Virus record (IMG/VR): IMGVR_UViG_3300030061_003765
Coordinates: 1-41,364 of that record
Direction: 5' to 3' (one strand)
DNA from: a virus
Length of the DNA stretch: 41,364 nucleotides
Part shown: in pieces, positions 1-41,364 of the stretch
Position numbering within the stretch: the first letter of the stretch is position 1
Layout: the number at the start of each line of letters is the position of its first letter
Program-made: the position numbers and the translations under genes
Notes under the pieces: model-generated
The model's database searches: none
The model's input: only the letters and a program-made list of their open reading frames with translations
What the model was told of the DNA's origin: nothing

Positions 1-440
1 CCTGCTATTATTTTATCATTTTCTAAAAGAACAACCCCACAAGCTGAATCCTTATCTGGGTATGAATTGTTAGTGTAGGCTTTTAATTCTTCAAAATATA
101 TGTCTAAATTATTTTCAATATGTTTATTAAAAACATTTTTCCAATTATCTCCTGCCTCATCGATTTTATCTTCAATTTGAAATTTTTCAATAAATTGATC
201 TTCACCCCAAAAATTAGTAATTGATTCTATTACATATTCTTTTTTACTATTATAACTCATAGAATCAGGACCTTCATCATTCCAATATATCATTTGATAC
301 ATTCCTGGGTCTACATCAATCATATATTCAGCACTAAACTTTATATTATCTGGTAAGTTTTCAAAATCTGAAGTGTTGCCTATATAAAGGTCTTCATAAT
401 CAGAATGATTTGCTATTGTTGCTTTGTTTATTTTATTCAT
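1..440 (-). CDS. Hypothetical protein, 3' end outside window
   Basis: Open frame from ATG at 440 running off the left edge (about 146 codons visible). The N-terminus reads MNKINKATIANHSDYEDLY; the protein is acidic and rich in Asn, Asp and Tyr, with no membrane segment. I do not recognise the family. The start is preceded by the A-rich AACAGTTATG context seen before many genes here, and it overlaps the end of the upstream gene by 8 bases, which suggests translational coupling. Confidence 0.7.
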   Translation of the reverse strand, partial: MNKINKATIANHSDYEDLYIGNTSDFENLPDNIKFSAEYMIDVDPGMYQMIYWNDEGPDSMSYNSKKEYVIESITNFWGEDQFIEKFQIEDKIDEAGDNWKNVFNKHIENNLDIYFEELKAYTNNSYPDKDSACGVVLLENDKIIA

Positions 441-684
441 AACTGTTTTTTATTTCAACTGTTCTCCAATATTGAGCATCAGGATCTGTTTCTGCTATTT
501 CTTTTTTAATATCACCTATTGTATAAACACCTTGTGCTGTATTGTCTAAAGGGAATACAGGTATATCATCTTCTAATAACCATGCTAAGTCATTTGTAAA
601 CCTCATTCCATTACTTCGAAATGCAACTTCAACAACCTCATCTTGGTCTCCATTTTTGATATTCACTCCAAATGTTGTACTCAT
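433..684 (-). CDS. Hypothetical small protein (83 aa)
   Basis: A small acidic soluble protein with no recognised domain. It begins MSTTFGVNIKNGDQ and ends in an IKNSYE tail. Its start overlaps the stop of the upstream lysin gene in an ATGA arrangement, and its own 3' end overlaps the next gene, so it lies in the operon driven from the promoter at 1276-1307. Confidence 0.7.
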   Translation of the reverse strand: MSTTFGVNIKNGDQDEVVEVAFRSNGMRFTNDLAWLLEDDIPVFPLDNTAQGVYTIGDIKKEIAETDPDAQYWRTVEIKNSYE

Positions 685-1253
685 AATGTTTTATTTAATT
701 CTTTTTTTACTTTATTCCAATAATGTAATGTTGCTTTTCGTTTCCATCCTTTAGGTCCTCCATTCCAACATCTAGCTATTACTTCATCACTATCATTTTT
801 ATGGTGATAGTCTTTCCATATGTTAAACATTTCAATTGATTTAATTCGACTATATCTATCTTTATTTTTATAGCGTTGATCTTTGTTTAATTTTTTTAAT
901 ATACGGTTAACTTCCTTAACCATTATGGGTCTAATTTGTAAAACTCCAATTGAGGGAATGATTAAATGTTTATCACCTATACAATCTTCTTTGCCTCTAC
1001 TTTCTACTTGAATTAATGCTTTTATTAAATTAATATCATTTTTATCTTTTTTGGTTAATTTAATATCATCTACTTTAAGTACACTTGAATCCTTAACCCA
1101 TTCGCCATCTATATTATTTATTTTTTCAATATAAGTAGAATCAATAACTATTAGATTTTTATCATTACCTATTAGAGGAATTGACTCATTTTCAGATATA
1201 ATACCAACTCCTATTAAAGACATAAGACCTGGTATTAAAATTGATTTGTTCAT
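681..1253 (-). CDS. SLT-type lytic transglycosylase / phage lysin (190 aa)
   Basis: Probable peptidoglycan-cleaving enzyme of the soluble lytic transglycosylase (goose-lysozyme-like) fold. The N-terminus (about residues 4-19) is hydrophobic and may be a signal or anchor. The catalytic region has the family hallmarks: ALIQVESRG with catalytic Glu84 followed by Ser85, GVLQI at 103-107, and the RCWNGGPKG segment at 161-169, followed by the usual C-terminal helix with YW..K. It may be an endolysin or a virion lysin used at entry; the sequence does not decide. It is the first gene after a strong candidate promoter (1276-1307), with an AAGGTTATG start context, and is coupled by ATGA overlap to the next gene. 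Confidence 0.8.
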   Translation of the reverse strand: MNKSILIPGLMSLIGVGIISENESIPLIGNDKNLIVIDSTYIEKINNIDGEWVKDSSVLKVDDIKLTKKDKNDINLIKALIQVESRGKEDCIGDKHLIIPSIGVLQIRPIMVKEVNRILKKLNKDQRYKNKDRYSRIKSIEMFNIWKDYHHKNDSDEVIARCWNGGPKGWKRKATLHYWNKVKKELNKTL

Positions 1254-1275
1254 AACCTTTATTATTTTAATTAAT

Positions 1276-1307
1276 TAAATATAATAAGGGTTGATTGGAA
1301 GGCCTAA
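1276..1307 (-). promoter_or_regulatory. Candidate promoter, TTAGGCCTT box - TATATTTA
   Basis: On the minus strand TTAG (1304-1307), 20 bases, then TATATTTA (1276-1283). It differs from the window-wide motif TTTGGCTT-N16-TATATTTA by one base in the TTTG box and has GGCCTT in place of GGCTT. It lies 22 bases upstream of the lysin start at 1253. Confidence 0.6.
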
Positions 1308-1308
1308 C

Positions 1309-1713
1309 TTATTTGGTTGAGTGTTTTTTTTCACCCATTCTTCCTTCAGATCCAAATTTTGTATTTTGAGGCTTCCAATTTAATGGTAATTTATGTAAAC
1401 GTCTCCATGCTATCTTTTCATATTCATACATCTCATCCCAAGTCTGGGGGTGGAATCTAAAATAGATAAAGCATAAAGCTATAAAACTCCAACCTATTAT
1501 AAATGGAATACCGGCTAATTCATTATTTTGATATACTCCTATAAACATCCAAATACTTAATATTAACATTATATAAGCTATTGGATGTTGGTTTAAAAAT
1601 ATATTATTATGGCCTCGTGATATAGGCCTAAATAAATTAACAATTTTTCTTCTTATTTTTTTATATAAAGGTGAGTAGACTTTTAATAGTTGTTTTTTTA
1701 CTTTTGGGTCCAT
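1309..1713 (-). CDS. Two-span membrane protein of unknown function (134 aa)
   Basis: The N-terminal 35 residues are strongly basic (many Lys/Arg), followed by two adjacent hydrophobic segments at about residues 46-62 and 68-84, then a soluble tail ending GEKKHSTK. I do not recognise the family. The topology (cytoplasmic basic N-terminus, helical hairpin, soluble C-terminus) would suit a small inner-membrane protein; a holin role near the lysin is possible but is only inferred from position and topology. Confidence 0.65.
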   Translation of the reverse strand: MDPKVKKQLLKVYSPLYKKIRRKIVNLFRPISRGHNNIFLNQHPIAYIMLILSIWMFIGVYQNNELAGIPFIIGWSFIALCFIYFRFHPQTWDEMYEYEKIAWRRLHKLPLNWKPQNTKFGSEGRMGEKKHSTK

Positions 1714-1718
1714 AATAT

Positions 1719-2021
1719 CTAATTTTCATTGGTTCTTGATATTAGTGAATCTTCACCTCCTATAAAAAATAATGTTTTGTTTTCTGATATGTTTTTATTT
1801 ATATATGGTTTGATTTTGGCTACAGCACTACACATATCCTCAGCTATTACAGGTACTACCTTTTCTACATCTTCATCTAAATAAGTACATTCATATATAA
1901 AATGACTTTTTACTTTGGATGTACCTTTTAAAACAACAGACATCATAACTGTTGAAATATTTTTTTCATTTAACTCACTAATTAGTGATTTTTTTTCTTT
2001 TTTATATTTACTTCTTAACAT
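1719..2021 (-). CDS. Hypothetical protein (100 aa)
   Basis: A soluble protein with a Lys-rich N-terminus (LRSKYKKEKKSL) and alternating beta/alpha pattern; no recognised motif. It lies 5 bases upstream of the two-span membrane gene and its start overlaps the end of the preceding small membrane protein by 14 bases, so it belongs to the same transcription unit. Confidence 0.6.
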   Translation of the reverse strand: MLRSKYKKEKKSLISELNEKNISTVMMSVVLKGTSKVKSHFIYECTYLDEDVEKVVPVIAEDMCSAVAKIKPYINKNISENKTLFFIGGEDSLISRTNEN

Positions 2022-2199
2022 TATTTCTATAATCTAATATAAATCCTACTAATACTATTACGTTCATACCTATTGAAGCTCCTAGTTCAATTACATCCTC
2101 ATAAATATTTAAAGTTAAATGTATATGACCTACTATCCAAAAAGGAATGGCTAAGTTTTGACTTACCCATATTATTGTAAATTTTAGAAATTTAACCAT
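2008..2199 (-). CDS. Small membrane protein (63 aa)
   Basis: Two hydrophobic stretches (about residues 4-24 and 41-56) separated by a short acidic loop, ending in a basic YRNNVKK tail. Looks like a helical hairpin membrane protein. No family recognised. It sits between two other small genes with overlaps on one side and a 1-base gap on the other. Confidence 0.6.
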   Translation of the reverse strand: MVKFLKFTIIWVSQNLAIPFWIVGHIHLTLNIYEDVIELGASIGMNVIVLVGFILDYRNNVKK

Positions 2200-2200
2200 T

Positions 2201-2359
2201 TTAATTATAACGCTCTACCCACTGTGTTATTTCTTTAGTTGTTGAGGTTCTATAAATATAAGGATGGTTTTCCTTAAGATAATCTTCTATTAAATGGACT
2301 TGGGCTTGAATGAATAATTCATTTTCATTTTGAGTGGAGTAATTGAGTGGTTGGTTCAT
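2201..2359 (-). CDS. Hypothetical protein (52 aa)
   Basis: A short frame from ATG at 2359 to TAA at 2201, beginning MNQPLNYSTQNENELF and ending TQWVERYN. It fills the space between the cupin gene and the small membrane gene with a 1-base gap to the latter, which supports its being real. Predicted mostly helical, soluble. No family recognised. Confidence 0.55.
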   Translation of the reverse strand: MNQPLNYSTQNENELFIQAQVHLIEDYLKENHPYIYRTSTTKEITQWVERYN

Positions 2360-2377
2360 TTTATTTTTTATTTTTTA

Positions 2378-2722
2378 TTAATTTCTACTATAATCATCTT
2401 CTAATCTCACAATATCATCTTCACCAAAATATGTTCCTGTTTGTACTTCTATAAATTTTACTAGGTTGTTGGTTTTATTCCAAGCTCTATGCTTTGCCCC
2501 TTGTGGTATATGAATAGATTCACCGGGTTTACATTCTACCTCTTCACCATTTAAAACTATAGTTAATATTCCTTCTATTATTGTCCATTGTTCTTGTCTT
2601 TTATAATGGTATTGATATGATAGTCTTTGTGTTGGTTCTACTATAATTCTTTTCACTTTACAAATATCATCATCTAATAATACTTCAAAGGTTCCCCAAG
2701 GTCTTGTTTCTTTATAATTCAT
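2378..2722 (-). CDS. Mannose-6-phosphate isomerase-type cupin (114 aa)
   Basis: A single-domain cupin closely resembling the C-terminal phosphomannose isomerase domain of bifunctional ManC/AlgA enzymes. Visible hallmarks are RPWGTFEVL at the N-terminus, QRLSYQYHYKRQEQW carrying metal-ligand positions His39 and Glu44, PGESIHIPQGAKHR with His78, and the family tail FGEDDIVRLEDDYSR. Such domains interconvert fructose-6-phosphate and mannose-6-phosphate; other stand-alone copies may act on other sugars or only bind them. In the family the residue after the first His is often also His; here it is Tyr40, so activity is not certain. It fits a supply role for the mannosyl/glycan locus at 19126-34988. 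Confidence 0.8.
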   Translation of the reverse strand: MNYKETRPWGTFEVLLDDDICKVKRIIVEPTQRLSYQYHYKRQEQWTIIEGILTIVLNGEEVECKPGESIHIPQGAKHRAWNKTNNLVKFIEVQTGTYFGEDDIVRLEDDYSRN

Positions 2723-2733
2723 TTTTTTAATTT

Positions 2734-3048
2734 TTAAAAATCAAATCTATTTACTTTAAATCCATAATTTTTAAACTCTAGAGCTTTATTTATATGATTT
2801 TGAATATGTTGTTCAGGTTCAGTATCTCTTATTTCTCTAAATCCATTTTTACCATTATAAGACTCATTAAGTAATCTTTTAAGGTAATCATTCATTCCTT
2901 TTTTTGATATTTTTTCTTCTTCAAAGATTGCTTTTGTTGCTTCACATATTATATCTTTTACTTTTTGATTTCCTGCTGTTGAAAACATTTCAAAATCATA
3001 ATAAGTTTCTTCAAAATCTGTTAGGTATTTATTTTCGGCTTCAGTCAT
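2734..3048 (-). CDS. Hypothetical protein (104 aa)
   Basis: Acidic, predicted helical, soluble; begins MTEAENKYLTDFEETYYDF. No recognised domain. It lies 11 bases before the cupin gene and 2 bases after the preceding ORF, consistent with the same operon. Confidence 0.6.
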   Translation of the reverse strand: MTEAENKYLTDFEETYYDFEMFSTAGNQKVKDIICEATKAIFEEEKISKKGMNDYLKRLLNESYNGKNGFREIRDTEPEQHIQNHINKALEFKNYGFKVNRFDF

Positions 3049-3050
3049 AT

Positions 3051-3287
3051 TTAAAAGGGCATTAAGGGGTTAGAATTTCTACGATTAATATTTTCTAATT
3101 CAACATCAATACTATGATTATCCATTTCTAATATTTCATCTAAATAATCTCCAATCTCTTGTTTTACTTCTTGTTTAGCATTTTTAATTGCTTTTTCCAA
3201 TGTGCCGTCATGATCTATATATATTCCAGAATCTGAATCTTTAAGCCATTTTGAAAGTACTATTAATCTATTTTTTAAATCACTCAT
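3051..3287 (-). CDS. Hypothetical helical protein (78 aa)
   Basis: The frame is open upstream to an ATG at 3323, but I chose the ATG at 3287 (MSDLKNRLIV) because it has the AAAAGTTATG start context used by many genes here and avoids a 31-base overlap with the preceding gene. The protein is Lys/Glu rich, mostly helical, and ends NSNPLMPF. No family recognised. Confidence 0.6.
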   Translation of the reverse strand: MSDLKNRLIVLSKWLKDSDSGIYIDHDGTLEKAIKNAKQEVKQEIGDYLDEILEMDNHSIDVELENINRRNSNPLMPF

Positions 3288-3292
3288 AACTT

Positions 3293-3532
3293 TTATTTTT
3301 TTAATTTTAACAACCTTGCACATTTTTCATATTCTTCATTCTGTTCAAAATATGCTATTAAATAATCTATATCTTCATCTTCTGGGAAGTCTATAAATGG
3401 GTCTATGTGAAACATAATATATTCTATATTTTCTTGGTTAATTATTTCATCAAATGTTTTTTCACCTACTAAGATATCATATGAATTTCTAATTGATGAT
3501 TCTATTAACTCAAATTCTTTTAATTCTTCCAT
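3293..3532 (-). CDS. Hypothetical acidic protein (79 aa)
   Basis: Very acidic (many Glu/Asp) with a C-terminal helix ending YFEQNEEYEKCARLLKLKK. That C-terminal pattern (EEYEKCA.L) recalls the end of the protein at 17118-17426 (EEKYEDCVKIKE) and short UVR-like helices found in phage small proteins, but I cannot assign a function. Confidence 0.6.
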   Translation of the reverse strand: MEELKEFELIESSIRNSYDILVGEKTFDEIINQENIEYIMFHIDPFIDFPEDEDIDYLIAYFEQNEEYEKCARLLKLKK

Positions 3533-3533
3533 T

Positions 3534-3746
3534 TTAACTTAATTTAGATCTTGTTATTAATACTATTCGAATCCAATCTAATTTATTTTCAATATCATTT
3601 ATAAGTTTAGAGTCACTATTAGCATCAGCTATTCCTAACTCTACTTCTTTTTGTTTTTCTAATTTAAGTAAATCAAAAGCATTTAATCTATGCAATTTAC
3701 ATAAATATTTTTCTGCTTCTAGTGATAAATTTTCAAAATTGTTCAT
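3534..3746 (-). CDS. Hypothetical protein (70 aa)
   Basis: The frame is open to an ATG at 3800, but the extra 18 residues would be encoded across the candidate promoter at 3770-3801. The start at 3746 (MNNFENLSLEAEK) has the local GTAGTTATG context, so I chose it. Predicted helical; contains LNAFDLLKLEKQKE. No family recognised. Confidence 0.6.
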   Translation of the reverse strand: MNNFENLSLEAEKYLCKLHRLNAFDLLKLEKQKEVELGIADANSDSKLINDIENKLDWIRIVLITRSKLS

Positions 3747-3769
3747 AACTACCTTAATTTTCTTATATA

Positions 3770-3801
3770 TAAATATAAGTAAAATAAATAAGGTAGCCAA
3801 A
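3770..3801 (-). promoter_or_regulatory. Candidate promoter TTTGGCTA-N16-TATATTTA
   Basis: Minus-strand TTTG (3798-3801) with the GGCTA extension, 20 bases, TATATTTA (3770-3777), 23 bases upstream of the start at 3746. One of seven window copies with the same 20-base spacing. Confidence 0.7.
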
Positions 3802-3804
3802 TTT

Positions 3805-4182
3805 TTACCACAAAATGGTTGGACTGTTTTTCCAGAGTTCTTTACCTAATTGAACTTTTGATTTTATTAATGGTACTGAGAATTTTAGAATGGATTTCAT
3901 TTCTTCTAATTCTTTAATTGTTGGAAGTTTTGTATCTTCCCACCCTATTCCTTTTTTTGTGAACATTAAATGACTTTCAGACATTTCATCTTCAAATGCT
4001 TCAATAAATTCTAAATTGATAGCCATCTCCTCATAAAGTTTTTCAGTATGTAATAAATAAGGTGAGAAGTCTTTATTGAGGAAGTGATTTTCAATTTTTT
4101 GTAAATAACCAAGTAGAATATATTGTTTATATTCATAATCGATTGGTTCATCCATCCACCATGTTAATTTCAACAGTTCCAT
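3805..4182 (-). CDS. Hypothetical protein (125 aa)
   Basis: Soluble, predicted helical, with aromatic-rich N-terminus (LTWWMDEPIDYEYKQY). Contains an acidic middle and a Lys-rich C-terminus ending KNSPTILW. No family recognised. It is the last gene before the gap at 4183-4446. Confidence 0.6.
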   Translation of the reverse strand: MELLKLTWWMDEPIDYEYKQYILLGYLQKIENHFLNKDFSPYLLHTEKLYEEMAINLEFIEAFEDEMSESHLMFTKKGIGWEDTKLPTIKELEEMKSILKFSVPLIKSKVQLGKELWKNSPTILW

Positions 4183-4200
4183 TTTTATCTATTAAAAAAC

Positions 4201-4280
4201 AGGGGCTTGTAGTTGAGAGCTCTAATCTCCATTGGCTTTCCAAGTGTTCCTATTAGTGGTTAACAGCCACTAGCGCCCCT
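4201..4280 (-). ncRNA. Candidate structured RNA (tRNA-like, not a canonical tRNA)
   Basis: An 80-base block closed by a six-base-pair terminal stem (AGGGGC at the 5' end pairs with GCCCCT at the 3' end on the minus strand). Inside are a hairpin TAGTGG/CCACTA with a 7-base loop CTGTTAA (GTT would be an Asn anticodon), a small TTGG/CCAA hairpin, and a GAGCTC-containing stretch that can self-pair. On the minus strand the closing stem is followed by a T-run, as in a terminator. Overall size is like a tRNA, but there is no T-loop consensus and no convincing D-arm in either orientation, so I call it a structured RNA; strand is uncertain. It sits in the longest gene-poor gap. Confidence 0.4.
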
Positions 4281-4355
4281 ATCTTTTAAATAAATAGGTT
4301 TTAAGGAATCACTCTTTTTTAAATTTACCCCTATATGTTTTTACAGACGTAACTT

Positions 4356-4376
4356 GTTTTGAAAACGTTTTGAAAA
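4356..4376. repeat. Tandem 10-mer GTTTTGAAAA and AAAACGTTTT palindrome
   Basis: GTTTTGAAAA occurs at 4356-4365 and again at 4367-4376, 11 bases apart (about one helical turn), and the junction forms a perfect 10-base palindrome AAAACGTTTT at 4362-4371. Located between the cysteine-rich peptide gene and the structured RNA; it looks like an operator but no regulator is known. The rest of the gap (4183-4200, 4281-4355, 4377-4446) is AT-rich with only a TATAAATAT-type motif at 4410-4419. Confidence 0.35.
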
Positions 4377-4446
4377 AAGATGTAATTAACTTCATATAAA
4401 TTAATTTATTATAAATATGAAAAAAATTTGGGAAAGTTATAAAAGA

Positions 4447-4527
4447 TTAACATCCATCAGTATACCCACAACAATCACATGAGCATGATTCTTCACATTT
4501 ACATTTTGGGCAAGTACAAGGTTTCAT
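4447..4527 (-). CDS. Nine-cysteine mini-protein, metallothionein-like (26 aa)
   Basis: An ATG at 4527 overlaps the stop of the upstream gene as TAATG, and the frame ends at TAA (4447-4449). The 26 residues contain nine Cys, at positions 4, 6, 9, 11, 15, 17, 19, 20 and 26, in C-x-C, C-x2-C and CC arrangements (for example TCPKCKC and SCSCDCCGY). That density and spacing are typical of metallothioneins and other small metal-binding peptides; no known family is matched. The coupled start, the absence of hydrophobic residues and the dense Cys pattern argue against a chance frame. A role in zinc or thiol buffering is inference. Confidence 0.65.
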   Translation of the reverse strand: MKPCTCPKCKCEESCSCDCCGYTDGC

Positions 4528-5582
4528 TATCTTAGGTTTTTAGGGGTTAAGGCTTCCTTAACCATTTGTTTAAAATCAAAACCTTTGGATTCATAAGCAC
4601 CAGATGCAGATTCATCTTCTATTGATTTATCTCCTGCACTAGCATCACTATAATTAATATCTAAATCTTCATCTTCTTTAAGATTAGGATTAGTAACATG
4701 ATACTTTTTAAAAAAATCTTCTAAAGCATCTGGATGATTTAATTGTAGAGTTTTATAAAATTTAGGACCTACAAAACTCTTAATTTTTTCATCAAATTCA
4801 TTAAAGTTAACTGAGTCATCAACTACTTCTCTATACATTCCATCTCTCATCATAAAAGCAGGAATTTCAACTGATTCATTAATTGATTCAGCTAGTGCTT
4901 CAATATCATATTGTATTCTTTCTAATGGAGTAACATCTCCAAATCCTAATCTATTTTTCTTAACCCAATCAATTAGTCCAGCTTCCATTTTAGCATTTTG
5001 AGCCATATCATAAGCAAATTCAGCTCCACCTCCTGATGCTACATCTTTAATCCATTGTTCATATTTTCTTTCATTCCATTTAGGAGTTGAAACTTTTTTA
5101 GCATGAGGACCATCACCTAATTTAGAAGTGGCAGCATCATATGTACCTGGTAAAAATACTCCTGAGTAACTACCATCACCAAAACCAATTTCTTTTCTAA
5201 ATCTTCTTAATTCATATTCAGCATCTTCAATTTTATCTTTAGTTGTGAATCCACCCATTTTTTCTCCAAATGCTATTTTCATATCTTCTAGTCTGTCTGG
5301 GTCTGTTTCAAAATGTAGATCCTTAATTTCAATGAATCTAAAGTCATCACCTCTAACTACTTCATTAATTGATTCTTCTAATCCTCTTTTATTCATTTCA
5401 TCAAGAACAGATTTGAGTAAATCCATTTCTGCTGCATTTGGTCTTGTACCCGTTGTTAAAAATTGATCCCTTAATCTTGTAAGAGCTTCATCTGTTAGTT
5501 CTTCAACTGGTAATCTTGATACTATTTCATTTAGTGGATTTCCTAAATATGCTTCTTTAATTAATTTTTTAAAATTTTTCAT
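4527..5582 (-). CDS. Possible virion/internal head protein (351 aa)
   Basis: A soluble, highly charged protein with a Gly/Asp-rich middle. The two ends carry related short motifs: FKKLIKEAY near residue 4 and FKQMVKEAL near residue 336. Such (L/I/V)-K-E-A sequences resemble the sites cut by T4-type prohead proteases, which would make this a candidate core or internal head protein; that is inference only. No domain recognised. It is preceded at 17 bases by a TATAAATAT-type motif (5599-5608) and its stop overlaps the start of the cysteine-rich peptide. Confidence 0.55.
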   Translation of the reverse strand: MKNFKKLIKEAYLGNPLNEIVSRLPVEELTDEALTRLRDQFLTTGTRPNAAEMDLLKSVLDEMNKRGLEESINEVVRGDDFRFIEIKDLHFETDPDRLEDMKIAFGEKMGGFTTKDKIEDAEYELRRFRKEIGFGDGSYSGVFLPGTYDAATSKLGDGPHAKKVSTPKWNERKYEQWIKDVASGGGAEFAYDMAQNAKMEAGLIDWVKKNRLGFGDVTPLERIQYDIEALAESINESVEIPAFMMRDGMYREVVDDSVNFNEFDEKIKSFVGPKFYKTLQLNHPDALEDFFKKYHVTNPNLKEDEDLDINYSDASAGDKSIEDESASGAYESKGFDFKQMVKEALTPKNLR

Positions 5583-5598
5583 AGATTTTATTATATAA

Positions 5599-5608
5599 TA
5601 TAAATATG
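5599..5608 (-). promoter_or_regulatory. CATATTTATA motif, possible second promoter class
   Basis: Minus-strand CATATTTATA ending 17 bases upstream of the 351-residue protein. The same (C/A)ATATTTATA element, without a TTTGGCTT box at the class-1 spacing, precedes the LamG gene (12173-12182) and prkA (16952-16961). It may be a late-type promoter element, but AT-rich sequence makes chance matches likely. Confidence 0.3.
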
Positions 5609-6148
5609 TTACTCTTTTATTCTAATTGTGATATCATGTGGAGCTGTTTCATCTCCTCCAAAATAAGGATATAAATAATATCTTTTAAATGTATCCATAC
5701 ATAACCTATCTACAATAGAATTACAACCATCAACACCTAAAATATAATGGTCTTCTGTTATCTCCAAACTACAATTTATAATTTCATTTATTTGTACTTC
5801 TTTAATAATATCAAAAGTAAAAAATCCCCCTTCATGTTTGAACCATAATATTTGTAATTTATCCTCATAATATCTCCATCCAAAGCGAATTGAATATTCC
5901 ATATGGTTTCTACCACAATCACTTACACCATATAATTTATTTACATCAGCTTGATTATGTGCTGATTTAGAAGTATAAATAGCTGATTCATCAAATATTA
6001 CTTGGAATTCTATATGATTTCTTTTGTCAGCTTTATATCTATAACCTGACCTATGTCTATTCTTTTTTATTTTATAGGTTTTAAAACCTTCACTATCTAT
6101 CTTAGAACATCCTATAAAGGTTAAAAATAATAATATTAATCTTTTCAT
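5609..6148 (-). CDS. Putative lipoprotein (179 aa)
   Basis: The N-terminus is a lipoprotein signal: basic MKR, a hydrophobic run, then a lipobox FIGC with Cys14 followed by SKI. The mature part is beta-rich with conserved-looking blocks (SDCGRNHMEYSIRFGW, YPYFGGDETAPHDITI) that I recall from uncharacterised Bacteroidetes lipoproteins; this recall was not checked. A phage-encoded lipoprotein would be placed in the host envelope, where superinfection exclusion or envelope modification are possible roles. The next gene upstream overlaps its start by 4 bases (ATGA). Confidence 0.65.
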   Translation of the reverse strand: MKRLILLFLTFIGCSKIDSEGFKTYKIKKNRHRSGYRYKADKRNHIEFQVIFDESAIYTSKSAHNQADVNKLYGVSDCGRNHMEYSIRFGWRYYEDKLQILWFKHEGGFFTFDIIKEVQINEIINCSLEITEDHYILGVDGCNSIVDRLCMDTFKRYYLYPYFGGDETAPHDITIRIKE

Positions 6149-6333
6149 TCTATTATTTCAGCTTCTTCAACCACTTCACAAAACATATAATGTGTTTTTG
6201 TTTTTAAAACATGGTTTGAATTTATATGGTCCCTAAATTCCTTAACTTGTTCTTGATTTTGAAAATTTGTCATAGGAATGTTTCTAATAATTTTATATAA
6301 ATTACCTTGATGGTGATACAATTGATTAAACAT
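6145..6333 (-). CDS. Hypothetical protein (62 aa)
   Basis: Small soluble protein starting MFNQLYHHQGNLYKI and ending with an acidic VVEEAEIIE. No family recognised. Its stop overlaps the lipoprotein start (ATGA), so the two are probably cotranslated. Confidence 0.55.
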   Translation of the reverse strand: MFNQLYHHQGNLYKIIRNIPMTNFQNQEQVKEFRDHINSNHVLKTKTHYMFCEVVEEAEIIE

Positions 6334-6338
6334 AATAA

Positions 6339-6370
6339 TAAATATATTATATTTTTATATTATTTCCAAA
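6339..6370 (-). promoter_or_regulatory. Candidate promoter TTTG-N20-TATATTTA
   Basis: Minus-strand TTTG (6367-6370), exactly 20 bases, TATATTTA (6339-6346). It lacks the GCTT extension seen at other copies (GAAA instead). The -10-like box ends only 5 bases before the ATG at 6333, so a transcript would have almost no leader. Confidence 0.45.
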
Positions 6371-6385
6371 CTAAAATTTAGTAAA

Positions 6386-7132
6386 TTATTCAATTTTATT
6401 TTTTTCATATTCTATTATTAAATCTCTATATAATAATTTTACTACTATCAACCCAAAAACTATCCAAATTAACATAATTGAACCAGTGGCAAAACCTGAT
6501 GTTGCTATATTAAAATTATGGATCCCATGGTAAAGTACAGCTGTAGTGTACCCTGCTATAAAATATAAAATTGATTTTAATTTTGGTTTTCCTGCTAATA
6601 AATAAGTAGCTACACTATTAGATTTACTTGGGGATTTGATAATTTTACTTAATCCAATCCAATAGCCAAATAGTAAACCACAATTCATATGAATTAAAGT
6701 GGCATTAAAAGGTCTGGATTTTAATACAAAGGGTCCATATTCTTGATAGTACCCAAAATTTTCTAATAATGCAAAACCCAACCCTACCATACCAAAATAT
6801 AACATATAAGTTACAGGATGTAATGTTTTTTCTTTCCTAAAGTTAATTATCATAATTATAAACATTATATATTTTACTAGTTCTTCCCTAGCAGCAACTA
6901 CTTTAAAATTAACATCAAAAACATCACCGAATACATAAAATTTATTCCAATGAGAAAATGGTAAATTTAGAAAATCAAGTAAACCTATAGATAATATTCC
7001 AGCAATAACACAATATATACAGTTTTTAAATTGTATTGATCCTTGTGGTGAAGTTAAATATAAAATAAAGGTATATAATAGTGGTGGGAAAATGACTAAT
7101 AAAGTCACAATGAAGTTAAATCCTAGTAGCAT
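6386..7132 (-). CDS. PrsW-family intramembrane protease-like protein (248 aa)
   Basis: A polytopic membrane protein (about seven hydrophobic segments) carrying the signature blocks of the PrsW / RsiW-degrading glutamic protease family: an EE pair at Glu83-Glu84 in AAREELVKYIMF, GLGFALLENFGYY with Glu124-Asn125, an R...A..IH block with His148, and YHGIHNF with His202 and His205. In Bacillus, PrsW cleaves an anti-sigma factor in the membrane to release a stress sigma factor; here the substrate is unknown. Length is normal for the family and all motif residues appear present, so activity is plausible. It follows a 99-base gap and has a TATAAATAT motif at 7204-7213. Confidence 0.75.
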   Translation of the reverse strand: MLLGFNFIVTLLVIFPPLLYTFILYLTSPQGSIQFKNCIYCVIAGILSIGLLDFLNLPFSHWNKFYVFGDVFDVNFKVVAAREELVKYIMFIIMIINFRKEKTLHPVTYMLYFGMVGLGFALLENFGYYQEYGPFVLKSRPFNATLIHMNCGLLFGYWIGLSKIIKSPSKSNSVATYLLAGKPKLKSILYFIAGYTTAVLYHGIHNFNIATSGFATGSIMLIWIVFGLIVVKLLYRDLIIEYEKNKIE

Positions 7133-7203
7133 ATCATTTATTTAATAAAAGTTAATATTAGAAAACTACTTTTATTAAAAACTATTGAGAATGCAACTAT
7201 GGT

Positions 7204-7213
7204 TATAAATATT
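7204..7213 (-). promoter_or_regulatory. AATATTTATA motif upstream of the PrsW-like gene
   Basis: Minus-strand AATATTTATA in the 99-base gap before the protease gene, 71 bases from its start. No TTTG box is visible at the class-1 spacing. Weak candidate only. Confidence 0.2.
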
Positions 7214-7231
7214 AAAAAATATATTAATATT

Positions 7232-7579
7232 TTAATTTTTCCAAAAAACTTGTATACATATTAAAATAACAGCTAATAAAAGTGATATAATAGTTTTAAT
7301 ATTAAAAGCTTCATTGAAAAAATAATTAACTAGAATAGCATATATTACCATTCCGATTCCAAAACCTATAAATCTAGTTGGCCATAATAGACCATCCATA
7401 CCCTCTACTGTGTATTTTGTTCCCCATAAGTAAAGGAAAGATATTGGAATCCCTATAACAGCCATTACCCATTCATGTTCTTTAAACCAATCCCATTTAA
7501 ATTGACCATTTAATTGAAAAAATACAATTATATGAGCTAATAAAAAGAATAATATACCATATAATAAACTTATATTCAT
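7232..7579 (-). CDS. Four-span membrane protein (115 aa)
   Basis: Four hydrophobic segments at about residues 3-22, 38-53, 68-86 and 95-112, with a soluble loop FKWDWFKEHEW between the first two. Family not recognised; the architecture resembles small DMT/EmrE-like or DUF membrane proteins. Its start overlaps the stop of the 49-residue ORF upstream (ATGA). Confidence 0.6.
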   Translation of the reverse strand: MNISLLYGILFFLLAHIIVFFQLNGQFKWDWFKEHEWVMAVIGIPISFLYLWGTKYTVEGMDGLLWPTRFIGFGIGMVIYAILVNYFFNEAFNIKTIISLLLAVILICIQVFWKN

Positions 7580-7725
7580 AATTTAGTTGAACCTTCAAAC
7601 ATTTTATCTTTTAATTCTTCTCTTCTATATTCTATTGCTTTTTGAATAAAATATAATTCTCTACTATCACAATTAGAAATATACTTACAAGCATCTTCTA
7701 ATAAATTTTTATCATCTATAGTCAT
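7576..7725 (-). CDS. Hypothetical small protein (49 aa)
   Basis: ATG at 7725 to TGA at 7576, coupled by ATGA overlap to the four-span membrane gene. Begins MTIDDKNLLEDACKYI; predicted two helices with a cluster of charged residues (YRREELKDKMF). No family recognised, but the tight packing supports it. Confidence 0.55.
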   Translation of the reverse strand: MTIDDKNLLEDACKYISNCDSRELYFIQKAIEYRREELKDKMFEGSTKL

Positions 7726-7728
7726 AAT

Positions 7729-7845
7729 TTAAAATGTTACTTTATTTGCTAATGATTCTAAAATTACTTTAGCCATAAGAGGACATCCATCCTCTATTAA
7801 CATAATAGCTCTTTGTAATTCTTTATATACTTCTTCTTTATCCAT
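7729..7845 (-). CDS. Hypothetical small protein (38 aa)
   Basis: ATG at 7845 with the AAAAGTTATG start context, TAA at 7729, 3 bases before the next ORF. Begins MDKEEVYKELQRAIMLI and looks like a TPR-like helical hairpin. No function assigned. Confidence 0.55.
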   Translation of the reverse strand: MDKEEVYKELQRAIMLIEDGCPLMAKVILESLANKVTF

Positions 7846-7859
7846 AACTTTTATTTTTA

Positions 7860-8108
7860 TTATCCTAATATTAAATTATTATTTTCTAACCCAACCTTCC
7901 AAAATCTAGTATGCCATAATCCTTTTCTTACACCTTCAATAATGTAATCATCTTCTACATGGCCCTCATCAGCATAAGTTGCTATCATTACTATACCCAT
8001 ATCAAAAAAATCTCGGGCATCATCACGTCTGCCTTCTTTAATTGCTCTTAATCCATTTTCCCAAGCTTTTGTTACTGGGTTGTTTGTAATTTGTGATTTT
8101 AATTTCAT
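7860..8108 (-). CDS. Hypothetical protein (82 aa)
   Basis: Soluble protein, helical N-terminal half (AWENGLRAIKEGRRDDARDF, TPR-like) and an aromatic C-terminal part. Not recognised. It is the first gene after a strong candidate promoter (8130-8161) and has an AAAAAGTTATG start context. Confidence 0.65.
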   Translation of the reverse strand: MKLKSQITNNPVTKAWENGLRAIKEGRRDDARDFFDMGIVMIATYADEGHVEDDYIIEGVRKGLWHTRFWKVGLENNNLILG

Positions 8109-8129
8109 AACTTTTTATTTTTATTTGCC

Positions 8130-8161
8130 TAAATATAAGTAAACTAATTCCAGAAGCCAAA
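8130..8161 (-). promoter_or_regulatory. Candidate promoter TTTGGCTT-N16-TATATTTA
   Basis: Minus-strand TTTG (8158-8161) with full GGCTT extension, 20 bases, TATATTTA (8130-8137), 21 bases before the start at 8108. One of the two best copies of the motif. It lies in the 85-base divergent gap opposite the HNH gene. Confidence 0.7.
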
Positions 8162-8193
8162 TATTTTATAAAAGAAAGCAAATATTTATTTGT

Positions 8194-8694
8194 ATGGAAT
8201 CAATTTTAGTTTTAAATAATGATTACACCCCTATTAATGTTACAGGATTAAATAGAGCTTTTAAATTAGTTTATCTAGGGAAAGCTGAGGTTGTTGAGTC
8301 TAATGATGATAAACCTATTATTACTAGTGTTAAGATTTTTAAACGTCCTACTATTATAAGACTATTAAATTATATTACTGTTCCATTTAGGAAGGTAACT
8401 TTAAATAGAGAAAATATTTTTAAAAGAGATGGATATCATTGCCTATATTGTGGTGATAGAGACCGTGATAAATTAACTATAGATCATGTTATACCTAAAT
8501 CAAAGGGTGGAAAAAATACTTGGAAAAACTTAGCTACTTGTTGTAGATCTTGTAACGTAGAAAAAGATAATAAAACTTTAGAAGAGGCTAATTTAAAACT
8601 TGAATATCAACCTTACAGGCCTACATATCTTCAATTTGTGAAAAACATAAATGTCAATGGGGGTAAAAATTGGTTACCCTATTTATTTTCTTGA
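8194..8694 (+). CDS. HNH endonuclease (166 aa), only plus-strand gene
   Basis: A McrA-type HNH nuclease with an N-terminal domain starting MESILVLNNDYTPINVTGL, found in many bacterial HNH proteins. The catalytic part has zinc ligands Cys83-x2-Cys86 and Cys117-x2-Cys120, the Asp97-His98 pair in IDHVIPKSKGG, and Asn112. These residues suggest an active metal-dependent nuclease. It is the only gene on the plus strand, and its 3' end overlaps the convergent J-domain gene by 16 bases, which fits insertion as a free-standing mobile (homing-like) gene, though it could also have been domesticated for host DNA degradation. Confidence 0.85.
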   Translation: MESILVLNNDYTPINVTGLNRAFKLVYLGKAEVVESNDDKPIITSVKIFKRPTIIRLLNYITVPFRKVTLNRENIFKRDGYHCLYCGDRDRDKLTIDHVIPKSKGGKNTWKNLATCCRSCNVEKDNKTLEEANLKLEYQPYRPTYLQFVKNINVNGGKNWLPYLFS

Positions 8695-9203
8695 TCTGTT
8701 CTAGGTATTATATCGTAGTTTTCTTTTAAATGTTTTAATGTTAATTCTTTGTTTCCATTTGAATTATTATACCAATCCCATGCTATGGATTTTTGTTTGT
8801 CTATAATATCATTCTCTATTACTTGGCATGAAGATTCAAATAATGGAATCATATCATCTGTTATTAGATCTTCTATATCAATATTAAATTTTTCAGCAAT
8901 AATATATAAACCTATAATATCTTGGTTTCTATAATAATTTGATATTTTATTAAATTCTTCATCATCTCCTCCTTTATCAGGGTGTAATACTTTTGATAAT
9001 TTTTTAAATATAGGTTTACATAAATTATTTGCTATACGTTCAGGGAGGGGGTCAACAGTAATTGGTGTATTATTAGATTCATCAGTGTTAACTAGTACAA
9101 AATCTTCTTCAAACTGTTGTACATAAACATCAAACTGTTTTTGAGTTTCATTTTCCTCTTCTTGTAAGAATTTATATTTATAGATCCATTTTTTATAAGA
9201 CAC
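8679..9203 (-). CDS. J-domain-containing protein (174 aa)
   Basis: Residues 63-92 resemble the second half of a DnaJ J-domain, with the invariant HPD at 74-76 (KVLHPDKGGDDEEF) followed by the usual helix with ISNYYRN. The J-domain stimulates Hsp70 ATPase; no Gly/Phe or zinc-finger region is present, so it is a J-like protein rather than a full DnaJ. The N-terminus is acidic and low complexity. It may recruit host DnaK for phage assembly or replication; together with the GroEL end at 41114-41364 it indicates phage investment in chaperone control. It ends convergently against the HNH gene. Confidence 0.7.
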   Translation of the reverse strand: MSYKKWIYKYKFLQEEENETQKQFDVYVQQFEEDFVLVNTDESNNTPITVDPLPERIANNLCKPIFKKLSKVLHPDKGGDDEEFNKISNYYRNQDIIGLYIIAEKFNIDIEDLITDDMIPLFESSCQVIENDIIDKQKSIAWDWYNNSNGNKELTLKHLKENYDIIPRTDQENK

Positions 9204-9204
9204 T

Positions 9205-9846
9205 TTAGGTTATATTATGTTTATTTAAGAATTCTTGAAGATATTTCCCATCTTTGATATGCACCCACCCATCACTAAGTTCTCTTATTAAAAAACCATC
9301 CTCATCAACATACTTGTTGTAAACGTCAATAAAGGTATAACCATTTTCCTTACATTTTTTATCTAATATTTTATTAAAATATAAATAAGCTAATTTTCTT
9401 TCCTCATCAGTACCAAAGTAAGGAGTATCAATCCCAGGACAATCACTTTCTCTGGAAGGTGGAACAACATTGTACACACAAACTTCCCTAAGTTTAATGC
9501 TTAATTTATTTAAATTTAATTTAATAGCCTCAAAATAATTATCAATCATTTTATCTATAATACTTTGATATGTTGTAGATTCATTTACATGTTTGTAAAC
9601 ATGACATCTACAATCTATTTCTCCAAAACTCCAGATTAAAGTATCACCATTTTTAAGATCAAATTCACTAATATCTACTAAATCTAATTTTTTTATCCCA
9701 AAATTAAAACATAACACTGCCCCAATGTGATGATGTTTTACATTCCAAGGCCAACCATTTTTTTTAGATGCTGTTATTTGTCCTTTAGTTATATCAGGTT
9801 GTGCTGTTTCTCCTCCACCACTATCTCCTACTGTATGTATTGCCAT
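9205..9846 (-). CDS. SGNH-like hydrolase family protein (213 aa)
   Basis: Resembles a family of SGNH/GDSL-like proteins common in phage and Bacteroidetes glycan loci. Visible blocks are VGDS (Ser at 9), the HHHIGAVL block near 38, FGEIDCRCHV at about 74-83, the VPPS block at about 128-131, GTDEERKLAY, and SDGWVHI near the C-terminus as the Asp/His region. These suggest an esterase or acyl-transfer activity on a glycan, but the nucleophile region is GDSGGG rather than the common GDSHS, so activity is uncertain. It lies 1 base from the J-domain gene. Confidence 0.6.
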   Translation of the reverse strand: MAIHTVGDSGGGETAQPDITKGQITASKKNGWPWNVKHHHIGAVLCFNFGIKKLDLVDISEFDLKNGDTLIWSFGEIDCRCHVYKHVNESTTYQSIIDKMIDNYFEAIKLNLNKLSIKLREVCVYNVVPPSRESDCPGIDTPYFGTDEERKLAYLYFNKILDKKCKENGYTFIDVYNKYVDEDGFLIRELSDGWVHIKDGKYLQEFLNKHNIT

Positions 9847-9860
9847 TTAAATGGTATCTA

Positions 9861-9986
9861 TTAATTTCTTTTTCTGTATTCTATTTTAAATTGGCGTAAT
9901 CCTTCAAACATATCTTTTTCATATAATGATTTGTTTTTAGGATTAGCTATCCAATCTTTCCAAGTATATCGAGGGAATTTTTCCAT
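9861..9986 (-). CDS. Hypothetical basic protein (41 aa)
   Basis: ATG at 9986, TAA at 9861. Begins MEKFPRYTWKDWIANPKN and ends EYRKRN; basic and aromatic. No family. A small ORF without coupling, supported mainly by packing between neighbours; moderate doubt. Confidence 0.5.
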   Translation of the reverse strand: MEKFPRYTWKDWIANPKNKSLYEKDMFEGLRQFKIEYRKRN

Positions 9987-10012
9987 ATACCTATAAATAT
10001 GAAAAGAATATA

Positions 10013-10282
10013 TTAAATGATTCCCAATTCTCTAGCTCTAGTATAACCAACTATTCTACCATCATCTAGCGCATATTTTCTTTTTGTTTTTGGTAAAGAT
10101 TCTTGAACTTGCTCCCAGTCTAACATCCCTTTAGGATATTTTGTTTCTGTTTTTATAGGTCCATCTTTTGTTTTTGATAAATCATAAAACCAAGTTGTGA
10201 CTGAACCATCTGAATGTTTAACTACTCTAGTATATTTTTCTTTTATTTCTACTGGTTGTTCTACTGGTCTACCTCTTTTCAT
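10013..10282 (-). CDS. Hypothetical protein with AT-hook-like start (89 aa)
   Basis: Begins MKRGRPVEQPVEIKEK; the KRGRP core resembles an AT-hook minor-groove DNA-binding motif. The rest is a beta-rich segment (SDGSVTTWFYDLS) with a basic C-terminus (LPKTKRKYALDDGR). Perhaps a small DNA-binding protein. Its start overlaps the stop of the preceding 40-residue ORF. Confidence 0.5.
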   Translation of the reverse strand: MKRGRPVEQPVEIKEKYTRVVKHSDGSVTTWFYDLSKTKDGPIKTETKYPKGMLDWEQVQESLPKTKRKYALDDGRIVGYTRARELGII

Positions 10283-10401
10283 TGTTTTTTCCTTTTACCT
10301 CGTTTATTTCCTTTAGCTTGTTTATTCTCTATTATCAGTTTTTCAGCTATTATTTGCCTATATATAGGACTTTCCATTTCACAATAATATCTGCCTTTCA
10401 T
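10279..10401 (-). CDS. Hypothetical basic protein (40 aa)
   Basis: ATG at 10401 overlaps the stop of the preceding ORF (ATGA), and its own stop overlaps the next start. C-terminus is strongly basic (KQAKGNKRGKRKKQ), suggesting nucleic acid binding. Coupling on both sides supports it as a real gene. Confidence 0.55.
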   Translation of the reverse strand: MKGRYYCEMESPIYRQIIAEKLIIENKQAKGNKRGKRKKQ

Positions 10402-10481
10402 GATTTTTCTTTTTCTCCTTGGTATACCCAAATTCCTATTAGGGCTAATCCAATCATAAATGTTATAACTATTTCTATCAT
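10398..10481 (-). CDS. Single-span membrane peptide (27 aa)
   Basis: ATG at 10481, TGA at 10398. MIEIVITFMIGLALIGIW forms a hydrophobic helix, followed by a short charged tail (QGEKEKS). Coupled by ATGA overlap to the next ORF. Small membrane peptide; function unknown. Confidence 0.5.
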   Translation of the reverse strand: MIEIVITFMIGLALIGIWVYQGEKEKS

Positions 10482-10484
10482 TTT

Positions 10485-10937
10485 TTATTTTTTAACTTTT
10501 AATTCCATTGCTTTGATATGTTTACATCTTCTATCTTTTGCTCTCCATGTACCAGGACAATCACAATATATTTTACCTGAATCTGGGTAGTATTTTGTTG
10601 TATATTCTACATCTTTTGAGCTACTACTAACATGAGTCTCTACGATAGGTTCTGTTCTTTTTTTAGTTTTTAATTTGGGTTTAATCCAAATTAAGTCTTT
10701 TAATGTTGTTAATGGGTGGACTTTTTGAAATGTTGGTAATACTCTTTTATCACCATTACTATCTATATAAAGTGAAGGTGCCATGTAGGCATGCTCTACT
10801 TCATAATAAAATCTTTGTATATTCACAAACTTACCTAATCCTCTAGGTTTGAAAGAATATTGTGAGGAATCATTATGAACTATTCTAGTTCTTAGATTAC
10901 CATATTTGTTTAAATTTTGAAATTTGAATAATGCCAT
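10485..10937 (-). CDS. SWIM zinc-finger protein (150 aa)
   Basis: A C-terminal SWIM finger CxCx(n)CxH is visible: Cys125, Cys127, Cys138, His140 in YCDCPGTW...RCKHIKAM. SWIM domains bind DNA, RNA or proteins, and occur in Swi2/Snf2 proteins, transposase-related proteins and RecQ/Rad51 accessory factors. The N-terminal 110 residues are basic and unclassified. It is the first gene after the promoter at 10955-10986 and starts in the AAGGTTATG context. Confidence 0.7.
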   Translation of the reverse strand: MALFKFQNLNKYGNLRTRIVHNDSSQYSFKPRGLGKFVNIQRFYYEVEHAYMAPSLYIDSNGDKRVLPTFQKVHPLTTLKDLIWIKPKLKTKKRTEPIVETHVSSSSKDVEYTTKYYPDSGKIYCDCPGTWRAKDRRCKHIKAMELKVKK

Positions 10938-10954
10938 AACCTTAATTTATGACA

Positions 10955-10986
10955 TAAATATAACATCCATTTAACGGGAAGCCAAG
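10955..10986 (-). promoter_or_regulatory. Candidate promoter CTTGGCTT-N16-TATATTTA
   Basis: Minus-strand CTTG (10983-10986) with GGCTT extension, 20 bases, TATATTTA (10955-10962), 17 bases before the SWIM gene start. Confidence 0.65.
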
Positions 10987-11011
10987 CAAAATGTAAATTA
11001 GGAATTTGAAA

Positions 11012-12160
11012 TTATGGAGCGTCTGTTACTCTATCTCCTGAAACCATATTAACAGAAGTCATAATATACTGAGCATTATCAAAACAATTTAATTCAGTCC
11101 AATTAGCAGCAAATGATCCACTTTCCCCATTTCCTCCAAATTGCCACCAAGCAATACCATTTGCTACTTGTGAATGTTGGTTTAAATCTTTAGGTGTTCC
11201 CCCATTATATAACTCATTAATTTCATCTTGGGTAAATGCTGTATTCCAAAGTGACATATTTTGCAATGAACCTGAGTAAGGATCTATACCTCCTGCTGTG
11301 AAAGTATTAGAAGTTCCTATTTGTGGATCTTGACTACCATTAACACCTATTGTAGTACTAGAACCAAAACTACCACTTCCTCTTTTCACACCATTAACAT
11401 AAATACTTCCTGTACCATCAGAAAATACTGCAAGAACATTTTGCCATGTGTTACTTATAGGAGCTATATTAGTTCTTATTCGCTCTGTACCTTGTCCTAA
11501 TTTTTTTATTTCAAAATTCCATCTTCCTGCTGGTGGAGAACCAGGTGTACCAAAGTTATCATGCATTAAGATATATCCATTACTTGTATTTGCATTATCA
11601 ATTATAGTACCATCATCTGGTGGATCTGATATTAAAGGTTTAGCCCAAACTGATATAGTAAAATTATTAGTTGGTGATAACCCTGCATTTTGTGGGGTTG
11701 AAAATCTTTGTAAAGTTAAAGGAGTAGAATATGGTGGTGGACCTGGGTCAAATAACATAGAAAATTGATTATTATAAACAGGTGGTGGTGTTGAACCTCC
11801 TGCTATTTCTGGTAGGAAAGTTCTATGTTGGTTTAATTCATCTGGGGTTATGTTTATAGTTGTAGCCCCTTCTACAAAAGTTACACTACAATTACCTGCT
11901 CCTCTTATAAAAGATTCAGATATTGGGATTGTAATTCCTGGGGTAAGGTCAAAAGATGAATTACCTTCAGGAACAACTACACCTAACTGGTAATCATTTA
12001 CAACAATCATCTCTCTTGAAATATTTGAGAAGCTTGAAAATGAAGATCCTGATAGATATTTTGGGATTGATGACGGGTATATTTGGGCAGAATTAGGAGT
12101 TATTTCTAAAACTGCATATGAAGAACCTGTGGATTGATTATTAAATGTAAAACTAGCCAT
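11012..12160 (-). CDS. LamG-domain virion protein / tail adhesin (382 aa)
   Basis: Residues about 150-320 form a concanavalin A/LamG (laminin G 3-type) fold: NNFTISVWAKP, GRWNFEIKK, TWQNVLAVFSDGTGSIYVNG, then GSLQNMSLWNTAFTQDEINE with a Pro-Lys ending, a hallmark of these jelly-roll lectin domains. The N-terminal 140 residues are Ser/Gly/Thr-rich and beta-like, with a Pro-rich linker GGSTPPPVYNN. Low Cys and Ser/Asn/Gly richness suit a virion fibre or decoration protein that binds host glycan. It follows a TATAAATAT-type motif 12 bases before its start and is downstream in transcription of the PrkA-YeaH-SpoVR cluster. Confidence 0.75.
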   Translation of the reverse strand: MASFTFNNQSTGSSYAVLEITPNSAQIYPSSIPKYLSGSSFSSFSNISREMIVVNDYQLGVVVPEGNSSFDLTPGITIPISESFIRGAGNCSVTFVEGATTINITPDELNQHRTFLPEIAGGSTPPPVYNNQFSMLFDPGPPPYSTPLTLQRFSTPQNAGLSPTNNFTISVWAKPLISDPPDDGTIIDNANTSNGYILMHDNFGTPGSPPAGRWNFEIKKLGQGTERIRTNIAPISNTWQNVLAVFSDGTGSIYVNGVKRGSGSFGSSTTIGVNGSQDPQIGTSNTFTAGGIDPYSGSLQNMSLWNTAFTQDEINELYNGGTPKDLNQHSQVANGIAWWQFGGNGESGSFAANWTELNCFDNAQYIMTSVNMVSGDRVTDAP

Positions 12161-12172
12161 AAATGTATATAA

Positions 12173-12182
12173 TATAAATATT
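12173..12182 (-). promoter_or_regulatory. AATATTTATA motif upstream of the LamG gene
   Basis: Minus-strand AATATTTATA 12 bases before the ATG of the virion protein. No TTTGGCTT box at class-1 spacing. If this element is a real promoter, its place before a structural gene would fit late transcription. Confidence 0.3.
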
Positions 12183-12197
12183 AAATAAAAAATAAAA

Positions 12198-13724
12198 TTA
12201 CATCATTCCATAATGAGATATTTCATCCACACGTCCTTCTTCATCTTCACTAATTAAATAAACTGGGTAGTTCCAAAGTTGGGCTATATTATAAACAACA
12301 TCATCCGCCTCAATTTCATCTAATCTTAAATTATTTCTTTTATTATGGGTTAAAATTAAACTTCTATCTCCATCTTTATCAAATTCTGTAACTTGAATAT
12401 CTGGTAGGTATCTTTCCCTATTGTATTGTTTTGATAAGGTCTCTATAATGTTTTTATATCCTTCTTCATCATGTATTGAAGATATATTATATTCCTTAGA
12501 TTTTTCAATGTCCGTTACTTCAAACAATTTCATATCCCTAATTACCTTAGGAGATAAATATTGTGATACAAATGAATCATCTCTATAATTAGCTGCTGCA
12601 TATATTATTTCTTTTCTCCAATCTTTACCTATTAATTCAGGAAACCATTTTTTATCTTCTTCTGTTGGATTTTCACACATTCTTTTTATATCCATAAAAA
12701 TATTAAATCCCATAGTATAAGGATTAATACCTGAGTAATAATCACTGTTGTATGCAGGTTGTGTTATAACACTTGTATGATGTTTTATAAACTCTAACAT
12801 AAAACCTTCACTTAAATATCCTTTATCATATAAACTATTAACTATATAATAATGGGAAAAAGTAGCGAATCCCTCATTAATCATTTTAGTTTGAGCTTGT
12901 GGATAAAAATATTGAGACACTTTTCTACAAATTCTAACAATTTCCTTTTTCCATGTTGGTAATGATGGAGAATGTTTTTCAATGAAATATAAAATATTTT
13001 CTTCAGGTTGGCTAGGATGTATATTTCTTTTTCTTCTTTTTTTCTTTTTGGATTTATAATTAGGAATAGTTTCCCATAAGGGGTTGTAATCTTTTCTTTC
13101 AAATTCTAAAGCCTCTAAAAATCTTTTTTTTTCTTTTTCTGGGGAGAGTTTTGTTGGTTTTTTATATTTGTCAACCCCATAATCTTGAATGGCATGACAT
13201 GCATCTAGTACTTCTTCTACAGTTTCAGGACCATATATTTCTTCACATTTTAATATATAATCTCTAGCAAATTTCATATAAGCAACAATAGTATCAGCAT
13301 TGGTCCATTGTTTAAACATATAATTATTTTTGAAAAAATGATTGTGTCCCATTCCGGCATGAGCAATAACTAATAACATCAAGCATGTAGTATTATCCTC
13401 CATATTATAAGAAATGCAAGGGTTTGAGTTTATAATCATTTCATAACTTAATCCCATTTGTCCTCGCTTATATGCTGATTGTTGTTGAGAAAAATTTTTA
13501 CCAAATGACCAATGGGGGTATGATATTGGCAGACCTATTAATGACATTGCATCTAATAATTGTTCAGATGTGACTACTTCATATTGGTTAGTATAAATGT
13601 CTATATTTAGTTCTTCTTTTGCTATTATCTCGCACAGTTTGTCTGCTTCCTCTAAGGCTTCAAAAGTCCATTCAGATTTATCAAATAAATCTTTATAATA
13701 TTCCTTAGATTTTAATTTAGACAT
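12198..13724 (-). CDS. spoVR: SpoVR family protein (508 aa), YcgB-like
   Basis: A full-length SpoVR homologue (E. coli YcgB is about 510 residues). Family features are visible: SYPHWSFGKNF, RGQMGLSYEMIINSNPC, and the VIAHAGMGHNHFFKNNYMF block rich in His and Asn, followed by a long helical region. SpoVR proteins are needed for spore cortex formation in Bacillus and belong to the PrkA/YeaH/YcgB stress group in other bacteria; their biochemistry is unknown. The frame is open to 13778, but I chose ATG 13724 (MSKLKSKEYYKDLFDK), which overlaps the YeaH stop by 8 bases and matches where the family homology begins. Confidence 0.9.
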   Translation of the reverse strand: MSKLKSKEYYKDLFDKSEWTFEALEEADKLCEIIAKEELNIDIYTNQYEVVTSEQLLDAMSLIGLPISYPHWSFGKNFSQQQSAYKRGQMGLSYEMIINSNPCISYNMEDNTTCLMLLVIAHAGMGHNHFFKNNYMFKQWTNADTIVAYMKFARDYILKCEEIYGPETVEEVLDACHAIQDYGVDKYKKPTKLSPEKEKKRFLEALEFERKDYNPLWETIPNYKSKKKKRRKRNIHPSQPEENILYFIEKHSPSLPTWKKEIVRICRKVSQYFYPQAQTKMINEGFATFSHYYIVNSLYDKGYLSEGFMLEFIKHHTSVITQPAYNSDYYSGINPYTMGFNIFMDIKRMCENPTEEDKKWFPELIGKDWRKEIIYAAANYRDDSFVSQYLSPKVIRDMKLFEVTDIEKSKEYNISSIHDEEGYKNIIETLSKQYNRERYLPDIQVTEFDKDGDRSLILTHNKRNNLRLDEIEADDVVYNIAQLWNYPVYLISEDEEGRVDEISHYGMM

Positions 13725-14988
13725 TTTTTGATTTTTTGTTAAATAATTTTTGAAATACAGGCCAAATCTCACTTTCATTCATTACTTTTTGAGAAGCAAA
13801 ATGAGGTGTTGAGTCTGAGATTTTTTGATAATATGAATGTAATTTACTTTGATTTGCCCATCTACTAATTTCTAAATAAGCAAAATATCTAACATTTGGT
13901 AAAATTTCTTGTTGAACTATCTCGCATGATTTGGTAGCATCTGTGTAATCCCAAACATCACCATCTGATGCTTGTGTTACATATATATTCCAATTTAGGG
14001 TTGAGTACCTTTCTTTTATTATACTACTAGTTAAATCTAAAGCATTTGCTACAATTGTACCTCCAGTTTCTCTAGAATTAAAAAACTCATCTTCATCAAC
14101 CTCTTTAGCTTCAACATGATGTCTTATAAATACTAATTCTATTTTTTCATATTTTTTATGTAAAAACATATATAGTAAAATAAAAAATTTTTTAGCTATA
14201 GTTTTTTCATGTTCACCCATTGAAGCTGATACATCCATAACACAAAACATTACTGCTTTTGTTGAAGGGTCAGCTTCTATTTCAAAATTATTATACCTTA
14301 AATCAACATCATCTAAGAATGGAATTGAATTTTGTTGGATTTTTAACTTTTTAATTTGTTCTTCTAAATCTAAAATTAAATCTTTATCAGTTGTATTTTG
14401 GATTTGTTCCTCTAATTCTTTTATTTTTTTAGCATAAATGGATTTTATACCTATTTTTCTAGCTAGTGAATTCTTAATTGATGTTGGGATATTAAGCCTT
14501 GATGGGGTTGAGTCCTTAGTATGACCTTTTCTTTTTAATTTTTCTTCAACTAGTTCTTCAACTTCTTTTTGTAATAAATCTGGTAGTTCTAAATCTTCAA
14601 AGAAATATTTTAGAAATTCCTCTCTATCTAATTCAACATAGAACTCATCTTCACCCAAGCCCTCATTACTTCCTTGTCTTCCATCTCCACCACTACCTCC
14701 ATTTTGTTGTGGTTTTTTTACTTTATCTCCTTTTTGGAATTGATCATTTCCAGGACTAATATATTTCTTATCTCCTGTACTATTGTCATATCTGAATTTG
14801 GGTTCTTTTATACCTTTAATTGGAACCTTTACTTTACCACTTCCAGTGGCCATATCTTCAATACTACCCTTAGAGATTGTTCTAGGTAGAGCTTTTCTTA
14901 TTTTATCCTCAACCCTTTTTATAAATTTTCTCTTATTCCCAGTGGATTTTCCTTTAAAATTTTTCCTTCTATCAACTATATGACCCAT
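13717..14988 (-). CDS. yeaH: DUF444 / YeaH-like vWA protein (423 aa)
   Basis: A DUF444 protein. Residues 1-40 are basic (GHIVDRRKNFKGKSTGNKRK), followed by a Gly-rich low-complexity region at about 95-115, a coiled-coil-like segment at about 185-220, and a C-terminal vWA domain with the MIDAS motif Asp252-x-Ser254-x-Ser256 (VMDVSASMGEHEK). In bacteria YeaH is encoded between PrkA and SpoVR/YcgB and works with them; the three form a stress-response module of unclear mechanism. Its 3' end overlaps the SpoVR start by 8 bases. All MIDAS residues are intact. Confidence 0.9.
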   Translation of the reverse strand: MGHIVDRRKNFKGKSTGNKRKFIKRVEDKIRKALPRTISKGSIEDMATGSGKVKVPIKGIKEPKFRYDNSTGDKKYISPGNDQFQKGDKVKKPQQNGGSGGDGRQGSNEGLGEDEFYVELDREEFLKYFFEDLELPDLLQKEVEELVEEKLKRKGHTKDSTPSRLNIPTSIKNSLARKIGIKSIYAKKIKELEEQIQNTTDKDLILDLEEQIKKLKIQQNSIPFLDDVDLRYNNFEIEADPSTKAVMFCVMDVSASMGEHEKTIAKKFFILLYMFLHKKYEKIELVFIRHHVEAKEVDEDEFFNSRETGGTIVANALDLTSSIIKERYSTLNWNIYVTQASDGDVWDYTDATKSCEIVQQEILPNVRYFAYLEISRWANQSKLHSYYQKISDSTPHFASQKVMNESEIWPVFQKLFNKKSKNV

Positions 14989-15013
14989 ATCTTATGTAAT
15001 TCAATAATAAGAA

Positions 15014-16939
15014 TTATTGACGAGAACGATGTCTTAACCACCAACTAATTACAAGTTCTACTTGCTTCTTAGTATAGCCTCTTTCTTTCATTCTTTTTAC
15101 AAAATCTTGATGTTTTTTATTATCTTCTTTACTTGATTTGGTACCAAATGAAATTACAGGAAGTAATTCTTCAGTATTTGAAAATAATCTTTTTTCTATT
15201 ACACTTTTAATTTTCTTATATGATGTCCATTTAGGTGCTTCACCATTATTATTAGCTTTATGTCTTAAAAAGAAATTTACTACTTCATTTCTAAAGTCTT
15301 TAGGATTGGCTATTCCTGCTGATTTTTCAATTTTTTCTAATTCTTCATTCAATGCTTGTCTATCATAAATTTCACCAGTATCTGGGTCTCTAAAATCAGT
15401 ATCATTCATCCAACAATCAGCATGTAAAACGTATTTATCAAATATATTTTGACCATATTCATGGTATGAATCAATATATGCTTTTTGTATTTCATCTCCA
15501 ATAAACTCAGCATACTTAACTGCTAATACAGATTTGATAATATCTAAATATTTTTCTTCTTTGTCTTTTGGGAACTGTTGTCTTATAATTTCTTGTTCTA
15601 AAATATATAATAAATGAACTGGGTTTGCTGCTATTTCTGTTTGATCATAATTAAATACTTTAGATAATATTTTAAAGGCAAACCGTGTTGAAATTCCTTC
15701 CATCCCTTCAGTTACACCTGCAGTTTCCCTATATTCGAAAATTGATTTTGCATTTGGATCTAATTCTTTTAAATTTTCTCCATTGTATACTCTCATTTTA
15801 GAAACTAATTTACTATTCTGAGGTTCTACCAAACGACTCATTACTGTGAATTGAGATAGTATATCTAGTGTTTTTGGTGAGCATGGTGCTTTTGATAATG
15901 AGCTACCATTAATTAATTTTTCATATATCTTAATTTCTTCATCTACTTTTAGACAATATGGTACTCTAATCATATAAACCCTATCTAAAAATGCTTCATT
16001 TTTCTTATCATTTGAAAATTTCTCCCATTCACTTTCATTTGAGTGAGCTAGTATAATACCATTAAAAGGAATGGCACCAATTGGTTCAGTGCCCTTATAA
16101 TTTTTTTCTTGAGTTGCAGTTAATAATGGATGTAATACTTTAATTGGTGCCTTAAACATCTCAACAAATTCCATTATTCCTTGATTTCCTAAACATAAAC
16201 CTCCTGAATATGAATAAGCATCTGAATCACTTTGTGAGTGGTCTCCTAATTTTCTAATATCTACTTTACCTACTAGGGTTGAAATATCTTGATTATTTTC
16301 ATCTCCTGGTTCTGTTTTGGAAACACCTTTTTGGTCTAATATTGATGGGTGTAAAGTTACTACTTTAAATTTTGTTATATCCCCATTTACTTCTTTTAAT
16401 CTTTTAACCGCCCATGGTGACATACAGTTAGGAACATACCTTGAAGAAATTCCATATTCTTCTTCTAATTCATTTTTATGATCACAAAATAATCCTAATG
16501 GTGATTCTAGAACTGGGGAAATTTCATCCCCACATTTTAAAACATAGATTGGTTCTTCTTGAATTAATTTTTTTAAACATTCAGCAAGTGATGATTTAGC
16601 TGAACCTACAGGTCCCATTAAGTATAATATTTGCTTAGATTCTTCTAATCCTTGAGCAGCATGTTTAAAGAATGAAACAATATTATCAATTGTACCTTCC
16701 ATCCCATAAAAATCTTTAAATGATGGGTATACTTTAATTTTTTTATTACCATGTATTCTACTAAGTCTTGGATCGTTTTTAGTATCTATTATTTTTGGTT
16801 CTCCAATTGCTTTTAAAATTCTTTCAGAGGGAGAAGAATATAAAGTAGGGTCTGTTGAACATTGCTTTAAATAACTTGATAATGTAATTTCTTTCTTATC
16901 AACTTTAAAATCATTTTTTATTTTGTTTAATAGACTCAT
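15014..16939 (-). CDS. prkA: PrkA-type serine protein kinase (641 aa), YeaG-like
   Basis: Full-length PrkA (E. coli YeaG is 644 residues). An N-terminal AAA+ region carries the Walker A GPVGSAKS at 109-116, with FYGMEGTIDNIVSFF just before it, as in the family; the C-terminal half contains the kinase/PrkA domain (about 440-640). PrkA has AAA ATPase and serine kinase (and possibly Lon-like protease) activity reported in Bacillus, where it controls sporulation and stress through other proteins. It is followed by DUF444 and SpoVR in the canonical order. A TATAAATAT motif (16952-16961) lies 12 bases before the start. Confidence 0.92.
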   Translation of the reverse strand: MSLLNKIKNDFKVDKKEITLSSYLKQCSTDPTLYSSPSERILKAIGEPKIIDTKNDPRLSRIHGNKKIKVYPSFKDFYGMEGTIDNIVSFFKHAAQGLEESKQILYLMGPVGSAKSSLAECLKKLIQEEPIYVLKCGDEISPVLESPLGLFCDHKNELEEEYGISSRYVPNCMSPWAVKRLKEVNGDITKFKVVTLHPSILDQKGVSKTEPGDENNQDISTLVGKVDIRKLGDHSQSDSDAYSYSGGLCLGNQGIMEFVEMFKAPIKVLHPLLTATQEKNYKGTEPIGAIPFNGIILAHSNESEWEKFSNDKKNEAFLDRVYMIRVPYCLKVDEEIKIYEKLINGSSLSKAPCSPKTLDILSQFTVMSRLVEPQNSKLVSKMRVYNGENLKELDPNAKSIFEYRETAGVTEGMEGISTRFAFKILSKVFNYDQTEIAANPVHLLYILEQEIIRQQFPKDKEEKYLDIIKSVLAVKYAEFIGDEIQKAYIDSYHEYGQNIFDKYVLHADCWMNDTDFRDPDTGEIYDRQALNEELEKIEKSAGIANPKDFRNEVVNFFLRHKANNNGEAPKWTSYKKIKSVIEKRLFSNTEELLPVISFGTKSSKEDNKKHQDFVKRMKERGYTKKQVELVISWWLRHRSRQ

Positions 16940-16951
16940 GGGTATTTTTTA

Positions 16952-16961
16952 TATAAATATT
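16952..16961 (-). promoter_or_regulatory. AATATTTATA motif upstream of prkA
   Basis: Minus-strand AATATTTATA 12 bases before the prkA ATG, within the short gap 16940-16981; no class-1 TTTGGCTT box at the 20-base spacing. If functional it would drive the prkA-yeaH-spoVR operon. Confidence 0.3.
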
Positions 16962-16981
16962 ATAAGTTAGGGTTGAAATAA

Positions 16982-17128
16982 TTATTTTTTTGCTTCTTTA
17001 TCTAATTGGATTTCTAAAGATAACATATAACAAAAATCTGTAATAAAATAGGGGTCTGATTTTATTAAAAATATAAGATCATCATTAGAAAAATCATTTA
17101 GAATTTCTTTAAATCCTTTACTTAGCAT
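16982..17128 (-). CDS. Hypothetical small protein (48 aa)
   Basis: ATG at 17128, TAA at 16982; begins MLSKGFKEILNDFSNDDL and is acidic with a hydrophobic middle. It overlaps the upstream gene by 11 bases, supporting translational coupling. No family recognised. Confidence 0.5.
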   Translation of the reverse strand: MLSKGFKEILNDFSNDDLIFLIKSDPYFITDFCYMLSLEIQLDKEAKK

Positions 17129-17426
17129 TTTTATTTTTTAAATAAGCTATTGCTTCTTTTATTTTAACACAATCTTCATATTTTTCTTCCTCCTCATACC
17201 TATTTAAACTTTCTGTTAAAGTATGACAGAAATCATTTCTATCAATTGTAACATCATATATAGCATCCTCATCTAAAGATATTATACTTAAAGCATGGTG
17301 ATGTCTTTTTTTTCCTTTAAGATTTTTTAATATTGTTGAGACTAAAGCTTCTGAGATTCTGAAATCTCCATTTTTAAGCATTGTTTCAAATTCTTCAGCA
17401 TTTTTAACTTCAAATTCTCTAGGCAT
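17118..17426 (-). CDS. Hypothetical protein (102 aa)
   Basis: Soluble, mostly helical, with a His-rich stretch (KKRHHHALSI) near the middle and a C-terminal charged helix (RYEEEEKYEDCVKIKE) resembling a UVR-like dimerisation helix. I do not recognise the family. Start at 17426 in the AGTTATG context; 2 bases from the preceding gene. Confidence 0.6.
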   Translation of the reverse strand: MPREFEVKNAEEFETMLKNGDFRISEALVSTILKNLKGKKRHHHALSIISLDEDAIYDVTIDRNDFCHTLTESLNRYEEEEKYEDCVKIKEAIAYLKNKNAK

Positions 17427-17428
17427 AA

Positions 17429-17611
17429 CTAAAATAGATCTAAAAATTTATTATTAATCTTCTTCTCTTTCAATTTTTGAAAAACTTCATCTTTTTTAAG
17501 CATTTTAGTTGCTAATTTTTCTAGGTGATTTTGTTTTGTTTTATCAAAATCTTTAACAATTTTATCATGCTTTTTTTTCTTAAGAAGAGGTATTTTTCTT
17601 TTCTTACTCAT
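17429..17611 (-). CDS. Small basic protein (60 aa)
   Basis: Extremely Lys-rich, beginning MSKKRKIPLLKKKKHDKIV. Likely to bind nucleic acid or ribosomes. It is the first gene after the promoter at 17618-17649, whose TATATTTA ends only 6 bases before the ATG, so the leader would be very short. Confidence 0.55.
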   Translation of the reverse strand: MSKKRKIPLLKKKKHDKIVKDFDKTKQNHLEKLATKMLKKDEVFQKLKEKKINNKFLDLF

Positions 17612-17617
17612 CAGTTA

Positions 17618-17649
17618 TAAATATAATTAAAAAATAAATAAAAGCCAAA
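17618..17649 (-). promoter_or_regulatory. Candidate promoter TTTGGCTT-N16-TATATTTA, short leader
   Basis: Minus-strand TTTG (17646-17649) with full GGCTT extension, 20 bases, TATATTTA (17618-17625). The -10-like box ends 6 bases from the start at 17611. Confidence 0.65.
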
Positions 17650-17656
17650 TTTGGTC

Positions 17657-18301
17657 TTATTTATAACTTACAAGATTATAAGGATCATCATCATCTATTT
17701 TATCACCATCTAATCCTAATTCTTTTAAACGTTGCATATGATAATCATCTAATTCAAAATTAATAGCTTCTGTTGTATTATTTAATGGAACATGGTCTTC
17801 TAACTGTTGAATATCTTTTTCAGTAAATACATTATCAATATGAAGAAAATAACAATTATAACATAAAAAATGAATATTTTCCTTATTATAGTTTTTTTTA
17901 TTTTTGTCTTTAAAGTTTAATATAAGGGGAACTTTATAATCTGTTACCCTTCTTTCTTTAAAACCACATTCACTACATTCTTCCTCTAAATATCCTTCTG
18001 AAATTAATTTATATTTTATTTTTTCAGGGGAAAATGAAGATGCATCAACTCTACCTTCTATTATATCTAATAAAGCAGGTTCTTTGCCTTTTGATGATAA
18101 AAATTTAGGTATACCTTTTCCTGATTGGTTTTTATGTTTATCAAATAAAGTTTGTCCTGTTTCTTCATCCTTGTATAATTTCATATACCTTTTAAGATGA
18201 TGGTAGGAACAATTTAAATATCTAGCTGCTGCTTTTACTGATTTTGTTTTATTCATAGCAGCTAAACACATTTCTTTACTTATGGGTTTAGCAGCGGGCA
18301 T
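17657..18301 (-). CDS. HTH protein with HNH-like zinc fold (214 aa)
   Basis: Residues 11-42 look like a helix-turn-helix (NKTKSVKAAARYLNCSYHHL). The middle holds two CxxC pairs, Cys109/Cys112 and Cys147/Cys150, framing a region like the zinc-stabilised HNH fold, but the catalytic His/Asp positions are replaced (LILNFKDKNKKNY where nucleases have LxxDHxxG). So it is probably a DNA-binding protein with a decayed HNH domain, perhaps a transcription regulator. The C-terminus is acidic (DGDKIDDDDPYN). Confidence 0.5.
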   Translation of the reverse strand: MPAAKPISKEMCLAAMNKTKSVKAAARYLNCSYHHLKRYMKLYKDEETGQTLFDKHKNQSGKGIPKFLSSKGKEPALLDIIEGRVDASSFSPEKIKYKLISEGYLEEECSECGFKERRVTDYKVPLILNFKDKNKKNYNKENIHFLCYNCYFLHIDNVFTEKDIQQLEDHVPLNNTTEAINFELDDYHMQRLKELGLDGDKIDDDDPYNLVSYK

Positions 18302-18550
18302 TTATTTTTTCTTTTTTGATTCCTTATCTAGTTTTTCAAATTTCTCAAACTGATCTTGAGTCATTATCTCTAAATCAACCCAAGTATGATCACCAGAACC
18401 CCTCATGATTGGAACTCCTCTTTTGGGTGAAGCTGTTGAACAATTAACACAAGTTTTAGTACCTGGTAGTATTTCTAGCCTTTTTGGAGGGATTATTTTA
18501 TTGCATTTAATACAATTCATTATTTCAATTTCATCAATTGTTGTATACAT
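18302..18550 (-). CDS. DksA/TraR-like zinc-finger protein (82 aa)
   Basis: Residues 13-37 match the DksA/TraR C4 zinc finger: Cys13-x2-Cys16, the IPPKRLEILPG segment, then Cys34-x2-Cys37. The coiled-coil arm of DksA is missing; the C-terminus is a charged tail ending ESKKKK. DksA/TraR proteins enter the RNA polymerase secondary channel and change promoter use; phage-encoded short forms are known. A role in shifting host transcription is plausible but unproven here. Confidence 0.6.
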   Translation of the reverse strand: MYTTIDEIEIMNCIKCNKIIPPKRLEILPGTKTCVNCSTASPKRGVPIMRGSGDHTWVDLEIMTQDQFEKFEKLDKESKKKK

Positions 18551-18560
18551 ATTATTATTT

Positions 18561-18962
18561 TTATTCTTTTTTAAAAAGTTTTAATTTTTTTAAAGTATTA
18601 TATAATTGGGTTGTAGTTCTTACTATATGTTTTTTACCACTAATTTCTTCTTCAATATGGTAATCCTCTTTCATAGGATCAATAGCATCATAAACCCACC
18701 AAAATATTGCCTCAGCGGCCACATAACCATACTGTTCAATTATTAAACATTCTATTACTTTATAATGATTATCTTCATACAATGTTGTATCAATACCAAA
18801 TTCTCTATGTAAATCATCTGCTCTTTGATGTAACATTTTTATACTATTTATAATTTCAACAAAAGTTTTTTTTCGTTTTTTCTCAATAGATTTAGGGTTT
18901 TCTTTAATTTGTAGATGTTGGCCCCCAATTTTAAGTAATGATTTTTTTAAACTTTCATTCAT
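18561..18962 (-). CDS. Hypothetical protein (133 aa)
   Basis: Basic N-terminus, then a helical region with an unusual aromatic stretch (EAIFWWVYDAIDPMKEDY). I have the impression of similar proteins in other T4-like phages but cannot name a family. Coupled by ATGA overlap to the previous ORF. Confidence 0.55.
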   Translation of the reverse strand: MNESLKKSLLKIGGQHLQIKENPKSIEKKRKKTFVEIINSIKMLHQRADDLHREFGIDTTLYEDNHYKVIECLIIEQYGYVAAEAIFWWVYDAIDPMKEDYHIEEEISGKKHIVRTTTQLYNTLKKLKLFKKE

Positions 18963-19132
18963 TCTTCAATTTCTTTAACCCCAAATATATTTATAAAATC
19001 TGCTATAGGAAGTTGTTTCTTTTTTGAAGCTTTTACATATGCTTGTTTTTCATTTTTAGCTTTCACAATTCCAATAGCTTCTTCCTCTTGATCCAGAATA
19101 TGGAAGTATTTATATTTTTTCATTCTTAACAT
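18959..19132 (-). CDS. Hypothetical protein (57 aa)
   Basis: ATG at 19132 (or 19123, MKKYKYFHIL), stop at 18959 overlapping the next ATG. Begins MLRMKKYKYFHILDQ with KAKNEKQAYVKASKKKQLP in the middle, a pattern of many phage small proteins. Overlaps the GT gene stop by 7 bases if started at 19132. Confidence 0.5.
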   Translation of the reverse strand: MLRMKKYKYFHILDQEEEAIGIVKAKNEKQAYVKASKKKQLPIADFINIFGVKEIEE

Positions 19133-20325
19133 AATATTAAATCTTTTTCGTATGTTGTTAAATTATTTATTAGAATTTTTAGATTGCCTAACTCAAATTC
19201 TCCAACTTCTCCATTATCCTGTAAGATTTCTGATAATTGTTGTATTATATTATAATCTTGATTAGTAAAGGTAGTTCCATCAATTTCAACTATAACTTCA
19301 TTAGATTTGGTGGATTCTAATATTCTTACTTTGTCATCTAAATTAAAGGATGAGTTAGGTTGTTCTTTTGTTTTATAACCTATCCAATCTCCATCTGTGT
19401 AAACTGTTGAACACCAAGGTTCTAAATTCTCTAATAATTGGGGTGTGGTGTTTTTAATTACAAAACCCACATCATATTTAGGAGGGATGGTGGGCTTCAT
19501 CAAAGCATCATGTTTACAAAAATGACCCCATTTACGTAAAAATTCTCTTGTTGATTTTATATTTTGTTTTAACCATTCATCAGTTTCTCTATTTTTCATA
19601 AACACCTCACCATTTGGATTTCTTTTAGCTCCATCTGCAAATCTTGATCCTCTACAAGTCATATGATAAACACACCCTTCCCAAGTTTGGATAAATTTAA
19701 TTCCATTTAATTGAAAACGATTGAATATATCTGTGTCTTCTTTAGATTGGGGAGCAAATATAGGATCATGTCCTCCTATTTCTTGAAAATCTTTTTTATA
19801 AAAAGCCCAAGGTGCAAATATTCCTTCAGTAGTTTTATCTAGTCTATCTAAACTTGTCATTTGTAAATGAGATATTAAAGTTTCTTCACTAAACTCTTCA
19901 GGCTCAATACCACAGTCAAATAATATTTTTTCTGGTCCTGGGGGGTGTAGTGGTGGTTCAATTCTGGTAAGAGATACTATTGTTTTTGCTTTTAAATATT
20001 TTTCAATGAAATTCAACGCATCAGGACATAAGTACATATCAGCATGGTAGATCATGCAAATATCGTTTGTAGCCACTTCATTCACCAGAGTATCATATAA
20101 AATTGTATGACCTAAACGGGTTGGTCCTTCATTTCTAATTGCTTTAAATAATGGATCTTTTTCCATCATTTCCTTGCACCATTCCCAAGTGTTATCCTTA
20201 TCACTGAAATCATCAGCTACACAAATTTCTACTTCATGATTACCTTGATTTTTACGAATTGAATTATATGACCATTTAAGGTATTTAAGATTGTTTCTAC
20301 TTGGTTGTATTATTGATATTTTCAT
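19126..20325 (-). CDS. Glycosyltransferase family 2 (GT2) with C-terminal extension (399 aa)
   Basis: A GT-A enzyme. The N-terminus MKISIIQPSRNNLKYL and the VADDFSDKDN block near 37-45 are the nucleotide-binding signature; a DxD-like HADMYL block sits at about 94-99. Residues 150-270 include WAFYKKDF and DTDIFNRFQLNGIKF of the acceptor region. The last ~110 residues are a separate beta-rich tail (QPNSSFNLDDKVRILE). Likely transfers a sugar from a nucleotide donor in glycan assembly. It is the downstream end of the glycan locus, and it overlaps the next gene slightly. Confidence 0.75.
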   Translation of the reverse strand: MKISIIQPSRNNLKYLKWSYNSIRKNQGNHEVEICVADDFSDKDNTWEWCKEMMEKDPLFKAIRNEGPTRLGHTILYDTLVNEVATNDICMIYHADMYLCPDALNFIEKYLKAKTIVSLTRIEPPLHPPGPEKILFDCGIEPEEFSEETLISHLQMTSLDRLDKTTEGIFAPWAFYKKDFQEIGGHDPIFAPQSKEDTDIFNRFQLNGIKFIQTWEGCVYHMTCRGSRFADGAKRNPNGEVFMKNRETDEWLKQNIKSTREFLRKWGHFCKHDALMKPTIPPKYDVGFVIKNTTPQLLENLEPWCSTVYTDGDWIGYKTKEQPNSSFNLDDKVRILESTKSNEVIVEIDGTTFTNQDYNIIQQLSEILQDNGEVGEFELGNLKILINNLTTYEKDLILC

Positions 20326-20344
20326 AGGTTGTTTTGATTTGTTT

Positions 20345-22747
20345 TTATATATATTTTATTCTATTAAACATATTCTCCCTTTTTCCTCCATCCATTTCAG
20401 TACAAATTATTTTAGAATATCTACATATTAATTCAAATATAGAACTTTGATATCCTATATTTATTTTAGCTTTTGATCTAATATATAATTGAATTCTGAG
20501 AGGAGTGTTTATTTTATTAAAATCTAAATTAACTTTTACATATTTTGAAAAGGGTGTATCTTTAATATCAACTCCCCCGTAATAAACATATTCCAAAGGA
20601 AACCTTTTTAATTCTGTTATAATACTATCATCTCTATAATCCCCCCAAAATTCTCCTTTTTTAAGTTGGCTATTAGAACATATAAACCCCCCAAATTCTT
20701 TATTTCCAAAATATTTTTTAATAATCTTATCACCTTCTTTTATTTCTTCCTTACTAAAATATATCTCAGGTTCATAATTAATACATTCTTCTTCCTTAAA
20801 ACCCCAAAAAAGTAACATCTGTTTAATTAAAGAAGTATATTCATCTTCATAAATTCTATAATGGTCATGAAATACTTCCCCTTTTATATTATCCACAAAA
20901 TCATCTACATAAGGGTTATTTTGAAAGATTCTTTGAACATTTTTTTCAGGGTTGGGCCAATGTTTCCAACTTTCACTTTCTCCAAATAGAGTTTTAATCA
21001 TTTTTTCACTAGGAAGGTATACTTTACAATTAGGGTATTTTTCTTTAAGTAATCTAGGGAATGATGAGATTATCCCCCAATCTCCTAACCCATTACATAA
21101 TCTCATTATCATAAATTCCTCTTTTTGGATATATTCATCTGGGATTAGCATTGGGTTAGACTTATGCCAACCTAGATTTTTAGTAGGGCCTAGGTCATGT
21201 ATATTATTATCATATAATCTTAAGAAATGAGGGGGAGGTGTTGATGATTGTTTATTTCGGTATAGGCTTAAATCCACTATAGATGAAGTGTCCCTAATAT
21301 TATTACATTTTATAAAAGATAAAATTTCAGTGAGGATTTTATTATTACTACTGATTAAATCTTTATGATTTACAATTAAACATTCAGGTGAAATATATTT
21401 ATGAGTAATATTATAGATACTATCTGAGTGGGATTTATTTAAATTTTGAGCTTTTGATAATGATACTGTACATTCTTCTTTATCTCTAGTACAAAAAATA
21501 AAATAATACTCATATAAACCCTCACAGACAGCTTTAAGGAAGGGTTGAAAAAAAGTTAATCTTGGATCTTTAATAAGCATTTTTTTATTGTTTAAAAATT
21601 CACTTTTGATTAATTGTCTATATCTTTTAACATGATCCTCTGTGTATTTCATCTTAATAAGTTTAAGACTATCCCAAGAACAGTTATTAAAATCTAATAA
21701 TTCATTATGAAAATCATGGAAAGAATTATTCTCAAAGTATCCATTTGGATTTTGCCAATTTTTATCTTGATTTTTATTTATTCCTATTTTAAAACCATTT
21801 TCAATCAAACAATTAGATAGTAAAGATGTACCACTTCTATGCATTCCTATTAAAAACACAACCTTTGGAATATCATTAAGTTTTTGAATATTACTATTAG
21901 TATATATACCCTCTTCTGTGGAGAGTTGTATAGGCATGAAAAGAGAATGTTTAATATCCTTTAAGTTATAATTATCCCTAACTGTATCACCACGGTTGAA
22001 GAAATTGATTCTCCCTCCAATTTGGTTGTTTTGATCACTCCAATATGGGAATTGTAAGTCATAATTATCATACTCTACGTCTAAATAATCCTTATGTTCT
22101 ATATCAGACAAAGTAAATAAATGTGAAAAAGTTAATTGATAATATCCCCCCATATAACTATTTTTTTGAGATTGCCAATTAAAATTAGGGTCAACCAAAT
22201 TATCTATTTTATTTAACCATTTTCTTGGGTTCCCCTCCCATTGGGGGTTGGAATATAATTTATTCAAAGTAATAGAGCTCATGAAAGCTACCCCTTCCCA
22301 ATGAATAGGATACCCTCTATTACTATAGTTTTTTGATCCTTGAACTAAGGAACATAATATTCCTATATTATCTTTAAATTTATATTGATAGCAATGGATT
22401 AAAATTCTATCAAATAGATCCATCCCAGCACAATAATCATCCTCTATAAAAATATAATAATCAAATTTGTCTTGGTATTTTTCATAGGCTTTTAAAAACT
22501 GTCCCCCTGAGTATCCATAATTTTCACATTCTATGATTTCAATTGGGATGGTGGTATTTTTATCAAAGTCATAATAACCTTTAAATAACTCTTCTGATTT
22601 TGGTTTCATTATAGTTATTTGGGATACACTACTTTCTAATTCTTTTAATTTATTTAAATGGAAAATTAATGTATCTTTTGGAAATGGGTTTGTGTGTTTT
22701 CTCTTATTTACACCATTATATGTAGCTATAACATAGTTTATCTTCAT
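20345..22747 (-). CDS. Three-domain glycosyltransferase-sulfotransferase-GT-B fusion (800 aa)
   Basis: Residues 1 to about 290 are a GT-A domain (INYVIATYNG, GYSGGQFLKAY near 78-87, IEDDY at 101-105 as DxD). Residues about 296-497 are a sulfotransferase: GMHRSGTS at 301-308 is the PAPS phosphosulfate loop, and IKDPRL at 392-397 is the second conserved block. Residues about 545-800 resemble a GT9/heptosyltransferase-like GT-B domain (MRLCNGLGDWGII, FPRLLKEKYPNCKVYLPS). One protein could add a sugar, sulfate the glycan and extend it. The sulfotransferase puts a sulfated glycan among the likely products. It overlaps the upstream methyltransferase gene by 4 bases. Confidence 0.7.
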   Translation of the reverse strand: MKINYVIATYNGVNKRKHTNPFPKDTLIFHLNKLKELESSVSQITIMKPKSEELFKGYYDFDKNTTIPIEIIECENYGYSGGQFLKAYEKYQDKFDYYIFIEDDYCAGMDLFDRILIHCYQYKFKDNIGILCSLVQGSKNYSNRGYPIHWEGVAFMSSITLNKLYSNPQWEGNPRKWLNKIDNLVDPNFNWQSQKNSYMGGYYQLTFSHLFTLSDIEHKDYLDVEYDNYDLQFPYWSDQNNQIGGRINFFNRGDTVRDNYNLKDIKHSLFMPIQLSTEEGIYTNSNIQKLNDIPKVVFLIGMHRSGTSLLSNCLIENGFKIGINKNQDKNWQNPNGYFENNSFHDFHNELLDFNNCSWDSLKLIKMKYTEDHVKRYRQLIKSEFLNNKKMLIKDPRLTFFQPFLKAVCEGLYEYYFIFCTRDKEECTVSLSKAQNLNKSHSDSIYNITHKYISPECLIVNHKDLISSNNKILTEILSFIKCNNIRDTSSIVDLSLYRNKQSSTPPPHFLRLYDNNIHDLGPTKNLGWHKSNPMLIPDEYIQKEEFMIMRLCNGLGDWGIISSFPRLLKEKYPNCKVYLPSEKMIKTLFGESESWKHWPNPEKNVQRIFQNNPYVDDFVDNIKGEVFHDHYRIYEDEYTSLIKQMLLFWGFKEEECINYEPEIYFSKEEIKEGDKIIKKYFGNKEFGGFICSNSQLKKGEFWGDYRDDSIITELKRFPLEYVYYGGVDIKDTPFSKYVKVNLDFNKINTPLRIQLYIRSKAKINIGYQSSIFELICRYSKIICTEMDGGKRENMFNRIKYI

Positions 22748-23295
22748 AAGTTTATGTTTATTCCTGAGATTCCTGGGAAATTATCATTTAATATTTTATA
22801 TTTAGTCTTGGATTTAATGGAATTTATTTTTTTGTTATTGTAAATTTTCATCCATTCTATATTGTCTCTTTCTTTAACCCCCCCTTCAAATAGTATTTTT
22901 TTAGTAGGATATTTTTTATAAATTTTATTTATAATATCTCCATTATTAGAAATATCTAAATGTAACAAATCAAAATCTTCCATTTCTTCTAACCATTTAT
23001 TAAAATCCTTTTTAATTAAAGTTACATATTCATTCAAGTTATAATATTGTAAATTATATTCTACTATATCTTTTATTGAATTTTTATATTGGTAATCTTC
23101 AAATAAATCATATCCTATAATTTCTCCAAACCCATTATCTCTAACTCCCTGAGCTAGGCATACTGTAGAATAACCATATAATAAACCAAAATCAATTATT
23201 TTTTTTGGTTTTAGTTCTCTAACAACATTGTAAATTGTTTCTCCTATATTATTTTGTGAATATGAAGAATAGATATGATTAGGTTTTTGATACAT
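22744..23295 (-). CDS. Class I SAM-dependent methyltransferase (183 aa)
   Basis: A Rossmann-fold methyltransferase similar to the Methyltransf_24 group. Motif I is IIDFGLLYGYST near residue 34, motif II GEIIGYDLF near 58, and the acidic LLHLDIS near 114. It has no target-binding domain of its own. In this cluster it probably O-methylates a sugar or acts on a nucleotide sugar. It overlaps the fusion gene by ATGA. Confidence 0.65.
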   Translation of the reverse strand: MYQKPNHIYSSYSQNNIGETIYNVVRELKPKKIIDFGLLYGYSTVCLAQGVRDNGFGEIIGYDLFEDYQYKNSIKDIVEYNLQYYNLNEYVTLIKKDFNKWLEEMEDFDLLHLDISNNGDIINKIYKKYPTKKILFEGGVKERDNIEWMKIYNNKKINSIKSKTKYKILNDNFPGISGININL

Positions 23296-23297
23296 AA

Positions 23298-23510
23298 TTA
23301 TTCTTCTTTAAATACTTCTATCATTAATACATTCTTATCATTAACCATTAAATAACTACCATCCTTTAAATGAAATTTAGTGAATTGGCCTTGTCTAATT
23401 GTATGAGTATTTACTCCTTCAATTGTTCGTTTTTCACCTTCAATAAAATGAATAATTTTAGTTACCCATTTTCCTTGATTTTTAACTGATGATTCTAAAT
23501 CTACACTCAT
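23298..23510 (-). CDS. Small beta-barrel-like protein (70 aa)
   Basis: I chose ATG at 23510 (MSVDLESSVKNQGKW), which overlaps the aminotransferase stop as TAATG. The frame is open to an ATG at 23531. The short chain is beta-rich (THTIRQGQFTKFHLKDGSYL). No family recognised; perhaps a small accessory to the neighbouring sugar genes. Confidence 0.5.
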   Translation of the reverse strand: MSVDLESSVKNQGKWVTKIIHFIEGEKRTIEGVNTHTIRQGQFTKFHLKDGSYLMVNDKNVLMIEVFKEE

Positions 23511-24700
23511 TACCATCCTTTTTTTATACATTCAACAATATATTCTCTATCTTCTTTTGTTACCCACCATCCAACTGGGATATTTACCAAATGGTCTTTT
23601 ACCCAATCTAATGATGGTAGTTGTGTTTTAAACTCTTTAACACAGGAATGAATATCATTTCTTTCATGAACCTGACTAACTGCTATTCCACACTTTTTCA
23701 TATACTTCATAAAGTCATCTTTACGATCGACAAGTATTGAATAAATCCAGAATGATGATTCCATTCTTGAATCTCTACTAGGAAGACATATTAATGATTT
23801 AAAAGTTCGATCAATCTGCCCTAATTCTTCATCATAATAGGCAGCGTTGTCTTTGTGTTTTTTAACCACCTCTTCATCAACAATCTTTAAATTTTCAATC
23901 CCGATTGTAGCATTAACATCATTCATGTGAAATTTGAATCCCCACTCTGGTATATCTACCTCACATCTAAAATCCTTTCTATCTGAGTCTCTATCAATAC
24001 CATACCATCTTAAAAGTCTAGCTCGTCTGTTAAGCTCTTCATGTGGTAATACTAAAGCACCTCCATCAGCTGTTGTCATATGTTTTATAGCTTGAAAGCT
24101 AAAAGTACATATGTTTCCATGACTGCCTATTGGCTTACCATTAAATTTACTCCCAAATGCATGAGCACAATCTTCTATGATTGCAGGTTTAAATCCAAAA
24201 TGTCTAAATGCTTTATTCTGTATCTCTTTGAGTTTGTCTAAGTCAATAGGATATCCACCCCAATGTACAACAAAGATAACTTTTGTTTTAGTTGTAATCT
24301 TTCTCGCGAGATCATCAAGATCCATATTGAGTGTTCTCTTATCAACATCAACCCATTTGATCTTCATATTGTTAGCTAGAATTGGAAAGTTAGTTGCCGT
24401 GCATGTTAAAGGTGTTGCTAAAACCTCATCCCCATCTTGTATTCCAGGCCAATTAGAATTATATGATGTTGTTCCATCAAATGGTTTTGGTTTTTTTAAT
24501 AAATGTAATGCTAAATGTTCTGCTGATGTAGCTGAATTAACTGTTACAGTGTAAGGGTTATTAAATCGAGGGATTAATAATTTTTCAAATTCATCAACTT
24601 TAGGTCCTTGCCCTATAAAACCAGAATCTAATACTTTACCAACTTCTTCCTTAGCAGTAGGATTCATTTTTACTTTAAATAATGGTATGTTTTTTTTCAT
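23510..24700 (-). CDS. DegT/DnrJ/EryC1/StrS sugar aminotransferase (396 aa)
   Basis: A PLP-dependent aminotransferase of the DegT family that makes amino-sugar nucleotides. The cofactor Lys is Lys206 in SFQAIKHMTTADGG, and Asp177 in IIEDCAHAFG binds the pyridine N. PLTCTATNFPIL and WGGYPIDLDKL are typical. It may supply amino-sugar donors to the glycosyltransferases. Base composition seems richer in G/C than neighbours (for example CTCGCGAG at 24303-24310), hinting at a separate origin. Coupled to the small downstream gene and 4-base overlapped by the upstream GT gene. Confidence 0.85.
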   Translation of the reverse strand: MKKNIPLFKVKMNPTAKEEVGKVLDSGFIGQGPKVDEFEKLLIPRFNNPYTVTVNSATSAEHLALHLLKKPKPFDGTTSYNSNWPGIQDGDEVLATPLTCTATNFPILANNMKIKWVDVDKRTLNMDLDDLARKITTKTKVIFVVHWGGYPIDLDKLKEIQNKAFRHFGFKPAIIEDCAHAFGSKFNGKPIGSHGNICTFSFQAIKHMTTADGGALVLPHEELNRRARLLRWYGIDRDSDRKDFRCEVDIPEWGFKFHMNDVNATIGIENLKIVDEEVVKKHKDNAAYYDEELGQIDRTFKSLICLPSRDSRMESSFWIYSILVDRKDDFMKYMKKCGIAVSQVHERNDIHSCVKEFKTQLPSLDWVKDHLVNIPVGWWVTKEDREYIVECIKKGW

Positions 24701-25320
24701 AGTTTATTATAAAAATCATTTTGTTTTTCTTGTTTTTCTATTGTTTTATCATGAAGTAAACAATATTCATTCTCAGGTGGTAATTGAGACATAACTTCAT
24801 AACCTTCTAATATCTCATGCACTTTATTTTTCCATTTTATTTTATCATTATTTCTATAAATTCTCCATTGGTAATCAGGAAAATTAACCCATCCTTTATT
24901 ATTAACTCTCCAACCCCATTTATGAATATGTTCTTGGGTAAGACCTTCTACAGTATTTATTCGTGGAACTAAAAGAACATCTATTTGTTCATTCATTTTT
25001 AATATACTAGATATATTATTTAATATAAATTTGGTTGGAAGTTCATCAGCATCAATTTGGTATATATAATCCCCACTACACATACCAGTTAAGAAATTTT
25101 TCATATCAGAGAAATGTCCCTTAAATGGATAAGGGAACCAATTAAATTCTCCATTTGTTGATTTAGCTCTAAGGAATTCTTCAACTTTGGGGGAACCATT
25201 AGTAGAATCAAATAGTATTACTATTTCATCCTCTTGGTGTTTATTTTCTAGTAAAAAGCCTATTAGCCTTTGAATTTCATTTAATTCATTACAGACTGTG
25301 ATTGCGTAACTTATTTTCAT
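24697..25320 (-). CDS. Glycosyltransferase family 2 (207 aa)
   Basis: Compact GT-A enzyme. The start MKISYAITVCNELNEI is the usual N-terminus for such enzymes, and YQIDADELPTKFI at about 92-104 contains the DxD metal site. The C-terminal WRIYRNNDKIKWKNKVHE is typical of GT2 small forms. Substrate unknown. A possible promoter at 25327-25358 sits almost at its start. Confidence 0.75.
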   Translation of the reverse strand: MKISYAITVCNELNEIQRLIGFLLENKHQEDEIVILFDSTNGSPKVEEFLRAKSTNGEFNWFPYPFKGHFSDMKNFLTGMCSGDYIYQIDADELPTKFILNNISSILKMNEQIDVLLVPRINTVEGLTQEHIHKWGWRVNNKGWVNFPDYQWRIYRNNDKIKWKNKVHEILEGYEVMSQLPPENEYCLLHDKTIEKQEKQNDFYNKL

Positions 25321-25326
25321 ATAATA

Positions 25327-25358
25327 TGAATATATGAAAATTATTTAATAAAGACAAA
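25327..25358 (-). promoter_or_regulatory. Weak promoter-like TTTG-N20-TATATTCA
   Basis: Minus-strand TTTG (25355-25358), 20 bases, TATATTCA (25327-25334); a one-base mismatch to the class-1 -10 box and no GGCTT. Only 6 bases before the ATG at 25320. May be a chance match in AT-rich sequence. Confidence 0.35.
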
Positions 25359-25379
25359 CTAGTTTTTAATTTTAGTTTA

Positions 25380-27137
25380 TTATTTTATATCTTCATAATT
25401 TATTTCTAAACTAGAAGGTATTTTTCTTATAAAATATGGTTGGTATTCCTTTTTTAAATGTAAAATTAATTCTAAATTATCATATTCATCTGGATGCGCA
25501 TTTGGGTTTACTGCCATCATTGAAGGTGTGGGTCTTTTCTTTTTTAGAAATTTATTTGGTATTGCTAATGAAAAATATGCAAATAAAGTTGATTTTTTAT
25601 TAGTTATAATATTAGACGCATATTGAGGATCATAATGTCTTATAACATTATAATGATACCATTCATCAGCTACATTAAAATCTTTCCACATATCTACATG
25701 ATCATATTTCACTATTATTTCAGCATGTTCTCTAGTTAAAATCATCCATTGGGAGTTTCTTGTTATATTTTCCCAAGTAATGTTTAATTTTTCAGGGTTT
25801 GTTATACTTTGGAATGCGTAATTTCTTTGTCTATTATTAGTGTCTATGTCTGATATTTTAGGGGTTATTTGTGTATATAGGTATGATCTTTTTGTTTTAT
25901 TATGAAGTATATTATAAGTCAAATCAAATGATTGAGATGGGATACAACTTTCAGATACTAAAATAAAATATTTATTTGTTGGATCTTTTAAGGCATTTTT
26001 TATTAATAAATTAGTAGCTGTTAATAAATTATTATTAGCCCATTCAGTATGTATATGTTCTGGGATTTGGGCATCTATTAGGAATTGTTGGTTTAATTTA
26101 TCTCTTTCTTTGGTATGAGCATATATATTACATTTATCAGCTCCATCTGTTAAATAATCATACCATAATTTTGGTTGCTTTAAGTTATTTCTTGTTAAGA
26201 ATAAAAATGCAGTTTTTGGTAAATCAGATTTTTTAAATTTTATACTTTTATTAAATTCAACATCAACAAAAGGGGAATAATTACTCTTAGCGTAATTTAC
26301 TTGTTGGATTTTATCATCAACAAACCATTTAACTTTAGGTTTAAACATTTTTATTTCTGGGTTTGTTATGCAAAAGGCTATGAATAATTGCATTCTATTA
26401 TTATATCTCTTTAGTTTTGAAAATTCACGGGATTGATTGTTAGAACCAGATTTATCAGAATTGTCCCAATATTTTTTAGAAAATTTTGAGTATTTAAGAT
26501 GATACTCCCTAACTGTTGGGGTGGTTATTTTTTCTATTGATTTTAAAAATGCTGGTGGATTTATACATTGGATTTTATCTATAATAGCAAACCTTTTATG
26601 ATTATTAGGTTCTTCATGATTATTAGTTATCATATAAATGAAGTCTACCCCCCAACTTAATAATTTAGGACTGTATACTTTCATAAAGTTATTTATAGCA
26701 TCCCTAGTCATTAAACAGCTATTATTTTCTACAAAATTTGTATATGTTAAAAAACGGCCTGGAGTAGTTTTATTTATGTCCCATCCTATTTCACTTCCTT
26801 TAGCAAATGAAGGTTGACATATCCATAAATCACATTCTAAGGATAATTGAAACATCCTTTTTATATCTCCAGTTGTTATTATAATATCATCATCAGGAAA
26901 AAATATTCTATCATATTCTTGAATTTTGTCATAATGAGTATTATATACATGGTGAAAATTTTGCCATTTGTCACCTTTTCTTTTTTCTATATAATCTACT
27001 TTTGATTTATAGTTTTCATAATTTTCATCATTGTCTCCATAATATATAACCCATACATCATAATTACGTTTTGGGCCTAACCATATATTATCAAAGCCTG
27101 TGTTGTCTCCTACTGAGGAGAATACTAAATTTTTCAT
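25380..27137 (-). CDS. DUF707-GT14 (core-2/I-branching) fusion glycosyltransferase (585 aa)
   Basis: N-terminal ~220 residues resemble DUF707 putative glycosyltransferases (NLVFSSVGDNT start, acidic FFPDDDIII at 79-87). After a linker, residues about 308-520 match the core-2/I-branching beta-1,6-N-acetylglucosaminyltransferase domain (GT14): TAFLFLTRNNLKQPKLWY, then FILVSESCIPSQSF at 391-404, the SESCIP signature. GT14 enzymes are common in eukaryotes and plants. It could branch a glycan. The combination in one chain looks unusual. Confidence 0.65.
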   Translation of the reverse strand: MKNLVFSSVGDNTGFDNIWLGPKRNYDVWVIYYGDNDENYENYKSKVDYIEKRKGDKWQNFHHVYNTHYDKIQEYDRIFFPDDDIIITTGDIKRMFQLSLECDLWICQPSFAKGSEIGWDINKTTPGRFLTYTNFVENNSCLMTRDAINNFMKVYSPKLLSWGVDFIYMITNNHEEPNNHKRFAIIDKIQCINPPAFLKSIEKITTPTVREYHLKYSKFSKKYWDNSDKSGSNNQSREFSKLKRYNNRMQLFIAFCITNPEIKMFKPKVKWFVDDKIQQVNYAKSNYSPFVDVEFNKSIKFKKSDLPKTAFLFLTRNNLKQPKLWYDYLTDGADKCNIYAHTKERDKLNQQFLIDAQIPEHIHTEWANNNLLTATNLLIKNALKDPTNKYFILVSESCIPSQSFDLTYNILHNKTKRSYLYTQITPKISDIDTNNRQRNYAFQSITNPEKLNITWENITRNSQWMILTREHAEIIVKYDHVDMWKDFNVADEWYHYNVIRHYDPQYASNIITNKKSTLFAYFSLAIPNKFLKKKRPTPSMMAVNPNAHPDEYDNLELILHLKKEYQPYFIRKIPSSLEINYEDIK

Positions 27138-27847
27138 TTAAATTCTGCTATTGAGTCAAAAAGATTATCAAAAGTAAGTTTATCTAAAGGATTATCATAA
27201 CCTAACCCTCCATTTATTTGGGTACTATAGTATTCATGTAAAATAATATGATTAGATAACTTAAATAATGAACTACTTGGGTAATTAAATTGGCTTTTAT
27301 AATTAACATGGCAAAAAATTGAATAATTTTGGGTTTTGGATTGTAACACTTTATCTAAAACCATTAATTCTTGTTGAACTTGGGTTTTATTTAAACCCAC
27401 ATTTTCAAATTTATTTGTATGAGTATTAATACCAGATCTATAAGATACTATAAATAGTTTTTTTTCGGGGTATTGAAGAAATTTTCTAAATCTCTCAACA
27501 CATCTTATACTATATTGATAATCTTCATCTGTTCTAGGATTTTTATGGTTGAAGAAATTTTCATGATACATTTTATGACCTGCTTGTCTACCTCCATGTT
27601 CTGGGGCTATATCAGCTATATCAATATACTGAGTTTTGTCTAGATAGTGTTTGAAATCTGTTTCAAGAATATGAGCTACCTCTAAAGGGTTTGTAAATAA
27701 CCAATCAAAAGGTAATGCCTCTTTCCTTATTTTACGATCCCACAGTATAGCTGATGAAAAACAGAAACTTCCTAATGGAGCTGCATGTTTAAAAGTTCCC
27801 ATGTAAAATTCACTGTTTGGGGTTATATTTTGATTTTCTTTGTTCAT
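27134..27847 (-). CDS. DUF1796-like protein (237 aa)
   Basis: Shows the features of DUF1796, a papain-like cysteine-peptidase-fold family found near glycan genes: GSFCFSSAIL with Cys29, and the ALPFDWLFTNP block near 44-54. The N-terminal SFC and PFDW motifs are the main hits. Further on, HENFFNHKNP and RCVERFRKFL also recall this family. Function unknown; perhaps a hydrolase or transferase in glycan processing. Overlaps both neighbours. Confidence 0.55.
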   Translation of the reverse strand: MNKENQNITPNSEFYMGTFKHAAPLGSFCFSSAILWDRKIRKEALPFDWLFTNPLEVAHILETDFKHYLDKTQYIDIADIAPEHGGRQAGHKMYHENFFNHKNPRTDEDYQYSIRCVERFRKFLQYPEKKLFIVSYRSGINTHTNKFENVGLNKTQVQQELMVLDKVLQSKTQNYSIFCHVNYKSQFNYPSSSLFKLSNHIILHEYYSTQINGGLGYDNPLDKLTFDNLFDSIAEFK

Positions 27848-28641
27848 TTATATTTGTTTTTATATGCAATATCACCCATCCAGTTCCCTTGCTCGTCTAT
27901 GTTTGTTTTTATATGTTCAATTCCTGTTAATTCATGAACATCATCAATCCACCCTCCAATCCACTGTCCACTAAAAAGATGTTGAATTTTATTTTTGTGA
28001 AAATCTATAGGTTCATAAATTATCATATCACTATTATTTAAACTTAAATAGTCAATAACTTCAGTCATTTTTTCACGAAAAAATATTCTATTTCTGTGGA
28101 TTGGTTTATTTAATGAAGATAAGAATTGTTCTATTGCTGTTGAAAATACAGCTGGACCTGTTAAATAATGTGTTATATGTTCTACTTGGAAATTATCACA
28201 ACTTCTTATCCTTTGTACTGAAAGGTCAATTACTTCTTTAAGAAATGGGGATTTAGCAGGAGTGGCAAAAATCCAATTGCAAAAAGTAATAAGATTATCT
28301 TCTATTGTCCCTACAAATTGTTTATCTTTTATAAAAATTTTATTTAAATCTCTAATATTGCAATAAGTATCAGCATCAGCATAAATTCCTCCATAATGAT
28401 ATACAACACAATATCTCCATAAATCAGCTTTCATTACTGGGATTGGGAGCTTTTGGTATGCATCATATATATCATTAAAATGTTCTTTTATAAAAGAATC
28501 ACACTCTTGATCATTATAAAAATGGTAATTAAACCCTTTAGCTTCATGTTTTTTCCATGAGTCTTGTCCTTCTTTTAATCTATATCTACTATTAATAAAA
28601 TCTTGGGATTTTTGTGTTTGGTATATATTTTTAGGTATCAT
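27844..28641 (-). CDS. GT32/OCH1-like glycosyltransferase (265 aa)
   Basis: Starts MIPKNIYQTQK, the family N-terminus; the sugar-binding DxD block is KADLWRYCVVYHYGGIYAD with Asp89-Ala90-Asp91. GT32 (Gly_transf_sug) enzymes act on oligosaccharides and include fungal OCH1 mannosyltransferases. Length matches short bacterial forms. One of four GT32-like genes in a row-like arrangement here. Confidence 0.8.
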   Translation of the reverse strand: MIPKNIYQTQKSQDFINSRYRLKEGQDSWKKHEAKGFNYHFYNDQECDSFIKEHFNDIYDAYQKLPIPVMKADLWRYCVVYHYGGIYADADTYCNIRDLNKIFIKDKQFVGTIEDNLITFCNWIFATPAKSPFLKEVIDLSVQRIRSCDNFQVEHITHYLTGPAVFSTAIEQFLSSLNKPIHRNRIFFREKMTEVIDYLSLNNSDMIIYEPIDFHKNKIQHLFSGQWIGGWIDDVHELTGIEHIKTNIDEQGNWMGDIAYKNKYK

Positions 28642-29435
28642 AGTTCAGTTTTATATATTTTTTTCATTTTCCATAATGTTGAATAATGGTAATGTTCTAG
28701 TTCTTCAAGAGTTGTAGGAATCTTATTTGGGACTAACATATAATTAAAATTATGTGGAAGTTTTATATTATTTTTCTCTGCTTTATACTTATAAAACATA
28801 AAACAATCATCAGCTAATTGTGAAATCCTGGTTTTGATTGCTAATTCATTATTAGTTTTAAATTTTAGATAATCATTATCATGTTGTATAAGATCTACCC
28901 TATATTTAGTATTAGTAATATTTACAACTCTTCTAAAAGATTTAGGCCCCATCACATCTAATTGATCAACTCCATATTCTTTATTTTTAATAGTTTCTAC
29001 AGCCATTTCAATAGCCTTTTTATAAACTGGGTGGTTAGGTATTGCTGCCATAAATGATATTTGGATCCCAGGATTTGGGATTGTAGGGTGGGCCATATCA
29101 TCAACTAACACAAGGTCATTTTTTTCATGATCTATTAATGAAGAAATAGGTATTAAAAAATGTAAAGGTAAATCAGTGTATATTCCTCCTTTTTTATATA
29201 AAATACAATATCTAAATAAATCAGCTTTATAAGCTCCAGGAATTATATTATCATAAGATTCTAAAACCTCAGGAGGGTAATTTAATGATAAAAATTCTCT
29301 ACACCTACTATCATCATAATACTCTATTTTATATTCTGGGTTGGTTTGAAGGGTACGCTTAAATAATTTTTTGACACTTTTAGGGAGATTTTCTTCTTTA
29401 AAAGGACCAGTTTTATATATTATTTTTGGTATCAT
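28638..29435 (-). CDS. GT32-like glycosyltransferase with altered DxD (265 aa)
   Basis: Same MIP..IY N-terminus and YKADLFRYCILYKKGGIY block as its neighbour, but the metal site reads Asp88-Leu-Pro90 (TDLPLHF) instead of DxD. The Pro may reduce activity or change cofactor use, so it could be a regulatory paralogue or act on a different donor. The rest of the fold appears complete. Confidence 0.7.
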   Translation of the reverse strand: MIPKIIYKTGPFKEENLPKSVKKLFKRTLQTNPEYKIEYYDDSRCREFLSLNYPPEVLESYDNIIPGAYKADLFRYCILYKKGGIYTDLPLHFLIPISSLIDHEKNDLVLVDDMAHPTIPNPGIQISFMAAIPNHPVYKKAIEMAVETIKNKEYGVDQLDVMGPKSFRRVVNITNTKYRVDLIQHDNDYLKFKTNNELAIKTRISQLADDCFMFYKYKAEKNNIKLPHNFNYMLVPNKIPTTLEELEHYHYSTLWKMKKIYKTEL

Positions 29436-29437
29436 TT

Positions 29438-30223
29438 TTATTCAGTATTTCTAACAATTATAGTAGGACACATATAAATATTACCAAATTTTCTAAGTTT
29501 TTCAGAAAAATCCCAATGTTCACATGCTAATATTTTATCAGGGGCATATATTCCTTTTTTTATTGTTTTTAATTCATATTTTAATTCAGGTTTGTTTAGA
29601 ATTTCAGTTTTAAAAAAACAAACCCCACCGTATCCACTATTTACTTTAACTAATTCTCCATTAAACCATTTGTTTTTATCATCTTCATCTTCAAAGGGAC
29701 AAGACTGGAATCCATATTTCCATAAAAAATCTAAACCTAAAAAATTCTTTTTATCTATTAAACCTAAAGTGTCATAAAAATGATTATCATTGGGATTAGT
29801 TTTACATTTATTTGAATCTTTACCATTACATCCTAATGCTACTAAATCTTTTGGCTTTTTTATTTTTAAAAATTGATCTATAATACTTAAAGAAAAAGTA
29901 ACATCAGAGTCTATCATTATTGACCATTCTCCTTTATAAGGTCTTAAATTTAAATATTGGTTTCGAGCGTTAACTATATTTTGTACTCGGGTTGGATCTA
30001 AATTTCTTGGATGTTTTTTAGAATTAAAATCTTCATATTTAAATTCACCATTTTTACCTTTCATAAAATTCTTAAGAAGACTTCTAGTATTATCTTCAGA
30101 ATCATTTTCATAAAAATAATAATAAAAATTATAATCTTTTTCTAAAGTTTTTAATAAAGGAAGGAGAAAATTTGACAAATAACTTTCATTATTTCTAAAA
30201 GTAGCTATTATGTTAAAAATCAT
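29438..30223 (-). CDS. CAP59/GT69-like mannosyltransferase (261 aa)
   Basis: Resembles the CAP59 mannosyltransferase family (cryptococcal capsule alpha-1,3-mannosyltransferase type). Features: FRNNESYLSNFLLPLL start, YFYENDSEDNTRSLL, a PTRVQNIVNARNQYL block, and the metal site in MIDSDVTFSL, plus a C-terminal region ending IVRNTE. Family assignment is by pattern and not certain. A eukaryotic-type mannosyltransferase in a phage is unusual. Confidence 0.5.
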   Translation of the reverse strand: MIFNIIATFRNNESYLSNFLLPLLKTLEKDYNFYYYFYENDSEDNTRSLLKNFMKGKNGEFKYEDFNSKKHPRNLDPTRVQNIVNARNQYLNLRPYKGEWSIMIDSDVTFSLSIIDQFLKIKKPKDLVALGCNGKDSNKCKTNPNDNHFYDTLGLIDKKNFLGLDFLWKYGFQSCPFEDEDDKNKWFNGELVKVNSGYGGVCFFKTEILNKPELKYELKTIKKGIYAPDKILACEHWDFSEKLRKFGNIYMCPTIIVRNTE

Positions 30224-30936
30224 GGTTTTAAGTCATTATAATACTTATCTAATATACTAGGTCTGGGCCAATGTAAATGATCCCAATAATGAACACAATA
30301 AGCGTCTTCAAAATTTTTATTTTTAATAGTGTCTTTATAAAGTTCATCTAATTTAGATGATATACTAGTATCAGGAATAGGAAACATTAATTTAGTATCT
30401 ATTATATTATAATATTCAGGATGTTTCATTTGAAATTGGGTCCAATTTTTTGGACCAAAAGCTTCCATATTATATCCTATTTTCCATTGCTTTTCAATTT
30501 CGAATTTTTCTAATCCAAACTCTAATAATTTTAATAATTTTTCATTTTTTTCTTTTAAACAAAATGTAGCACACCCTAACATAAAAGGATTATGTTCTTT
30601 TGGTTCTAAAGGTATATTAATTTTATCTAAATCTAAAACCCATTCATCTATAGGTCTCAAACATTCAACATCTAAATCAGCATATACCCCACCATAATGA
30701 TAACCTATTAAAATTCTTAACAAATCTGTTTTCACCATCACATCCTTTACTTGGTTGTAAGTGTTTATAAAATCTGGGAATTCTTTTTCAATAAGATGTT
30801 GGGAACTTTTTTCATCCCATAAAATATATTGATAGTTTGGGTTTACTTTAGACCATGATTCTTGGCAAAAGTCATATTTTTGGGGGTATTTTCCATCAGG
30901 GGAGAACCAAATTTGATGAATTATTTTAGGTATCAT
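30220..30936 (-). CDS. GT32/OCH1-like glycosyltransferase (238 aa)
   Basis: Starts MIPKIIHQIWFSPDGKYP, the textbook N-terminus of this family, with the sugar-binding KTDLLRILIGYHYGGVYAD block and an intact Asp87-Leu-Asp89 site (ADLDVECL). Ends with VHYWDHLHW, the usual C-terminal aromatic/His block. Likely active, transferring hexose to an oligosaccharide. Confidence 0.8.
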   Translation of the reverse strand: MIPKIIHQIWFSPDGKYPQKYDFCQESWSKVNPNYQYILWDEKSSQHLIEKEFPDFINTYNQVKDVMVKTDLLRILIGYHYGGVYADLDVECLRPIDEWVLDLDKINIPLEPKEHNPFMLGCATFCLKEKNEKLLKLLEFGLEKFEIEKQWKIGYNMEAFGPKNWTQFQMKHPEYYNIIDTKLMFPIPDTSISSKLDELYKDTIKNKNFEDAYCVHYWDHLHWPRPSILDKYYNDLKP

Positions 30937-31730
30937 AAAAAACGTCTTGCTATTTTATTGTAAGTAGTATTTATTGTTTTAATATCTTTCACGGTTAAAT
31001 TATTTAAATATTTCCAAGAAGTAGATTCCCATAAATGATGGCAATAAGCTTCATTAAAATCATGATCTTCTTTAAATAACATTTTAATACCTTTATTATC
31101 CCAAATTGGATAATGAAAACTTTTGTGATTTTCAATATATATCTTTTCTGGGAATTGGTTTGATAAAAATCTAGGTACAGATACAGAATGTTCATCCCAA
31201 TAGTGATAGTTTTCACCACCACTAGAATTAATATCCTGAGTTTTAGGTTTTGCTCTAAAATGTTTATAAGAATTAAACCATGTATTTATAAAGGAATTAT
31301 TTGGTGTTGATAATATAACAGCGTTACATAAACCATAAATATTATTTCCATCTTCAGATAATTGTTCCCCTATGATGAATTCATTATTTAGTATAGGCGT
31401 AAAAGGTTTAACACATATAGTATCGATATCCATATAAATACCACCTTTTTCTTTTAGTATTTCTAATCTAATTATATCAGCTTGATGGGCTACATGATAT
31501 AATGGGTTATTAAAGATATGATTTGGTGGGTCTATTTTAATTAATTCAATTTGATCTTGAATTTTTTTAAACCATTTAGTTTGTGGTAGATACTTGTAAT
31601 AAAAATATACCTTATCAGGTTTATTTACTTGTATAGCTGATTTGATAGCTAAATAATGAGATAAGTTAAAAGGTTTACCACCAAAATCTTTATTCAAACC
31701 AAATATAAAATGAAAAACATTAGGTATCAT
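30933..31730 (-). CDS. GT32-like glycosyltransferase (265 aa)
   Basis: Begins MIPNVFHFIFGLNKDFG; contains the sugar-binding HQADIIRLEILKEKGGIYM block and a perfect Asp101-Ile-Asp103 (DIDTICVKP). C-terminal EAYCHHLWESTSW matches the alpha-1,4-GT C-terminal signature. Starts after a short gap; a TATAAATAT motif lies only 3 bases from its ATG, too close for a usual promoter. Confidence 0.75.
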   Translation of the reverse strand: MIPNVFHFIFGLNKDFGGKPFNLSHYLAIKSAIQVNKPDKVYFYYKYLPQTKWFKKIQDQIELIKIDPPNHIFNNPLYHVAHQADIIRLEILKEKGGIYMDIDTICVKPFTPILNNEFIIGEQLSEDGNNIYGLCNAVILSTPNNSFINTWFNSYKHFRAKPKTQDINSSGGENYHYWDEHSVSVPRFLSNQFPEKIYIENHKSFHYPIWDNKGIKMLFKEDHDFNEAYCHHLWESTSWKYLNNLTVKDIKTINTTYNKIARRFL

Positions 31731-31760
31731 GTTTATAAATATGATACGTAGGTAATAGTG

Positions 31761-32231
31761 TTAATCTCTCAAATCAGGAAGTAAATCAAGATGGAATATA
31801 GCACTCATGAAATCACCAGGTTCAAATTGTTTTTTAGTACTCATATCTGTTTTATGAGGATAATATTTATCTTCTTGTCCTATCACTTTAAATTCCTCTT
31901 TATTTTCCATAGAGAACTTTTTTACTTTAACTGCAGACCACTTCCAATTTTTTGAACTTGTACCATCAGCAAAAACCATCCCTAAATCTTCAACATTAAT
32001 AGTTTGTGGAAACCACATCTTTCCATCCTTACCCTCTTGAATTATTTCTTTATGTAGTTCTGGCATTGCTTTTAGATTTTCTTCAAAGAATGGTTCATCT
32101 TTTTTCATTAATGTGTTTGTTTGAAAACCACAACCTAAACAACTCCAATTTTGAATTTTGTCATTTATTTCAAAATTATAACAAGCATCAGACCCACAAA
32201 GATCACATATAACTAATTTATCACTTTTCAT
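31761..32231 (-). CDS. Zinc-ribbon protein (156 aa)
   Basis: N-terminal zinc ribbon with CDLCG and CLGCG pairs (Cys9, Cys12 and Cys31, Cys34). The remaining 110 residues have no recognised fold. Position at the upstream edge of the GT32 group suggests a cotranscribed accessory gene. Its start overlaps the GT4 stop by ATGA. Confidence 0.6.
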   Translation of the reverse strand: MKSDKLVICDLCGSDACYNFEINDKIQNWSCLGCGFQTNTLMKKDEPFFEENLKAMPELHKEIIQEGKDGKMWFPQTINVEDLGMVFADGTSSKNWKWSAVKVKKFSMENKEEFKVIGQEDKYYPHKTDMSTKKQFEPGDFMSAIFHLDLLPDLRD

Positions 32232-33547
32232 ATTTTCTTTAATTTTGGTAGTTTAAGTTTTGGTAGTTCTGTTTTATTTTCTCCTACCTTTTTTAATTTT
32301 GGTAATTTTAATTCTGTTTGTTTTGGGAATTTAGGAACATTTTCATTTAAAATAATATTTAATTTTTCTACCATTTTAGTAAAACTAAAATTATCTTTTG
32401 AATGTGTAGCTTGGCGTCTTGCATTTGGAAGTAATTCTTTATATTTTTTATGAGTATCTTTTAATACTCTTCCTAATGACATTGTGTCAACATCAAACCA
32501 TTTTGAACCTTGAATTAACCATTTATTTTGAGCACTAGGATGAACATCATTTAAAGTGCCCGGTAATAAAAGACTCATATCAGGTTTTAAGAAATCTGTA
32601 TGTCCTGACCACCCTGTGGTGATAATAGGTTTTTTAGTTTGTGTAAATTCTAATAATGGTCTTCCAAATCCTTCACCTTTAGTTAAACTAACCATAGCTT
32701 TAACTTTATTGTGGTTATATAATTCATTTATCTCAGAATCTGTGAAATCACCATGTAATAAATAAATGTTAGGTAATTTACCTTTAACTGTGTCTTTTAT
32801 TGTTTGAATCTTTTGTAATATTTTTTCTTTATCCATGTATGAGACAACTCCATGACTTGTTTTCAAAATTAAAGCTGGTTGTTTTTGTTTATTTTTAAAA
32901 GTTTCACAAAAAGATTTAATAAGTAAACCTACATTTTTTCTATCATGTCCAAAATCTCCTTGTATCCAATGTCCTACAAATAAATAACAAAATGATTCTC
33001 TAATATTTGATAGATCTAAACTAGACTTTACTGGTTTGTAGATGTCTAAATTTAATCCCTCAAATAAAACATCAGTTTTAGTATTTAATTCTATGTTACC
33101 TAAAACTTGATTTGTATTTTGATCATGTTTTTGAAATTTTGAATTTTTTAATACATCTATAGTATGTTTAGAAGAACCTAATACTAAATCCATTCTGTTA
33201 CATCCCTCAACCCAATCAGCAGGAGCTAAAGTTGATTCAATACCTGCTGTTATTCCTATATTATATTTACCCTGCTTCATAAATTCATTTGGGATGGTAA
33301 TTTGTATCCAAATATCAGGTTGGGGATATTGTTGATTTGGTTGAGGATAAAATAAATGATTATTTAAAAATGACCATTCTGGGTGGTCCTCTATAAATCC
33401 CCAAGGTGTATTACCCCACCTTTGGGGTAAAATTTTAACATCATATTTTTCTAATTCAATAAATGCTTTAGCTACATCTCTACCTCTTGCTCCATACCCT
33501 GAGTATGTATTAATTGGGCAACTTATTACTACTGTTTCTTTACTCAT
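32228..33547 (-). CDS. GT4 glycosyltransferase with KLPKLKK repeat tail (439 aa)
   Basis: A GT-B enzyme of the GT4 (RfaB-like) family: N-terminal SGYGARGRDVAKAF, and the donor site with GEGFGRPLLEF near 290, whose first Glu and the later Glu form the E-x7-E type signature. The last ~35 residues are unusual: a Lys/Pro/Leu repeat (LPKLKK, LPKLKL, LPKLKKI), as if a linker or binding tail. Substrate unknown. It directly follows the second GT4 gene. Confidence 0.75.
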   Translation of the reverse strand: MSKETVVISCPINTYSGYGARGRDVAKAFIELEKYDVKILPQRWGNTPWGFIEDHPEWSFLNNHLFYPQPNQQYPQPDIWIQITIPNEFMKQGKYNIGITAGIESTLAPADWVEGCNRMDLVLGSSKHTIDVLKNSKFQKHDQNTNQVLGNIELNTKTDVLFEGLNLDIYKPVKSSLDLSNIRESFCYLFVGHWIQGDFGHDRKNVGLLIKSFCETFKNKQKQPALILKTSHGVVSYMDKEKILQKIQTIKDTVKGKLPNIYLLHGDFTDSEINELYNHNKVKAMVSLTKGEGFGRPLLEFTQTKKPIITTGWSGHTDFLKPDMSLLLPGTLNDVHPSAQNKWLIQGSKWFDVDTMSLGRVLKDTHKKYKELLPNARRQATHSKDNFSFTKMVEKLNIILNENVPKFPKQTELKLPKLKKVGENKTELPKLKLPKLKKI

Positions 33548-33548
33548 T

Positions 33549-34988
33549 TTAATAAACTAATTTATGTGTTTGTACTTTTTTAATATTTGCATTAGTATTA
33601 ATTAACTCAAATTTTTCTCTTGGTTCCCAAGTGTCAAATAATTCATCAACTGCTTCTATAATTCTATTACTCATTTTCTCAGAGGTAAAACCGGCTTCAT
33701 CACTTAAAGCCCATTCTTTACCCTTCATTCCTACTTCAACTCTTTTATCATGGCCTAAATTATAAACTTCTTTAATTCTATCACAAGCATCTTCAGCTGT
33801 ACACCTATCATCCCAAATATAAGGAGTTTGAGGTGATCCCTGTAATGACCTATTTGTTGGATATACTGGAAATGCCCATTCTCCATGTTTTTTATATTTT
33901 CCTGTATGGTTAGATGGTAAATCTGGTGATGGTGTAAACCAGTTTCCATTTTCATCTTCAAATCTCATTTGATCCTGCATTCCCCCTGTCACATTAGCTA
34001 TAATAGGTGTCCCCGTTAATATGGCTTCAGTTAATGTTAGTCCCCATCCTTCATTTGAAGTTAATAAAATTTGAACATCTGCTAAATTATATAATAAATT
34101 TAAATCTGATGTACTTAATTTATTAGTTGAGAATGAAATAGCATTTGGATAATCTTTTCCAAATAGTAATTCATTAACTACTCCTAAATCAGTTCCAGCT
34201 TCATGTACTACTTCAGTATGTAATATAAATTTACACTTATTAGCTTTTTCTTTAGGTAATGAGTCTAAAAATAATCTAAACGCTAGCATTGTATCAGGAA
34301 TTTGTTTTCTTCTAATATTTCTAGAATTAAAAAACATAATAAAATCTACATCTTGATCCCCAAATATATTCTTTTTTAAATTTTGAATCTCATTTGAATT
34401 TTTATCTATTGGAAAATAGTATTTTGGGTTTAACCCATGAGGAATATATTTAATAATTTTATCTTTAGCTTTATCTCCTAAAACAATTTCATTAATATTT
34501 TTTGTTTGTTTTGATATTGCTAACAAGGCATCACATGATTCATAAAATGCTTTATTATATAGTGGAGCAGGATAATCATCCCAAATGTTTAAATATATAA
34601 TTGGTATTTCTTTTCTAATTTCACTCTCCATATTGAACAACCATTCAAAATATCTTGGATCTGTAATAATAAAGATAGCATCTGGTTTTTCCATTTTAAT
34701 CATTTGTCTAATTAAATCTGGGTTGCCATAACCGTCAATAGGATATAGGATAACATTTGAATCCTCTAATCCTGTTTCTTTATTAGTATCAATACTTAAG
34801 TCAAATTTTTTACCTTGATCTGGATGTTTAATAGCTCCTGCTAATTGTACCCAATTAAAATGCTGGGCTGTGTTAAGTACCATTTCTTTAGCTACAGTAG
34901 CTACTCCTGAGTGTACTCTTATATCATCACATATTAGTAGGATTTTCTTTCTCTCATTTTGAGGAAGATATTTAAAACTTTTATTCAT
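33549..34988 (-). CDS. GT4 glycosyltransferase (479 aa)
   Basis: GT-B fold, GT4 family: N-terminal ILLICDDIRVHSGVATVAKEM, IPHGLNPKYYFP near 180, and the donor site TSNEGWGLTLTEAILTGTPII around 300-320 with both catalytic Glu residues. C-terminus is a helical extension. Paralogous to the gene downstream by only 1-base gap. Likely adds hexose to a lipid or peptide-linked glycan. Confidence 0.8.
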   Translation of the reverse strand: MNKSFKYLPQNERKKILLICDDIRVHSGVATVAKEMVLNTAQHFNWVQLAGAIKHPDQGKKFDLSIDTNKETGLEDSNVILYPIDGYGNPDLIRQMIKMEKPDAIFIITDPRYFEWLFNMESEIRKEIPIIYLNIWDDYPAPLYNKAFYESCDALLAISKQTKNINEIVLGDKAKDKIIKYIPHGLNPKYYFPIDKNSNEIQNLKKNIFGDQDVDFIMFFNSRNIRRKQIPDTMLAFRLFLDSLPKEKANKCKFILHTEVVHEAGTDLGVVNELLFGKDYPNAISFSTNKLSTSDLNLLYNLADVQILLTSNEGWGLTLTEAILTGTPIIANVTGGMQDQMRFEDENGNWFTPSPDLPSNHTGKYKKHGEWAFPVYPTNRSLQGSPQTPYIWDDRCTAEDACDRIKEVYNLGHDKRVEVGMKGKEWALSDEAGFTSEKMSNRIIEAVDELFDTWEPREKFELINTNANIKKVQTHKLVY

Positions 34989-34992
34989 ATTA

Positions 34993-35181
34993 TTATAATT
35001 CTAGGTTAGTGTGGTTGTTTATTTTTTTTCTGAATTCTTCATCTGTTAAATAAAGATGAATTGCTCTATCTGATAATTTTTGGAATGAGAATTTTCTTTT
35101 AACACATTCTATTTTAAAATTTTCAAATAAATCACTCTTAACTTTAACACTAGTAAGAGTCATATCTTTCTTTTCTGCCAT
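34993..35181 (-). CDS. Small RHH-like regulator (62 aa)
   Basis: Compact basic protein with a beta strand (LTSVKVKSDLFENFK) followed by two helices (RKFSFQKLSDRAIHLYL), the pattern of a CopG/Arc ribbon-helix-helix DNA-binding dimer. Could regulate the glycan operon just downstream, from which it is 4 bases away. Family not confirmed. Confidence 0.5.
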   Translation of the reverse strand: MAEKKDMTLTSVKVKSDLFENFKIECVKRKFSFQKLSDRAIHLYLTDEEFRKKINNHTNLEL

Positions 35182-35210
35182 TTTGGTTTATTTGGTTAAT
35201 AATTATTTTA

Positions 35211-35220
35211 TATAAATATA
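35211..35220 (-). promoter_or_regulatory. TATATTTATA motif before the RHH gene
   Basis: Minus-strand TATATTTATA 29 bases before the ATG at 35181, with a canonical TATATTTA but no TTTGGCTT at exact spacing. It could begin the glycan transcription unit. Confidence 0.35.
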
Positions 35221-35229
35221 TCAATATTC

Positions 35230-36177
35230 CTAAAAATCGCCGCCTAAGCCGCATAATTTTTTATCTTCTTTAAAAGCACAAAAAGTACAATTCCATTTAC
35301 TTGGATTGGGTAGCATTACCTTATCAGTATAACTATTTTCTTTAAAACAATCTTTTATAAAATCATGTATTGCATTTGTTGCTCTAGATCTTTTTATTTT
35401 TCCTGATGGTGGTTCATATAATTGAAATCTTTTTTGTGGGTAATCTCCACCTTCATATACTTTTCTTCTTGTAATAAAAAATTCAATATCAATATTATCT
35501 ACAGGTACATTAAATTGTTCAGCAAAGAATTTTTTGTATAATATAAGTTGAAATTGTTTATCTTCATCTTTTTTAACATAATCTAACTTCCAACCCTTAG
35601 TAGATGTTTTAATATCTATTATTTTAAATTTATTTAATGTTTCATTATACATTACAATATCTAAATAGCCGATAAATAAAACATTAGGGTTTGTGGAAAT
35701 TGGAGGTAATGTTATAGGAGTTTCAATTCCTACTAAATGCCAACCCCGTTTTGAAAAATATTTACCTCTGTTCTTTTTTAAATAATTTAATATTTCAACT
35801 CCATCTTGATAAAACTCACTCAATTCACCTGGATCTGAAAAATGTTGGTTTTTGTTTTTCTTATATTCATCCTGGTAGTGTTCTCTAAGTTTATCTTTTA
35901 ATATTTCTAAAATATCCTCTCTATCAGCTGCTGCCCCACTTTTTTCATACATCACTTGAATATAATGTTGAAATGCTTCATGTAGTGCTTTTCCAAATAC
36001 AGTATGAATACTTGGGGTGTAAACTTTATGACCATCTCTATATTGTAGTGCCCATTGTTTAGGACATTTCTTCCACATTGAATATTGTGAGTATGAAATA
36101 TTCTTTTGATAAGCGTAATTAACCTTTATAGGTTCATAACTTTTTATTTCTTTTACTATAGATGGTAATTTAGGCAT
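35230..36177 (-). CDS. Cas4/RecB-like PD-(D/E)XK nuclease with Fe-S cysteines (315 aa)
   Basis: A PD-(D/E)XK exonuclease of the Cas4/AddB-like group. Visible: KCPKQW with Cys38, a GKALHEAF block with His66, Glu152, Asp173 in GYLDIVM, and the metal-binding Asp188-Ile-Lys190 (IIDIKTSTKG). A C-terminal CTFCAFKEDKKLC gives Cys297, Cys300, Cys309, which with Cys38 would form a 4Fe-4S cluster. The frame opens at a TTG (36204), but ATG 36177 (MPKLPSIVKE) fits better and lies 1 base after the preceding stop. Role in phage recombination or host DNA breakdown is inferred. Confidence 0.8.
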   Translation of the reverse strand: MPKLPSIVKEIKSYEPIKVNYAYQKNISYSQYSMWKKCPKQWALQYRDGHKVYTPSIHTVFGKALHEAFQHYIQVMYEKSGAAADREDILEILKDKLREHYQDEYKKNKNQHFSDPGELSEFYQDGVEILNYLKKNRGKYFSKRGWHLVGIETPITLPPISTNPNVLFIGYLDIVMYNETLNKFKIIDIKTSTKGWKLDYVKKDEDKQFQLILYKKFFAEQFNVPVDNIDIEFFITRRKVYEGGDYPQKRFQLYEPPSGKIKRSRATNAIHDFIKDCFKENSYTDKVMLPNPSKWNCTFCAFKEDKKLCGLGGDF

Positions 36178-36178
36178 T

Positions 36179-36529
36179 TTATTTTTTCCATTTATCTCTA
36201 CCAACTAACAAACCAATTATACCATAATTAGCTACATCTATAAACGTATCTTCCATTCCTTCACCCTTAACAAAATTTCTACCATTAGTTAGTAAATTTC
36301 TTAGTCTTGATATCTTATCTGTTAATCTAATTGCTAATCCTGTTAATGAAAATTTTTTATCATTATCTTTAGTCAAATCTCCTCCTAGTGAAATATTTTG
36401 TAATCCATAATCCATATGTTTAGCTGCAAACATTTTATACATTTCATCTTGGATGTCCTTAAATTCTTTAGATAATTCAGGATATTCTTTTTCAAAAATT
36501 TTAATTATTTCTTTATTTGTCATCTTCAT
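36179..36529 (-). CDS. DUF1599-like protein (116 aa)
   Basis: Shows the DUF1599 (nucleotide modification associated domain 1) pattern: HMDYGLQNISLGG, IRLTDKISRLRNLL, and DTFIDVANYGIIGLLV. These phage proteins are linked to modified bases or nucleotide metabolism, but no catalytic mechanism is known. The upstream acidic gene overlaps it by 17 bases. A phage using modified DNA is possible. Confidence 0.6.
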   Translation of the reverse strand: MKMTNKEIIKIFEKEYPELSKEFKDIQDEMYKMFAAKHMDYGLQNISLGGDLTKDNDKKFSLTGLAIRLTDKISRLRNLLTNGRNFVKGEGMEDTFIDVANYGIIGLLVGRDKWKK

Positions 36530-36722
36530 CTTCTATTAATTCAGGCCAATCATGATCTTCTAAAACTTTATCATGTGATAAGTCAAATTCAACTTCATCT
36601 AATACTTCTTCTTGAAGATCTTCATCTTCAGATTTCCATTTTTTAATTTGTTCTGGGGTTAAATCTTCTGTTATCTCCCATCTGTAATCAGTGTAAGTAA
36701 CCATTTTTCTTAATTTTGCCAT
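36513..36722 (-). CDS. Acidic small protein (69 aa)
   Basis: Very acidic (many Asp/Glu), beginning MAKLRKMVTYTDYRW and ending ELIEDEDDK. Start context AAAGTTATG. Its charge suggests DNA mimicry or a protein-binding role. No family recognised. Confidence 0.55.
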   Translation of the reverse strand: MAKLRKMVTYTDYRWEITEDLTPEQIKKWKSEDEDLQEEVLDEVEFDLSHDKVLEDHDWPELIEDEDDK

Positions 36723-36736
36723 AACTTTATTTTTTA

Positions 36737-37318
36737 TTAAATTGGTTCACCATCAGTAAGTACTAATGAATGACATTCTTTTAAAAGTTCTTGTTTAGTT
36801 TCATAAACTTCATCATAAAACTCTTGTTGTACTTCATCATAACCTTCATCATCCCAATCCATATCATCAGTTGGGTTTTCTACATAATCTTCTTCTTCCC
36901 ATATGCAAGGAGTGCCATCTTTATCTTTTTTAACAACAATAGCACCTATTGGATCATGTGTTTCATCTTCATATAATACTTCAATTTCTACATTTTCATC
37001 TAATTCAGCACATAATTTATATAAATGAATAAAAAAATCTTTTGGTGGGTACCAAGCTGATGTAGTTGAGAATTCTCCTTCATCTTCAACATCTTCTAAA
37101 TGAGTCCATTTAGCACCCATATTATCAACTGCCCAATCATACATCACTCCTCCACCACTTCCACAATCAACATCTTTATAAAATGCCTTTGCAAATGCTG
37201 TTATACCGTGGTCATCATTTTCATATTTTTCTTCAGTTTTATCTATTAAAGAATCAACATATTTTAAGGTGTCATTATTAGCCTTAACTGTAATCCAACT
37301 TTTTAAATGGTTTGCCAT
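36737..37318 (-). CDS. Api92/YubB-like protein (193 aa)
   Basis: Resembles Api92-like proteins with a ferredoxin-like fold (DUF1281/YubB type): MANHLKSWITVK start, YDWAVDNMGAKW block, and SAWYPPKDFFIHLYKLC. Found in phages and plasmids with unknown function; the C-terminus here is strongly acidic (DDMDWDDEGYDEVQ). Assignment is moderate. Confidence 0.5.
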   Translation of the reverse strand: MANHLKSWITVKANNDTLKYVDSLIDKTEEKYENDDHGITAFAKAFYKDVDCGSGGGVMYDWAVDNMGAKWTHLEDVEDEGEFSTTSAWYPPKDFFIHLYKLCAELDENVEIEVLYEDETHDPIGAIVVKKDKDGTPCIWEEEDYVENPTDDMDWDDEGYDEVQQEFYDEVYETKQELLKECHSLVLTDGEPI

Positions 37319-37322
37319 AATT

Positions 37323-37754
37323 TTATTTTAATAGTTTTTTAGCTTCTTTTTCTACAATACCTGTTTCTCTTAATATCTTTTTTATTTTTTCATTTCCGAG
37401 GATATTAATATAAGTAGGAATTTCTGAGGTTCCAATCTTAAAGTAATTAGAGAGTATTTCTATTAATTCCTTATTGTAACTTTTAGATTTTGATTTAATA
37501 TATTTAAAATAACTTTTACCTTCTGGAATCATCTCTTTATAGAAATTGTATATTTCTTTTTTGTTATGAGGCATTAAAGACTGTGCATAATTAGCAAGTT
37601 CAACGTAATATAAGTTCATACTTATGAATCTGTGTACCATATATGAATTGAAATTATCCCAGTCTTTATCCGTAAATTCCTCAGCTGATGATTTATGAAG
37701 GGTTATTTCATTTAACCAATCAAATATATTTTTAGTCTTGTTTTTTAACTCCAT
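37323..37754 (-). CDS. 62: gp62-like clamp loader small subunit (143 aa)
   Basis: Resembles the T4 gp62 clamp loader subunit as seen in T4-like cyanophages: KNIFDWLNEITLHK start, WDNFNSYMVHRFISMN near 33-48, and a helical C-terminus. gp62 joins gp44 to load the sliding clamp on primer-template DNA. The frame opens at 37784, but ATG 37754 fits the family start; it overlaps the DUF2061 gene by 23 bases. It is separated from gp44 by three genes, unlike T4. Confidence 0.65.
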   Translation of the reverse strand: MELKNKTKNIFDWLNEITLHKSSAEEFTDKDWDNFNSYMVHRFISMNLYYVELANYAQSLMPHNKKEIYNFYKEMIPEGKSYFKYIKSKSKSYNKELIEILSNYFKIGTSEIPTYINILGNEKIKKILRETGIVEKEAKKLLK

Positions 37755-38238
37755 ACTTTGAAAATCTAAACCATGCTCTTTCATGAAAATAATAAATGGG
37801 TATTTTAATAAAAAACTCTATCCCACCAATTGTTACCCCAATTAAGGGTTCATCTGTAATTAAATAAGCTACAAGGATAGTAGTTAGGGTTGAAAATATT
37901 CTCCAAGTAAGAGCTTTAAATATATGTCTTTTTCTACTAACACTTCCAGATGAATTGATAATTCTGAAGATTTTAGGGAGTTTACTTTTAGATTTTATAG
38001 TCTTAAATCTAATATTTTCAGGGTGTTTTACTGTTGAAAGGGGGCTGGTTCCTATTTTATTTATTGTTGAAGTAAATTTTCCATCTACTATAAAATCAGC
38101 TTCCCTATAATCTTCAATAAGTAAAGAATATAACTTATCGTCATTTAGATCCCTAAGACGATAAGTTTTCCTATATTCAGAAGTTGACTTTTCTTCTAAA
38201 ATTTCATATTCTTTATCTTTAATGATTAATATCTCCAT
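37732..38238 (-). CDS. Protein with C-terminal DUF2061 membrane domain (168 aa)
   Basis: Residues about 100-160 match DUF2061: SRKRHIFKALTWRIFSTL, then TDEPLIGVTIGGIEFF and the IYYFHERAW ending. DUF2061 proteins are small bacterial membrane proteins, often in Bacteroidetes and near sulfate-activation genes. The N-terminal ~95 residues are a separate soluble segment. The role is unknown; because a sulfotransferase is encoded in the window, a sulfate link is tempting but unproven. Confidence 0.65.
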   Translation of the reverse strand: MEILIIKDKEYEILEEKSTSEYRKTYRLRDLNDDKLYSLLIEDYREADFIVDGKFTSTINKIGTSPLSTVKHPENIRFKTIKSKSKLPKIFRIINSSGSVSRKRHIFKALTWRIFSTLTTILVAYLITDEPLIGVTIGGIEFFIKIPIYYFHERAWFRFSKYGVKKQD

Positions 38239-38486
38239 TAAATAGAAATATCTTTATATTCTTCTCTTAGTTCTTTAGGTAATGAATCAGTTATAATTTT
38301 CTTTGTTTCCATATCATAAAATACTGGAATTGGTAGGATAGCGTCTTCATTTCCTCCTACTACAAATTTTGATACTTTTCTTAATACAAAAGCTTGACCA
38401 AATAATTTTCCTCCGTCAAAGCCATCTATTGATGTTGTAGCAGCAAAATCTATATTTGGTGCTTGTTGTTGTGTTGGGTTGTTCAT
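38238..38486 (-). CDS. Hypothetical small protein (82 aa)
   Basis: Begins MNNPTQQQAPNIDFAATTS; a beta-like soluble chain, ending ELREEYKDISI. Overlaps both neighbours by 1-4 bases. Unrecognised. Confidence 0.5.
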   Translation of the reverse strand: MNNPTQQQAPNIDFAATTSIDGFDGGKLFGQAFVLRKVSKFVVGGNEDAILPIPVFYDMETKKIITDSLPKELREEYKDISI

Positions 38487-39463
38487 TGTTTATTTTTTAT
38501 TTTATTATACATTGTTATTAAGCAATCTTTGTCTAATTGATTATGTTTTAAATACTTGTCTTTCCATTCTTGAGATTTTTCATTATGATAACTAGGACAT
38601 GAACCATCATATCTCATTTGCCATCTAAATCCTTCTTTTGGAACATAATTATCAACATCTTCTTGAGTAACTGTTAAATCATTTAGTAATAGCCTGCATA
38701 AAAAGTTTTGTTGTTCACAATGAGTTAACATTAATTTACAAAATAACCATTTTAATGGATTATTATTTGAAACTGGTAGTGTATATAGTTGCCAACAAGC
38801 TAAATGGAAGGCATACCCCATATAATAAGCTTTAAATAACGATTTTTGGAATTTATTCCATTTGTCTCTTTTATTATAATGATAACGAGATGTATATTTA
38901 TTATTATTTATAGATTTAAAACCTAAAGATTTACCAATAATAAAATTTAGTCCTAAAGCTATTGGAGTAAATAATAATTGAGTTAATAAATGTAGATTAG
39001 CATATAGTTTTTTATATTTAGTTTTGGTTAAAGATTTAACCCAAAAGTAAAAATCAATAGTCATACTCATTCTTCGAGATAATCTCCATGGGGTTTTCGA
39101 AGCTATTTCATGAAGTTCATCCGTATCTCCATTTACAGCCAATGAAGCAAACGCCATTGTTACTTGGTCTCTTGAAACATCATCCTCACCATGTCTACCT
39201 GTTGCTCTCATAGGTTGATAAAAATCTTTTCTAAAATGGTGCCCACCTTTAACTTTTCTAAAACAACCTAGGATGCCTTCTTTAATTTCAGGATCTTTCC
39301 ATGTTATATAAGCTAACCCAGTTCTCCATAAAGCATCACCCTCACCTAAATTACGTTCACCTTCTCTTTTTCTCCATTCCCAGGCATGTTCATACATCAT
39401 TTTATCATCTGTATGGAATATTTTTTTGGATTCTAAATTACTATATTTAAAAAAAGTGCTCAT
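38483..39463 (-). CDS. Unknown conserved-looking protein (326 aa)
   Basis: Highly helical, rich in Trp, Tyr and His. The first part contains GEGDALWRTGLAYI, DPEIKEGILGCF, GEDDVSRDQVTMAF and RLSRRMSMTIDFYFW, a repeated-helix pattern reminiscent of alpha/alpha toroid proteins; the middle has LLTQLLFTPIALGLNFI, possibly a membrane segment. I do not recognise the family. Located directly between the clamp loader genes and coupled to gp44, so it could act in replication, but this is only context. Confidence 0.6.
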   Translation of the reverse strand: MSTFFKYSNLESKKIFHTDDKMMYEHAWEWRKREGERNLGEGDALWRTGLAYITWKDPEIKEGILGCFRKVKGGHHFRKDFYQPMRATGRHGEDDVSRDQVTMAFASLAVNGDTDELHEIASKTPWRLSRRMSMTIDFYFWVKSLTKTKYKKLYANLHLLTQLLFTPIALGLNFIIGKSLGFKSINNNKYTSRYHYNKRDKWNKFQKSLFKAYYMGYAFHLACWQLYTLPVSNNNPLKWLFCKLMLTHCEQQNFLCRLLLNDLTVTQEDVDNYVPKEGFRWQMRYDGSCPSYHNEKSQEWKDKYLKHNQLDKDCLITMYNKIKNKQ

Positions 39464-40383
39464 ATCACTTGTGGTTTTTTGATTTCCATTATTTTTGCTA
39501 ACGCGCTTGCGATATTAATTTCTTTATCTATTCTAAAGTTTGAATGGTATTGATGTTCATTTAATATTACCGCTACACTTCCCTCTCTACCCTTAGCATA
39601 TTCATTGGCATTATCAAACAGTGATCTATATAATTCTTCAAAGTCTTTAACTCCTGAGTCTGCAATTATTTGCCTTAATTTTCTATAATCTGTTTTTGGA
39701 TTTTTTAATTCTGTTATGACTTGGTTTATATAGTTTGAAGACACTAGTATGGATTCATCTACTATTAACTCATTATCTTTAGTTGATAATTGAATGGTAT
39801 TTAACATCTTTCGTATATCCGGATGATGTTTATTGATAATTGTAGCTAAAACTTTTAAATCGAATTTTGTTTCTTCCTTATTTAATATTGTACTTATATG
39901 TTTTGCTACTTCTTTTTTACTTGGTGGTACTATTTTTAGTACTTGACATCTTGATTGTAGTGGGTCTATTATTCTTTCTATAAAATTACACGTCATAATA
40001 AAACGTGTGGTTCTTGAAAATGTTTCTATTACATTTCTTAGTGATGCTTGCGCTTGAATTGTGAGGAAATCTGCCTCATCGAGTATGACAACTTTAATCT
40101 GTCGAAACGAAGCAGTACTTGAGAAGTTGGTGACTTTATCCCTAATAGTTTCGATCCCACGTTCATCAGAAGCGTTAATGTATAAGTAATCACAGTCCAA
40201 GTTATTAACGATGAGTTTCGCAAGAGTAGTTTTGCCTGTACCAGCGGGGCCATAAAATATGAAGTTTTGAATGTCATCTTGATCTAAATATTTTTGTATT
40301 TGTTTTTTAATATGATCGTTACCTACATATTCAGTAAGGTTTTTAGATCGATATTTTTCTACTAATAATGTATGTTCTTTCAT
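39460..40383 (-). CDS. 44: gp44-like clamp loader AAA+ ATPase (307 aa)
   Basis: The sliding-clamp loader large subunit of T4-like phages, related to RFC small subunits. Walker A GPAGTGKT at 45-52, Walker B VVILDEADF with Asp102-Glu103, and the SRC arginine-finger motif at 144-146 are complete. It works with gp62 to load the clamp at replication forks. The Walker A part is visibly richer in G/C than most of the window. Its start overlaps the SET gene stop by 4 bases. Confidence 0.92.
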   Translation of the reverse strand: MKEHTLLVEKYRSKNLTEYVGNDHIKKQIQKYLDQDDIQNFIFYGPAGTGKTTLAKLIVNNLDCDYLYINASDERGIETIRDKVTNFSSTASFRQIKVVILDEADFLTIQAQASLRNVIETFSRTTRFIMTCNFIERIIDPLQSRCQVLKIVPPSKKEVAKHISTILNKEETKFDLKVLATIINKHHPDIRKMLNTIQLSTKDNELIVDESILVSSNYINQVITELKNPKTDYRKLRQIIADSGVKDFEELYRSLFDNANEYAKGREGSVAVILNEHQYHSNFRIDKEINIASALAKIMEIKKPQVI

Positions 40384-40784
40384 TTTTTTACTTTATAACC
40401 ATAATATGTGAAAATTTCATCACCTTTTTTTATATCTTTTATTGCAAAAAAAGTAAAACTATCTAAATATTTTCTTGAAATTTTTATACCTCCATATTTA
40501 AATGTTTCTGGGGTAGATGGGGTTACCCACCAAGCATTTTGTTTTTCTTCAGAACTATTATATAATGATCCATAACCTAAAATTATAGCATATTTATTTC
40601 TTTTAGAATCAGCCCAAAATCTGTAGTCTTCAAAGAGAGAATAAGCCTTTGAGTAAGCAAGATAACGACATTCTTCTAATATTTCACCTACTTTAATATC
40701 ATCAGTAGCAAATACTCCAAATCCACCATTTGGGATGGTTGATGTTTTTACCTCTAATTTTCCGCAATTATATAATATATCCAT
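40380..40784 (-). CDS. SET-domain protein (134 aa)
   Basis: A small stand-alone SET domain (lysine methyltransferase fold): GGFGVFATDDIKVGEILEE at 20-38, the GYGSLYNSSEEKQNAWW block at 70-86, and FTFFAIKDIKKGDEIFTYYG at 110-129. The GxG and YYG ends are intact, but the usual NHS (Asn-His-Ser) is NSS at 76-78, so catalysis may be altered. Small bacterial and phage SET proteins often methylate ribosomal or DNA-bound proteins. It sits just before the gp44 gene. Confidence 0.75.
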   Translation of the reverse strand: MDILYNCGKLEVKTSTIPNGGFGVFATDDIKVGEILEECRYLAYSKAYSLFEDYRFWADSKRNKYAIILGYGSLYNSSEEKQNAWWVTPSTPETFKYGGIKISRKYLDSFTFFAIKDIKKGDEIFTYYGYKVKK

Positions 40785-40786
40785 TT

Positions 40787-41050
40787 TTATAATTCATCCC
40801 CATAAATGTTATACTTCTTTATGGGTTCAGGTTTTACTTCTTCTTCTGATGTTTTAATAGCGTATAATTTACTTCCAATAGGGTCTAGTCTGTATTCACC
40901 TTTAAAGTTAGTGTCACCTAAGTACGATTCCAAAGTATCTGTTAAAGACTTATGAATTACTTTTTTTGAATCATCTACTAGAGTCCATCTGTCTCCAGGT
41001 GGTACTCTAGTAGCAATTAACTCATTTCTTTCTATAACCTTTGTTTTCAT
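40787..41050 (-). CDS. Hypothetical protein (87 aa)
   Basis: Begins MKTKVIERNELIATRVPPGD and ends KKYNIYGDEL, a conserved-looking tail. Beta-rich middle (GEYRLDPIGSKLYAIK). Not recognised. 2 bases from the SET gene. Confidence 0.55.
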   Translation of the reverse strand: MKTKVIERNELIATRVPPGDRWTLVDDSKKVIHKSLTDTLESYLGDTNFKGEYRLDPIGSKLYAIKTSEEEVKPEPIKKYNIYGDEL

Positions 41051-41113
41051 ACTTCATCCTTAATTATGGTTAATAGACAACAACTTAATATAAACATTAA
41101 TTCTAAAACCATA

Positions 41114-41364
41114 TTACATCATTCCTCCCATCATTGCAGTTGGATCAATTTCTGACATATTATCTTCTTTTGGTTTGTCAACAATTGTTGCTTCTGTTAA
41201 TAGAATTGTTCCTGCAATTGAAGCTGCATTTTGTAAAGCATTTCTAGTTACTTTAAATGGATCTATAATACCTGCTTCTTTTAAATTAGTAGTTTCAAAA
41301 GTTTTAATATTATATCCTACCCAATCTAAATCCTCAACTTCTAATGATATTTCTTTTGCTTTTT
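41114..41364 (-). CDS. groEL: GroEL chaperonin, C-terminal end (start beyond window)
   Basis: Frame enters from the right edge and stops at TAA (41114-41116). The 83 visible residues match the GroEL C-terminus: [40 protein letters not shown], and the Gly/Met tail AMMGGMM. GroEL folds substrate proteins inside a double ring; phage-encoded copies are thought to fold capsid or other phage proteins. The Met/Gly tail is intact. Gap 41051-41113 before the next gene holds no recognised signal. Confidence 0.92.

Follow-up and report, generated by a model that had tools for sequence, protein, structure and literature searches.

An optional PrkA-YeaH-SpoVR gene cassette in a T4-like phage lineage

The genes for PrkA, DUF444/YeaH and SpoVR constitute an accessory cassette in one T4-like phage lineage: the trio lies intact in one viral genome fragment, and a collinear sibling phage has an exact empty site in its place. 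Below we describe the genes and their setting, the selection acting on them, a motif that bears on their timing, their relatives in other phages and in cells, and the function that they might serve.

An intact bacterial-type trio on a phage contig

The window analyzed here comprises 41,364 of the 42,688 bases of the IMG/VR record IMGVR_UViG_3300030061_003765. Its genes lie nearly all on the minus strand, are tightly packed and have a G+C content of 24-32%. Positions 12198-16939 on the minus strand hold intact genes for PrkA, DUF444/YeaH and SpoVR in the bacterial order (Table 1), and this arrangement, PrkA then DUF444 then SpoVR on a single strand, is that of the PrkA-YeaH-SpoVR operon. An earlier interpretation made from the letters alone (the sequence-only reading) had described three full-length genes in canonical order at this place, and the positions of the open reading frames and the Pfam matches both agree with it; the strengths of those matches exclude chance. 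It had further held that the trio resembles its surroundings in strand, packing and composition. Consistent with this, the three genes are on the minus strand, are packed like the rest of the window and have a G+C content of 0.28-0.29.

Table 1 Features of the window and of the cassette boundaries
Feature	Position	Strand	Evidence or remark
Laminin_G_3/ConA-like lectin gene bounding the cassette downstream	11012..12160	-	Pfam 1.3e-22; G589 homologue directly after the empty site
Second motif copy, ahead of the lectin-like gene that follows the cassette	12171..12182 (approximate)	-	close copy of the PrkA motif
SpoVR/YcgB, 526 aa	12198..13778	-	Pfam SpoVR 4.5e-150, SpoVR_C 3.6e-15
DUF444/YeaH, 423 aa, with a vWA domain whose MIDAS is complete	13717..14988	-	Pfam DUF444 2.6e-147, full model covered
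PrkA/YeaG-type protein of 641 aa: AAA+ ATPase and C-terminal kinase-like domain	15014..16939	-	Pfam AAA_PrkA 8.6e-163, PrkA C-terminal domain 1.6e-67
Late-promoter-like motif AATATTTATAT before PrkA	16951..16962 (approximate)	-	at -21/-20 of the PrkA start
Phage backbone gene (102 aa) on the cassette's upstream side	17118..17426	-	79% identical homologue at G589 154773-155066, beside the empty site
gp47-like exonuclease	35230..36204	-	phrog_69 2.9e-23
T4-type sliding-clamp loader, lineage tracer	39460..40383	-	phrog_168 1.3e-78

All three proteins retain the residues expected of their families. PrkA has both the AAA_PrkA and the PrkA C-terminal domain and carries the Walker A lysine; its K115, R229 and K423 align with K116, R232 and K426 of E. 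coli YeaG, which are needed in vivo in E. coli (PMC4664914). It is 70-72% identical to PrkA of Cytophagales and, over the aligned part, 61% identical to E. coli YeaG. What PrkA does biochemically is contested, the protein having been described as a kinase, as a weak protease or as neither; in a recent study it showed neither kinase nor protease activity and was named an AAA+ ATPase (PMC13001217). The DUF444 protein is full-length, and its complete MIDAS (D252-x-S254-x-S256, T311 and D342) is invariant in 56 aligned copies. Compared with the PDB, its predicted model resembles vWA folds (E 1e-5), MDN1-MIDAS among them. SpoVR has its C-terminal domain and invariant His/Asn/Glu blocks (H140, H145, N152, N301, E302 and H309), and a search of its predicted fold against the PDB gave no convincing match. 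The Walker A motif, intact MIDAS and SpoVR His/Asn blocks reported earlier were thus upheld, the MIDAS and SpoVR residues being invariant in 54-56 aligned copies. The annotated SpoVR start at 13778 creates a 62-nt overlap with DUF444. The true start is probably the in-frame Met19 at 13724, since alignments to most homologues begin at about residue 18-31 and the predicted model has very low confidence for residues 1-19.

The sequence-only reading had made the integrity of the contig a point to be checked, and the contig proved not to be chimeric. Positions 1-41362 of the window recur collinearly in an independent assembly (G001) at 99.8-100% identity, with one small gap near 22.4 kb. The trio also lies amid shared phage genes in two relatives, G004 and G002, with a nucleotide identity of 83-85%. 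Together with the exact empty site in the sibling G589, described next, these contigs rule out a chimera or host contamination.

Presence and absence at one site in a T4-like lineage

The window encodes T4-type replication proteins, a clamp loader and a gp47-like exonuclease, and its relative G004 has a DNA polymerase of family phrog_262. Copies of the clamp loader with 85-91% identity occur in many IMG/VR contigs, and a search of IMG/VR with this gene yielded G589, a sibling of 160,544 bases whose gene order is collinear with the window over most of the window's length. G589 encodes terminase (TerL), portal (gp20), gp23 capsid and baseplate proteins, which the window fragment itself does not; the gp23 search matched none of 14 control genomes. 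The capsid, portal and terminase of this collinear sibling bear out the earlier assignment to a T4-like lineage. Profiles for tail sheath (PF04984) and terminase (phrog_2) gave no match in the short contigs of the window lineage. A phrog_94 "head maturation protease" in G004 was dropped as a hallmark because the profile also matches 12 of the 14 control genomes (ClpP-like).

PrkA is absent from G589, as it is from G594 and G601. Where the trio would lie, G589 has only an intergenic stretch between the homologue of the 102-aa backbone gene and the lectin-like gene, and the two flanks of the window's trio, when joined, align to this empty site at 76% and 69%. Members of the lineage therefore differ in the presence or absence of the trio at the same site. 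In G004 and G002 the trio still adjoins a surface-protein-like gene, and the opposite side is rearranged.

Several other features of these genomes vary. HNH endonuclease-like genes at 8194-8694 and 17657-18301, one of them on the opposite strand, flank the block formed by the lectin gene and the trio; among the contigs compared, the gene at 8194-8694 occurs only in trio-bearing relatives. A large island at 22744-34988 with genes for glycosyltransferases, a DegT/DnrJ aminotransferase and a methyltransferase varies between relatives, and much of the window from 25 to 31 kb has no homologue in G589. The DNA polymerase of G004 is split (L173:13226-16431) into two ORFs about 0.55 kb apart that match residues 14-568 and 565-851 of one family, possibly owing to an intron or a split gene. 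G004 also encodes ribonucleotide reductase and QueE/QueC-like and MazG-like proteins, and GroEL is encoded by both G004 and G002 (L173, L174, L175).

Purifying selection and a late-type motif

The trio is under strong purifying selection. Comparison of the window phage with its two trio-bearing relatives gave dN/dS values of 0.08-0.10 for PrkA, 0.09-0.13 for DUF444 and 0.10-0.11 for SpoVR; the corresponding values were 0.08-0.11 for the clamp loader and 0.14-0.23 for the exonuclease and glycosyltransferases.

PrkA is preceded by a late-promoter-like motif (Table 1), and TAATATTTATA lies about 20-25 nt ahead of PrkA in all three phages (the window phage, G004 and G002). One copy of the motif is left at the empty site of G589. 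Throughout that sibling it precedes 24 of the 77 ORFs between 20 and 110 kb, the structural region, and 2 of the 75 elsewhere (Fisher p 1.8e-6, an optimistic value because the limits were set after seeing the profile). The portal gene is among the ORFs that have it; the 24 ORFs at 0-20 kb all lack it, and at 110-160 kb it is infrequent. Because the motif before PrkA marks structural genes in the sibling, it is probably a late promoter and the trio is probably expressed late. Judged by this sequence motif, the cassette would have the promoter of its own that characterizes a phage moron. An early role in host takeover appears less likely for an optional cassette behind a late-type promoter motif. 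The Bacteroidota promoter TAnnTTTG and the elements TATAAT and TTGACA were not enriched in intergenic regions. Among distinct marine T4-like loci (L022-L081), 10 of 39 have CTAAATA within 60 nt upstream of PrkA against 0.15 expected; this element is not concentrated at structural genes and is therefore silent on timing.

Viral relatives and multiple origins

We scanned IMG/VR once with exact peptide patterns, which limits recovery, and obtained 139 contigs with a PrkA relative. All three genes are present in at least 66 viral loci (of 80 kept), with the same order and strand in 66/66; in cellular loci that have all three nearby, DUF444 and SpoVR are adjacent in 78/79. A gp23 capsid gene was also found in 8 of the 39 trio records checked, most with a terminase, and closer inspection of two marine T4-like carriers confirmed portal and terminase genes. 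Relatives among GenBank phages were three phages of 634-642 kb (46-67% identity), a more distant 595-kb phage, and Thermus phages at about 21-31%.

In the PrkA tree the window clade lies beside Cytophagales (98), with freshwater and huge phages forming the neighboring clade. The marine T4-like phages are placed elsewhere, in clades that adjoin Proteobacteria. The DUF444 and SpoVR trees gave the same broad neighborhood with less resolution. Whether the phage copies form one clade had been raised as a check, and the answer is no: the approximately unbiased (AU) test rejected such a clade and so ruled out a single origin (p = 3.4e-5). With a single origin rejected and similar copies present in many other phages, it seems from these sequences that phages acquired the trio several times. 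Two IMG/VR loci, L021 and L023, group with cells. The YeaG/YeaH genes at the end of the record of the Enterobacter phage LAU1 (L166, MN688132.1) were taken as host chromosome beside an integrated prophage.

A likely Bacteroidota host

Shine-Dalgarno-like sites precede 2-9% of starts in the window lineage; the corresponding figures are 12% for cells of Bacteroidota, 28-29% for marine T4-like phages and 51% for Gammaproteobacteria. The scarcity of these sites and the grouping of PrkA with Cytophagales make a Bacteroidota-type host plausible, in keeping with the sequence-only reading, and we regard a host in the Bacteroidota as likely. A close PrkA was found in 1 of 297 sampled Bacteroidota genomes, namely the anchor itself, indicating that PrkA is rare in this phylum. 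The DegT/DnrJ-type aminotransferase had a best identity of 43% in the Bacteroidota and 40% in the Pseudomonadota samples.

Possible functions of the cassette

AAA+ rings with vWA/MIDAS partners, such as RavA-ViaA, CbbQ-CbbO and midasin, remodel client proteins. By analogy, the simplest reading that we infer for the trio is a three-part remodelling machine that would impose a brake in the infected cell. An intact bacterial-type operon, inserted between two T4-like backbone genes, would be made late in infection; PrkA would form an ATP-driven AAA+ ring with YeaH as its vWA/MIDAS substrate adaptor, and the two would cooperate with, or act upon, SpoVR and client proteins of the host. The outcome would be a cell held in a low-consumption, stress-tolerant state like that of starved bacteria (a "metabolic brake"), and the phage would gain from a slow or starved host that stays intact and energized until virion production is complete. 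In E. coli, YeaG and YeaH work jointly to dampen metabolism in nitrogen starvation; mutants recover more quickly and survive more poorly, and extra YeaG lengthens recovery (PMC4664914, PMC10954441). We put the probability that the trio is a late-acting module of this YeaG/YeaH type, prolonging virion production in slow or starved hosts, at roughly 45%. The sequence-only reading likewise suggested that a phage copy may control host metabolism or dormancy during infection, and this would still be our preferred interpretation. The broader proposal, that several phage lineages independently captured the whole bacterial quiescence machine and redeployed it late to establish a controlled low-metabolism state, would be a viral function new to description, and we hold it more tentatively. 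If the quiescence reading is true, the phage copies provide a route to the targets of the PrkA-YeaH-SpoVR machine.

The main rival to a metabolic brake is a role in assembly. Here the AAA+/vWA pair would act late to remodel a virion or lectin-like protein or to prevent aggregation of virion proteins, with SpoVR as a partner and with host physiology not the target. A late-type motif stands ahead of PrkA and of the adjacent lectin-like gene, as such a machine would lead one to expect, and some relatives encode GroEL. In Thermus phage Lalka8, moreover, a minor head gene and TerL flank the vWA, SpoVR and AAA genes, and the YS40 trio is near the terminase gene. However, the sibling G589, which lacks the trio, has a structural backbone of the same kind, the trio proteins are 61-72% identical to cellular enzymes that have no virion role, and no link between the trio and structural genes is seen in the marine T4-like carriers. 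We therefore consider an assembly role unlikely, although it is the strongest of the alternatives.

An effect of opposite sign is less probable again. The phage copy would interfere with or override the host's brake and keep metabolism active during infection. Many phages inhibit host stress programmes, and with a close PrkA in just the anchor among the sampled Bacteroidota, a phage may bring its own control. Yet if most hosts are without the module there is nothing there to override, and the integrity of every tested catalytic and MIDAS residue makes a dominant-negative copy unlikely. We give little weight to an anti-defence or superinfection-exclusion module: an optional cassette with its own promoter-like motif is typical of such morons, but a late-type motif is a poor fit for early counter-defence and the family has no known defence role. 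That the trio is an artefact or passive cargo (a chimeric contig, host contamination or a neutral hitchhiker) is scarcely credible, for although the LAU1 genes resemble host DNA beside a prophage and L021 and L023 group with cells, the full-length second assembly, the two relatives, the empty site, purifying selection and repeated retention in order all speak against it.

Relation to known systems

What is new is the context, a cassette; the proteins are canonical and viral carriers have precedents. The window trio shares with the bacterial operon (E. coli yeaGH and ycgB; the trios of Cytophagales and Pseudomonas) the same full-length families, order and conserved residues, with 52-72% identity per protein to Cytophagales. 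It differs in being A+T-rich and an optional T4-like phage cassette behind a phage late-type motif, with no known cellular regulation. In the literature that we found, a complete module as an exchangeable phage cassette, maintained by selection, of late type and acquired more than once, is not described.

The sequence-only reading knew of no characterized phage version. As regards occurrence this is too strong, since the trio or parts of it are on record in YS40, in RsoM2USA (ORF28 and ORF30) and as spoVR in marine viromes. A distant trio has been annotated in Thermus phages from YS40 onward: like the window phage, the cultured phages YS40, TMA, phiLo, Lalka8 and Lalka27 have vWA, SpoVR and PrkA-like AAA genes together. 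Their trio differs in its identity (21-31%), its order (vWA-SpoVR-PrkA), its place beside head and terminase genes and its separate lineage, and its vWA protein is short or divergent, unlike the DUF444 protein of the window. The cultured Ralstonia jumbo phage RsoM2USA, which was not among the matches of our phage-collection search, has SpoVR (ORF28) and PrkA (ORF30) two genes apart; in the parts of the report available to us the pair is not recognized as a module and ORF29 is unnamed (PMC8504454). Its host and lineage differ from those of the window phage. In viromes of the Eastern Tropical North Pacific, SpoVR has been reported as the most abundant "sporulation" gene and is treated as a viral auxiliary gene (PMC8940887). 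That study reads spoVR alone, as a spore gene, and mentions neither PrkA nor the PrkA-YeaH-SpoVR module; the module context corrects this reading.

PrkA, YeaH and SpoVR occur widely and are linked to stress phenotypes; what they do jointly is a long-standing question. Independent capture of the intact trio by phages, selection and the apparent tie to late transcription suggest that the trio is one portable unit, useful within a single infection cycle. The question of joint function thus becomes testable with phages that have or lack the cassette, in growing and in starved hosts.

The huge uncultured phages LR756502, LR745206 and LR756504 (634-642 kb) are 61-67% identical to the window in PrkA, 46-51% in DUF444 and 50-58% in SpoVR; they belong to another phage clade and their records are unannotated. 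The synteny of the trio is loosened in these huge phages (L164, LR756502.1) with all three genes retained: in LR756502 roughly 240 kb separate SpoVR from PrkA-DUF444, and LR756504 has extra sequence between the trio genes.
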